Assembly (NCBI GenBank): GCA_948567375.1
Contig: OX419755.1
Span: forward strand, 53,462,291-53,526,290
Direction of reading: 5' to 3'
Source of the DNA: Lunularia cruciata
Taxonomy: Eukaryota > Streptophyta > Marchantiopsida > Lunulariales > Lunulariaceae
DNA length: 64,000 nt
The notes under the pieces were generated by a model that was not told the DNA's origin, searched no databases, and saw nothing but the letters and a program-made list of their open reading frames with translations. Shown piece after piece: positions 1 to 64,000 of the stretch (position 1 is the first letter of the stretch; each line of letters begins with the position of its first letter). Position numbers and translations under genes: made by a program.

Positions 1-258
1 AGTAACTTGATTACTATGGTAATTAGTAACTTTGGTGTGTAACTATTTCACAAGTATATAAACAAGGGGTGAGGAGGTACCCATCATCCTTTCATTCGCA
101 ACTATCTCTTTCTCATTGAGTTCTTTAGTGAGCAATGTCTTGAGTCTTGGAGTGTTAGCCTTGGAAGAGTATGATGGATTTGGGGTTCCTTGCCTTCTTA
201 GTCCATGGTGCGCTACTATAATAACCATCAGAGGTTCATCTTGAGTGAGAGATAGGCC
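1..258 (+). mobile_element. Partial LTR of the young Ty3/gypsy family
   Basis: This stretch matches the last ~265 bp of the 10770-18601 element's LTR with scattered substitutions, and ends in the same GGC..CTCACA terminus. A TATA-like TATATAAAC lies at 55-63. The window edge cuts the left side. The sequence after 258 is not the primer-binding region seen after 11461, so this is a 3' LTR or solo LTR. It appears to sit inside the gag remnant of the next element. Confidence 0.85.
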
Positions 259-269
259 CACTCACAGGT

Positions 270-930
270 CAAGACCAAGTTATTGCAACCAAGGAATCAA
301 CATGTTCATCCAACCGCATGGCTTGCTCCAAGTGTTGTGGTTCTTGCATGGTTACCTCTAATTCAGTTCTTGACTTTAGGCTCCTCACAAATTGATCTAG
401 AGATTCACCTTCCAATATACTTGGAATTTACATGATGGTGTTTTGGAATTGCGTGATGTAACTTCTTACAGAGCCAATTTGTTTCAACTTTACCAACCTA
501 TCCCATGCATCTCGTGTGACATTTATAGCTTGGAACCAACTAATTATTGCACTCTTGAAATTTTCCCATGTCAAGATTGGTGCAACAATTTGTCATTCAA
601 CTTGCTCCACTCAAAATCTCCACCATAGCTTTGCTACTCCATCCAATTAGCTAGAAGCCAAGAGAATCTATTTTTGCTCATCTTGTAGATTGGTAGCTTC
701 AATGTAACATTCAAAATCAAACACAAAATTCTCCACTACACCTAAGAGATTCTTGCCTTCAAATACTTTGGGTTTAGGGAATTAAATTCAATCTTCTCCT
801 TCTCAAACTAGTACTCTCTCTATGTGCTCCTATTGTCGAAGCTCTTGTTCATCCAATAATTGATTAAGGTGCTTGATTTGTTGCTGCATAGTAAGGATAA
901 CCTCTGGCATTGCCGCCATGGTTGCTACTC
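270..930 (-). pseudogene. Decayed gag of a Ty3/gypsy-like retrotransposon
   Basis: Read on the minus strand from about 920, one frame gives a recognisable retrotransposon gag. A start segment MAAMPEVILTMQQQIKHL is followed by a capsid-like stretch (LDGVAKLWWRF, then TWENFKSAIISWFQ) and ESLDQFVRSLKSRTELE. At least six in-frame stops interrupt it, most explicable as C-to-T changes (CAG or CAA to TAG or TAA). It lies just inside the primer-binding site at 1176-1188. No protease, RT or integrase of this element is present; it is truncated near 260, where the LTR at 1-258 begins. Confidence 0.75.
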
Positions 931-1175
931 AATCACAACACCCCTAGTCTATCTAATTTATTAACACATAGAATCAACACGTCCACCATTATCCATAAGT
1001 TACAACCAGAAGCACCAAAGGTTCCTCAGATATGTGATCATATGCACAAAATCTTATCCAAAGCATGAGGTGATGAATTGTGTGAAATGATGCTTGGGTA
1101 TTACCTTGACACAAAATCCCAATGGTTTGGTGGAAGTGGATTTTTTGGTCCATAAATTCCATCCATCCCATTCTT

Positions 1176-1188
1176 GCTTTGATACCAA
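1176..1188 (-). other. Primer-binding site (initiator Met tRNA type)
   Basis: The minus strand reads TTGGTATCAAAGC. This closely matches the common plant retrotransposon primer-binding site TGGTATCAGAGC, complementary to the 3' end of initiator methionine tRNA. It directly abuts the LTR end at 1189 and precedes the gag remnant. Confidence 0.8.
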
Positions 1189-1614
1189 TGTAAAAGATCA
1201 AGATTGAGGAGCAGAATAAGAGAATGGAAACTCACATTGGGACACTTGAATTCGGGAACACTCAATATGCCTAGCATGAGCTTCAGCTTTGGTATTTATA
1301 GACATCATAAAAGGCTCTTGAGAAACTTCTCAAGAAGCTTCCTTGATCCACTTTCTTAGAGTGCAAGCCAAGTTAACCCTGAAGCTTCTCAAGAAGCTTC
1401 CTTCTAGAAGTCACTTACTTGGCATGCAAGCTAAGCTAGTTAGAAGCTTATAGAAGCTTCCTTCTAGAAACTACCTACTTGGGGTGCAAGTTAAGCTAGT
1501 TGTGAAGCTTTCCAAGAAGCTTCCTAGATACTTTTGGAATATTCTAGGCTAATTTGGCTTATTCTCTACTTCGTTAGCCTTACTAACTATGTCGCTAAGC
1601 TCCATATTGTTACA
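1189..1614 (-). mobile_element. LTR of the gag remnant, with heat-shock-element array
   Basis: In minus orientation the LTR starts TGTAACAATATGG at 1614 and ends CTTTTACA at 1189, so it has TG...CA ends and adjoins the primer-binding site. Its length is 426 bp. Between 1315 and 1560 it contains tandem ~60-bp units rich in GAAGCTTC and TTCTAGAA, the inverted GAA/TTC arrangement of heat-shock elements. The boundaries come from terminal dinucleotides and the PBS, because no second LTR is available for comparison. Confidence 0.7.
1315..1560. promoter_or_regulatory. Tandem heat-shock-element-like motifs in an LTR
   Basis: Inverted GAA/TTC modules recur in ~60-bp tandem units. GAAnnTTC pairs occur around 1322-1341, 1381-1400, 1443-1460 and 1504-1522. 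Perfect TTCTAGAA sites lie at 1402-1409 and 1462-1469, and GAATATTC is near 1537. The heat-shock factor consensus is alternating nGAAn and nTTCn. Heat responsiveness is inferred only from motif density. Confidence 0.6.
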
Positions 1615-2999
1615 GTTTAGGTCCTAATATGATTCTTTAGTTTTCAACATTTGGGAAGGTTTTTAGAAGTGCATTTAGGGAGAAAAGACCATGATTGGAG
1701 ATAAGCAAACAAGCTATGGTGTAGAAACCAGAAACATAAAATTTGAGCAAATATTAAGCAAGATATGATAGATTTAAGCAAGGAGAGTCTAATTCATATC
1801 CAAACATACAATTTGGAAGATTCCAAGAGTTTTATTACAACTTTGGGCAGGTTCCAAGAGTTCTATTAAAACTCTCAACTAGATTGGAGAGTTAATAAAA
1901 TTTTAATCATGTTGAGCCCAAGAAAATTTATGATTGAGTTCATCTCAAATATGATATGACCAATTAAGGTTGGAGTACTTGAAATCAAGGTGTTAAAGGT
2001 TGAGATTATGATCAAGTTTGGGGTTTTGGTCACATCTAAAGTTCTAGTTTGAATCAACCTACAAAACTTTTTAGTATGTTTGTGGCTAGGTTTTGTCCCT
2101 TTGTGAAAAAAAATTCATGTGAATTACTCAAATATAAAAATGAAGGCCTTGGATAAATTATAATTAGGTCTATAGAGCTCATAACTCAACCCAACTTGGA
2201 AATTGATCCACAACTAGGGATTGAGTCTATATCTAGATACAAACCTTCACAAAGGTTTAGAAAGAGGAATAACCAACAATGGTGGAATATATGATTGGCT
2301 CAAGGTTTATAGGTAGTTAGATCTGATGCAACAAATTCTATTGAAATATTGTTATGAGCTTTGAGCTTTAAGTAGTTATACTATCTTCAACTACAATTGA
2401 ATAACAATTCTCCTCATTGAAATTATGATTGAAAGAATGATAGCTTGTTGGAGTGTCCTTTAGTCTTTACTTGAATACCTAAGCCAAAACTCTAGAAAAA
2501 ATTGTGCAAGAATCAAGATTGGAGCCTGGATTAGGGTTTTAAAATTAAGATTTGAATTACAAAGTCAAGCCAAGTTTGAGATGTTTTCAAAAGAGCTTTA
2601 ATGGTTAGATTAAGCTCACTTTATATCTTTGGAAAGCCTAGTAAGATCTAGAAAATTTGAAGAAAAGATTTAGTAAATAAGTTATCATAATCTGAGTCTA
2701 GCAAATATTTCTTCACTAAAAGGCATATAGTTTTACTATTTGGAGAACATGTTGGAAGAAAAACTTGGAGAACATATTAAGAGTAGCTCTTGGATAGATT
2801 AAGGAGGCTATGAAGCACATGTTTACCAAAATTATAAAGAGTTATTGTTAAGTTGCTTGTGTTTTGATCCTTTATGTGCTTTGCATGCTTGACTATATAC
2901 CCAATTGGTTTGGATTTGTGTGCAAGAATTGCACTTAATTTCCTTCCCTCTAGGTGTGCTATGTATTTCTTCTTGGCAATGTATCATGCGTATAAACAT
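1615..2999. other. AT-rich sequence without recognisable gene
   Basis: No coding frame longer than about 60 codons and no conserved motif was recognised. It is probably old repeat-derived DNA between two retroelement remnants. Confidence 0.5.
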
Positions 3000-3664
3000 T
3001 GCTACACAACATACATCACTACACAACATACGTCGCTGTCAACATCATACACTATAGAAGTACAACTCACACATAAGTCATACATAGATTGTAAAGTGCC
3101 ACAATAATCAAATTGTTTACCACTCTCAACTCAACTCAACTTAGATCAGTACTTGATCTGTCACTCTATAAATTGTCAACAACTGGGCATTGATTACAAT
3201 CAAGCCACACCTACTCTAGCTAAGAGAATCCAGGTGACGCTTTCCAGCCTTTGTCCACCATAGCTAGGAACTCAAAGGCTCAACATCAGAGAAGTGAGCT
3301 CTCTGGAGCTGCACTTTGAAATTATACCTCCTGGACTCAAGCTAGGTCTAAACCCTAACGGTCCCGCTGACGGCACACTCAACGGTGCAAATGGTGCAAA
3401 GTGATGGTGGGCGGCCCCACCGTGAAGTTAGTACCCCAAACACAAAATCTGACCGTCAAAAAATAGTCTTTGAGAAACTACTGAAATAACTCTAACTATT
3501 ATCACTAGAACTCTAGTGTTTGAGCAATCTAGATGCAACACTACAAATGGCGTGACAACTATCGTGCATATATACATTGCTACACAACATACATCGCTGT
3601 CAACATCATACACTATAGAAGTACAACTCACACATAAGTCATACATAGACTCTAAAGTGCCACA
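3000..3664 (-). repeat. Left LTR of the methyltransferase-bearing element, with duplicated end
   Basis: The 3105-3557 segment is a direct repeat of the composite right copy (10719-10769, 18602-18694, 20956-21266). The adjoining 3558-3664 runs to GTGCCACA and then a polypurine tract on the minus strand (GGGGGGTG), so the LTR probably starts TGTGGCAC at 3664. A ~105-bp block at 3000-3104 repeats 3558-3664, as if a second LTR start were fused next to this LTR. The right copy lacks the 3558-3664 part. Confidence 0.65.
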
Positions 3665-3665
3665 A

Positions 3666-3676
3666 TCACCCCCCTA
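3666..3676 (-). other. Polypurine tract of the old gypsy element
   Basis: The minus strand reads AATTAGGGGGGTGA immediately upstream of the LTR start TGTGGCAC. This is the expected position for the plus-strand priming site of an LTR retrotransposon. Confidence 0.65.
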
Positions 3677-3833
3677 ATTGGTGGTTAGGTCCCTCTAACT
3701 CTAGATAGCCATCTACTCCAAGTATATGGTATACCCTATGATGGGCAAAGATCAAGAGGCCGAGTGCTATGGAGCCCTATCGTTAGTCGCCTATCTGCAA
3801 TCTATACCATATAAAGAATGAACTAGCTATAGG

Positions 3834-4097
3834 TTAAATACATCTAGGACATAACCATTGTCCCTGAGGAACCATCATGAGGGGAGGAGTCATACGTGCC
3901 ATATGCCATCCTCTCAAATAGCTATCACACACTAACATAGTAGTAGCTCCACCAAAAGAGCCACATAACATACACCTCAAGCCTGCACGTACAAGTGCCA
4001 AGCTTGGGTCCATATAACCATCAATGTTTGGGAGGTGGCATGGCACACATTTGCGTACATGATCCTTCCAAACAACACCATCACGTCCTTCTAACAC
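3834..4097 (-). pseudogene. C-terminal PHD-finger-like domain of the gypsy polyprotein
   Basis: An 87-codon open stretch ends in a pattern with PHD zinc-finger spacing. Residues are numbered from the Met at 4097: C42-x2-C45-x11-C57-x2-Y60-x4-H65-x2-R68-x14-C83-x2-C86, with the aromatic W81 two residues before C83. Y60 and R68 stand where PHD fingers have zinc-binding cysteines; each is one base from a Cys codon. PHD fingers commonly bind histone H3 tails. The domain follows the integrase remnant on the same strand. The 4100-4420 linker also has stops. No intact function is expected now. Confidence 0.7.
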
Positions 4098-4399
4098 AAG
4101 GACTCCAAATGGAAAACCTCATGCACTCTCAAGATAGTACAGCCTATCAAAACATCAAGTGTCATTGGCATAGTCTCTTGTAGATATACATAGTCTCTTG
4201 GATGAAATCAACAGATCGAGGGTCTATATAACCTCCTCCACAAATGGTAGCATAGCATAGAGTATCTATATGTTGAGCAATTGCCTAGTTCTCAAAGGCC
4301 ATTGGCATCACTCTTCAAAAGATCTCTGCCCGCTGAGAACATGCGCTCATCCATACATCGGGGTCATCCAAGTCCAAAACTACAATAGCATCTCGACAA

Positions 4400-5515
4400 A
4401 TAGCTGCAAGTAAATTTGGATCTCATCCATAGAGTAGAAAGTACAGAGAGAAGGATGCTAAGGAGGCTTGCCGGCTGAACCGATAGCCCATGGCCAACCA
4501 AGGTAATTGGAGATCCCAATCTCCCAAGTGGCCTCTTTGCAAACCATACTTTTGCAATCCTCTCTTCACCATCTGAACCACTCTCTTTGCTAAGCCATCT
4601 GCCTCAAGGTGATCTCGAGAGGTAGTACGGTGATCAATCACAAAAAAAAGCCTTGTCACACAAGACCTGAAACTCCCCCAAGAACTCTGTACCCTGATCA
4701 GTCAAAACCTCAGCTTGTGCACCAAAATGATTAAGAACTCGATTCAAGAACAAGTAAGTTGTCCCTTCACTAGACTTGTCAGGAAGTGCCACCAACTCAA
4801 TCTACTTGGAGAAGTGCTCCACCATCACCAAAACATACCGATGATGTCTCACAATCAGCGGTAAAGGTCCAGCAAAGTCCAAACTCCAACGGTAACCCAA
4901 TCCCATGATAGGTAATGGGTGTAACTGTGGTGTGAGAGCATTGAATGATGCTATAACTCGGTCACAAACCACACATCTGGCAACAAATTGTTATACCTTA
5001 GTCTGCATACCATGCCGCCAATAATGGCTCTAGAGTAAGCTATATGTACGCTTTACTCCAAAATGTCCTAGCTCCTCATGAGCATGATGGACCAACTATG
5101 GTCTTTGAGATGGAAGTGGTACTACTCACATTCTACCATCCTCCCATACACGCAAAAGGTGTCTGCCTTCCAATCTGAACCATCTAGTTTGTTGAAGAAC
5201 ATGGTCTCTCTCCTTGGCCCCAACTATGCCACCTACAACACTAGTGCAAAGATAGTCCATCACTAAGACATCATCATGAATGTCTTGCTGAACTGTACCA
5301 ATATCTTCACTCTCCAAATCTGTGACCTCAATAACTCCTCTTGTATATGCTGAGAGAGATACCACCAAAGCCTCTAAAAATATACATAGAAAGGCAAATG
5401 CATGCCAACCTGGTATCATCTCCTCATCTGTCTCACCATGCCAATGTGCTCCGGTCTGATCTTCTTGGCTAGGATAAGGGTTTCTACTCAACCCATCTGC
5501 ATCACGGTTCACCAC
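4400..5515 (-). pseudogene. Integrase remnant of the old gypsy element
   Basis: The minus strand encodes fragments typical of Ty3/gypsy integrase. A post-RNase H linker (NRDADGLSRNP) leads to a zinc-binding region near 5.0 kb, a decayed catalytic core, and the downstream stretch with ADGLAKRVVQMVKRGL and GDWDLQLPWLAMGYRFS near 4.45-4.6 kb. Numerous stops are present. The strand and position between RNase H and the PHD-like domain fit one ancestral polyprotein. Confidence 0.75.
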
Positions 5516-5539
5516 TCCAAGTTTGTGAACAACCGTGAA

Positions 5540-5920
5540 ATCATACTCCTATAAAATCAGAGCCCATCATGCAAGCTTCCTTGAAAGCTTGTCGGACTCC
5601 ATCAACCACTTCAGTGGCTGATGATCAGTGATAAGAGTGAAGGGGTTACCAAATAGGTAACATTGGAAATGTGCTACTGCCCAAATTGCTACCAAATACT
5701 CTCCCTCATATAGACTATATTTCACCTCCGCTGAATTTTTGGAGCAACTAGCATATGCCACCACAAACTCCTTCCCCTCATCATCATGCTAGGTAAGCAC
5801 TGCTCCAAGCCCCAACACACTCCAATCAGAATGAACTTGAAATGGTTGTCCTCTGATCGGTCTCCTCAAAATAGGAGCAGATGTCAACCTCTCCTTGAGC
5901 TCTACAAAAGCTCTCTCCTG
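5540..5920 (-). pseudogene. RNase H remnant of the old gypsy element
   Basis: The minus strand reads a gypsy RNase H. It includes GAVLTQHDDEGKEFVVAYAS, YSLYEGEYLVAIWAVAHF and ITDHQPLKWLMESDKL, in the usual order after RT. The first catalytic Asp region reads VHSDWS, as in many gypsy elements. It is interrupted by few stops and adjoins the linker and integrase. Confidence 0.8.
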
Positions 5921-5929
5921 CTTATCTCC

Positions 5930-6750
5930 CTAACACCACTCTTGTGTAAGCTTGGTCAGCTTTGTCAAGGCCTTGGCAATGACACTAAATCCTCTAACAT
6001 AGTGGCAATAGAAGTTTGCCCACCCAAGGAATGCTTGCACTCTGCTCACATCCGTAGGCCAAGGAATATGTGGAATAGCCTCCACCTTGGTCTGCTGAAC
6101 ACCAAGTCCTCCGAGGTAGATAATGTGATCCAAATACTCAACCTGCTCATGGAAGAACTTACACTTCCCAAGATGTAATTTGAGTCCATGAGATCTCAAC
6201 CTCTCAAACACCTCCAACAACTGTCCCTCATGCTCCTCCACAGTAGTGCTATAGACCAAAATGTCATCAATATAGCACCAAGCAAAATCCAATCCAGCTA
6301 GGATCCTATCTATGACCCTCTAGAACTCAGCAAAGCGTTCTTTAACCCAAACGGTAAGAACCTCCGTTGATATAACACATCCTTGCCATGAGGATCAATA
6401 GCCCAAAATGGTGTCTTGGACTTATCCTCCTCCCTAATTGGCAACTAATGATATCCCGCTTGAAGATCCAAAGTAATGAAGACCTTTGCATGCCCAATTG
6501 CATCAAAAATCTCCTCTAGTGTAAGCATGGCATACCAATCAGCCCTAGTTTGTTGGTTGATAGGACAGTAATCTCCACACATCCGCCTATCTGTGTAGTT
6601 GCCATGCATATCCTTCTTGGCTGGCATCACTATCGCTGATGCATACTCTCCATGTGAAATCTTCACCAAACCAGCCTCAAAAAGGTCACTACTCCGGCTC
6701 TGAATCAATATCTTCTCCATCTCACTATCATCTCTCCATCTCCATCTCCA
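5930..6750 (-). pseudogene. Reverse transcriptase remnant of the old gypsy element
   Basis: Two open stretches cover the RT fingers and palm: VMPAKKDMHGNYTDRRMCGD, then FITLDLQAGYH, and a C-terminal part starting at 6292 with the catalytic YIDDI (codons 6263-6274), LGKCKFFHEQVEYL and VQAFLGWANFYCHYVRGFS. A gap with stops and a probable frameshift separates them near 6300-6440. The element would need only a few repairs here, but it is non-functional as it stands. Confidence 0.85.
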
Positions 6751-7317
6751 TTGATAAGGACATCAGAAAATTGGTGTATTACTAGTCAGCTCAATCCGTA
6801 TACCAGGTCACTTTAGAGCACACAAATCCTTCATACTGAAGGCAAAACAACTTGTGTTGCTCCTCAAGAACCTCCAAACCCTCAGTCTTTTCTCTCCAGT
6901 AAGCTTGGGCCAAGATCTGGCTCCCAAGTATCCTCTCTATTTGTAGTAGGAGTGGAAGACGTACTGACTGGCTGCTACATTGGGCCCTTGGGAGCAATAG
7001 TGTCATGCCCCCAACCAATAGAGGTCTCAACCTCTGTGTGAAAAACTCTCTCCACTCTAGCTGCAAGCTCCACACATCCTAGCTGCATCCCATGTGGACC
7101 AAGGGTGTAATCCAAGTAGCTCACGCTCACTTGGATGGACTCCAAGTAGACCACTCTCCCTAGTAGCTACTGGATGTGTCCCAAGAATACCATGCCCACT
7201 CTGTCTATCATCCCCAGCATATGCCTGAATCGTCTCAATAGGCACAAGACTCACAAGTGTCCAAGTGGTGATGCCTATCAAGCACATCCTACGCTACTCT
7301 ACCAAGCCAAGCCTCAC

Positions 7318-8265
7318 AATCTAGGTCAAACAATTCAGGTCCATAGCTTGACCTAACACCTGACGCCCCGATGCCTCTAACACTACTGGAATAGCGGTAA
7401 TACCGATGCAAAAACCCATTGCCCGCTCTCTCTCATCAACGTTGTGCTCCACCAACTGCTATAACTGTGAGTCCCAAACAAGTCCATGTCCTCTCTCTCA
7501 AAAAGCATGAGAGCATAGGAAACTCATGAGTGTAGGAAATGCGGCTTTAGGCTATCCAACTAGGTTCACCACTGCCATAGGTGACCTATTAGCCACTACC
7601 ACTGTTTGAGACTGACACCCAACATCCAAGATATCATCAACAAGGATGTGGTCAAGTCATTGAATCCCATCATAAGCACGCTGTAGAACCTCTTTGGATA
7701 AGAGGTTCGTCCACCAAATACAAAGACGATACGCCCGTGATCCCACTCTGGCTGCATCTAACAATACAGCAGGTCCTATCCAAGAATGGACCTGATGTGT
7801 ACTCGCCACCATTATGGTGCAAGAATCATCCATTAGAGGAATGTTCTCCAAAAGGTAAGCTGGAGAAACAAACTGCTGAGCCTGGAGATGTTGTAGTATC
7901 CATAGCATCTCCAAAAACACACCAGAACAAGGATCTTGAAGACCCAAACCTCTACTAGCACGTGTATGTCCTTGACATGGCCATCATGAAATCACCAAGT
8001 GAATAGGCCCATGTCTCTCCAGATCATGCGTCTCCTATAAGGAAATGTTTGCTGGTAGGGCCTCTTGGTAACCTTTGATTGTTGACATCGGTAATAACTC
8101 CTGATATTGATAGGCCAAGTGTGCCACATGATGTAGAGAGACTCGCCTAGCAGTCTTATCTCTCTCTACATACAAGTACCTCTGTACTTATATACTTGCC
8201 TATAATACCGCAGCTAGTCCGGTGCTAATCCCACCGAACAACTCCAATAGACACATCCCCTCTAT
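7318..8265 (-). pseudogene. C5-cytosine DNA methyltransferase-like domain inside a gypsy polyprotein
   Basis: One minus-strand frame, with about ten stops but no frameshift, carries the C5-methyltransferase motifs in canonical order. Motif I is LELFGGISTGL (8221-8247), the SAM-binding loop. A YVERD acidic strand follows. Motif IV is WPCQG with the catalytic Cys (7969-7983), then the RGLGLQDP continuation. Motif VI is LLENIPL (7840-7854). Motif VIII is SRAYRLCIWWTN (7705-7740). A motif IX-like stretch is DERERAMGF (7411-7437), and a motif X-like stretch is RQVLGQAMD (7339-7365). Order I-IV-VI-VIII-IX-X differs from the permuted plant DRM enzymes. It lies between the gag-like region and RT of the same element, on the same strand. 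The family methylates cytosine C5 in DNA; this copy cannot make full-length protein. Confidence 0.8.
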
Positions 8266-8399
8266 TGGATACTGCCAAGCAATCACCAACAAGCAACACC
8301 ACTACTCACTAGCTATTATTGACCCAAAAAATGAAGGTAAGGGTCTAACTCCACTAGGCCCTCCACTTGCTCCATAGGATCTAGGCTGTCCACCCTGTC

Positions 8400-9526
8400 C
8401 TCAAAAACCGATTGGGCATGGTGCACTCTGCTGCACTCTAGAAGAAGTCACAATTGTGGATGAGGTCTCCCTACCAAATCCAGATGTCACCACTCTCTCC
8501 TCCACCATGTTGAGCTCAATACGCTCAGCCAAACCAAAGAGTATTGCCAAAGTGAGCGAAGTAGCCTACAACAATGTAGCATCACAATCTCTACGTCGCA
8601 ACTCCTTGTCCAATATCCCATACCAAAATTGGACTGCCTGGGCCTTAGTAACTCCCTAAGTGAAACTAATCAACCACCTCATGTGAGTGTATGCCTTGTG
8701 TAGGCTCTCTCCAGCCTTCTGCTGGAACTCCTACAAGCTCCTCAGCTTGTTAGTCCGCACTCCTTGGTAGTTTTGCCTCAAATACAGGAAGAACGCCACC
8801 ATGGGGTTAAACCTTGGTACCACACCACCTCCTGCAACGGTACTTCCACTTGTTGTAGCACTTTCTCTAGCAAGTGCACTATCCCACTAGCTCCACTAAC
8901 ACTACTTGAGCTAGAACTCATAGGTATAGCCAATCTACTCTTGGCCACCAAACTTGAAGTGATAAGAGACATAGTTTGGAGACCAATACTGTCTCCATAA
9001 CTTGATCTCCTCCAAATGAGCTCTCTTGAACTGATGGTAGTCATCCATTGGTAGACTCTAAATGCTGAAACAACCCTTTCCATGCCATGAAAGGTGTAAA
9101 CAAAGTCGGGTTCCGCATCTGTTGTAGATCACACCAACTATTGAACTCTTAGATGAAGTCATCCAACTCAGTGGTACCCACTCTACCAAAGTGTTAATGC
9201 CTATGGCGTGTGGAGGCCCCATAAATCTTGTCCATGTTCCACAACAACAGTGCAAACACACCAAGTGCACTCTCAAGTGAATCAACTCCTGTGTCAAACT
9301 CCAACTTAGAGTCAATCTCCTCCCTCATTGGGACCTGAGATACAAGCTGATACCGAGTACCACTCCAAGTAAACCCACTGCGTATTGTAGGGCTATCTCC
9401 TCTGGAATCCCCAAAGAACTCCGTCATGACAAAGTAACCGCAACCGCAAACTGCAAGAGCAAACCGGAACCACAAACTGTAACCGCAAGTCGCAACCACA
9501 AGTACCCCACCAAGTGCCAACACCAA
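8400..9526 (-). pseudogene. Gag-like region of the old gypsy element
   Basis: Upstream of the methyltransferase domain, the minus strand shows decayed open stretches: a start-like MTEFFGDSRGDSPTIRSG near 9425, then FNSWCDLQQMRNPTLFTPF, and a region rich in Ser/Gly before 8.4 kb. The position right after the leader and before the enzymatic domains, plus a capsid-like W/F pattern, suggests gag. No clear CCHC zinc knuckle survives, so the call rests mainly on context. Confidence 0.5.
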
Positions 9527-9839
9527 CTAAGCACCACTCACTAATGTAACTCTAACCAAGATAACTACACTAGGGGAAAGACAACCTGTAACCTGCCATC
9601 ACAACACGCACTCTCATGGTCTGCAAGTCATCACTTCTTGCCTCACCGGAGAGAAACAAAGATAGTCTAACTGGTCATCACTCCAACCTCACTACCAAGA
9701 GCACACTAGAGCACCAATGCTCAAAAGTCAAGGCACTTCACACAAACATGGTGCACAAATAGGAAGTAGAGAATGGAGAGGGTCCAATCACAAGAAATCT
9801 AAACAAAATCCCTCCATCTCATAAAACAACATGAGACTA

Positions 9840-9851
9840 ACTCTGCCACCA
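9840..9851 (-). other. Probable primer-binding site of the old gypsy element
   Basis: The minus strand reads TGGTGGCAGAGT, matching 9 of 12 positions of the initiator-Met tRNA type site TGGTATCAGAGC. It lies just upstream of the gag-like region. If correct, the upstream LTR starts near 9854 and continues through the nested insertions to 21266. An alternative is a decayed site near 10710. Confidence 0.45.
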
Positions 9852-9853
9852 TT

Positions 9854-10769
9854 TGGCATTTGATATAAGAGAAGTTTGTATCTAAGTCTTAAGCTACCAA
9901 GATCACCAAGAATGGGATCAAATTGCCTCTCTTAGCCAAAGCTACAAGTGTATAGATAATAGTGGCACAATCACTAGGACAACAAGTGAGGGTGGACCAG
10001 TTGACTAGGACACCAGTCTAGGAACAAGAGATCTAGGGGTCAAACCCTATTGCGCACAATCTAGCAGGATGGGGAGATTTTGCCAACCAATGACCAAGAT
10101 CTACTCTAAACTAGCTAGCCTCATGCCAACAAGCTAGCTTGTTGCCCCTTCTAGGCCTTCATAGCCTCTCATAGCCCACAACCCTATGCCTTGAAGCCTC
10201 AAAATGCCAAAATTCATCTAAATGAGGCCTTTCTCCTTGATTTGGCAAAACCTCCTCCAAAATTTGGCAAAACTCCTCCAAATCTGACATAAAATCTAGC
10301 CAAAATCTGACATAAACCCTAAAGTTGGCTGACCGCCAAATCCCTTGCTAACTTTTCACTCAGGCCAAATTGAAAACGTGGGTTTCTCTAAATCACAAAT
10401 TCTCGAGAATAGCTTCCCAACTCCACCTTCAATTTTACTTTTTGAGCCCAAATTGCAACAAATTGGTCTTGCCTTCACCTCTTGAGCTCAAAATCACAAC
10501 CACTGCTTAAAATTTGCTCCTTGTGTGCTTGAAAATTGGCTAGAGCTTCATCACACAATCTGCTTTACTGCCAAATTTCCATCAAGCAACAAGCTTCTGC
10601 ACACTAGGGAAAAACTAAACTTCAATCGAGCTACCAATGATCCATCAAGCTTGGAGATACCACCAACACTCAAAGTTCTTACACTCAATTTCCCCCTGAT
10701 TTCACTTCTTTGATATAATCAGATTGTTTACCACTCTCAACTCAACTCAACTTAGATTAGTACTTGATC
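9854..10769 (-). mobile_element. Upstream LTR of the old gypsy element, first segment
   Basis: The segment 10719-10769 matches 3105-3155 of the left LTR. 9854-10718 has no counterpart in the left LTR, which seems truncated. C/A-rich sequence without coding capacity fills it. The LTR is broken at 10769 by the young element and resumes at 18602. Confidence 0.5.
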
Positions 10770-11461
10770 TGTAACACCCATTTGTGCATGTGTGTGGTAT
10801 TGTGATATTTAGCTTGGTATTACAAGTACTTAAGAGATATTATTTATATAGAGATAAAGGATGGTTCTATATTAGTCATGGTTAGCTAAAGTTAGTCATA
10901 GCTAAGATAGATGGGACCTTACTTTAGAGGAAGTAGAAAAGATGAGCACCACTATTTTGGATTTTAGTGTGTTGACTGGGTATTATTCTTAGGTGTTTGG
11001 CTTTGGGGAAAGAGTTGAGAACTCTTGGGCCCGCAAGCCTTTTTGTTTTGGATTCTTCTTTAGTCCAAGGATAGCCCATGTGAAGGAATCCTTGCTTTAG
11101 TGGTTGGGTCAAGATAAGACCACATGCTTAGGGGAATATGCCCATGTGAATGGATATTCCTTTCTACTTTTTGACTTTACTTGACTTTTAGTCTAGTAAC
11201 TTGAGTTACTACGGTAATTAGTAACTTTGGTACGTAACTATTTCACAAGTATATAAACAAGGAGTGAGGAGGTACTCATCATCCTTTCATTTGCAACTAT
11301 CTCTCTCTCATTGAGTTCTCTAGTGAGCAATGTCTTGAGTCTTGGAGTGTTAGCCATGGAGGAGTATGATGGAGTTGGGGTTCCTTGCCTTCTTAGTCCA
11401 TGGTGCGCTACCATAATAGCCATCAGAGGTTCATCCTGAGTGAGAGACAGGCCGGCTCACA
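10770..11461 (+). repeat. 5' LTR of the young element
   Basis: It starts TGTAACACCC and ends GGCCGGCTCACA. A TATA box-like TATATAAAC sits at 11250-11258, followed by a pyrimidine-rich transcript-start-like region. It is identical by eye to 17910-18601. Confidence 0.95.
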
Positions 11462-11465
11462 TTTT

Positions 11466-11483
11466 TGGTTCCGTTGCCGGGAC
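11466..11483 (+). other. Primer-binding site, tRNA-Asp type
   Basis: TGGTTCCGTTGCCGGGAC begins four bases after the LTR. It matches the tRNA-Asp-complementary primer site TGGCGCCGTTGCCGGGG used by Tat/Athila lineages, with a few mismatches. Confidence 0.8.
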
Positions 11484-12297
11484 CTCTCTAGAAGGCAAGA
11501 TAATATTCCGCGTCCAATTCTACATTAGGCAGAAGGAGGCTATGAGAGCTCACTTGGAGAGAACATTAGGAGAGGAGAGGGCTGAACTTATGTTAGAAAA
11601 CCAAGATCCATTTGTATACCCTGTAGTTCATTATGATGTCTTTGAGGTGATTTTGTACATCTTGTACACATGAGAGGAATTGGAGAGATTGTGTGAGGTG
11701 GATTGTAGATTTTGGGGATTAAGGTGATTTTGGGCAAAATCTCAAGTTTGAGATCTGGACTTGAGATTTATACACATGATAGCTTGGGTTATCTTTCAGT
11801 TAGCACACTTGAAATTATTGAGAGAGCTTCTATGCGCACTGGGCTAGAATTTTTGAAAGTTGATAGGGTAAAGTGCTCCCGCAACTGCATGCTCTCTGGA
11901 AAATTGTACAGAGTCTGCCATTTCTTCAATTTTTAGTGAATTGTCCTGAAAATTTCCAAGAAAATTCAGTGCATTGTATCCTACCTGGTGCCACAAAAAT
12001 TAGAGAGAGATCATTTTTGCGCAGTGCGTTATGAGTTTTTGAAGTGAGGGGGGTGGTTTTCAGACCAAATCTGAAATATGGGTGCTGAATAGAAAGGTGT
12101 CTAGGCCAAATGGCTCGATGAAAAGATCTAAAATTTTGCAGGGAGGGACGCCCTAGAGTTGTGATCAAGTGTGGAAAATTTCAGAGGACTGTGACATATT
12201 CGTTGGGAGATTTGAGTGACATTGTGAGGAAGGGTCAATTCTGCAGAGTGGAGATCTCATGCATGAGAAGTTTGAGATCAACAAAAAGCATGTTTGA
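11484..12297 (+). other. Leader of the young element, with a short ORF
   Basis: No long coding frame. An open stretch ending at 11673 (ending PFVYPVVHYDVFEVILYILY) resembles another short ORF at 12798-12963 (ending PFVFPRVDYSQMVLVMYILY). This suggests an internal duplication or short leader ORFs. The function is unknown. Confidence 0.45.
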
Positions 12298-12795
12298 GTG
12301 TTTAGATTCATCTTTGGGAACATGGAGGGTCATCAAGAGTGGAAATTGAGATTATGCAAGGTTCCCCAAGGGTTTGAGGTGATTGTAGGGGTGGATTTGA
12401 GGAAAAGAGAGTTTACAATAGAATTTGAAGAGAGTGTTGAGAGGATCCAAAAACCTACACCACTTGGAGGAAAGAGTGAGTCTAAGTGCTTTCTATGTGG
12501 AGAGAAGGGACATAAGGCAAGTTCATGTCCATTAACCTTTGAGAGCAAGAGATTGAGGGAAAGGAGAGGCTTACTTGACTTGGGTTTGCATGTTGGACCT
12601 TCTTCACCAAGATTGGGAGGGAGAAGATCTAAGACCAAGGAGTTGTGTGAGGTTTGTGGAGTTGAAGGACTTCCAAAAGGACATGAGTGTAGTGGAGTAA
12701 AAGCACTTTTGGAAACTTTGGTGAAGGATCTTGGAGAGAGTCTTAGTACAGCTACAGAAATACTACCACCTTCATCAGCTAGTTCTCAAGATTAG
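12298..12795 (+). CDS. Extra upstream ORF with two zinc-binding motifs, unknown function
   Basis: A 165-codon ORF lies ahead of gag-pol in the young element; a second ATG at 12322 would also serve. It contains a canonical CCHC knuckle, C-x2-C-x4-H-x4-C (CFLCGEKGHKASSC, about residues 63-76), and a second motif C-x2-C-x8-H-x-C (CEVCGVEGLPKGHEC, about residues 117-131). Between them is a basic Arg-rich stretch. The CCHC knuckle suggests nucleic-acid binding, as in Gag nucleocapsid, but gag-pol has its own knuckle, so this is an additional protein. Tat/Athila relatives often carry extra ORFs, although usually after pol. I do not recognise the product. Confidence 0.6.
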   Translation: MFRFIFGNMEGHQEWKLRLCKVPQGFEVIVGVDLRKREFTIEFEESVERIQKPTPLGGKSESKCFLCGEKGHKASSCPLTFESKRLRERRGLLDLGLHVGPSSPRLGGRRSKTKELCEVCGVEGLPKGHECSGVKALLETLVKDLGESLSTATEILPPSSASSQD

Positions 12796-12797
12796 TG

Positions 12798-12963
12798 ATG
12801 GAGATAATCTTTCAACTTATGGATAAACTATCCATGAGAGTTAGATTAATATGCACTCTAGGATTTGATGTTGCTATAGAAATCTTGGAGCAACCTGAAC
12901 CTTTTGTGTTCCCTAGAGTGGATTATTCTCAGATGGTGTTAGTCATGTATATACTCTATTAGT
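12798..12963 (+). other. Short ORF resembling the leader ORF
   Basis: It runs from ATG at 12798 to TAG near 12963, ~54 residues, ending PFVFPRVDYSQMVLVMYILY. The leader ORF ending at 11673 has the same pattern. It immediately precedes a purine-rich tract and the gag-pol ATG. The role is unknown and may be non-coding duplication. Confidence 0.35.
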
Positions 12964-13035
12964 AATAGAGTGAGAGAAAAGAAAAGAGGAAAAAAAAAAA
13001 AATTTGAGAGAAAAGAAAGATAGTGAGGGGTTAAG

Positions 13036-16000
13036 ATGGGGAAACTTCCGGTTTTCTTTGGCAAGGATGGAGAAGATGTGGAGGCCTTTGTGAGAGACTT
13101 CAAGAGAGCTTGCATAGGAAACAATGAGAGGAGGAAGAATGAGTGGGCCTCATTATTACCAGATTTCTTTGAGGATGTAGCACTTACATGGTATGAGTCA
13201 GAATACCAAAAGAGAGAGAGGAGAGAGGGGGAAGAGGAGTCTTGGGAGACTTTGACTTCAGCACTCATTGAGAACTTTCTTCCTGATGAGAGTTATGAGA
13301 GATTGATGAGTGAGGTTACATTTCTCAAGCAAGGAGATGGAGAGAAAGTGAGAGTCTATGTGGAAAGAGTGGAAAAATTGGAGTCCAGATTTCGCATAGT
13401 GTTGAGGAAGGGTGGGGATGATGTGGAGACTACAATGATTGGCATAGGAGCCATGCTCACCAAGAATTTTGTGGGAGGATTGAGACCACAAATTAGAAGC
13501 AAGGTGAGATATGAGAAACCTTCTTCCAAGGTTGAAGCTATCAAGATCGCAATTCGTATGGAGGAGAGTTTGGAAGGGGATGAAAGTGATTTGGTGGTGA
13601 AGGAGGTTGTGCATCCTCCTCAAGGCTACAAGTATGGTGGAACTTCTGATACTTTGGTGACAAGGGTTGCACCACAAGTAGTAGTTGCTCCAGTTCTTGC
13701 ACCTCCACCAAAAGATCCACTCCAAACCATCACAGAACAACTTGCGGATCTCAAGATCAATGTGGTGCAATTATGGGAGAAGAGAGAGGTGGATCAGAAT
13801 GTAGGGAGAGGGCCTAGGAGTTATGGAAACCATCCATATAGAGGAGGCCAACCAGCCAACAATTTCAATGATAGAAATTGTTTTGGTTGTGGGGGAAGAG
13901 GCCATATCCAAAGGAATTGCCCAAATTCCACTTACCATGGAGGAAGGGGTTATGAGGGAGCCAATAGAGGGAAAGAGGGAGGTAGTGAAACCCAAGTGGC
14001 TCCTAATCCCAACAAAGGTAAGGGGATAGCATCGATAGATGTGGTTGAGAGCAAGTATGAGAAGGGAGAGTGCTCAAACTCCAAGGGTCCTAATTTGGAG
14101 CTTTTGGCACAAGAGAAGAAGAGAGCTCGTTTTGCAGAGGATGTTCACTCTTCTCAAGGATTTACTTCAAGCAAGGATACTCCTATGTCTACTAGGAGCA
14201 CTCGCACCTCAACACCATCAACAACAAAGACTCCAAGGAAGAAGTTGGGGATGGAGGACTTCTTGATCTCCAAGCAACAATGGAACTACAATGTGTTGGA
14301 GGATGTTGGTAGTCACAAGGCTAACATCACAGTGGGCCAATTAATTGCTTTGAACCCTACCTTGAGAAAGGAGCTTAGAGGTGGTTTGAGTTCTACAAGG
14401 AGCAAGAAGAAGAAGAAGGCAAAAGTTCCAATATCAATGGGGGTGGTGGATGCCAAGCCAGCACCATGGGAAGCTTGTGAATATGCCTCCAAGATTGATG
14501 TGAGAGTGAATGGTCACAACATCAAGGATGCATTGGTTGATGGAGGATCAGCAGTGAATGCCATGTCAGAAAGGTTGATGAAGAAGTTGGGTATGATACC
14601 CTCAAGAGCTTCAACATTTGTGGTGAGCATGGCAAACAAGCAACAAGTTCGACCAGTAGGAGTGATGGATAAGGTGGTAGTTTCAGTTATGGGAGTTCAA
14701 AATCTCATGACTTTCCAAGTCTTGAAGGATTCAAGCTATGACTTACTTCTTGGGAGGCCATGGTTGAGAGCAGCACGCACAACTGATCGATGGCACAAAG
14801 GGTACTTAAGGATTGGGCCATCAAACCATAGAGTCACTGTTCCTGTGACTAACACCACCAACACTTCACATTCAGATACCCCATCTTCTGATTATTGGGA
14901 ATCTGATTCTGAAGGAGGAGCTTCAGGTGTAGACACAAGCATGGAAGAGGAGACTTCCACGGAGGAGGATGAATCTGAATCTGATTCAGATGTGTATCCT
15001 TTGTGTGCTATGGATTTTGCACCTAAGCCAGAGGTTTTGAAGGACCCAGATAAATCACCATTGACACTTGAGGAGGTAGAGAGAAGGTTATCTACCCTCA
15101 AGTATGGCCCAAATGTTACCAAGGAGGAGAAGGTGAGATTTGAGGAGATTTTCCGCAAGTTCATCCATGTGTTTGCTTTTAGTTACAAGGATTTGAAGGA
15201 AGTCACCTTGGAGGAGCACAAGATAGAGGTGGAGTCACATGCAAGACCAATCCGCCAAAAGCAACGTCGCATTAGCCCACCAATATCTTTGGTTGTGAAG
15301 GAGGAGATTGATAAGCTCAAGGAGGCTGGATTTATCTTTGAGGTGGAGAATTCAGAATGGGTGTCTCCAATTGTCATTGTGAAGAAAAAGAATGGCAAGC
15401 TTTGGGTATGTGTGGATTACAAGAAGCTCAATGCTGTTACCAAGAAGGACTACTACCCATTGCCATTCATTGATGAGATCTTGGAGGAGGTTGCAGGTCA
15501 TGAGAGGTACAGTTTTGGAGATGGTTATAGTGGATATAACCAAATCAAGATTGCACCAGAGCATCAACAACTCACCACATTCACCACACCTTGGGAAACT
15601 TACGCTTTCAAGGTCATGCCTTTTGGGCTTTGCAATGCTCCAGCCACATTCCAACGGTTCATGAACAAGGTATTTGAACCTTTCATTGGGAAATTTGTGA
15701 GAGATTTCATTGATGACTTTTGTGTCTATGGGAGCAAGGAGGAGCACTTTGAGCACCTAATCAAAGTCTTGCAACGCTTGGATGAGGCAAATGCATCACT
15801 CAACCCAGAGAAGTGCATTTTTGGATGTGAAGAAGGTCTACTTTTGGGGCACATCATCTCCAAGGATGGAATAGCAGTTGATCCTGAGAAGGTGAGGAAA
15901 ATCTCAGACCTTCCATTCCCTTCAAGCTTGACAAAGTTACGCCAATTCTTGGGAATGGTTGGGTACTATAGGAGGTTCATCTTCTCATTTTCCAACAAGG

Positions 16001-17685
16001 CTTATGCATTGACCATCTACATGAAGAAGGGTGTAGATTACATGGTGATTTTGGAAGACAAGGAGGCTCTCAAAGCTTTTGAGGAGCTCAAGCAATCCCT
16101 TGTTGTAGCTCCAATTCTTGCTAAACCTGATTGGAGTAAGCCTTTCATCCTCTACACTGATGCTTCTAATGTAGCTATAGGATGCACTCTTAGTCAATTA
16201 GACCAAGATGGGCATGATCATCCAATAGCTTATGCTAGTAGGCAGATGGTTTCAGCAGAGAAGAACTACTCTGTCACAGAGAGAGAAGGGTTGGCAGTGA
16301 TCTTTGGTCTCAAGAAGTTTAGACACTACTTGATTGGAGGGAAAGCCACAATTGTCACGGATCACAAGGCTTTGAAGTACATCTTCAACAAGCCTAATGT
16401 TGAAGGGAGACTAGCAAGGTGGATGATTCTCTTGTCTGAGTATGACTACACAATTGAGGATAGGCCAGGAAAGAAACATGCAAATGCTGATTTGTTATCT
16501 AGAGCCTATGATCATGATGGAGATGAGCCAGTAGATGATTCCTTCCCGGATGAGGAGCTCATGACAATCTCAGTCACTCAAGAGGTTCCAATGGAGTACA
16601 AGGAGATTGTGGATTTTGTGACAAGAGGTAACTATCCAGAAGGGATGCATGCTAGGGAGAGGAAGGCCCTTGCAGCAAGATCTAGACCTTACACAATGGT
16701 GGATGATATTCTTTTTCACCAAGGAGCAGATGGTCTACTTCGAAGAGCAGTGGGTAAGGAAGAGTCTATCCTACTCATAAAGGAGTTTCATGAAGGTTTA
16801 GTATGTGGAGGACACTTTGCAGGAAAGGTGACTGCTTTCAAGATTCTAGATGCAGGTTACCATTGGAGAGGGATTTTCAAGGATTGTCTTGATTATTGCA
16901 AAACTTGTCATGTTTGTCAAGCTTTTGCTAGAAAGTCTACATCCACTCCACCACTTAGATCAACTCCATTGCTAGGACCCTTTGAGAAGTGGGGAATTGA
17001 TTTTGTAGGACCTCTCAATAGAACCCCAAGGAACAATCGGTACATTGTGGTAGTTACTGATTACCTTACCAAGTGGGTTGAGGCTAGACCATTGAGGGAC
17101 AAGAATGAAGATGAAGTGGGTAGATTTCTTTATGAACGCATTATCACTAGGTTTGGATGCCCTTTGGAGTTGGTTTCTGATAGAGGAGGAGAGTTTACAG
17201 GAAGCATTACTACAGCCATGCTACGACATTTCTCTATCACACATAGAGTAACTACATCCTATAAGCCAAATTCCAATGGCTTGGCAGAGAGAACCAATCA
17301 GACCTTGTGCATGATGTTGGCCAAAGATGCAGAAATGGAGGGGGCTAAACATCATTGGGACAAGAGGATTCATGCAGTTTTGTGGGAGTATAGGACAACC
17401 ATGAAGACTTCCACTGGATATTCTCCATTCCAATTGGTGTATGGTATTGAGTCTACCTTACCTATTCACTTTGATCTTCCTACCTTCCAAAGCATTCATA
17501 GGAGATTGAAGAAAGCACAAGGAAGTGATGCAGAGAAGTCAAGGAAGGATCAACTCATGGAGTTGGAAGAGGCAAGAGCAGTTGCTATGGTTGAGTGGAG
17601 CAAGCCCAAAGGAAACAAAAGGAGAGCTATGACAAGAGGCAAGGCAAGAAGAAGGTGGAGCCTTTCAAAGAAGGTGATTGGGTAA
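13036..17685 (+). CDS. Gag-Pol polyprotein of the young Ty3/gypsy element
   Basis: The 1549-residue ORF provides capsid, replication and integration functions. Domains in order: retrotransposon gag about 10-200; CCHC knuckle 282-295 (CFGCGGRGHIQRNC); aspartic protease with VDGGSAVN, D502; reverse transcriptase about 740-950 with the palm motif FIDDF (891-895; Phe in place of the usual Tyr); RNase H from D1042 (YTDASNVAIG); integrase zinc-binding HHCC H1252/H1260/C1291/C1294; integrase core D1322, D1382, E1418 (D-x59-D-x35-E). There is no internal stop. The ATG at 13036 follows a purine-rich tract and is the first Met of the frame. The end is abnormal: after about residue 1518 the frame leaves the conserved integrase tail, which continues in the -1 frame to 17861. 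Confidence 0.93.
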   Translation: MGKLPVFFGKDGEDVEAFVRDFKRACIGNNERRKNEWASLLPDFFEDVALTWYESEYQKRERREGEEESWETLTSALIENFLPDESYERLMSEVTFLKQGDGEKVRVYVERVEKLESRFRIVLRKGGDDVETTMIGIGAMLTKNFVGGLRPQIRSKVRYEKPSSKVEAIKIAIRMEESLEGDESDLVVKEVVHPPQGYKYGGTSDTLVTRVAPQVVVAPVLAPPPKDPLQTITEQLADLKINVVQLWEKREVDQNVGRGPRSYGNHPYRGGQPANNFNDRNCFGCGGRGHIQRNCPNSTYHGGRGYEGANRGKEGGSETQVAPNPNKGKGIASIDVVESKYEKGECSNSKGPNLELLAQEKKRARFAEDVHSSQGFTSSKDTPMSTRSTRTSTPSTTKTPRKKLGMEDFLISKQQWNYNVLEDVGSHKANITVGQLIALNPTLRKELRGGLSSTRSKKKKKAKVPISMGVVDAKPAPWEACEYASKIDVRVNGHNIKDALVDGGSAVNAMSERLMKKLGMIPSRASTFVVSMANKQQVRPVGVMDKVVVSVMGVQNLMTFQVLKDSSYDLLLGRPWLRAARTTDRWHKGYLRIGPSNHRVTVPVTNTTNTSHSDTPSSDYWESDSEGGASGVDTSMEEETSTEEDESESDSDVYPLCAMDFAPKPEVLKDPDKSPLTLEEVERRLSTLKYGPNVTKEEKVRFEEIFRKFIHVFAFSYKDLKEVTLEEHKIEVESHARPIRQKQRRISPPISLVVKEEIDKLKEAGFIFEVENSEWVSPIVIVKKKNGKLWVCVDYKKLNAVTKKDYYPLPFIDEILEEVAGHERYSFGDGYSGYNQIKIAPEHQQLTTFTTPWETYAFKVMPFGLCNAPATFQRFMNKVFEPFIGKFVRDFIDDFCVYGSKEEHFEHLIKVLQRLDEANASLNPEKCIFGCEEGLLLGHIISKDGIAVDPEKVRKISDLPFPSSLTKLRQFLGMVGYYRRFIFSFSNKAYALTIYMKKGVDYMVILEDKEALKAFEELKQSLVVAPILAKPDWSKPFILYTDASNVAIGCTLSQLDQDGHDHPIAYASRQMVSAEKNYSVTEREGLAVIFGLKKFRHYLIGGKATIVTDHKALKYIFNKPNVEGRLARWMILLSEYDYTIEDRPGKKHANADLLSRAYDHDGDEPVDDSFPDEELMTISVTQEVPMEYKEIVDFVTRGNYPEGMHARERKALAARSRPYTMVDDILFHQGADGLLRRAVGKEESILLIKEFHEGLVCGGHFAGKVTAFKILDAGYHWRGIFKDCLDYCKTCHVCQAFARKSTSTPPLRSTPLLGPFEKWGIDFVGPLNRTPRNNRYIVVVTDYLTKWVEARPLRDKNEDEVGRFLYERIITRFGCPLELVSDRGGEFTGSITTAMLRHFSITHRVTTSYKPNSNGLAERTNQTLCMMLAKDAEMEGAKHHWDKRIHAVLWEYRTTMKTSTGYSPFQLVYGIESTLPIHFDLPTFQSIHRRLKKAQGSDAEKSRKDQLMELEEARAVAMVEWSKPKGNKRRAMTRGKARRRWSLSKKVIG

Positions 17686-17861
17686 TGTTGTTTGATTCCA
17701 TTCGATTCAAGAGAGTACAAAAGAAGTTTTTGCCTAAGTACTTTGGACCTTTCATAGTAGAGAAGGTGTGGGGAAATTACACTTATGATCTCAAGGAGTT
17801 GGGAGGAAGACACTTTGATAGGATTAACCATGATAAGTTGAAGATGTACCATAGAAGGTAG
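17595..17861 (+). CDS. Integrase C-terminal tail in the -1 frame
   Basis: This frame continues the integrase after the main frame runs into unrelated sequence. It holds KQKESYDKRQGKKK, then FKEGDWVMLFD, FLPKYFGPFIVEKV, YDLKEL and NHDKLKMYHRR, the usual SH3-like C-terminal domain of gypsy integrases. It has no obvious start of its own. Either a one-base deletion around 17590-17640 broke the polyprotein, or a -1 ribosomal shift in the A/G-rich stretch joins the frames. Deletion is the simpler reading. Confidence 0.75.
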   Translation: MEQAQRKQKESYDKRQGKKKVEPFKEGDWVMLFDSIRFKRVQKKFLPKYFGPFIVEKVWGNYTYDLKELGGRHFDRINHDKLKMYHRR

Positions 17862-17895
17862 AGAGACCTTCACTTTGAGGACAAAGTGAAAACTT

Positions 17896-17909
17896 AGTCC
17901 GGGGGTAAA
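17896..17909 (+). other. Polypurine tract of the young element
   Basis: GTCCGGGGGTAAA lies directly before the 3' LTR start, at the position where plus-strand priming takes place. Confidence 0.8.
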
Positions 17910-18601
17910 TGTAACACCCATTTGTGCATGTGTGTGGTATTGTGATATTTAGCTTGGTATTACAAGTACTTAAGAGATATTATTTATATAGAGATAAAGG
18001 ATGGTTCTATATTAGTCATGGTTAGCTAAAGTTAGTCATAGCTAAGATAGATGGGACCTTACTTTAGAGGAAGTAGAAAAGATGAGCACCACTATTTTGG
18101 ATTTTAGTGTGTTGACTGGGTATTATTCTTAGGTGTTTGGCTTTGGGGAAAGAGTTGAGAACTCTTGGGCCCGCAAGCCTTTTTGTTTTGGATTCTTCTT
18201 TAGTCCAAGGATAGCCCATGTGAAGGAATCCTTGCTTTAGTGGTTGGGTCAAGATAAGACCACATGCTTAGGGGAATATGCCCATGTGAATGGATATTCC
18301 TTTCTACTTTTTGACTTTACTTGACTTTTAGTCTAGTAACTTGAGTTACTACGGTAATTAGTAACTTTGGTACGTAACTATTTCACAAGTATATAAACAA
18401 GGAGTGAGGAGGTACTCATCATCCTTTCATTTGCAACTATCTCTCTCTCATTGAGTTCTCTAGTGAGCAATGTCTTGAGTCTTGGAGTGTTAGCCATGGA
18501 GGAGTATGATGGAGTTGGGGTTCCTTGCCTTCTTAGTCCATGGTGCGCTACCATAATAGCCATCAGAGGTTCATCCTGAGTGAGAGACAGGCCGGCTCAC
18601 A
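17910..18601 (+). repeat. 3' LTR of the young element
   Basis: It is identical by eye to the 5' LTR, with TATATAAAC at 18390-18398, ends in CTCACA and is followed by the target duplication GATCT. Confidence 0.95.
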
Positions 18602-18694
18602 GATCTGTCACTCTATAAACTGCCAACAACTGTGCACTGATTATAGTCAACCCACACCCACTCTAGCTAAGAGAATCCACATGACACTCACCGG
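18602..18694 (-). mobile_element. Upstream LTR of the old gypsy element, middle segment
   Basis: It matches 3156-3246 of the left LTR. It lies between two younger insertions, ending at CCGG where the next insertion begins. Confidence 0.8.
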
Positions 18695-20955
18695 TGTTAG
18701 GGAATTTGTTTGGCCTTGAGAGTGCACCGGGCACCTAGCTGCTTGTGCTCAGTTTGTCTTTATTGTAGTTGATTTAGAGTTTCTCGTAGACTGACATTCT
18801 CTTCCTATTCCTGGTGTGTTGGAAATCTGAGCTTTGTAAGAATTTGGGGTTTTCTTTGTTTCTTGAGGTTGGGTTCCTCAAAGGTTTGTATTTGTCTTTG
18901 GCCTTCACAAAAGTAGCTAGCTCACGCGGGTTCAGCTATGGTTTTGGACCCATTGGTTCCTAGAAATGGCTGGGAATTTTACAAACAACAAATAGTTTTC
19001 TATTTGGGCTCAACCCTGCACCCAGACTACTAAATCAAACCATTCATATAGATGGACTAAGAGCTCCTAAATGGAGCTTCCTTGTTGCTAGTCACATATT
19101 AAACATACCATCGTCTCAGGATTTGTCATTCATAAAAATTCAGCTGCAAGGTTCACAAGTTTGGACAAGCCAACCAACTCCATTTCATACAGTGTTTGCA
19201 CTAAATTATGACTGAAAATCATTTCAGCTGGCACTTTTCACACACACTCTATTGGATAATAGTAAAGACAACTCACCCTTTGGACCTCTTCCTTCACTTC
19301 CTAGCAGCACTCCCATCAATGCTTCCTTGCAAAGGTTTATGTTCTCAGCCAAAGTTCCTTTCATGAAACATCCTCAGCTCTCTTGTTCACATAAATCAAT
19401 TCTTGACCTCTTAACTGTTCCAGTCATTGCCAAAAACTTCAGCCACATTTTTTGTGAAAAACCTATCTCCACACATTCAGCTCCTCAATTTTCCACTTCT
19501 TAGAAAACCCTCAATACATTCCAGAGTCTCATGTTCCTTCAAACCAGTCCTCTTCTTCCTTCAGACTCCATTCACAAAAATACTTCCCCGTCTTTGCTTT
19601 CTTTTCATTGTTGCAAGCACCTCACCTTTTAGAAAACTTCTATCAACAGTTTAGTGCACAACTATCTTTGACTCTCCATTTTCAAAGTCATGTGTCAGCA
19701 TTTTCTCAATCATTCATGTCACATGTCAACTTTTCCCTTGAAAGTTCTCCCTCCATCCACATCCATCAGCTCTTCAATTTCAAAATTTCTCTCCCTAGTC
19801 ATGTCACTGCCCAAAGCCCTCTCAAGGCATTTCTCTTCCTCCCAAAACTCCACACATCCTTTCCCAAAAAAAAACACAAGTCACTCCATTCTCTTCTCCC
19901 AAAATTGTGTCACTCACCTCCTGTTTTTCTCCCCGAAACCCTCAATGTTCTCCTGTAAACACTTCTCCTCAAACCCATATCAATTCACAAAACTTCCTGC
20001 CAGCCCTACTAATCTTCCAAAACTCCTCATTGTCTAAACTTCACAAACATTTCTCTTGAAACCCCATTTCAATTCCCAAAAACTTCCTGCCAGCCCTACT
20101 CCACGTCTCGAAACTCCTGCTGACTAAACTCCACAAACACTTCTCCTGAAAACCGTCTCAATTCCCAAAAAACTTCATGCCAGCCCTACTCCACTTCTCC
20201 TGTCCAAGCTTGCACTCCATTCCTACGGGAAACTTACTTGCTTTCTCTCTTCTCAGACCCTACTGACCTTCCGAAACTCCTCACTGTCTAAACTTCACAA
20301 ACATTTCTCCTAAAAACCCTCTCAATTCCCGAAAAACTTCCTGCCAGCCCTACTCCACTTCTGTTGTCCAAGCTCGCACTCCATTCTTGCGGGAAACTTA
20401 CTTGCCTTCTCTCCTGCTCAGACCACCTGTCCAACTCAAAAATTCACTCTTCCCCTGTCCAAGCTTGCACTCCATTCCTATGGGAAACTTACTTGCCTTC
20501 GTCTGCACGTTGCGCAGTCTATGCGTCTGTGCTACTTGATTTCTCTCCTGCAAAGTCCTCTCTCTTCATGATTTTTTTGTTTAGCAAAGGCTCCCAAAGT
20601 ATTTTCTCCTGCAGCCTGACCACAACAAGTGCTCTATCAAAACCTTCTCCTCAACCTTCTTTTCCCACTAAATTCCTTTTGCTCCTCCACCAAGGAAAAT
20701 GTTCTTCACTCCAATAACATAAAATACCTGAGCTCATGTAACCTAACATTATTTTTCAACTCCATCCACACAAACAAAGTCCTCAAGCTAATAACACCAC
20801 AACTTTTTCCCTACTTCACCATAACATAGTAAATATCTCCCATGACAAGGTAATAAAAAATCAACTCTTGAAACCTATTGAACATGACCCATGAACAACT
20901 TCTAAACTTGCACATCAAACCTCAAGGTTACGTGTGTGTTATTTTCTCAACGACA
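18695..20955. mobile_element. Probable 2.26-kb solo LTR nested in an older LTR
   Basis: The segment starts TGTTAGGG and ends ACGACA (TG...CA). CCGG flanks it on both sides (18691-18694 and 20956-20959); ACCGG would be a 5-bp duplication with slightly different ends. The older LTR sequence continues without loss on either side when compared with 3239-3250. It has no coding domains. The right half is pyrimidine-rich with degenerate tandem units. The lack of internal genes and the flanking duplication favour a solo LTR; the orientation is uncertain. Confidence 0.65.
19985..20510. repeat. Degenerate tandem repeats in the solo LTR
   Basis: Units of roughly 90-165 bp share CCTGCCAGCCCTACTCCAC, AAACTCCTCA.TGTCTAAAC and GCACTCCATTCCTACGGGAAA. 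At least four CTGCCAGCCCTACT and three GGGAAACTTACTTGC occurrences are visible. Spacing and sequence vary, so these are old duplications. Confidence 0.75.
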
Positions 20956-21266
20956 CCGGCCTCTGTCCACCATAGCCAAGAACTCAAAGGCTCAGCATCA
21001 AAGAAGTAAGCTCTCTGGAGCTGCACTTTGAAAGTATACACCCTGGACTTGAGCTAGGTCTGAACCCTAACGGTCCCATTGACGGCACACTCAATGGTGC
21101 AAATGGTGCAAAGTGACGGTGGGCCCCACCGTGAAGTCGGTACCCCAAACACAAAATCTGACCGTTGGAAAGTAGTCTTTGAGAAACTACTGAAATAACT
21201 CTAACTATTATCACTAGAACTCCAATGTCCAAGCAATCTAGATGTGACACTACAAATGGCGTGACA
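20956..21266 (-). mobile_element. Upstream LTR of the old gypsy element, last segment
   Basis: It aligns with 3247-3557 of the left LTR at high identity (shared runs such as AAGCTCTCTGGAGCTGCACTTTGAAA). Similarity stops at 21266 (GTGACA), while the left copy continues another ~107 bp to its polypurine tract. The right LTR is therefore truncated or interrupted here. Confidence 0.8.
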
Positions 21267-22479
21267 AATGCTAGAAGTGATGACCAACAAACCAAGAGTA
21301 TGTGTTGTGATGACAAGTTAGATTGCACCTTTTTTCCATTATTTGATAGGAGGAACCTTCCCCTTTATTTATAAAGATAAAGGTAGAAGGTTTCAATGGT
21401 TGGGAAGACAAGTGGGCACCAATTATTAGTGATAGATCTACATACAACCTCCTATTTTTAAACTCTACAACTAGATACCTAGTGTGTTCCCAAAAAGAGA
21501 AAAGTGTAATACAACACCAATTGGGAATGTCAAGGATTTCCAATAGTTGGTTTGGAAGAAGGTTTAAGTGATTTAAGACCATATCTCTCAATGGACATGG
21601 TGCAAGTTATCACTTGGGCCCAAGCTCTCTACCCTTCTCTTGAATATGTGATTTAGAATATTCCTAGTATGATCAATGAGAGAAGGTCCAAGAACACTTC
21701 CTTGCAAAACTACTTTTACTTGATGTAGTGCAATGTGATTCCCATACACATCAATTGTGGAACTTATGGACAAACCTTGCACCTCTTTCTCTATTATATA
21801 ATTATCCTTGAAATACACCATCAAAGATCCTAATCTCCAAGTTTCTCAAATATTTGATGTTAATAGCTCTTGCCAACCAATTACAAGTCAAGAGAAGGCT
21901 ACATGGTTTCTGGAAAACATCATTGGGCTAACTCTGTGTCATTCCAAGTACACATGCTTTCCAATAAGATGGACCAAGTCTTGTGTATTGTCATTCTACA
22001 AATACATAAGATGAACTGAGCTCTAAAGAGAGAAAAAGATCTATGGGATTCCAATTTGGCACTACTAGTCACACCAAGGTAACTAGATTGGAGTGCAATG
22101 CTCCATTGAGGAGATTGATAGACCTTAATGTCCTTACACAACCTTTAGTCCCATGTATACTCTTTCAAATGTATATCCTCCCACATTTGGTGCTTAATTA
22201 TTTAATTATATAGGTTTGTACACATGCCATCAAGATCAAGTCCATTTGTCAATCCTCAACACTTTATCCTTCATGCCAATTGTTGGGAGAGAGGAACCAT
22301 GTAATTTAATTTAATTTTCTTTTGGGAGCAGACCTGAAACTAGATTAGGTTTTGGTGAGGAAAGTATGGTAGTTCACAATATTACTAGCTTGGACAATGG
22401 AGAAGCTAGCAAATAAAGATTTTTAAGCACATATTTGGTCTCTATTCCTTGAATAACTAATTATTCTTTCATCATAGGT
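21267..22479. other. Unassigned sequence
   Basis: Only short open frames, none with a motif I recognise. It is probably repeat-derived and lies between the old LTR and the RT relic. Confidence 0.4.
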
Positions 22480-23335
22480 AATCAACTAAGAAAGGAGAAA
22501 AAGGACCAATTTCTCAACTTGCTATTCAAGTATGAGAGCTTGCTTTCACAATGAAGGACCTAGGCAAGTGTAAGGTGATGCAATTCTCCATTGACTTGAT
22601 TGATAAAATTCACATCTATCAAAGTAGACATTGTTGAAGCAAACATAAATAGGAGCTTCTGGATGAAAGGTGCAAAGAGCTCCAAGAGGCTAGTCTTATT
22701 TAGCCATCCAGTTCTGATTTTGCAACAACTATAATCATGTCAGCAAAGAAGGATTCTGTTGGATTATGGATTGAAAAGAAGATATGTGGGGATTATAAAT
22801 CTTTGAACCTAGTTATAACTTAGGATAAGTACACCATAGCTATCTTGGTAGAGTTATTGAGTACTCTAACAACCTCACCATTATGGATCTATGCTAAGTA
22901 TGTGCAAAATTTGACCAAATTTTGCTTTGTGCAAAAGATTGTGAGAAACAATGTTCCATGGAAGCAATAGACTTTGGGAGTGGTTGGTGATGCACTTTGG
23001 CTTGAAGAATGCACTAATATTCTCTCAATAAGTCATGGACCAAGTACTCAAAGGTGAAAATTTCTTGAAGTGTTGTATAGATGATGTTCCAGTCTATAGC
23101 AAGGGTTTTGAGCAACACTTGACTCATCTAGAAAAGTTATTCAAGAGGCTAACCGCTGTGGATCAGAAAATACATCCCAAAAAATGTGAGTCTACTATTC
23201 AATCATTATTTTACCTTGGGCATTGTATCCTTCTTGATGATGTTATGGTTCTTTGGCCAAAGTGGTTGCTATCTCGGAAATGCCAAACCCCAATGATGCA
23301 ATCACATTGAGAAGCTCCATTGGGTTGTGTAACTA
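22480..23335 (+). pseudogene. Reverse transcriptase relic of another Ty3/gypsy element
   Basis: The plus strand reads a broken gypsy RT across several frames: LLDERCKELQEASL, IIMSAKKDSVGLW, KKICGDYKSLN, then HFGLKNAL and an open stretch from 23035 with CIDDVPVYSKGFEQHL (catalytic DD, codons 23074-23085), IHPKKCE and LFYLGHCIL. Stops and frameshifts are frequent. It differs from both other gypsy RTs in the window. No intact neighbouring domains were identified. Confidence 0.8.
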
Positions 23336-24229
23336 TAACCAGAATTGGCATTCCTTGAGAGAAATAAGAGTTTAGTTGAATAACCCTTGAGAAATGAATA
23401 TTTATTAAATTAGGTGACAACATTGATAATTTTACATAATTTCATGATCAACTGCTATGATATATAGGTAGAAGAAGATGTTTATTTGGAAGAAATATAT
23501 TCAAACACAACTAGTTGGAGATGCATTTGAGTCTCCCAAAGAGTATAAAGGAGAGACTAATAGTGGAGTATTGCATTATTATTTTAAAGTTAACCATCAA
23601 CTAGGCAGTTTCTTGAATCCAAGAGCATAACAATAATTCCAAGTGTTCTCTTTGAATTAAAGCTTGTAAATAAAGCTACAAGGAAATTCAAATTCAATGG
23701 ATGAGATATTTTTATACATGTATTGGGATTTGTTGTACTTGGGCTACTTAGAGTGCCAAATGTACTTGCTCAAAGCTAGTCAACATGTTGTGGTGCACCT
23801 AATCAAAATTTCATAACTCCACTTTATTTGAGGAGGATTTGAATTTATAGAGGTCTTTAATTTGCTTGTTCTTTGCATAAATATAGATATATGTGAAAGA
23901 TATATCCAAAAAGGTGAGGTCTTATAGAGTCATTTTGTGTTTTCTAAAAACAATTGGATCTCTAAAAGGTGAATCACTTGAATTAAAAAAAGCTTCATCA
24001 TAGAGTTTGGGAGGAGATATCTATATTTTGGGAAGAGAGAATGCTCACAAAGTTAAAATCTAGAAGAGATCAAGTTTTGGAAGGAATTTTTATGAGGAAT
24101 TTAGGTTTGGAGAGTTGATTGTCAAAGAGATTTTAATTTAGATTGTAGAGATCAAGTATTGAGAGTAAGTTTTTGTGGAGTTTAACTTTAGGAAGACTTA
24201 GAGTATTGGAGTAGTTTGGGAAGTTTCAT
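23336..24229. other. AT-rich sequence without recognisable gene
   Basis: It may include the decayed continuation of the RT relic (LRSSIGLCNYNQNWH near 23310), but no later domain could be recognised. Confidence 0.4.
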
Positions 24230-24700
24230 GAGTTGTTCAACTTGTGAGAGTTCTAGAGTTTGAGTTTCAAGTTGCAAGAGTTTGAATTTCAAGTTTAGGG
24301 TTGCAAAGCTCAATTTTTAGGAGTTTAAGTTTTGAGTTTTAAGTTGCAAGCTTTGTGCTTGAGTTTTGAGTTGTAGAGCTCAAGCTTTGGGGTTTGAGTT
24401 TCAAGTTTTGAGTGCTTTGTGCTTGAGTTTTGTGAAGGTTTAGAGACATAGTGGCAATGGCAATCTTTGAGTTTAGGGTTTGATTTAAGCAATTTTTGAG
24501 AGTTTTGAGTTGCAAATTTTGAGGATTGAGTTTTGGGGAAGATTTGGGAGGGTTTAAAAATTGATTGGTAGTTTTCACGTTTACAGTTGTGAGTGAGTTA
24601 GTGTTTGAGTGTTGATAATTTCAAATTGTAGAGATTGAGTTTTGAGTTGGAGAGCTTGAGTTCTAAAAGGGTTTAGATATATAGTTGTTGCAGATTTTGA
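24230..24700. repeat. G/T-rich degenerate repeat (TTGAG-like)
   Basis: The strand is strongly biased to T and G, with recurring GAGTTT, TTTGAGTT and AAGTTGCAAG words (for example 24240-24440). The long minus-strand open frame here (24339-24578) encodes only Asn, Gln, Lys, Leu, Ser and Thr-rich sequence and is a by-product of composition. Confidence 0.7.
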
Positions 24701-27112
24701 GTTTAGGTAGCAAAAAAAGAGTGCCATTCTTTAGAAGACATAGTCCAATTTTATGAGAGAGTTCTCAAAAAGAGAATAAGAAATGTAGTTTGTTGAAGAG
24801 GAGATTGAAAAAGAGGGAGAGAGAGTTTAGCAAAATTTAGAGAAGAGAGTTTGGCAATCAAGAATTGGAGAGGTAGAAATTTAAGAGCATTTGAGATTTT
24901 AGAGAGGAGGCTAGAATGGCAATGGCAAATTACCAGAGGGTTATCAAGATGGATGAGATAGAGGATACACAAGAGGGTCCTTCTTATAATATAGTTCCAC
25001 ACTTTGAAGGACTGCATGACATTCATCACATGGTGCTGGTTAGATAAGCACTAGCAGAAAAATTAAGTGAGCCAGATTAGAGAAGTTGATCTTGATGCAT
25101 TAGGGCTCAAATTTGCATTGGCACATAGTATCCATGCACACATATAAGATTTCCAATTCAATTCAAGTTCTAGTTGTCAACTCAATAGTAAATTTTGGGA
25201 ATTGTTACTCAAAACATTGAAGAACCTTAATCTCTTTTCATTTACTACTCCCAAGATGTGCAAGTTAGTATCTTCTCTATTTTGCTCTCTATTTTCATAC
25301 TCCTTTGAAGAGATGCTTTTCTTATTACTTCAATTGTCTCTTCCTCACCTTCTTACAATACAAATATAAATATGTTTATATATCCTACTCTGTAGTTGTG
25401 GGTTCTATTTCCATGATCATAGACTTTTCAAGTGCATATTATTCATACAACCATATGACATGCCTTGCTTTTTTGATTGGGTTTTGCAAATTGTACATGA
25501 TTCATTGAATTTCAACTCCGATTGGCAGCCTTAGTTGTCCGTGAAGTTGTCAAGATATCTTCCATCTCTAAGAAATTGTAACTCCTAATATCTTTGCTTA
25601 GTTATAAATAGTCCAAAGAACCATCCACTTCCTCCTCCATCAATATTAAAGATTTTTAAATTGACAATTTGAGTGAGAACACTTTCATGTTTTACATACA
25701 TGCAACTTGCATGTATCACATAGTTTGCTTGGTATGCATAGACTATGTGGCCTATGTAGTATGTTGTGAATGCACAAGACCTCTCAGTTGGATATTTAAC
25801 TCTGTGTCTTATCTTATTCTTTGCAGGTTTATTCTTGCATAGACTTTGCAAGTTCATGGGACAAGGATACATCTTTAGGGAGAGTAGGTGGGAAGATGCT
25901 CACTTTGATGCCCAAATGATATGGGAGGCCTTTTGCTGGAAAAAGGGAGATCGGGAAGAGGAAGACAATAACATATACTTTGGTGGAAGATTGGTTCCTG
26001 ATGAGAGGTTGCACTACTAGGAGGTATTTGGCACATTAGTGCACCTATAGGTGCTTTTAGATCTTTTTTCCATATGATTTTTTGCCTTTGTATTCCTTCA
26101 TATAGACCAAAGGTTGTACATGGAAACATCATTTTGGGAGTGAAGACTAAGATGGCAAGATCTACCTTTGAGGATTACAATTGAGAAGAGATGAAACTAC
26201 ATGCTATTGAGCAAGAGTTTGTTGTTATACATAGGCATATTCATTGTCTAGGCATTGGTTCAAGGTCACCTATGTAGGATAGTTCCTTACTCATTCGTTC
26301 ATGGAGAGAGGGCTTTTGGATGAAGATAAGGTGGTGTAGGAGAGCCAAGATGAGGAAGAGAAGCTCTTCATCCATAATCCAAAGGAACATAAGGATGAGG
26401 ATTAATACCTTGTATCTTTTATCATTCAGATGTGAGGTGAAAGATTCTAGTATTGGATGTGGGATGCTAAGCTAACATAAGAGTTCCTACTCGTCCTATA
26501 TTCTTGGAGTGGTGCACAAAAACCATGAGGAGATGATGGTGCTATTACAAAGCAAGCATTTCTTTGTGGTCTATCAGCCATCTTGGACTTACACAATACT
26601 CAAAAAACTTAGAGCATTTTGTTGAGTATTATTTGACACATTTTGAGGTTATCATTTGGACTAGTGGCCCAAAGAGGGTGGAGGAGCAACTATTCTGGTC
26701 AATGTAGGTTTTGAGTTTCTTACCACCAGGCATACACTTGGGCTCTTGGCTCATGATATGCCTTGGTGAGAAGGATGGGTACTTGGATGAGTTTAGAGCT
26801 TATCTGGTGAGACCTTGTAGTAAATTTCCTTCTTTAGGGTTGTCCCTTAGAGATATATTGATAATTGTCAGTGATGCTTTATCTTACTATAGAAACCATC
26901 CCTAGATGGTGCTATACATCCTCCTATATTTAGTCCCATTGACACATCTAGTATCTCATATCCTTCATTATCAAGCTGCCTTGTAGCTCCTCTTGATAGA
27001 TTTAGAGTATCCGTAGAGCCTACTATTATGTTTTGGTAGGAGAGTGGTCCTCTTATAGATTTAATGATTATTATGCAAATCCTTATGAATCTTTAGCATT
27101 GGTTTTGAGGGA
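24701..27112. other. Unassigned sequence
   Basis: Short frames only, including an 84-codon frame at 25766-26020 (with HRLCKFMGQGYIF) that I cannot assign. It is probably old mobile-element DNA. Confidence 0.4.
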
Positions 27113-27797
27113 GTTGCAAGCCGGCCTATCTCTCACTCAAGATGAACCTCTGATGGCTATTATGGTAGTGCATCATGGACTAAGAAGGCAAGGAACCCCA
27201 AATCCATCATACTCCTCCAAGGTTAACACTCCAAGACTCCAACCATTGCTCACTAGACAACTCAATGAAAGAGAGATAGTTGCAAATGAAAGGATGATAA
27301 GTACCTCCTTACCCTAGTTTATATTCCTTTGAAATAGTTCTACACCAAAGTTACTAATTATTGGAGTAACTGAAGTTACTAGGCTAGAAGTCAAATAAAG
27401 TCAAAAATTCTAAGGGAATATCTATACTCATGAGATCATTCTCCTAAGCATATGGTCTTATCTTGACCTAACCACTAAGTCAAGGATTACTTCACATGGG
27501 CTATCCTTGGACTATAGAAGAATCTGAAGCAAAAAGGCTTGTGGGTCCAAGAGTTCTCAACTCTTTCCTCAAAGCCAAACACCTAGGAATAATAACAAGT
27601 CAATACATTAAAATCCAAAATAGTGATGCTCATCTTTTCTATGTCCTCTAAAGTAAGGTCCCATCTATCTTAATTATGACTAACTTTAGCTAATCATGAC
27701 TAATGTAAAACCATCATGTATCTCTATATAAATATTATCTCTCAAGTATTTATAATACCAAACTAAAAATCACAATTTCACATACATGCACAAATGA
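27113..27797 (-). mobile_element. Inverted LTR copy of the young element family
   Basis: The reverse complement matches the 692-bp LTR over nearly its full length, from the GCCGGCCT end near 27115 to the GTGCATGTATGT start near 27795, with substitutions. The plus-strand open frame at 27033-27317 is its antisense. No Asp-type primer site or polypurine tract adjoins it, so it is a solo LTR or fragment. It is older than the 10770-18601 insertion. Confidence 0.85.
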
Positions 27798-27910
27798 GCC
27801 CACCATGCATCTTTACAAGAGGTTGTAGATGTGACATAGAGTACTTCCTTTATACATCATATCCGCTACCAAAGACTTAGAGATGTGCTATTGAGTCATG
27901 GGCATATCCA

Positions 27911-28094
<184 letters not shown>

Positions 28095-29317
28095 TGTATA
28101 ATTATATTTTATATTTCATGATGATGATATGATGTGTAAATTATCTCTCATCACAATACAACTCTTTCATCTCTCTTCTTTCTTGTTATTATTATTTGTA
28201 GATAAAATTTATCCTTATATATTTTTCCTATGTTAGCTAATTGGTTTTCCCCAAAATGCATTGAGTATATGAACCAAGTAAAAACAACAAGAAAGCATGG
28301 AAAATTTCATATGAGATATTGAAGAATAAGCAATTTTTTATGTTGGTTTAAAGAAGAACCCGTTGCATAACCTAAATAGTCCATTAGATACTCAACTTGC
28401 TTCAATCTTTTGGCCATAGTAGATCCTATGATGCACCATATCCATCAAACTTGGTTTGATTCTCTTCTCCTTTCCATGACTGTCCATTGTAAGTGTTTGT
28501 ACATACTTTCTCCCTTATTGAACTTTTGTTTCTATGTTACCATTATTGTCAATTTTCATTAAGTTTGATTTTATCCTTTGATCGTTGATTTTCAGTCTAA
28601 GGAAGTGTCTAAAGCATTCTGTATTACAAGAAGCCTCCTAACATTTTAAACCTCCATGAAGCAATTTCTTAGTTAAATTCTCATACTTAGAGTGCCAAAC
28701 CCATGAACTCCAAGAGCCATCCATTTCTTGCATATAGCACATACCACATAGACCATGCAATTTGTGTCTATGGGGTATGTTTAGGAAATGTAGTTTGAAA
28801 TCCTCTTGGGGTTTTTGGGTTTTGCAAGACAAACACTGTTTATATCAAATCAAGATCAAGGATATTAAGAACTCTCTAACATACTCTCTAAAATAGAATC
28901 AGAACTGATTATAAAAATGAGAGGTGGGTTGGAAAGCTTTAGAGTTTGAGGAGTGTTGACAATGGAGATGAGTTTGCATGCAGAATATGGAATGACAATA
29001 AATATAGATTCATGACCAAAGAATGATAATTCAATGGATTAAAATAAGTGAACATGATTTGATTTGGTTTCAAAGAAAATTTTTACAAATTTTAATTACA
29101 ATAGACCTCCACATCTCATTCTAGTCTCCATTGTCAAAGTTGTACTAGATCATTCTAGTCTTCATCCTCAAAATTGTAATATGGTAAAAGGGAATTTAGG
29201 ATCTACAACATAGCTACTAGTACCACCCAAATTTACCCCAAACAAGAGTGTAATTTTACTCTTTATCTTATAGGATGTCTTTCATATTCTAGCTAACTCA
29301 AGAGTCATGGAATAATA

Positions 29318-29363
29318 TCTAAAGTGGAGAAAATCCCTCGATAAGGATTTTCTCCACTTTAGA
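29318..29363. repeat. Perfect 19-bp inverted repeat, 8-nt loop
   Basis: The left arm TCTAAAGTGGAGAAAATCC (29318-29336) is the exact reverse complement of 29345-29363, separated by CTCGATAA. No family is recognised. Confidence 0.9.
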
Positions 29364-31559
29364 CCATATTTTCTCTATATGAAATGTTTGCTCTACTTCA
29401 AATTTTCTCCTCTCCGCTTCTACAAGGTACTTATGTTTCTCCATCTTCACAAATTTTTAATCCTATATCTCTATAATCTTAAATCTCTCTTGTGCTTCTA
29501 CCAATTCATTCTTCCATTTACTATGGTTTGCTAAATCTTAAGACAAAGTAGCTATAATAGGAGTAAGATTTTTACTCAATCAAGAAATCTTTTTGCCCTT
29601 GTGAGATTCATTATCTCCTTCTTGAGATGCAATTTCTTCCTCTAATCCTATTGTCTCCTCTAGTCCTCTTATCTCTTTGGATGGTGAAACTCCATCTTTG
29701 GTACTATTGGAACTCCTTTGGCTTTGATCTCCTCCTCAAGCCCTCCATGTGGATGTTAAGGGAATAGAATCCACTCTTGACTCTTGAAGCATCCAAAATT
29801 TCTTCTTCTTTGGCTCTATTCTTCCTCTATGAAAGCCCAAGTGTGCACCCTTCTTCTTCAAGTTCATGCACCACCTAAACATCTCTACTATTTTCTGTAA
29901 CACCACCACCAATACTAACTAGAGCAAGAGGAGATATATTTGCATGATTTCCAAACAATCAATTCATGGGGTTGAAGAAGGGACAAATATGATTTAATTT
30001 ATCCTCTAATTTTTTTCCAATCTTATTTGAACTGCTAGTCAATAGACCTTCCCTGGTACTCATGGTTTCCCATGCTTTTACTTCCACTTATGATTTCATA
30101 TATATTGCCCACTTCTTGTACAATTTGTCTCTTGATAAAGTAGGCAAAAATCCCCCTCCCATGACATGCAAAATAGATTGCCATGTAATTGAACACAATC
30201 ATCTTTTGAACAAGCTTCTTGCAATTACTACCATGAATTTGATTAAAATATTATTCTTCCTCCAAATAATCCAAGATTTGTGCATAATGATGGCCTATCA
30301 TGCAAAATCTACCTTGATTGCCCTTCATTTCCTTTGCTTTGTTCTCCTCTAATTCCATCTTCAATCACTCATGAAATCTTGATTGTAATTTGGGGGATTT
30401 TTGTAACCTTAGAGATTTATGCAACTCGTGCAACTCGTGTGCTCTTATGAGAGAATTTGTACTAGATATTGATAGGTAGGAGCAATGTAATTTCCATTGC
30501 TTGATTTCATTGCAATCAATTACAACTCCATGAATTACAAATATTTGGGGCAATGCTTGATGAGGTCTTTGCAGCTTCTCTAGCTCACTTGCCAAATGTC
30601 AGTGGTACAAATTGCTTTATTTATGCAAGTGGTTCTTTATGTGGGATTCAACTCTTCCATGAGATCCATGAGGAATGCAGAGGGCAAATTTGAAATTCTA
30701 AATATGAAAAATTCCACTTGTTAAAACCATCTTTGTATGAACTTCTTTTGAATTATGTATATTTAGGTGGAACCACCTTTCAAAATTTTATAATTCCTAA
30801 TTGACATGTGTCAATCAGCAAGTTGATAATCTATATTATCACCTAATCTTTGTCTAGTATCACTAATGAGTCTTGATTTTGGCTAACAAAAATACTATAT
30901 TTAGCCGGCCCATAAATGTCTCCAACTAAAACCCCTAGCACCATAAAATGATTCTCATCACATGTATCTCATTTATGGTAGCATTCCACTTCACTCAATT
31001 TTCTGTTTATAGATTTTTTTACAAATATCAGAATATTTCTAATAAGTTAATGTTACTTTCTAATCTAAAACCCTCTAATAAGTAACCCTAACCCTCATAC
31101 TCTTACTATCATTCTAGCTTATATAGGACTAATTCCATTCATATACTTATTCCTAAACTCCAAGAAAATTCATGTAGATCTTAGTGAATATATACTCTCT
31201 CATGCCCTTACTAGCATCCTCACTTGTGCACTCAATTCGTTTTTTGGGATTCTCTCTTATAGAAGAAAGGGATTTGAAGCTTGGTTCCATGCTTCTCCTT
31301 TGATTAAGGACTTTGTTTCTCATATGAGGAGTTTATCATAACACTTCATCTAAGGTTGGACAAATTTCATACAACACTTTTTGTCTACTTGACAATCGTG
31401 CTTATAGATCCTTATCTGATACATAGTGTAATGTTCCAAGGACATGAGAACCCCAAAAGAAACACAAGGCTTCATCTCTCAATACTCCGATGCCCTAAAG
31501 GAACACCTTGTCTTGATCATATAACAAAGAGGACCCACTCAAACGGAGCTCTCTACCCT

Positions 31560-31690
31560 TGGATCCGATATATATCCGGATTGGTGATATGTCAACAAGC
31601 TCAACCATTGGATCAGATATATGGATTGGTGACATGTTAGTAAGCTCCATCCTTAGATTAGTTGCATGGATTAGTGACATATAGATTCTT
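31560..31690. repeat. Three degenerate ~45-bp tandem units
   Basis: Units share GGATTGGTGACATGT and GGATCAGATATATGG-like words. They end directly beside the palindrome at 31693-31732. Confidence 0.6.
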
Positions 31691-31692
31691 GC

Positions 31693-31732
31693 CATATTTG
31701 GTTGGTCAAACTTGTTTGACCAACCAAATATG
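31693..31732. repeat. 40-bp palindrome, 2-nt centre
   Basis: The left arm CATATTTGGTTGGTCAAAC (31693-31711) is perfectly complementary to 31714-31732 around a TT centre. It could extrude a cruciform. No family is recognised. Confidence 0.9.
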
Positions 31733-33419
31733 ACCAAAGGGAATCTTTGAAGAATCTTCCTCTAGGAAGCTCAAAACAACATGGATGAGGTATCATTGGA
31801 AAGCTCTAGATGAGACAAAAAGAGAGAGAGAGGGAGGGAGGGAGAGAGGGTGGGTAGATATAGAAGGTAATGCTTATTTCTCCAAAGAGCAAGAAGGCTC
31901 TTTTATTTTTTGAGACCCTATTCATCCATTTAGGCCTCAAAAGTTGGCTCTGAAGTCTTCAAGGTGTTTTTGGCCTCTGCCCTATTAGTGGAAGCACTCT
32001 TTCGGTGACCTCTATCTGATCTACTTAGACCATCATATATAACATCCCTCCAGATATTACCAATCCAATTTCCACCTCTAGATAAGATGTATAGCTCATG
32101 GTATAGCTCATGGTATTACACATAGATATTCTCATCCTACAATCTTAGATGGGTAGAGAACTCAATGCCATAAGAAAAAGCTTGGTAGAGATCTTATTGT
32201 CTACACTGCCCTGAATACAAACTAAGCCTTGGTAAGACTTGCTTAGCATACTTCCACAAATAAGTCACACAAGCATAATAACTTTCATCAATGAGATACA
32301 TATATTAACAACTACCTCCTATGGAAATCTTTAGTAGTAGAAATAACAACGATTATCACTATGGGCAAGTGCAAGGAGGACCAATATCTACCACAACTCC
32401 ATTGTGATATCTTTGTACCCTTAGCACATGATAGTTTATGCATCTTGATCATCATCCGGATAGTTTTTAGAACTTATATAGAAATCTATGGCAATTTTAC
32501 CCACCATACTCACCTCATATTCTAGATAAAGAGTCTCTATCGTCCTCTAGTGCTCTCACTACTTTGCACATACTTGTACTAGAAGCGAGACCTCCATCTA
32601 GGGCCTTTCCACCCCATTTACCACTCCATCTACCGAATATGTCTTTTGAGTACTTTTATCATGCTATTGTGCAGGCTATTTAGGTTGATTATCTTTTATT
32701 GTCTTGGGTTTTGACCTTTAGCTCGTTGCCAGTTTGTGCCCATTTCATTTCAGTGCCGTGTAGTTCATATTCTTTTTCTTCTGTTGAAGATTATTTGGTT
32801 TCGGTTTTAACTTTGGTACTTAAAAAGAAATAGAAGTCACTCTATAAAAGATGAGAGAGTGAAATCCACAAATATTTCGTACACTAGTAGAAATGTCTCT
32901 TTCTAACATCCATTCATCGACTTCAGGCAGATTCCATCTATTCACCCTTGGAGAAAATATGTAGGATGACCTTATGCGAATATTACTATGACATTTGGAT
33001 CCTTAACAATTCAATTTATAATGGCTAGCTTGCAAGCTCATTCAAGATCTATTGATTTGTAATATTCCCTCTAACAACTCATCAGCCTGCACTCTAAACG
33101 TTTGGTTAATTTCAGCGAAAGTGCCTGACTATAAATGTTTGATGACATTATAAATTCTCTGGGGGTAGAGCAGACGGCATCGAAGAAGAAATCCCGTAAG
33201 GGTATAATTGGCAAATGCTCTTAATCGCGGTATAATTTGGATAGGCTACTGTTTTCCCGCACGTATCTATAAAATTCCACAATTCTAAATGTCCTCTAAT
33301 TGTTTGGTAAAGAAGAATCTCCTCTCGGTAGTTCAATTCTGCCCACATTTATTCTTGTCCAGCTTCCTACTTTACTATTGCACTTGGTTTGTAGGATGCA
33401 TAGTCAGTCAACTAAGCGA

Positions 33420-34134
33420 TACTCTTAAGTACATACCGTAGTTGATCGTCAGGCAGGTTGAAGAGAAATACAGTAACCACCACTGTCAGATTGACCAAAG
33501 ACGAAAGAGATGGGTCCCTTGTGGAGACAGTTGTAGACTAGAATTAGCTATGCTATGGCTTGTAGCCTGGCTAAAGGTGGACGGGAACGGCAGCCACCCG
33601 CTCAATGGTCCGGGAGAACAGGAAGGAATGGTTTTTGGTGGAGACAGAAAGACGCGCCAGAAGAAGAAGGAGGAGGATGAGTAGCGGGTTGATTAGGGTT
33701 GGCGATCCGTGAGTGAACAGAAGACTGGGAACAGAACAGAGAAGTGAAGGGAAGGGAAATGAGGCACTAGGCTGTACTAGGCTGTACAGGAACGACCCCC
33801 AAGAGGAGGAAATGACGGGAAACGGGAGAGGAAGAAGAGGTCCCTTCATGAGCCTCCATCTCACTTCCATCTCCTCCTCCCCATCTGCACCCTCCTCCGA
33901 GATCTCTGCGTTTGGAAAGGAACCAGAAGAGAAGATTGATTAGAGGGGAGGGAGGAACGACACGGATCGGAAAATCTGCTCGATTGAAGAGTAGAAGGAG
34001 GTGTTGGACAGGCCGGATGCAGCACAGACGAGTAGCTACGGCGATTGGGAGGGGAGAGGAGGGCTACGTTTGGTGGATGAATTGAGGAATTGGATTGGAG
34101 TGAATTGGATTGGGTAGTAGTAGTATATACAGAC
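33420..34134 (+). promoter_or_regulatory. Upstream/5'-UTR region of the isocitrate dehydrogenase gene
   Basis: Base composition turns GC- and purine-rich compared with the surrounding AT-rich DNA, as expected near an active gene start. Open frames on both strands here lack motifs and appear to be by-products of composition. No convincing TATA box can be placed; TAGTATATACA sits only ~12 bases before the ATG. Confidence 0.45.
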
Positions 34135-37028
34135 ATGGCGACGCAAACAGTGAGGAGATGTTCGGGGTTAGTGGACCGAATGATGGCATGGGGATCCCGA
34201 AGTGCGGCAAAACAGGCAATGGGGGAGCCGTTGTCAGCCAGCTCGACAATGCGGAATGACACTGGTAAATTCATGCAACGGAGGCTTTTTGGCGGAGACA
34301 AGACCGTCACAGCAACCTTGTTTCCTGGTGATGGTATTGGACCCGAAATAGCCGTTTCCGTTAAGGAGGTTTGTTTCAAACACTGGATCAGAATTTCTCT
34401 CATGAGTTTGACATGAATTAGAGTCATCCGCTGATTATACAAGCAGCTCAGGTACGGAACCTGAGTTCCATAATTTGGTCTACCTGTCTGCAGATCTTCG
34501 ATGCTGCTCAAGTGCCAATTGTGTGGGAGGAGCATTTCGTGGGAACCAACGTCGATCCACGGACTGGTAGCTTTCTCACCTGGGAAAGCATGGAAAGTGT
34601 GAGACGAAATGGAATAGGTTTGAAGGGACCTATGGCTACTCCCATCGGCAAGGGGCACAAATCTCTCAACTTAACTCTAAGGAAGGAGCTAGGCTTGTAT
34701 GCAAATGTTCGGCCATGTCTTAGCATTCCCGGGTACCAAACTCGTTACGACAACGTGGATTTGGTAACCATCCGGGAAAACACAGAGGGCGAGTACAGCG
34801 GGTTGGAACATCAGGTATACAGATCGATACGAGCATTAAGCAGAGCCCGTGTGCTTCACTTAAAACATACGTGTCCGTGTTGTCTCCGGACGTCGTTGCT
34901 GGACAGCTGCATCTCAGCTATACGTATCCATTAAGCTAGAGCTACTGATCTAATAGTGGTATTCACTAAAGTTCTCCGAGGAGAAGTTGCAGTGGCAAAT
35001 TTGACTTAGTTATTTGTTCCTATTGAGCGTCCATTCCTTGGTCGATGGATTATCTTGGAGGTGACATTCTCTTCTCATTTAAAACGCATACAAATTTCTC
35101 TTATCTTGAATCTTGCAGCTATTGAAAGTCAAGCATTAGTAGAACACTTCTCAAACATTCGCTCCGATGGCTTTATGGCTGACGGGTCGTAGAAGTGTTG
35201 AATTGTTGACCAGGTTGTGAAGGGCGTAGTTGAGAGCTTGAAGATTATAACTCGGCAGGCTAGCGTGCGAGTTGCAGAATATGCTTTTCACTATGCACAG
35301 ACTCATGGAAGAAAGCGTGTATCTGCTATTCACAAAGCAAACATCATGAAAAAGACGGATGGTTTATTCTTACAGGTAAATCTTCTCGTGAGCCTTTCCT
35401 CCTACTATTGTTTTCACGCGTACGGAAGTGTTGCTATATGACTCCTCGAGACTTAACAGCAAGCCCTTTCCATCATTCTGCATCTTGAAGTTCCAAATTA
35501 CTAATCTAAAGTTGCACTCTGGAATGTGCAGTGCTGTCGGGAAGTAGCAGAGAAGTATCCTGATATCGTTTACGAAGAAGTCATTATCGACAATTGCTGC
35601 ATGATGGTAGGATAGGCACAAGTGATTGTCATACTCTGCTTGATATCTCAAATATCTGACACAATTTTGTTGATGGAGACTCAGATAGCAGCTAATTATC
35701 ACCTTTTCTGTTTGGTTTCCTTCTCTGCGTACGTGTGATATATTCTCAACAGTTGATTTATATGTTCAGAGAGAGATGTTCACGTCTGCAGTTTGCCAGT
35801 GAATGAGTTGTATTGGTTTCCTATATCAAAGATGGCAGATGTGAAATGCGCTTCAAGTTTGACCAGTCACTAGACGAAGTAGAGTGGTCTCCTTGAATAT
35901 CGTGTGGACTTGATTGGTTAGAGTGGGAGAGCTAAACGGGCAATTTGAAGGTTTACTTGACGAAGATAAGGTGGCGAAATAACAGAGACAGAATGGTACT
36001 AAAATAGGCTCAGCATCTCGTATTCGAAAGAGTGACTTATTTGACGGAAATAGTACTCGACCTGGCGTAGGCGACCGAGTGTTTTGAAAAATCATAGAAG
36101 AACCATATCAACGACGGAATCTCCAGAACTTGCCTTAATTTCTGCTGGCTGATATCCTGCAGTTGGTGAAGAATCCATCTTTGTTCGATGTCCTCTGCAT
36201 GCCCAACTTGTACGGTGATATCATCAGCGATTTGTGTGCTGGCCTCATTGGAGGCCTCGGATTGACACCCAGGTAGAGCGAACTTAAAAAGTCCTCTGAC
36301 TGCGCTAGGTTATTATTTTAAGACCTCCCGTTGGGTTGTCTTCATCTATAGTAGTTTGAACGCTCTCTTTGCAGCTCCTACTTTCCTAAGCTTATCGTTC
36401 TCAGTATCGTTTACGGGGGCATTATATTAAGTCACACTTGTTGCACTACACGGTAGATAAACGTCCCACTTCCTACAGGCAAGACTCATTTTTGTTGGAT
36501 GATTTACTCGTAAAGATAAACATCAGATTATGTATTGAGTATCTTTGGATTATCTGGCAGTGGTAATATTGGAGACAACGGCCTCGCTCTGATGGAGGCA
36601 GTACATGGTACAGCACCCGATATTGCGGGGAAGGTCCGTGAACTTTACTCTTCCCTGCAAAATCTATGGGTTTGAAGTATGTACCATATGCGGAAGTCCA
36701 GTCCGCACTTGGCTGGTTTCGTTTCTTCCCCTGAGTTTAGCTTTCTGAGTCATCGTTGCCTGGAATATTTATTTTATTGACATGTTCTCTGATGAGTTCT
36801 TTACTAATATATGTGTGGGCCGTGCAGAATATGGCCAATCCAACAGCACTACTTCTCAGTTCCGTGATGATGCTCCAGCATCTAGGCATGAGTGATAAAG
36901 CAGACCTGATTCACAAGTCTATCCTGAAAACCATTGCTGAAGGCAAGTATCTGACAGGTGATTTGGGCGGCAAATCTGGAACAACAGACTACACGAAGGC
37001 GGTCATTGGCAATTTGGGACAATCATAA
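34135..37028 (+). CDS. IDH: NAD-dependent isocitrate dehydrogenase, catalytic subunit (7 exons)
   Basis: It oxidises isocitrate to 2-oxoglutarate in the mitochondrial TCA cycle, working with regulatory subunits. Exons: 34135-34368, 34494-34814, 35214-35375, 35532-35606, 36163-36272, 36561-36633, 36828-37028. All introns are GT-AG and the frame is open to TAA, giving 391 residues. The first ~55 residues are Arg/Ser-rich without conserved blocks, fitting a mitochondrial presequence. Conserved blocks: [105 protein letters not shown]. The [11 protein letters not shown] and [13 protein letters not shown] versions match the plant catalytic type (Arabidopsis IDH5/IDH6-like) rather than the regulatory type. 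The start is the ATG giving a presequence of usual length. Confidence 0.95.
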
Positions 37029-40000
37029 TAAATAACGGGTTGATATTTCGAAAACCCTTCTTGTAAATTTAATATTCTCTGGTCTCGAACTACCCAGGGC
37101 TTCTTGTTCAATCATGGCCTATCTCGGACGATTTCTCTTGAACTAGATTGAAGATAATGTGGCGTATGAAACTCTTCTTATGTCTGTCGTTCCGTCGTCT
37201 TGTTCTTTTCTACTCAACAATTTTATATCATTCTTGACCGTAGAGACGGTCCCCTCCTAGCCAAATATGCCTCTGTTGATGACGAATTGTTGTACATCTC
37301 CCAGCGAGGAGTTCATATTCTTTCGTTTGCATTTCTTGGAAGACATCAAATGCGGGAGGTCATTTCCAAGTTGAAAGCTTGCCTCGTGAGTAACACAGCA
37401 GAAACCTCTCAGTAGTTGTGAAGCTTGCATATATTTCCGGCTCGATTGTATATGGCAACATTCAAGGAGCAAAATCTTGGTTTAAATATGTTAGCAATAC
37501 TTTAGGATTTATTACCGGGCAGAAGTTTGGATTTTTAGGGTCCCTGCAGATGGCATGAATGTTGTTGAGAAGATTTTTCGCAATAGTTTCAGTATATACT
37601 AGTTGCTAAAGCAGTATCTGATAGAAATAAGCACGTAGAATGCGTGAGCTTGGTCTTAGCAAGTATGGACGGATTATTTGTTCTCTCAAAGATTGCTACA
37701 TAAACGTTAGTACTTCATTCCATTGCTAAGGCCTCGTTGGCCAGATCGAAGTTTTTGCTGATTCTATTCGAGATTGTGACCCCAAGGATGACGCTGGTTA
37801 AGGGCGGTTATGGCGCTACTCTTGGAAAAATTATAGAGAACACCTTTTTCCTTAAAGCGAGCTTTTCACCATCAGAAGCGCTTCATATATAAAAAGTTTT
37901 GTTTCTTCAGTACACCGTTTTTGCCAGAATGTTAGAGATTTAGTAGGAGGAACCACGCCTTCTCCTCTGGAAGAAAATCTCGTGGAATAGTTATCACCTA
38001 TTATTCGTCGATTCCCGTAGAATGGAATGGCTCGTAGCAGACCTCATGTGCTGAGACGGGCCTAGCTAATTCGTAGTCACGCAATATGGATCTTATTGAA
38101 AATCGTAGGACCGGGATACAGGTGTTATGGACATGTTGCTTTCCATCACTGTTCACACTTCTCATGTATCTAGAACTCAAAATTGAGGATTAGGGAAGGA
38201 ACTCAGTACTGGTGGTCAGGTTATTTGTTACGGTGCATGGCCTTCGTGTAGATGGGCTGAGCTTTCAAGTTACGAATATTTTCAGGTTCCTTACCGCTTG
38301 TTACACTCTATGTTCATATATCTATTCCTCAAAATATTGCTGTTGATTCTGAACACGACCGTGCACAGTGCAGTACAATCTTTCATAAATTGAAGTTTAA
38401 TTGCATGGACTAGTAGTGAAACATTCAGAATGGTCTTCAATTGTGAAGGTGAACTAAGGTTGAAGGAACAGAGTGTCCACTCCAGTTAGTAAGACATTAT
38501 TGAGTAGGCCAGATCGACGAGTAAAGGAACTGGAGTGGATGGTGGCATCAACGGAGTGAAATGTTAAAGAAACTGTTCTGATCATACTAACCAGAAGAGA
38601 GCAATCGATGATTATAATTATACTCCCATCTTAATGCGTGAAGGGGTCGGGAATAGTATATGACATTGGAAAGCTTCGATGCTTTTATATGGGCCATCTC
38701 AATGTATCTACGAACGAAATGGCGACCACACAGAAAGCAAGAAGGATGGGAACATCAAGACGTACGAGGGAGAGGCAAAAGAGGTAGAATGGGACTAGGC
38801 CGGCCCCAATGTATCTACAAGGAACTCAAGCCTTTATATATTTGTTATGTTAAACTTTGTCCATATGACGTACAAGTGACTGAAGGGTTTCGTGAAGGGA
38901 GGATACAGGAGTCAAAGTTTTCTTTTAATGTAATTAAAAACTCACATTTCATGAGTTTTGAATCCGGTGAAGGATAGAACATAAATTTGACTTCATGTTC
39001 GCTTAATTTATTAATATACAGTGGGCAAGGGAGGTAGAAGTTACCAATAACAAACCACAAGTCTCTTTATTTTCTAGATTTCTGTTTGATGTTTTCAGAC
39101 ATTCTAATAAACGTGAGTTACTTACATTTATGCTTCACTTTATCCGTTGAGAATGAGAGTTGATATTTCCAGAAGATGTTCCATGTTCATAGAGCTAGAC
39201 CCTTAAAAACTTAGCAACAATTTCTTATTTGGGTTGAATAATTTGGAAATCCGACAAATCTTGATCCATCTAATTAGTAATAAATAAATAAATATTATGA
39301 TTGGAGACATAAACATCCCAATTCATTCATGTGTGGCACAAAAAAGTATGATACTATGGAGAGACTACTAAGGTCAAGTTTAGGGTCATATAGGCTTAAC
39401 ATATTACAAATGTTATAAAAGAAGTAGATATTTCAAGTAAAATGTATAAAACAAGTAGATATTTATTTCATTCAAATTCAGAAACCTGCCAAAAAAAAAA
39501 GAGTGGATATCAAACTGCCCTCGAGCTCTATGGATCTCACTAAAATAATGAGAAGTGCATAGATGGACTTAATTGTAACCAATTTCTGGTATTTAGATCT
39601 TGATGTCACTCCAAGTTTGCAAAAAGACTTCATAGTACTTCACAGCTTGACATGGCTCCTGTCATTTGGCGTGCGCATTGAATTCCAAAAGATAATTAAA
39701 TGTCTTTTTGATATCAATTAGATGGATTACAAAAAGATATCCCCAATTTAGAGATATTGAGCACACAAATTGTCATATATGATGGAGAAACACTTGGTCA
39801 AGGACTCTTGTGATAGCATACTATTACAAACGTCCCTGAGAAATTACACTCGATGCAAGATATGCCTTCCTTTTCTAGCAAATAACTTCAAAAAGCTCTC
39901 CATGATCTTCATACACATGCAGAAATCAAAAGGCTCAAAGAATCAAATTATTTTTTCTTTTCCTACTCTTTAGCAATTTATCATCTCCTCGTCTAATAAA

Positions 40001-40395
40001 TGCTTATAATCCATCATTTTTTTTTTCTTCTCTTGTATTGTCTCCTATGCTAAACTTCTATAAGTATGAATTTCAAGTTCCACTAATGGGAGTCATATTG
40101 AGGTAAAAAGAGACCTTCTTCATTGTGATCTTCTTTTTGGAAAGCATGTGGAACCAAAGGTGACATCCAAATAATAAAAATAAATCAATATAACCTTGCT
40201 AAGATTCTCAAAGATATTCCATTTAACTTTTTTGTTAGACCATCTTACTTACTTTTAAAAGGTGATTGTTGCCTACTATAGTAGGCTAGGCCAGGGCCTA
40301 TTATTTTCTTTGCATCCATCCTCTCAAAACTCTGCCTGTCCATATAGTTTATCATCAAACACCTATCCATGTTTAAGTCATCATGATTCTTGTAG
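37029..40395. other. IDH 3' flank and unassigned sequence
   Basis: The first few hundred bases probably hold the 3' UTR. A 71-codon frame (37200-37415) and a 105-codon frame (38660-38977) have no motif I recognise. Beyond 39 kb the DNA is AT-rich without coding signal. Confidence 0.4.
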
Positions 40396-41181
40396 GGTAT
40401 TGTAGAAGTGCCAATGACACGCCGATGACATGCCACAATAGATCTAGGTTGTTTTGTTTTATGAGGAATTTTGTGCTTTGGTTTTAGGTGGAACTTGGGA
40501 GTTTAATTTGAGTTTCTTTTGAGATAAAGAAATGTCACTGATTATATTTGTATCAAAGTGTGCAAAAAGAGAAATATGGTCCAACTGATCATGGCTTGTG
40601 GTCATTCATGACAATTAGCAATTATTTGTTGAGCTCTTTTTTGGCAATGAAACTAAAAAAGTGTTTCTTTGACTATACCAGTGTAATTGATTGCAGAGTG
40701 TTGTACATTTTGACATTGTGATTCTCCATGTAGGGGTTTTACTCCTACTATGCCATATTGATCTCTGTTATTGTGGATAGAGAGGTGTCAATTGCAAGGC
40801 ATTACAGAAGTGTTGATTACACACCATTGTCAATCTAGGTTGCTTTGTGTTATGAAGAGCTTTGTGCTTTGGTTTGAGGTGAGACTTGGGAAGTCAAATG
40901 TCTTTTGATATGGGAAATATCACTTATTGTTTTTGTATCAATGCCAATGCAAAGAGAATGCAGTCCAACTGATCATGGCTTTTGGTCATTCACAACAATG
41001 AGCATTTCTACATTGAACATTTTATTGCCAATGAAAAAGTAGTTCTTTGACTATCCAAGTGTAATTGATTGAAGAGCGTTGCACTTTTTGAGGGTTTGAT
41101 ATCATGGTTTTCCACATAGGAGCTTTACTCCAACTGTGCAATATTGATCCCTTCTATTGTAGATGGAGAGATATCAACAAC
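40396..41181. repeat. Tandem duplication, ~390-bp unit
   Basis: 40396-40795 and 40796-41181 align along their length: shared CAATCTAGGTTG/ATCTAGGTTG, CCAACTGATCATGGCTT, GGTCATTCA, TTCTTTGACTAT and GTGTAATTGATTG blocks, with divergence and small indels. It is not recognisably coding. Confidence 0.75.
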
Positions 41182-41340
41182 AATTATACTAGAAGCAAAA
41201 AACAACATCCAACGTCTGCATTACTGAGCCATTACTTGTTTCTTGCATTCACTTTTGAAACTATTGATATTATTTTTGATTACTTTCCAAGAGTTAATTT
41301 TATTTGAAGAGAAGTTTTGAATCAATAGCTAGTATGTATT

Positions 41341-41468
41341 GTCACCATGGATCTTTTTGATCACACTCGCACAATCTTAGTGTTGCAAGAAGAGGCTTCC
41401 ATCTCAAAGCTTGCTTCAAGAGAGTCCAACTTGGAGGAGAACACCCTTGGAGATAAACTTATATGCTA
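41341..41468 (+). pseudogene. Exon-like fragment, unknown protein
   Basis: An open stretch reads MDLFDHTRTILVLQEEASIS and on through SKLASRESNLEEN to TAA at 41466-41468. The composition is protein-like and it lies between two tandem duplications. It could belong to a broken gene with the exon-like block at 42220-42330. I do not recognise the family. Confidence 0.25.
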
Positions 41469-41617
41469 AATTTATTTGTCATGAGGTATGGAGAGAGGAT
41501 GGATGATATCAATGAATTGTGGGTGAAACCTCTCCAAGGCCTATCATGTCACCTCAAATTTCAACTCATGTCACCATAAATTTTTGTTTAAAGTTATTCC
41601 AATTATCATCATAGTAA

Positions 41618-42595
41618 AACTTTGCCTAATTGAATTGACAAGGATTTAATGTTCTAATGTGCACTTTAAAGTAGTATATGTAATATGTCAAATAAATTCA
41701 GTAGTATTTCTTTGGACGTAGGTGAAGAAGGGAAAGTGAAGTTGTTGTCAGCAAAGGAGCTCGATATGCATTAGATTTTTCAAGATACATCTTTTTGGAT
41801 AAATGACCTTCCTTGGAGCACAACAATGTGCACTATACCTTGAGTGTTTTTGTTTGCTATTTTTATCTTTAGCATATCATGCTATATTTTTTGAAGAAAT
41901 TGTAGCCCCAAATTTTCATAGGGTGGATCCATCAAAATGAAACAAGTGTGGATCATTTACTAGAACCAATGAAAAATCTACACAAGGGAAAAAGCATCTT
42001 AATAGACCAGAAATGTACTGATTGGTGTGCTATCTATATGTGATAAGACCTGTCCTTTCCATGAAATCACTACACAAGTCAAAACAATTTGGATTTTACA
42101 GCGAAACCTTGACCAATTGAATCGGCAAGGAATTGTTGTTCCAATATGTAGTTTAAAATAGGATGTTTAGTATGTCAACTTTCCAATAATTTTTACCTTG
42201 TTGTTTCTCTAGATGTAGGTAAAAGAAGGGAAAGTGAAGCCATCGTTGGCAAAGGAAGCTAGATATGCATCAAATATGTTAGGATATATCCTTTTGGATG
42301 AAAAACCTTCCTTGGAGCAGAACAAGGTGCACTATACCTTGATTATTTTTGTTTGCTATTTTTTTGTTAAGCATATCATGTTACGTTTTTTGAAAGAACT
42401 ACAGCTCCAAAATTTGATTTGTATGGTGGATTTGTCAAATTGAGACAAGTATGGATCAATTATTAGAATTATTAGAATCAATTATTACAAAAAATCTACA
42501 AGAGGGAAAGACATCATAATAGTTTGGCAATTATTGATTGGTGTGTTATTGGTATATGATAAGAGTCATCTTTCCATGAAATCATTACAAGTAAA
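41618..42595. repeat. Tandem duplication, ~490-bp unit with exon-like core
   Basis: 41618-42108 and 42109-42595 are diverged copies. In the right copy an AG-GT bounded open block (about 42218-42327) encodes VKEGKVKPSLAKEARYASNM and continues to LDEKPSLEQNK. In the left copy the same block has a one-base deletion and stops. This looks like a duplicated exon with flanking intron from a gene I cannot identify. Confidence 0.6.
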
Positions 42596-43985
42596 AAATA
42601 ATATATTTTGTTTTTTCTGAGAATTCCTCTTTTGAATTTAGTGTTATCATGCATAATTTCCCTCTTATGACTTTGTATTTGATTTCCACAAGCTTATGTC
42701 AAGAATTCTATCTAGATATTGATACTATAAGAGTTTGATTACTTTATTCCATTGTTTATCTCTTAGGTTAGATTTGGACTTTTTTTGGTTGGCTTCAATC
42801 AAATTAGAGAACTAGAGAATAGAACATGTGAATTTCACTGATGTGGTTTCTAGTGATCATTTGTTTGAGCCTATGTGCTTAGCTCATTTGTTGTTTTTGA
42901 GAGAGAAAGCTATTGTCAAAGAACATGACAAAAGAATAATAGAATTGGAAGATCAAATACGCACAAGCTAGAGATAGCATACTTCTGCTTTGTTGGTCAC
43001 ATTAAAGAAGCTTTTTTATAAGTAGGACTATTGAATTCTCTTCTTAATTTCTTGATGTAGTTTTGCAATCACAAAGTAATATCTAATGGTAGAATAGCTC
43101 CCCATTTATATATTTGCACTGATTTCAGTCATCTCCAAGAGTAAGGAGCAAGTCTTTAACCACTAAAAGATAGGATTTTTTACAATGCATACTTGATATG
43201 TCAACTTCTTACTATTATTTGTGTTTTCTTGGTGTGTATCTCATATTATGTTACCAATTTTTTATCTTTATGTTTTATTTTTGAGATAGCATATTATCCC
43301 CCACTACTTAGAATCTAACCTGACCTGCTAACATGAGCTGATCCAACCTATTCATTGTAGGTTCAAAATTTTTTACTAAACTTAAAACCTTACTCATCAA
43401 CCTCAACCTTCCTTTGTACAAGCCACTAAACCCTTTTAAACACCATTAATGGTAATCCAAAACCTTCTAAAAGTATACCTTTGAAATAAAAGCCCACCTA
43501 GAACCAAATTACTACAAACTTAATAACCTTTATGAAACTGGTCTTTGAGTACTTGGCGTCAACTTTGAACCAAAACTTATTTCATCTTCCGAAACCTTCT
43601 AAAAGTAAACCTTTGAAAAACAATCCTGCATACAACCAAATTACAATAAACTTACAAAATTTTACAAAAGCAATCTAAGTACTTGGTGTCAAATTTGAAT
43701 CAAAACTTATTTCATCTTCCCAAATTGGTCATCATCTTTGTGAAAGATTATAATTTCATAACATCAAAGGCAATGTCATTTCCCTAAAAATGACTATATA
43801 TATAGCCTTTCAACTCTGCTACACCACATGCACCATGAGATAAATATATTTGTATATTTATTATGTGTTCTCATGCAATTTCTTTTTATGCTTGCTCCAA
43901 GTTTTGTCATATGTTCTGTTTCTAGATATTGCTCTTAATCTATAGAAGCACCATTGGGTTTTTCTTCCATTTTCAGAGCCCACAT
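42596..43985. other. Unassigned sequence before the Helitron coding region
   Basis: Fragments such as LREKAIVKEHDKRIIELEDQ near 42900 look coiled-coil-like and may belong to the broken gene at 41.3-42.6 kb. The Helitron 5' end must lie here or further left, but no decisive TC-start could be placed. Confidence 0.3.
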
Positions 43986-43989
43986 CACC

Positions 43990-46900
43990 ATCTATTTGAC
44001 ATCCAACTCAGACTTGGCAGTGATAAGTCCAACATGTATCTTGACATGTATGTTTGCAAACAACAAATGTTTTAGTTGCCTTGTTGATGTTCACACAGTG
44101 ACCAACATGCTCCTAGATGATGAGATTGTAGTGAGATGAATATAATGTGCCAACATTGCAAAGCAAATATATGGGAGTTAGAGTGCACCTTGAGATCCTC
44201 TCTATGCAATCCTTGGTTCTTGCTTTGTTGAGAGAGTGACAAAATTGCACTACCAACCTTACCTACAATCCCATGTGAATTGTAATTTCTTCTTTCTACC
44301 ACTTATCCACTTGTAACAAAATTCCATGACCAGATCCACATATACAACTCTACCTTTGTCTTTACATCCTTGGTGCCAACATTGATGAGATAGTTACAAT
44401 TAATGGTGCAATGTACCATAAGATAGGTTCAATTTTGCCAATTGAAGGACATAATCCACAATTTTCACATTTTTTTATTCATGACACTACACAAGATCTT
44501 CAACACTAACAAGAAATAATGCCTTCCATGGATTTGCTGACCTTGGAACAATTCCAAACCATGTTGGATAATGTTAGCTCATACTTGCATGCATATCAAA
44601 CAATGCAAAAAAAGCTCTTGCCAAATGGTATTGGTTTTGCCTCAATACCATTGTTGTCTTTGCATTTACTATTTGGTGGTACAATACACCAACTGCCATT
44701 GAAGTTGTTGCACTGATGCTTGGAGATGGCTCCAAACATGTTGACCATCATGATATTGTTGTGCAACATTGTGACTGTTTTCTAAAGTGTATCTTGGAGA
44801 TCCATGTAGCATATATGGCACTAGAATATCCATTCCTATTTCCATATGGTGAATGTGGATGGCATCTGAACATTCCTTTGAGTAGGATTCAAAAAAATGT
44901 TCTTAATGCTACTAATGAAGAACATGAAGGGATAGATGGCAAAGTCAAAGTTGACAATGAGATTGAAAATTTACTAGGGATTCAATGCAAGAATGTCACA
45001 ATTGCAAAATACTATTGCTATCATCATCACCATCAAGATGGAAATGAGATTGCCTTGCTATGTGTAGGATGTTTGAGACAATAGTACATTGTTGATGCAT
45101 ATGTAACTATAAAACAAACTTGACTGAAATATCTTTACTTTAATCAAAGAAAGCTATGAGCGGATCTTTATCAAGGTTTGCGAGATGTCATTGCACTTGG
45201 TGATACAAATGCAGTTGTTGTCAGATAATGCAACCTTCTGCCCTCCTCCCTTATTGGGAGTCCATGCCATATAGTCCAAACCTACCTAGATGCCATGGCC
45301 ATTTGCCAATGTGCTGGTTGTCTTGATGGTTTTGTGACTTTCACTTGCAATCCACAATGGCCAAAAATCAGGCATGCACCGCTACCCAATCAACAAACTC
45401 AAGATTTTCTTGATTTGGTATCACATATATTTTGCATGAAGCTTAAAGACCTTCACATTGATATTCATGGGATATATATTTTAGGAAGGACAATTGCAAG
45501 CATTCATATCATTAAATTCCTAAAGCAAGGCCTCCCACATGCCTAGACGCTCATCTTCTTTGCCAAGGATTGTAAGCCACGCATTGTGAGAGACATTGAA
45601 AAGCTCATAGTGTAGAGATTTTGGACAAAGATAAGAATATGCTTACTTATCAATCTATTACAAAGTGAATGATGCATGATCCTTGTAGCATTAGTTTCCT
45701 TAATGCGCCACATATGGTAGATAGCAAATGTCAAAAATGCTATACCCAAAATTTCCAAGCAAAGACATCCACCCAATGTCAATGGTTATCCTATATATAG
45801 GCATAGAAATACAAGTGCAACAATTTTGTTGAAGGATGTAGCTTTGAACAACCAATGGATGATACCGGACAATCTCTATTTGTCCGCCAAGCACAAAGCA
45901 TATATCAATGTAAAGGTGTGTAAAAATATTCAAGCTATGAAGTACCTTTTCAAGTATGTCAACAAGGGACACAGTAGAGCTCCAGTAGTGATTACACATA
46001 ATACCTCAAATGATAATCTCCCACAAACAATTGTTGAAATAGAGCAATATATTGACTATCACTAAGTGTCAGCATATGAGGTATCATGGCATATCTTCAA
46101 GTTCAAGTTGCAAGACTGTTATCTTACAATAGAATGTTTGAAATGCCACCTGGAATATCAGAAAATTGTGGTATTCATTGAAGATGCAAATCTACAAGCA
46201 TTAGTTGAAAACTCAATTGCAGCTAAGACAACTTTGTCATAATTGTTTGAGGCTAATAGTAAATATGGTATAGAAAGTGAAAACGTTTAGGAAAAATAAG
46301 GAAAGAGATGGGACGTGTGCAAATGAGTTTTGCTATTGACTATGTCTACTTTGCTCATCTAGCCCCTAACTAACATTACTATCTACTTATGCTATTGAAA
46401 TTTGTCAAAGATGCAACCTTTTTTGCTGACCTCCGCACTATCAATGGCACTAAGCACAACACATTTAAGGATGTTTGCATAGCAATTGGGTTGCTCAAAG
46501 ATGACAATGAATGGCATTGGGCTTTGCAAGAAGCGAGTCTTTTGGGCCCTAGAAAATAGCTTCAAGATATTTTTCCTTTATGTTGATGTTTTATGAAGTG
46601 GCAAACCCTAAGCAATTATGGAATAGCCATTAGGAGAGTAAATTCAAAAAATATCTACAAATAATTAGGAGAGTAAATTCAACAAATATCTACAAATATC
46701 TAGTCTTTGGGCCTCTAGCAAATAGCTCCAAGATATATTTGTCTCTATGTTGATGATTTGCAAAATAACAACCTCTGAACAATTATGGAACAGCCATTGG
46801 GAGAGTTTCAATGATGACATCCAAGCTATGAGCCACAAGGAATATGGAGATCCATCATTCAAACTCTCTAAGGATATGCACAAGAATAGAGCACTTTATG

Positions 46901-48190
46901 AGCTTGAGTGTGTGTTAAATCGGAATGGACAAAATCTTTCAAAGTTTCCACCAATACCACTTTTAACATACACACCTTCTGTTTGCATGCATAACATACT
47001 CATCCAAGAGGAGCTAGCATATGACCAAATGCTCCTTGCAGCTGAAGCAATTAGAAATGTAGACATGTTGAATGAAGACCAACATGTGGTATATGACACC
47101 ATTTTTAATGGTGTCATAACAAAAGATGGGAAAGCATTCTCTGTCTCTAGTAGTGGAGATACAAGAAGTAATTTTGCGTAGAAACTTTGATTTCCTCACT
47201 ACATAGTCAAGGAACGATTGTCCTTGCATAGCATCATCTAGAATAGTAGCACTTTTTCTTCCAAGAGGATGCAAAATACATTTGAGATAAAAAAATTCTG
47301 ATTCTATTGAATGACAAGTCCACTTATAATTTCACTTAGAGAATGGCACTTGGTGAGCTATTGCGTGAGGCAGACCTCATCGTCTAAGACAAAGCGCCAA
47401 TGATGCACTGCCATGCATTTGAAACCATTGATTGTACTTTGCCAGATCTCATGGAATTGTTGATTGTGAAGCATAAAAGAAACCATTTAGGAGGCAAGAT
47501 GATTGTGCATGGTGGTGGCTCTTAGCAGATTTTTTCAGTGGTTTTGAAATGAGGACAATATGACATTGTAGCAATATTAGACTGCACTCTCATCTCTAGC
47601 AACACAACATTATTCTCCACTTGCAGCTGAACATGAGACTATCTATGTCTACATTTGGTCAAGGGAAATAATTTGCCAAGTGGATTCTTGAAGTTGGTGA
47701 TGTTACTTTGCCAGTAATTGCAGCTTGAGAAAGAATGATCAGAATTAGATTGCTATTCCACCGGCACCACAATTGCCAAGTGAGGAGCATAATTTAGAAG
47801 GCCTAATCAATGTTATGTATTTTGATTTTAAGCATCATGTAGAAAGCACTAAGTACCTTATAAACTGTAGCATACTTGCACCCAAGAATACAGATGTTGA
47901 TGTTATCAACAAAGTCATCCTTGAATCTATGTTGAGGGAGTTGCATGTTCATGGGCGAGTATTATGGAAAAATGCACTACTCCAACTTCTAAGAGATTTT
48001 CTTTGGTATTACATTTTTTTGTTGTCCATTATGACTCCAACTCAATGGTCTTCCTCTTACCATACATTTGGATTTTCATGGCACATTGTAAATTGTATGG
48101 CATGCCACCATCTTAGAAACTAGGATATCATTCAAATCCAAAAGGCATGTCTCCTTTGAAGGTAAAACCTTCATTGTGCTAACAAAACCA
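43990..48190 (+). pseudogene. Helitron Rep/helicase protein, decayed
   Basis: Fragments in the expected order of a plant RepHel protein: cysteine cluster near 44.15 kb (CQHCKANIWELE); Helitron N-terminal region with MYHKIGSILPIEG, then MALEYPFLFPYGECGWH (44.8 kb); Rep HUH region KQGLPHA followed by a stop (45538-45546) where the second His should be; the two-Tyr region AMKYLFKYVNKG (45.94 kb); and the PIF1-like helicase with LNEDQHVVYDTIF, where Walker A reads SSSGDTRSNF instead of a G-x-GKT loop. Later helicase pieces run to about 48.1 kb (ILAPKNTDVDVINK). At least a dozen stops and several frameshifts are present. The element moved by rolling-circle replication; this copy is dead. Confidence 0.88.
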
Positions 48191-48453
48191 TAGCACCAAA
48201 ATGAAAAATTCCATTTGATGTACAATTATGACAACAAAAAATAAATTACTTGGCTCAAATTAAATATCTATAATTGGTAGTAGTACTAAAAGCATCACGT
48301 TTCCAATAACATCCAAATTGTGAAAATCATTATTTTATGGTACACATACTAGTTTTTTTCATGTTCTTTTCCAATATATGTACATATATAATTATTCTTT
48401 ACATGCCATGCATTTCTACACCCCAAATAGTAATATATTGGGAGCTACTATAC

Positions 48454-48482
48454 CCATGCATGATGCATGGAGCTTAACCTAG
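48454..48482 (+). mobile_element. Helitron 3' terminus (hairpin plus CTAG)
   Basis: CCATGCAT-G-ATGCATGG (48454-48470) is a perfect 8-bp stem, followed 12 nt later by CTAG (48479-48482) and then T. A short hairpin, a terminal CTRR and insertion next to T are the defining 3' features of Helitrons. It lies ~290 bp after the last helicase fragment, on the same strand. Confidence 0.8.
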
Positions 48483-51400
48483 TTAATGATGACTATGATG
48501 GGTTGTCTTTCTGTGCTTGATTCTAACTATTTGGTGAAATTCTCTATACTGGTGTTGCAAAATTATGTACCTATCTCTTACTAACTCTATATGATGGCTA
48601 CACTTCAAGATGATCTTAAAGAATGAACTTTGAAACTCTAGTTGCAACATCTTGTTAAGTAGCTTTAACATCCATGATTTTAGTAAAATAATCAACTAAA
48701 ACAAAACTATCTATTAGTGTTATAATGTGCTTCATCATCAAATTAAATTTAATAATAATTTGCTTTATAAAATTACATATCTAGAATTTAGAATTTGCAT
48801 CAAGACATATTTCCTCACACATCAATATTCTAGCAAGGTTTGTATTTTTGAAAATTAATAAGATTCCTTTTTCTAGAAAGTGATGATAACACCCAAGAAC
48901 AATCATAGTACTCTTAACAAAGGTTAAAGTTATCATGGTATTGGAATATTTATAAACATGTAGTTATCAAATTATGATTTCTCTGAATAGAATACATATA
49001 GAGCAATAGGTCTTACCTTTCTTCTATCTAGTATGTTAACATGTTTAACATAATTGTTGAGAAGAATGGTTTTGGTAGTCTTCAAAATATCCTATAATCC
49101 TCATCAAGCACTTGTGTGAATTAGGATACTTGGATGCTTTTCTTAGTAATAAGTGTGCATTATGCTCTTTGAGATTCTAAGAAGTACAGATGTTCTAGTT
49201 TTTATGGTTTTTTTCATTTGGCCATGAGAAGTTGTTGCTTTGTTGAGCTTCTTGACATGACATTTTAGTTGAACTTCTTTGTTTCAAATTTTCCTTTCAA
49301 AAGATGTGACTCTTGAGAGTGATTATTTGAGGTAATCATTATATATGTATTATCTTGAATAGCAAAATTTTGTTTTTTCAAATGTAATTTATATGTTATA
49401 TGAAATGTAAAAAATTAGAAACCCCTTATAGTCAAGAGGCACAATTATCACCAAATTTCCAAGATGCATAAGTATTTCATTCCTTAATAAACATTCTAGG
49501 CTAAAATCATAAGAAATGTTGTTGAAGTTTGTATATCATAATAGTAAATATTATACTATTATAACAATATAATAGTCAAGCTAGTTTTGCAATGGCAAAG
49601 TCCTCTTATACTTAAGTACAATTATTTTTTCTGTAATTTTAGACACCAAATTATTTGAGTTTTATCAATGGAAGAGCAATCTTGTGTCCTTCTTCAAATT
49701 TAAGTTCTAGAAATTGTGGTTGAGTTATGAATTGGAAGTGAAGTTTGAAAGATTAGAATGGAACTTATGCTCCGATAGGCACTAAGCTTGGGTCTTATTA
49801 ATGGAAGAGTCACCTTATTTCCTTTTGCATCTATATTAGGTTTGAGTTACATTGAATATGATTGAATCATGAATATAACAACGGAGACTTTCTAGAGATT
49901 AGCATGGAACTAGAAAATAGAAGTAGTTTCTTATGCAAGGTCTTGTTGCAGAGTAAAAATTATTACTCTTGTAGTAAGTTATATCCACTTAAGTATTAGT
50001 CTTGGAAAGATCACACTTGGATAGAAGAAGAAACTTCAAGATCAACCTACAAAAAAGTATTAGAAATTAAATTTGGACTTTTGATTTATAATTATGAAGC
50101 TCACTTTGGACACAAAGTTGGTCAGCTCAAGAACCAAAATATTATAATCATTGACCTAAAGTTGGACTTTTGGTCAGAATTTTATAAAAAGTTAAATTTT
50201 AGAGTACTCTTGGAGAACAATATACAATTTTGATTGTTGTTGTATGACTTACAAGTAACCCTAGAAACCAATGGTCTAGAAACTATACATACATGTAAGA
50301 ATTCTATCCATGTTGGCTGTGGGAATGGGTTGAAATCTAAAAATCTCTACAAGGTCGCAACTAGCTATATTCATTCTAAAATATGCACTGACATCCAAGT
50401 AGTTACGCAGAATTGGATTTGAATCTATATGACTTCATTTGGAAAGCATTGGATTTGACTATAATGTATTGGGTTGTATTAGATTAGGTTGAAATATATG
50501 GTATGGATATCATGCAAACAACGATTAACATCCAAGAAACTAGAATGACTAATGTACTTCTAAGATTCTTTCTATTACAATAGTATATGTATAAGTTTGC
50601 ATCTAAACATTTTAATTATTGCTAGAGTACTATTGTCTTAAATTTATTGTAGAATATTCACAAGCACGGGGTATATTCATTATGTAATATAATCCAAGCA
50701 TTCTTAAAGGAATTCAATTCATTTTAATAAAAGGAGAGGCATCTAAGTATTCTTGCTAGAAATCCTATATGGTCCTCAATAGCCTTTGACTTGTATGAAC
50801 ATTTAGTCCCGAATTTAGGGTATAGTAATTTATCCATGGAATGGAATCTTAATAAGCATTGATAAGGCATATAGAGTGGTGTCCTAATTTTACCGCAAGA
50901 CTTTAGTTTATATGACTAAGTGTACCTATGGATAAGCACCTAAACATTACAATATGCCATGAATGATGGACAAATATATTTAAGTTACATCAAATTTTCT
51001 GTTGATTATTGCAATTTATACACATGGACTAGCATCAAAATGTTCTTGTTTGAAATCCGTTTCCATCATTCATTGATATGGTTTGATATTTAAAGTTATG
51101 TTCAACAATAGTAATGGAGTTGTACCGAACTATCCCCACTGCTAATTAGGTAGATCATAATTTGGTGTTAAGTACATATATAAGTCTGCACCTATTCTAA
51201 AAGAATAAACGAGTTGAAGTCAAAATGTCAAGTTCACAAAATATCATCTGTCAATAATATTGTTGATTTATACTATGATGTCAATAGAAGGCAGTTGGCA
51301 GTCATGGATCAACAAAGATTGTTCACATAGACCTCTCAAGAATCCTTTAGTATGCATTTATATCATCTTGTCTGATCAGTAACTACAAACTCAATCTTCA

Positions 51401-51885
51401 CTGACCCTCTATCGAGGAGATAGAACCTTGCATCTCACTGGCACTTAAACATACCGATTAGATAATATAGATCTAACTTGAGTAGTAACTGATTTGAGTG
51501 AGATCTATTGCTAAACCGCTTCAAATATCATCTGGCAAACGGAGTTAGAGTTTTACGATGATATTAATGACCATGGTAGTGACATACCCATTGCATTCAT
51601 CATAGAAGTGATGCGATTAGTCCACTAAATTGTAAACATTAAATTTGAATTGATTGTTAGTGAGCCATAATTGCTGTTCAGATAGAGTCTTCTCGTGATG
51701 CAGATTTAACACACGGCTGTTGAGTGCCTACGAGAAATAGCTTCGCTCTCCAGTTGAGGAGGACTATGCAGTGACTGGATGAATCTATTAAAATTGAAGC
51801 TGAAAATTAGTCGGGGTATTCACGAAAGCAAAATGGTGAAAGAATAGGAGGGCATATCCCTTGCTGGAGATTGAATGATGATTTT
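48483..51885. other. AT-rich intergenic sequence
   Basis: No coding frame with recognisable motifs was found. It includes the 3' flank of the adjacent hydrolase gene. Confidence 0.5.
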
Positions 51886-53610
51886 TCATTTGTTGATTGG
51901 AGCCTCTTCTCCCTCATTCGAGCGTTGAATACCATTTAAGAAGCTGACTACTGTTGACACAGCTGCTTCATCTGCAACAGACACAACGACAGCGTCGATA
52001 AAGCAGATTTCCACAAACTAGAAACTGCACTGTATCGTTGAAAGAAAGAGTGTGTATCATCATGCTCCTTCTCGACCTAAAAGGTCATCACTTATCTTTC
52101 TTCCTGCTACAACATTATGTTGTTACACACGACCTTGTTTGGCACTGATGCAAAGAAATGGATGTGAGCACAGTAAGGCACCTAGACTGGGAACGGCATG
52201 GCCTCCACAGTTGGTGATCACAACTGGATCTTTCCAGAATCTGAGGAAATCTTGGTTGAAAATGAACATCGTATCCTGGGGGCCTGTTCAAACACAGAGA
52301 ATGTATTAGTAACACACGGTAAGACTTTTTCTTCCCTCGAAATTCATCTAAGACACTGTCCTCCACTAGTTACCTCAGGGTAACATCGGGAGATAGATGT
52401 GAGGAGTATCAGCTCCATACCTTCTTGCAAACAGCAATTTGGTACGTTTTCAAAGAAACTAATAACGAAGAGGGGCCACTGAAAAAGACTCACTCATCAT
52501 ATGCAACGTTGGGATCTCCATAGGGTTACCGCTGTAAACATCAGCAACGTTGGGATCTCTCAAGTATGCTCCAGACATCGAAATAAAGAAGCGGATGGGA
52601 TGAAGGTCTGCAGCCGACTTGCCTTTGATAACTTTTTTCTTTCAAACCAACCATGTCATAAGAATTCTCGCCATGAATATCACTTTCAACTTTCTAGGTG
52701 ATATATGCAAGACATCAAGAATAAGGTGAAAAGAAACTGCCCATTAAAGGTTGGAGAAAATTTCGATTATCGTACCTTATTTTGCAGAGCAATAATACAA
52801 CTACCGATGACAGCACCCTGCAGGATTGATTGATTCCAACAATTAAAGACAAGTAGGAGTAACCATACCACTAGTAGAGAAAAAGCTCATGGTTCCTAGT
52901 CGAGCAAAACTTGAGCTTTCGGCAAGAACCTGGATTTTACCAGGGAAAATCCCATTATCCCATCGAAAGGTCCGTTCTTCTCCATGTAGTCAAGTATGTA
53001 GACTATGCCTTCTTCATGATTGGGAAACACTGAGAAATCCTGCAAGACGATGGATAGTAGAATGGTCTGAACATGAGAGAGGGTTACAGATTGTCAGTTT
53101 GACAATTTCCCTTACACCATTCCGAATTTCGGTTTCCAGTTTTGGTCTCAAGGGAAATGAAATTCAGGAAAACTCCCTCAAGGAACTCTTATGGAGATGA
53201 AACGACAGGAGCATACCTCATTACAGTGCATCCATGTAAAGTATGGACCTTCAAAGACTTCTTTGATGGGTGAATTGTCCAGTCCCGGATTGATGGGTGT
53301 ATCTCCCGCGGATGAAATTGGTCCATCTAAAAATGTCTGCATTGATTGCAGTGAACTGGGTCGGTCATCATATCAAGGAGTTGGATCCATCCAGAACTTC
53401 AACGACAATAGTTGCGCTACACACCAGAATAATGAAACGTGGCCAAGCTGAATCTTCAATCGAGGGAGTAGGTTCGGTACTTACAATGTCGAGGAGATCA
53501 TGAACTTCTGGACTCCAATCTTTGCTTTGTTTCTCAAAGATGGAGGCGCTGAAGTTATGGCCGTGCAGAGCTAACAGTCTCAACTTACGAGGAGCCCCCT
53601 CAGTGCCCAT
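51886..53610 (-). CDS. FSH1-family serine hydrolase, paralogue A (7 exons)
   Basis: Alpha/beta-fold serine hydrolase of the FSH1/OVCA2 type (PF03959), probably a cytosolic esterase; the plant substrate is not established. Exons in transcription order: 53610-53485, 53336-53217, 53039-52941, 52817-52776, 52638-52494, 52283-52182, 51971-51886. All introns are GT-AG; total 239 residues. Motifs: LRLLALHGHNFSA (oxyanion strand, residues 10-22); KNGPFDGIMGFSL/G with nucleophile Ser114, its GFSxG split by intron 3; D181 in SPQDTMF; H206 in GGHAVP. Exon 2 has a nine-residue insertion relative to paralogue B. The open frame and intact triad argue for a functional gene. Confidence 0.9.
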
Positions 53611-54396
53611 AGTGGTAGATCTGCTGATGAAGAACTACGACCTTACTCCTCCTTTGCAGCTGAAAAGGGACCGAGTGGAACAGTTTCTCATTTGCTCTAT
53701 CATCAATCGTACGAAGAGCGGTAATTGTGAGTGATCCTCCACAGTAATTGCGTGTTGAGGTTCCGGACCTCGGAAGTGACTGGTCAATGAGGCAGAGAAA
53801 CTCCATGGATAGATTTTATTCGATTATTCGAGCTTCCGGGGAACGAGGTTGGAATCCATGTGGTGAGACTTAATCTCTTGATACAACGCACGCCAGAAGC
53901 GTTCCACATTTGTACCTGACCACCTCCTTTCCCCATGATTTAGTTCAGTATTCTGACTATGAGAGGAACATGCTAATCGCTTGATCTCCTGTCTCGAACA
54001 AGAACTTGGACTTGAAACTCTTGTGGCCAATCTTGGAGCTGTTTGTTCACTCCCTGAATAGAGTCAGGGGACCAGAAAAGTTGGTGCTGCTTCATATGGG
54101 AGTCGATCTAAGACGATTGGTGGGACCACCTCCCCAGACGCCCCAGCTGTGTACAGCTGTGGCGGAGAAGTGACTAGTGTTGTAGTAAAGGAGTGGACGT
54201 CCCGGATTTTGGTTCGGACCCGGAATTCAATTCGTTTGGAGATAATTTTGAGGATTATCTTGACTCTTATAAGTAGTTGAATTGAGTGATCCTGTATTTA
54301 CAAATCAGATTTCAACCTTAATTGATTATTAGTTCTATTTGATAACATCCTCAGGATACCACATATATCGTATATCGTACATATATCGTTCGACGG
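53611..54396. other. Upstream region of paralogue A
   Basis: This holds the presumed promoter and 5' UTR of the minus-strand hydrolase gene, and then sequence up to the truncated 5' end of the non-LTR element. Short frames here have no motifs. Confidence 0.4.
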
Positions 54397-57043
54397 TGAC
54401 GACGTAGGACATTGGATCAGGCGAGAGTTTAGTAAAACAACACAAACATTATACATTTTGTCTATAGCGAGTCCTACTTATGAGATTATCTCTTCTTTAC
54501 GCTCACTACCTCCTATTGCAGTAAAAGTACTAACACTAGAGATCTTAGATTATCAGTCTGAATAACTTTTATGTCTTGATAGTTTGTTATTTGCACAAGC
54601 ATTGTGCACCGCCACTCGCCTTTCCTCAAGAAGCTTATCAGAGGTGATTTATGAGCACCTGAGAGATTGTTTCCAAGCAGATGATACTTCTAATGGTTTT
54701 ACCGAGTTGTTTCAGGTGACTGCAGCAATAGCAATAAGAGACATTACTATGTCTATTAGTCGGGTGTTAGGTGCTAGTCGACTTCTCGCAATGGAGAAGG
54801 ACACGGGAGACATTAGACCGATTGCTATTGGAGAGATCTTTTTGCGTTTGGTTAGTCGTACCATTGTCCTTCAGCATTGTTCTCACTTTCTACAGTACCT
54901 TAGTCCACATCAGCTTGGAGTAGCTACACTTGGAAGATGTGAAGCTATATCTCTAGGCATTAGAGCACTCCTAGATATCCATCCAGAGTGGGTCGTCCTA
55001 CAGGTGGATGTTGAAAATGCTTTTAATAGTGTCTCATGTGCATCCATCTTTAGAGAGCTTAGGGTGGCGGGTGGATCCTTGGCGAGTCTCATTACCTTTG
55101 TGCGGTCTTTTTATGGCTCTCTTGCTGCCCTTTACTACCAGCATGATGGTTCACAAGAGGGAGTCATCGTCTTGGAGTCAGCTGTTGGTACACATCAAGG
55201 AGATCCTTTGAGATGACCCTTATTTGCCATGGTTCAATTTAGAGCTTTCTTATTTACTACTTAGGCCATGTCAAGTTGTGTATTTCACTCTTTGGCAGAT
55301 GATACACACATCGTAGGCCTTGTAGATCAGATTATGCGGGCCTTTGACTACTTGACTACTAAGCTACATCTAGTATACTTGAGAGTCAAGGTGTCAAAGT
55401 GTAGGGCATAGTCCCCTTTAGGTATCCCTCCCCACCTTGAGCTTCCAGAGGGGTGTATCACATCCACATATGGACTTCGTGTTCGTGGAGTGCCAATAGG
55501 ATCGGAGGATTTTGTCACATGCTTCTTAGACGATGCCCTTGTAGAGGATGTTCTCCATGTGGATGACCTTTCATTACTAAGAGATTCGTAGATGGCATTT
55601 GGTATACTCTCTTCCAATATTGCTCATCAACCATCCTACCTCATCCGTACAATTCCCCTCTCACCGTCCTTCCTATCTCGTCTGAGAGCATTTGATAGGA
55701 AGATTATGGGAGTCTTTGGTGATATTATTGGACCATGGACTTTTGAGTGTGTGACAAGGGATTTGGCACGTACACAGACGGCTCTGCCGATCTCATGTGG
55801 TGGGGTTGGCTTGCTTTCTATGGAAGAGATTGCACTTATAGCATTTTTGGATAGTTTGGTTCTCTTGACACCCCTACTTTCCTCTCGTTTTGTGGTTGTT
55901 GATAAGCCGGTTTTGGAGACTTATGTGACAGAGATGGAGGGAGGATCCTTCTCTCTCCAGACGTTATTGCGGCAGACGAGAGATAGTCTACCCACACGAG
56001 CACGGGAGGATTTTCCTCCGTTTGCTTCACTATCATTAGATTGGACTAGAGGTTTACAATCTTCCTTGTTGGAACGACAGTGTGAGCATACGTTACATTC
56101 TCTCTTAGTCGACTCGTCCATTCCTCAAGCTACTAGAGCACGTCTACGCTCTTGCTCCGGCAAGGGTGCAAGCTTTTGGATCCTAGCTCGACCGTGCATT
56201 AAAGCATTCCGACTCGCACCAACTACTTTCTCTACAGCGATGAGGTTTTGCCTAGGTTTTGTCCACCCATTTGCATCTTCATTACTCACTTGTGAGTGTG
56301 GTTCTACACTAGATGCAACAACGATCCACATGACACGATGTTCTTTTGGAAGATAGAGGATAGCTACCCATGATACCATTAGAGACATAGTGTTTGCTAT
56401 GGCACGAGAGAGTGGATACTTGGCTTGGATGGAACATTCGTGTGCCTTGCAAACGACACGTGTTAGAGCAGGCTTATACTTGGTCTCAAATGATCAGGTG
56501 ACAATAACGGATGTCGTGGTTACGGACCTTACACGGGATACAATGTCGAAGGGAGTGATCACCCGTCCGCCTAGATGGCCGACAAATGCAACAACAAGTC
56601 GCAATGTCTCCAAGTATAGGAGCATGCAACAAGGTCACCTCTTTGTTCATCTAGCCTTGGAATTATATAGAGCGATGGATACAACATTTGATATATTTGT
56701 CAAGGAAAGCCTGAGAACTTATCATGTTAAACGTCAAACAATACCACTTTTACTCTCATACTCTGTAGCATATTTTATACAACATGTATCTATTGCTCCA
56801 CAGAGGGCAATAACTAGTGCAATCCATAGGAGAGCAATCACATTAGATGATGTGTCCTCGGATGCTCCAATTGTGTGTAGGCAGTACGACTTGCACAGCT
56901 CGGATATTTTAGGTGCAATAGGGCAGTTTTCTCATATAGACTCTATTGGGGCTTAGTCCCATGTTCCCTTTTTTGTCTCTCCCTTGTATGGCTTGGTGCA
57001 GTCTTCCCATCCTTCATTTTTCCTACATGGTTGCCTTTCTAAA
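54397..57043 (+). mobile_element. Non-LTR retrotransposon copy 1 (5'-truncated, RLE-type)
   Basis: Similarity with copy 2 (60758-64000) begins at GTAGGACATTGG and extends through the coding region and a ~100-bp 3' tail. The 5' part present in copy 2 is missing, as in a typical truncated LINE insertion. It sits between the two hydrolase genes and is transcriptionally opposed to them. The 3' boundary is a minimum, because copy 2 is cut by the window end. Confidence 0.8.
54584..56956 (+). pseudogene. Reverse transcriptase-endonuclease ORF of non-LTR copy 1
   Basis: One frame runs ~790 codons with only about five stops (for example at 55214 and 56354) and no frameshift. RT: KDTGDIRPIAIGEIFLRL; LQVDVENAFNSVS with the first catalytic Asp; GTHQGDPL; HSLADDTHIVG with the catalytic DD. 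After the thumb comes a zinc knuckle CECG-x7-IHMTRC (about 56.3 kb). Then ATHDTIRDIVF, RAGLYL, VTITDVVVTD and NVSKYRSMQQGHLFVHLALE. The last blocks match the D...DVxV...KxxKY layout of the restriction-like endonuclease of R2-type elements. The first motif residue here is Gly, but Asp in copy 2. No APE-type endonuclease is seen. Confidence 0.75.
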
Positions 57044-57938
57044 AATTTAAACTTACCCTACAAGGATAGAGAAATTATATGCCTACAACAAATGTCTAAG
57101 TGAAACTATCAACAGAAATATGGAGGAAACTTTGTGTTAGAAACTGACACATGAGGAACTCTATGACTATTGAACTGTGCCCCAAGATACCTGAGGACCA
57201 CTGTGTAGTAGTTAGTCCATGTGCTGGTTCAGAGCATTTGATCAAGTGTACAATTTGAGCTTTATCCCCTCGTGTTCGTATAATATGCAACCTGCGAGCT
57301 CCACACATGGATCGTGACTGCTTCCATGTAATAGTTCATGTACTCGTTCAGGGCATTTGATCAAGTGTACAATTTGAGCTTTATCCACTCGTGTTCTTAT
57401 AATATGCAACCTGCGAGCTTCCACATGGATTGTGACTGCTTGTATCGGAATCCATGGATCTCCGTAGATTCTTTCCTGGTTCCTCGATTATCTTCAGAGA
57501 ATAGATGACATTGATGTACTTATTCGCCACTTGTAGCATACATTAACAGTCGCACCCTTCGAACCACCGAAGCTTCGGCGTAAGTTCGATAACGGCTCCT
57601 CTTACAGATTATCTAACACCACCAGAGCCCGGTTGAAAAAGGGTGATACCACACTTTTTCCCCATATTGCATCACCAGTTAGACATGCTTACCCAGGAAT
57701 ACTTCAGCTGTTTAGAGAATACAAGTATTAGCTTAAGTCTACAGTTTGATGCCAGTTTGATGAGCACTATTTTGAATTTATTCACATTCAGTTGGCCACT
57801 GAATTGTCGACAACCCGAAGGATGATCGTACAAAAGCTAGAATCAGGAAGCAGAAGGGTGATAACAATTTGAAGCCTACTTCCCGAGAAGACTATCCCAG
57901 GCGGCAGTTTTATCCACCAACCTCTATGAGGATTGATT
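57044..57938. other. 3' flank of paralogue B, with tandem duplication
   Basis: A ~120-bp direct duplication (57207-57329 and 57330-57445) shares GCATTTGATCAAGTGTACAA, TTTGAGCTTTATCC and AATATGCAACCTGCGAGCT. Otherwise no gene was seen. The part nearest 57938 is the presumed 3' UTR of the minus-strand hydrolase. Confidence 0.65.
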
Positions 57939-59786
57939 TCACTTGTCAACTGGAGTCTCCTCTGCTGCCTTCAGACTTTGAATACCCTTCAAGAAGCTCA
58001 CTACGGTTGACACAGCTGCTTCATCTGCAACATAAATAAAACAGAACCAGCATAGTCAGAAGCAGGTCCGCAATATGGTTCCCTCTAACACGAAATAAAA
58101 CTGAAACCTATGTCTAAGACAAGAAGAAATCGTATTTTATCGTCCTTTGCCTGTCTACATCATTTTGGCCTGGATGTGGAAATGAGTTGCCCACTAAACT
58201 GGTAGGTCATTTCCTGCTCCCAGGTGTTTGGGGTTGATGTTGATGTAGAAGAAGTTGTGTCCCATTCTTGCTCTTCGTTCATCTTCATTTACCGCTTCTA
58301 AGCTGAGGAGAACAGGACCCCAGTACTCGCTTCTGAAATACATCCTTGAAAAGAAATGAATTTGAGCAGAGCATCGTACCCAGTCTGGGAACCGTATGGC
58401 CTTGAGGGTGGTTGAGGACAACTGGATCTTTATAGAACTTCAGGAACACCTGATTTGCGAGGAACATATGGTCTTTTGCACCTGTACAAATGCAGTGCTT
58501 CAAATGATTAGTACATATGATGTCCAGGTTACCTTTGACAATTACATCTGTTTCCAGGGTGGTTCTAGGTTCACACATGGAACTTCTAAAGGAGAAGACT
58601 TGAAAAGAACGAATTCCCTAACTGGTAAGAGCTGAAAAAGTAGATAGACCACTCCGTAAAGAAAATCACCGATCATCTGCAATGTTGGGATTTCCGAAGG
58701 ATGATCCTTGCTGTAGACGTCAGAAACGTTGGGATCTCTCAAGTATGCTCCAGATATCGCAATTTGAAAGCGGATTGGAGGAAGGTCTGCTGCTGACTTG
58801 CCTTTGATAACTTTTTTCTATAAACCCAATGAGTTCATGGGTACAGAATTGGCATAGAAGTCATAAGTACTCTCACCAAAAAATGCAACCAGCACATCCC
58901 GCATTTCAGCTCATCTTTCTTGCTAAAAAGAACTTGATAAGTATGCACAAATTAACCGTCAGAGGAGCGACATACACAGAATGACAGACGAGATTCCAGA
59001 GAAGGTACCTTCTCTTGCAGACCGACGATGCAACTCCCTATGACAGCACCCTGCAGGATTGGTTGCACCAGTTGAATCCTCTAGCTGAAAAGAAGAAAAA
59101 GTACCCAAAATATCCAATCAAGCAAAAGTCTAGAGTTCATCAACAATCCGCAACTTACCATGGAAAATCCTAGGATCCCATCGAAAGGTCCGTTCTTCTC
59201 CATGAAATCCAAGATGTAAAGTATGGCTTCTTCATGGTTCAAAAATTCTGTGTAATCCTGCCAGACGAACATATGATTAGAGTGCTGTCAACACAAGAGT
59301 GGCAGCTAAAGGCCCTGAAGATGACCCCTTCATAACAGTTCAAACCTGATGGCCAGGAATTGAGTTTAGAGGCCAACCTCTAAACTAAATAGAAACGCCA
59401 GAAAGTACAGGAAGTAGGCAGCATTTTCCTACCGTAACTTCCACACATATGTATGGTTTCATACCTCATTAGGTTGCATCCACTCGAAGTATGGACCTGG
59501 ATAGACATCCTTGACCGTTGACTCCCCCTGGGCAGGAAACGGCGCATCTAGATACGTCTGGAACAAACGAGGGCAGGGTCACAAAGTGAGAAATGATCAA
59601 ACTACGAACCTCTACAATTTCAACCCTTCAGTTAGCAGGGAAGGCGATTCCAGCACTGACAATGTCCAGAAGCTCATGAATAGCAGGACTCCATTTCGAA
59701 AGCTGTTTCTTGAGAATGGCACCGTTGAACCGGAACCCGTGCAAAGCCAGCAGTCTGAGCTTAGGAGAAGCCTCCTCGCTCCCCAT
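57939..59786 (-). CDS. FSH1-family serine hydrolase, paralogue B (7 exons)
   Basis: Same family and gene structure as paralogue A. Exons in transcription order: 59786-59661, 59557-59465, 59257-59159, 59050-59009, 58817-58670, 58481-58380, 58024-57939; all introns GT-AG; 231 residues. Motifs: LRLLALHGFRFNG near the start; YLDAPFPAQGE; GPYFEWMQ; KNGPFDGILGFSM/G with nucleophile Ser105 (GFSxG split by intron 3); D173 in GAKDHMF; H198 in PQGHTVPRL. This is closer to the family consensus than A. Exons 1, 3, 4, 6 and 7 have the same length as in A, so the pair arose by tandem duplication. The start ATG gives the family's usual short N-terminus. Confidence 0.92.
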
Positions 59787-60757
59787 AGCAATCAGTCAAT
59801 CTAATCTACTAATCTAACTAAGCTGAAGACAATCCTCACGGCAGAAACGAGTGTTTGTTCCAACTAGCAGCACCTACAAGGGTTGAACCGATTACAGTCT
59901 CAAAAGGAATGAGAGTCGAACGAGTTGAATAGGTATATACCCGTTGCCAACTACTTTATCGGAACGTGTAATTATTACGGTTACTTACTTTCATGTCAAA
60001 GTTTTATGTTAATGAAAGAAAGGGTCCTTTATGAGGATCGGGAGCTGCGGGAGAGTGTGGAGACGGGAGAGGAGAGGAGAGGGAGAGACGTGAGAAGAGT
60101 GCTCTCTAGTATATAGCACTTTGAGTGTATAGTAGATTTTCTTCGTCTTTCAAATTCAATTCCATTGGTGCGTAGAGGGAAATTCCATTGGTGCGTAGAG
60201 GGAAGATAACGGGATATTGGACTAGAAAGTTATGAGTATTTTTGGTTTTTCTAGGGTTTAGACATTCGATTTGTCAAGAATTTTTATTTATAATCTTTTG
60301 GTTTTCATAATTAAATTCTATATGAATTTAGTTGAAAAATTTGGGAAATATAAATTAAAAGTTATGAAAGTTTATAAATTTTAAGGTTTGGATATGATTA
60401 AGTTTTATAGGAAAATAAAATTGAAATTTATGAAAATTTATAAATTTTAGAATTTATATATGATTAAGTTCTATGTGAATTTAATTTAAAAATTTTAGAA
60501 ATTGAAATTGAAAATTTTGACAATTTATAAATTTTAGAGTTTGGTAAGATTATTTTTTTATTGAAAATTTTGATAATTCATAGATTTTAGAGTTGAATGA
60601 GATTATTATTTTATTGAAAATTTTGACAATTCATAGATTTTAGGGTTTGGTGAGATTATTTTTTTATTGAGTTGGGATGTGAATGGTGGTGGTTTCATAA
60701 ATAGAGGGACATATGGAGAGGAGCAATATATGTTACTATAATTATTTTGTGCTAGTC
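59787..60757. other. Upstream region of paralogue B and AT-rich repeats
   Basis: The first part is the presumed promoter and 5' UTR of paralogue B. From 60240 the sequence becomes very AT-rich with recurring TAAATTTTAGAG words. Three ~54-bp tandem units (TTGAAAATTTTGACAATTCA...) lie at 60508-60560, 60561-60613 and 60614-60666. The 5' end of non-LTR copy 2 lies just after these. Confidence 0.6.
60508..60666. repeat. Three ~54-bp AT-rich tandem units
   Basis: Each unit contains TTGAAAATTTTGA(C/T)AATT, TA(G/A)ATTTTAG and GA(G/T)ATTATT words. It is located immediately upstream of the non-LTR element's first ORF. Confidence 0.8.
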
Positions 60758-63700
60758 ATGGCTACACATTCCCATGTGAGGTCGCCTAGGGCGGCTCGGG
60801 ATACACCATGTTTGGTGTGTTATCGACGCTTTACCTCGTAAGGAGCAAAGACCTATGTGGAAAGGATACACAAGGACTATGATTAGACCATTTGGGATGC
60901 TCATATGAGACGAGCGACCACATAGACAGTAGTGACACTCTAGATTACGTACGCTTCTTCTATCCCTTCGTTGATCATTTTGGGGGTACCGATAGAGTCG
61001 TGGGAGTGGTTAGCTTCTCAGGCGGGTTGCATTTTGGTTTTATTTGAGACTAATTTTCCATGTCCACGTCTATTCTATAGGCTACTCCGCACACTTCATG
61101 ATGGGGCTAGATAGGCTTTTCGCCTACCACTTGATCATTTGGCACGTGATCCCTTGGACGAGTTAGCATGGTTCCTATTCCTCTTACTTCCTCAATGGTG
61201 TCTTCGTTATGCTAGAGGAGGACATGTGGGGCATAGAGAGGTGGCTGGTAGATCTCGTCAATTCTTAGCGGGGGATTGGACGGCCCAAGAAAAGTCTGTT
61301 AGGGCTACACAATTTAGGAGATATGCATTGCCACAGGATAACACAGGGTCCACTTGACTACAACAGTGTAGGACATTGGGTTAGGTTGGAGAGTTTAGTA
61401 GAGCAACACAAGCGCTACACCCTTTGTCTATGGCAAGTCCTATTGATGAGACTATTTCCTCCCTATGCTCACTACATCCTATAACAATAGAGTGACTACA
61501 ACTAGAGGTCTTAGATTATCAGCGTGAGAAGCCTTTATGTCTTGATAGGTCGCTATTTGCACAAGCATTGTGCATTGCCCCTTTCCTTTCTTGAGAAGGC
61601 TTGTCAGGGATGGTTTATGAGCACCTTACAGACTGCTCCCAGGCAGATTATCCTTATAGTGGTCTTACCGAGTGTTTCAAGTGGTTGCAGCAATAGCGAG
61701 AGGAGACATTTCTATGTCTATTAGTCGGGTGTTAGGTGCTAGTCGACTACTCGCAATGGAGAAGGACACAGGGAGCATTAGACCAATTGCTATTAGAGAG
61801 ATCTTTTTGTGTATGGTAAATCTTACCATTGTCCTTCAATATCGTTCTCACTTTCGATAGCACCTCAGTCTACATCAATTTGGAGTAGCTACACTTGGAG
61901 GATATGAGGCTATATCTTTAGGCATTAGAGCACTCCTAGATATCCATCTGGAGTGCGTCATCATACATGTGGATGTTGAGAATGCTTTTAATAGCATCTC
62001 ACGGGCATCCATCTTTAGAGAGCTTAAGGAGGCTGGTGGCTCCTTGGCGAGTCTCATTACTTTTGTGCGGTCTTTCTATGGCTCTCCTACTTCTCTTTAC
62101 TACCAGCATGGTGGTTCACATGAAGGAGTCATCATCTTGGAGTAAGTTTTTGATACACGTTAGGGAGATCCTTTGGGGGGGCCTTATTTGCCATGGCTCA
62201 CTTTAGAGCTCTCCTATCTACTACTTTGGCCATGTCAAGTTGTGTATTTCCCTCCTTGGTAGATGATACACACATCGTAGGCCGTGTAGATCAGATTAGG
62301 CAGGCCTTTGACTACTTGACTACCGAGCTACATCTAGTAGGCTTGAGAATCAAAGTGTAGGGCATGGTTCCCTTAAGGTATCCCTCCTCACCTTGAGCTT
62401 CTAGAGGGGTGTATCACATCCACATATGGACTTCATGTTCTTGAAGGGCTTGGAGGATCAGAGGATTTTTTCACACACTTCTTAGACAATGCCCTTGCAG
62501 AGCATGTTCTCCATGTGGATGACCTTCCATTAGTAGGAGATTTGCAGGTGGCATTTGGTATACTCTCTTCCAGTATTGCTCGTCGACCATCCTACCTCAT
62601 CCGTACAGTTCTCTCCTCACCATCCTTCCTATCACGTCCGAGAGCATTTGATAGGAGGATTATGGAAGTCTTTGGTGGTATTATTGGACCATGGACTTTT
62701 GAGTGTGTGACAAGGGATTTGGCATGTAAACAGACGGCTCTACCGATCTCATGTGGTGGGGTTGGCTTGCTATCTATGGAAGAGACGGCACTTATAGCGT
62801 TTTTGGGTACTTGGGCTCTCTTTGCACATCTACTTTCCTCTCATTTTTTGGTTACTAATAGGCCGGTTTTGGAGACTTATGTGACACAGAGGTGGAGGGA
62901 GGATCCTTTTCTATCTAAGTGTTATTGTGGTAGACGAGAGATAGTCTATCCCCACGAGCACGAGAGGATTTTCCACCTTTTGCTTCACTATTATTATATT
63001 AGACTAGAGGTTTATAGTCTTCCTTGATGGAGCGACAGTGTGAGCATACACTACATTCTCTCTTAGTCGACTCGTCCATTCCTCAAGCTACTAGAGCACA
63101 TCTTTGCTCTTGCTCCTACAAGGGTGCAGGCTCTTGGATCCTAGCTCGATAATGCATTAGGGCATTCCAACTCGCACCAGCTACTTTCTCTACAGCGATG
63201 AGGTTTTGCCTTAGTTCGGTCCACCCATCTACATCTTCATTACTCACTTGTGAGTGTGGTTCTACACTAGATGCAACAGCAATCCACATGACATGATGTC
63301 CTTTTGGAGGATAGAGGATAGCTACCCATGATGTCATTAAGGACATAGTGCTTGCTATGGCACGAGAGAGTGGATACTTGGCTTGGAGAGAGCGTTCATA
63401 TGCTTTGCAGACGACACATGTCAGGACAGACTTATACTTGGTCCGAGATGATCAGGTGATAATAGTGGATGTCATGGTTACAGACCCTACGCGGGATACA
63501 GTTTCGGAAGGAGTGATTATCGGTCCACTTGGATGTGCGGCGAGTGCAACAGCAGGCGCAAGGTCTCCAAGTATAGGGGCATGCAGCGAGGTCACCTCTT
63601 TGTTCCTCTAGCCTTGGAGTTATATGGAGCGATGGACACAGCGTTTGACACATTTGTCGGGGAATGCATGAGCACTTATCATGTTAGGCGTCAAGGGGTA

Positions 63701-64000
63701 CCACTCTCACTCTCATACTTTGTAATATATTTTAGATAGTGTTAATCCATTGTTCTGATGAGTGCAGTGGCTGGTGCAATCCATAGGAGAGCAATCACAT
63801 TAGGTGATGTTTCTTCATATGTTCCAATTGGGTGTAGACCGTACGACTTGCATAGCTCTAACATCTTAGGTGCGGTAGAACAGATTTCTCATATAGACTC
63901 TATTCGGACTTAGCCCCATGTTACCTTTTTTTTTGTCTCTCCCTTGTACGGCTTGATGGGGTCTTCCCATCCTTTGGTTTTCCTAAGCGGTCTCCTTCCT
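60758..64000 (+). mobile_element. Non-LTR retrotransposon copy 2 (longer, RLE-type, cut by window end)
   Basis: This copy retains the 5' part. From ATG 60758 a frame reads MATHSHVRSPRAARDTPCLV, with a C2H2-finger-like CLVCYRRF...ERIHK (first His replaced by Val, one stop inside), then VRATQFRRYALPQ and a region leading to RT. The RT and later domains match copy 1 but contain more stops and several frameshifts. The endonuclease-like blocks RTDLYL, IVDVMVTDP and RKVSKYRGMQRGHLF are clear between 63.4 and 63.65 kb. The 3' tail runs off the window. The element is non-functional. Confidence 0.8.
61660..63740 (+). pseudogene. Reverse transcriptase-endonuclease region of non-LTR copy 2
   Basis: Fragments in at least three frames: RT N-terminal part at 61672-61860 (KDTGSIRPIAIREIF), catalytic-Asp region near 61.97 kb, ADD region near 62.27 kb (decayed), thumb region 62515-63027 (IIGPWTFECVTRDLA), knuckle CECG near 63.25 kb, and endonuclease-like region 63348-63740. 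Its identity to copy 1 is high, and each copy has different disabling changes, so both descend from an active source. Confidence 0.75.

Follow-up and report, generated by a model that had tools for sequence, protein, structure and literature searches.

The question raised by this locus is whether a retrotransposon of the liverwort Lunularia cruciata carries a DNA methyltransferase of its own. The window, by which is meant the whole stretch of 64,000 nucleotides that was analysed, came with a preliminary description made from the letters of the sequence alone, which held that a decayed frame at positions 7318–8265 encodes a C5-cytosine methyltransferase (DNMT) as part of a Ty3/gypsy element. 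That the frame is a methyltransferase of the DNMT3 class, and that it was captured by a large Ty3/gypsy family, can jointly be regarded as nearly certain. For what the enzyme may do for the element, proposals of differing strength are made below.

On the minus strand, positions 7285–8259 hold a decayed C5-cytosine methyltransferase frame with 10 in-frame stops, close to the extent first claimed. As had been described, one frame carries LELFGGISTGL, WPCQG, LLENIPL, SRAYRLCIWWTN, DERERAMGF and RQVLGQAMD in the canonical order, which are presumably motifs I, IV, VI, VIII, IX and X, the labels being those of the preliminary description. At the catalytic motifs, PCQ is kept in the window copy and the ENV position reads ENI. 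The extent was taken from a profile built from database relatives with the window row left out, which matched the window over 8259–7285 (434 bits, E 6.8e-132). A phmmer search of 5.8 billion proteins returned 167 relatives of the window DNMT at E<=1e-3, the best with E=1.8e-124 and 62% identity over 98%, and the Pfam domain PF00145 is present in most of the best of them (among the matches listed, the best 120 of the 167). PF00145 was also the match on which the preliminary description had staked its claim. Taken literally, on the decayed copy, this went against the claim, as Pfam returned nothing for the whole frame (E<=10) or for its longest stop-free piece (E<=1); all four stop-free copies scanned from the same genome came out above the cut-off, with E values of 2.2e-6 to 5.8e-8, and the miss on the window copy is therefore put down to decay. 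That Pfam alone misses the decayed copy is the point in favour of a chance resemblance in a shuffled or low-complexity frame; this reading is contradicted by homologues at such E values and by the absence of any match to the relatives' profile in 20 dinucleotide shuffles of the whole window, and it was rejected as having practically no probability.

The decay itself has a recognizable pattern. Seven of the ten stops stand at columns that are mostly Q, R or W in the relatives, which is the outcome expected of C-to-T or G-to-A changes; the other three are not of that type, the relatives having there mostly G, L or I, and a mixture of letters. The window copy departs from the stop-free copies at 86 of the sites on which 18 or more of 20 agree, and 55 of these changes are C>T or G>A. 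Such an excess is as expected for methylated, silenced DNA, whoever the methylator.

By profile, fold and motif order, the window frame is a DNMT3-class C5-cytosine methyltransferase. A class profile of 23 rows, one of them the window frame, matched DNMT3A (2qrv) at E 2.7e-21 and DNMT3B at E 1.7e-19, followed by a partial match to DRM (4onj) at E 4.3e-13, then DNMT2 (1g55) at E 5.2e-8 and the bacterial HhaI at E 7.4e-6. An AlphaFold2 model of the relative P0002, computed with 31 other database proteins (mean pLDDT 80.4, pTM 0.84), found DNMT3A (8tdr) as its first structural match (E 1.5e-17, TM 0.80 by target length, 22% identity), so that both profile and fold place the domain nearer DNMT3 than DRM, DNMT2 or the bacterial enzymes. 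The motifs run un-permuted from I to X, as they do in the catalytic domains of DNMT3A and DNMT3B, which are the best profile and fold matches; the element enzyme differs from these in its low identity of about 22%, in its fusion to a Gag-protease and in having a separate PHD finger on the integrase, and no PWWP or ADD domain was found among the Pfam matches of the window element, the relatives and the copies scanned. A quick tree, which included a single DNMT3A row and only four bacterial ones, places the window DNMT with Marchantia proteins (SH-aLRT 100), separate from the bacterial rows; DNMT3A sits on a long branch of unsure placement. A captured DRM was considered and rejected, the profile match to DRM being weaker and partial in comparison with DNMT3A. 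Plant DRM is likewise DNMT3-related, but its motif order is rearranged (PMC5890265, cited here and below for the part of its text that was available), whereas that of the element is not. Thus the claim of a C5-methyltransferase other than DRM has held up by profile, fold and tree.

The frame belongs to a dead Ty3/gypsy element that occupies positions 2982–21266 on the minus strand and is interrupted by two nested insertions. Read in its own direction, the element consists of a repeat A1, gag, DNMT, reverse transcriptase (RT), RNase H, integrase, a PHD finger and the repeats B1-A2-B2. A1 survives in three pieces, the outer one (20956–21266) being the 5' end of the element, TGTCACGCC, followed by a middle piece (18602–18694) and an internal-side piece (10715–10769). 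Behind these come a gag remnant in broken frames (8293–9235; tblastn to Marchantia Mp_4g09160, here P0122, at 47–68% identity) and the DNMT3-class domain with its in-frame stops (7285–8259; profile, phmmer and fold). Residues 305–872 of P0122, which hold zinc knuckles and the protease, have no tblastn match in the window, which points to an internal deletion; its junction lies at 8283–8293 (tblastn) and puts gag next to DNMT in this copy. The reverse transcriptase (6125–6909) runs over two frames and was recognized by PF00078 (E 1.2e-11 and, below the cut-off, 2.4e-4), by tblastn to ORF2 of a contig named L001 and by a tree. It is followed by RNase H (5543–5926; PF17917 1.2e-27, PF17919 6.2e-25) and by an integrase with an H2C2 zinc-binding part and an rve core (4655–5110; PF17921 1.5e-13, PF00665 1.9e-8). 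The C-terminal part of the integrase ORF is a PHD finger (3840–3974), found by PF00628 and by tblastn to L001 ORF2; in the decayed window copy PF00628 gives E 5.6e-4 and 20.3 bits, below the Pfam cut-off of 24. A GGGGGG polypurine tract then precedes B1 (3556–3668), which is followed by A2 (3105–3555, about 90% identical to A1) and by B2 (2982–3104, 93% identical to B1), the 3' end of the element, and exact 4-bp target-site duplications, AATG, stand on the distal (2978–2981) and proximal (21267–21270) sides. Divergence between A1 and A2 amounts to about 10%, with transitions (38) outnumbering transversions (10), as against 1.8–3.5% between the A repeats of seven other copies, and the window copy is therefore the older.

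The assignment to Ty3/gypsy, as first proposed, has been confirmed by the RT, RNase H and zinc-binding and rve integrase that lie behind the DNMT on the same strand, and by a tree in which the window RT groups with the RTs of DNMT-bearing relatives. RT, RNase H and then a DDE integrase occur in this order in the window, in the relatives and in the other copies, and the target-site duplication has the short length of 4 bp. In place of two ordinary LTRs, the element has split repeats in the arrangement A-internal-B-A-B, and its classification as gypsy therefore rests on the proteins, the ends being unusual.

Nested in A1 on the plus strand is a younger Ty3/gypsy without DNMT (10770–18601), which has identical 692-bp LTRs (10770–11461 and 17910–18601), a 1,552-aa open frame and a nearest named relative in Marchantia (70% over 58%); further copies of its LTR lie at 1–270 and 27119–27796. 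The second insertion nested in A1 (18695–20955) begins TGTTAGGG and has internal repeats near 19957–20500, and the one frame of it that was scanned gave no Pfam match. A second, much older DNMT remnant (21519–22141) with an RT remnant (22539–23355) belongs to another gypsy on the plus strand (21519–23355, by profile and tblastn); its DNMT scores 58.7 and 24.6 bits with the profile in two frames and matches at about 25–35% identity by tblastn, and the 64-kb window accordingly holds two DNMT elements. The preliminary description had overlooked this remnant, as well as the insertions in the 5' repeat, the PHD finger, the split repeats and the deletion between gag and DNMT. Elsewhere in the window, 54404–57025 and 61368–63985 are 2.6-kb copies, 85% identical, with reverse-transcriptase-like frames (PF00078 at E 2.4e-6, below the cut-off, in the one scanned), and an exon-like isocitrate/isopropylmalate dehydrogenase frame at 34422–34934 on the plus strand (PF00180, E 3.7e-22) is probably a host gene. 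The ratio of observed to expected CpG is 0.27 in the DNMT element, 0.15 in the DNMT-free young gypsy, 0.03 over 21300–24600, the area of the older remnant, and 0.44 over 24600–64000. CpG depletion was considered as a sign of self-methylation and rejected, being no stronger in the DNMT element than in the young gypsy that lacks the enzyme.

Bursts of Ty3/Gypsy elements in L. cruciata have been published (available text of PMC9985172), and the DNMT-bearing family is itself a large one. When the genome (565.77 Mb in 74 contigs) was searched with up to 3 mismatches, a 29-base stretch over the PCQ motif was found in 3,745 places and a 30-base stretch over DERERAMGF in 2,845; the reversed-pattern controls for both gave none. 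The best 122 of 13,200 first-look candidates, the window's own match among them, were scored for the DNMT, and all of these cover residues 1–328 or 1–329 of 329; 54 of the 122, which are the best candidates, have no stop inside the domain, and the longest open frames containing it reach 1,448 aa. In 20 stop-free copies, FGG, PCQ, ENV and DERERAMGF are always present, RAHR is found in 19 and LGQAMD in 18. These copies are 71.7–74.5% identical to Marchantia P0122 and differ among themselves by 2.2% on average. Summed dN over summed dS comes to 0.35 across 190 pairs of these copies, and to 0.21 among the quarter of pairs that have the highest dS; both values are biased downwards by the choice of stop-free copies. 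In seven colinear flanked copies, with few changes to count, dN/dS is 0.49 for the DNMT, 0.26 for RT, 0.38 for RNase H, 0.85 for integrase and 0.14 for the PHD finger, and the 0.89 of a 600-bp linker is probably distorted by an indel. Purifying selection on the element DNMT is indicated by these ratios, which come from sequence comparison.

The layout of better preserved copies bears on whether the methyltransferase is encoded by the retrotransposon at all. Eight copies picked for open DNMT frames were taken with about 6 kb on each side. In all eight, residues 1–880 of P0122 (gag, CCHC and protease) are collinear up to the DNMT, which forms the C-terminal end of the Gag-protease frame. Ahead of the DNMT, this frame is fully open over 1,001–1,021 residues in five of the eight; in the other three, where a stop lies in gag, it is open for 624–711 residues. 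A second frame, from RT to integrase and resembling L001 ORF2, starts about 300 bases behind the DNMT in every one of the eight, so that DNMT precedes RT throughout this sample, itself picked by its DNMT; the ORF2-like match extends through the PHD finger in seven, the eighth having an insertion, and as scanned this second frame is interrupted in all eight. The preliminary description had proposed a search for relatives with gag, methyltransferase and RT in one ORF; gag and DNMT share one open frame in five of the eight, and RT is in a second frame. Ten further copies, obtained from the first 15 exact PCQ-motif matches on the first contig with five left out, and thus again picked by the DNMT, show DNMT and then RT at similar spacing in all ten, and a protease match before the DNMT in nine. 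A host DNMT pseudogene with a gypsy inserted in or beside it would account for the window copy taken alone, decayed and with nested insertions as it is, but such a pseudogene is contradicted by the RT behind and the protease before the DNMT in these further copies, by the open frame that runs from gag through DNMT in the flanked ones, and by the same order in the Marchantia proteins P0125 and P0133 and in contig L001. It was rejected as highly improbable, and the DNMT is treated below as a part of the element.

The same copies bear out the unusual ends. Repeats in the arrangement A-internal-B-A-B (A about 450 bp and B about 107 bp long) were found in seven of the eight flanked copies, and no A repeats were found in the remaining one. 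The elements end in TGTC...GACA, and exact 4-bp duplications flank six of seven copies besides the window copy. In seven of seven copies, B1 is preceded by a polypurine tract and linked to A2 by a GC that creates the palindrome GACAGCTGTC. No clear tRNA primer-binding site was seen behind A1 of the family copies; ATCAGAG at that place resembles part of the usual initiator-Met site.

The preliminary description had suggested that a land-plant case would extend what was known from algae and dinoflagellates, and the database relatives support it. Besides the long proteins, the named shorter relatives among the matches listed are from Calypogeia fissa, Sphagnum troendelagicum, Sphagnum tenellum, Marchantia polymorpha, Marchantia paleacea and Riccia sorocarpa, and one further relative carries the name of a bacterial MAG; with that one exception, the named relatives are from liverworts and Sphagnum. 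A search of viral sequences in IMG/VR gave 41 stretches that matched the peptide pattern, none of which encoded a DNMT relative. Among GTDB genomes, 38 stretches matched and five encoded a relative, namely L001 and four Streptomyces enzymes, the latter serving as outgroup. L001, 9,285 bp long, is a contig assigned to a Synechococcales (cyanobacterial) MAG, and it holds a whole gypsy-DNMT-PHD element with 127-bp identical ends; its presence there is probably eukaryotic contamination.

The DNMT occurs in 36 long proteins, 15 of them named Marchantia polymorpha and one Sphagnum fallax, and these fall into two types. Type 1, with no RT before the DNMT, accounts for 27 of the 36; a CCHC or protease motif precedes the DNMT in 20 of the 27, and RT, RNase H or integrase follows it in six. 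In type 2 (nine of 36) the DNMT lies behind RNase H, with integrase behind it in eight of the nine. Pfam found a PHD finger in five of the 36 long proteins, all of type 2, and in type 1 the finger was seen in the window copy, L001 and the family copies; in four full-domain relatives scanned, PF00628 gives E values of 1.4e-7 to 2.2e-13. The RT tree, with 35 other rows for comparison, unites both types and the window element in a single clade (95/73, not starred), within which type 2 is supported at 99/96 and type 1, with the window pieces, at 100/98. From these comparisons the two types are read as what may be one PHD-bearing lineage with the DNMT in two places. Two independent captures would explain why the DNMT stands before RT in one type and behind RNase H, before integrase, in the other, and why the DNMTs of the two types form separate groups in the DNMT tree; the single RT clade, with the support just given, and the PHD finger at the integrase end of both types fit one capture and a later move instead, and two captures are thought rather unlikely. 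Among other gypsy-like polyproteins, P0181 combines a C5 methyltransferase and an SLBP histone-hairpin RNA-binding domain with RT, RNase H and a chromodomain, and has a Dam-type adenine methyltransferase and an integrase each just under the cut-off; the gypsy polyprotein P0172 has a SET domain (PF00856) among its listed Pfam domains.

Methyltransferases carried by retrotransposons of dinoflagellates and charophytes had been mentioned in the preliminary description, and the available text of PMC5890265 bears this out. The closest case is the gypsy of the charophyte Klebsormidium nitens, KnitGypsy-Dnmt3, which has Dnmt3 in its Pol ORF and DIRS-like repeats. It shares with the Lunularia family the Ty3/gypsy domains, an un-permuted Dnmt3-class domain, the A-coding-B-A-B repeats and purifying selection, reported there and indicated here (PMC5890265). 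The two were compared by description, as no sequence named K. nitens was among the matches listed in the phmmer search, and they differ in several respects. The DNMT is reported to lie in the Pol ORF of KnitGypsy-Dnmt3, whereas in the Lunularia family it ends the Gag-protease frame and RT is in a second frame; the Lunularia family has a land-plant host and about 2,800–3,700 motif-bearing places; and PHD, present in Lunularia, does not occur in the main text on KnitGypsy-Dnmt3 (PMC5890265). SymbioDIRS-Dnmt3 and SymbioLINE-Dnmt are likewise retrotransposon-borne C5 methyltransferases, but belong to other retrotransposon classes with tyrosine recombinase or LINE machinery and are independent captures (PMC5890265). 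DIRS retrotransposons have a tyrosine recombinase, whereas the window element and its relatives have an rve/DDE integrase and no Phage_integrase among their Pfam matches. Like chromoviruses, the Lunularia family is a Ty3/gypsy group in which a domain resembling histone readers follows the integrase, but it has a PHD finger, split repeats and a DNMT, and no chromodomain was found at the integrase C-terminus among the Pfam matches of the window element and relatives, the PHD finger being there instead. An article of 2019 gave such transposons as absent from land plants 'such as tracheophytes' (available text of PMC6338049), and no report of DNMT retrotransposons in bryophytes was among the matches listed from the accessible parts of the open-licence literature, preprints excepted. 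The land-plant hosts, the position of the DNMT on the Gag side, the PHD finger and the copy number are apparently new.

As to function, the layout suggests a course of events in which the Gag-protease-DNMT protein would be packaged with the element RNA and the enzyme, after reverse transcription, would methylate double-stranded cDNA of the element itself; new copies would then arrive already marked and be quickly silenced. That the family methylates its own copies, as the preliminary description had supposed, is plausible, and methylation of its own cDNA in particular is given about an even chance. Data from related enzymes are mixed, in that dinoflagellate SymbioDIRS enzymes methylate CG in yeast, and with the charophyte gypsy enzyme no methylation was seen in yeast, a result its authors call inconclusive (PMC5890265). 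The young DNMT-free gypsy at 10770–18601 spread beside the DNMT element, and a DNMT is therefore not needed for spread.

The integrase-borne PHD finger may read histone H3 tails and steer insertion, as the chromodomains of chromoviruses do. Among the nearest structures in the PDB to the PHD finger of P0147, a type 2 protein, are the PHD fingers of LID/KDM5, CHD4, ATXR5, KMT2D and BAZ2. Several of these bind H3 that is unmodified at K4. Targeting of insertion by the finger is put at somewhat short of even. For the repeats, reverse transcription is predicted from the polypurine tract to yield B-A-internal-B-A; a DDE integrase opening a two-LTR circle of this product at the B-GC-A junction (GACAGCTGTC) would give A-internal-B-A-B, and the split repeats therefore fit such a route, which is put forward tentatively. 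The explanation as a whole (a family with a captured DNMT3, a packaged enzyme, methylation of its own cDNA, targeting by PHD and the circle route) is thought rather probable.

Two other views of the enzyme were weighed. In one, the domain no longer methylates DNA and is now a nucleic-acid-binding or RNA-modifying part of Gag, which would suit its place on the Gag side and the RNA methylation suggested for the LINE case (PMC5890265); PCQ and ENV, however, are kept in 20 of 20 stop-free copies and nearly invariant in the relatives, and the domain is nearest DNMT3A/B and far from DNMT2, so that this view is held improbable. In the other, the enzyme acts on the host, many copies adding broad de novo methylation that blurs host marks or competes with host pathways. 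An effect of this kind has been proposed for dinoflagellates (PMC5890265), the number of motif-bearing places would allow for it, and the methylome study of M. polymorpha counts five methyltransferases in three classes (MET, CMT and DRM), with transposon copies not included (available text of PMC5784723). Against it, fusion behind Gag and protease suggests confinement to the particle unless the protein is processed, and the charophyte methylome is plant-like despite such elements (PMC5890265), and action on the host is considered quite improbable. Methylation of the element's own cDNA is the preferred reading.

The capture of DNMTs by retrotransposons, reported from a charophyte alga and dinoflagellates, thus extends to land plants, namely to liverworts and Sphagnum. 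As the count of five enzymes in the M. polymorpha methylome omits transposon copies (available text of PMC5784723), whether transposons make a share of the methylation may be a question that has gone unasked. In its boldest and rather doubtful form, drawn from sequence comparison, the proposal is that a gypsy lineage of land plants joins a chromatin writer, a DNMT3 packaged at the level of Gag, to a reader, an integrase PHD finger for H3 without K4 methylation; pre-methylated copies would be delivered into quiet chromatin, self-silencing would have let the family reach thousands, and transposon DNMT3 genes would far outnumber the host methyltransferase genes in a liverwort. Why a selfish element would carry the very kind of enzyme that silences such elements can now be asked in these bryophytes, a tractable group of plants.
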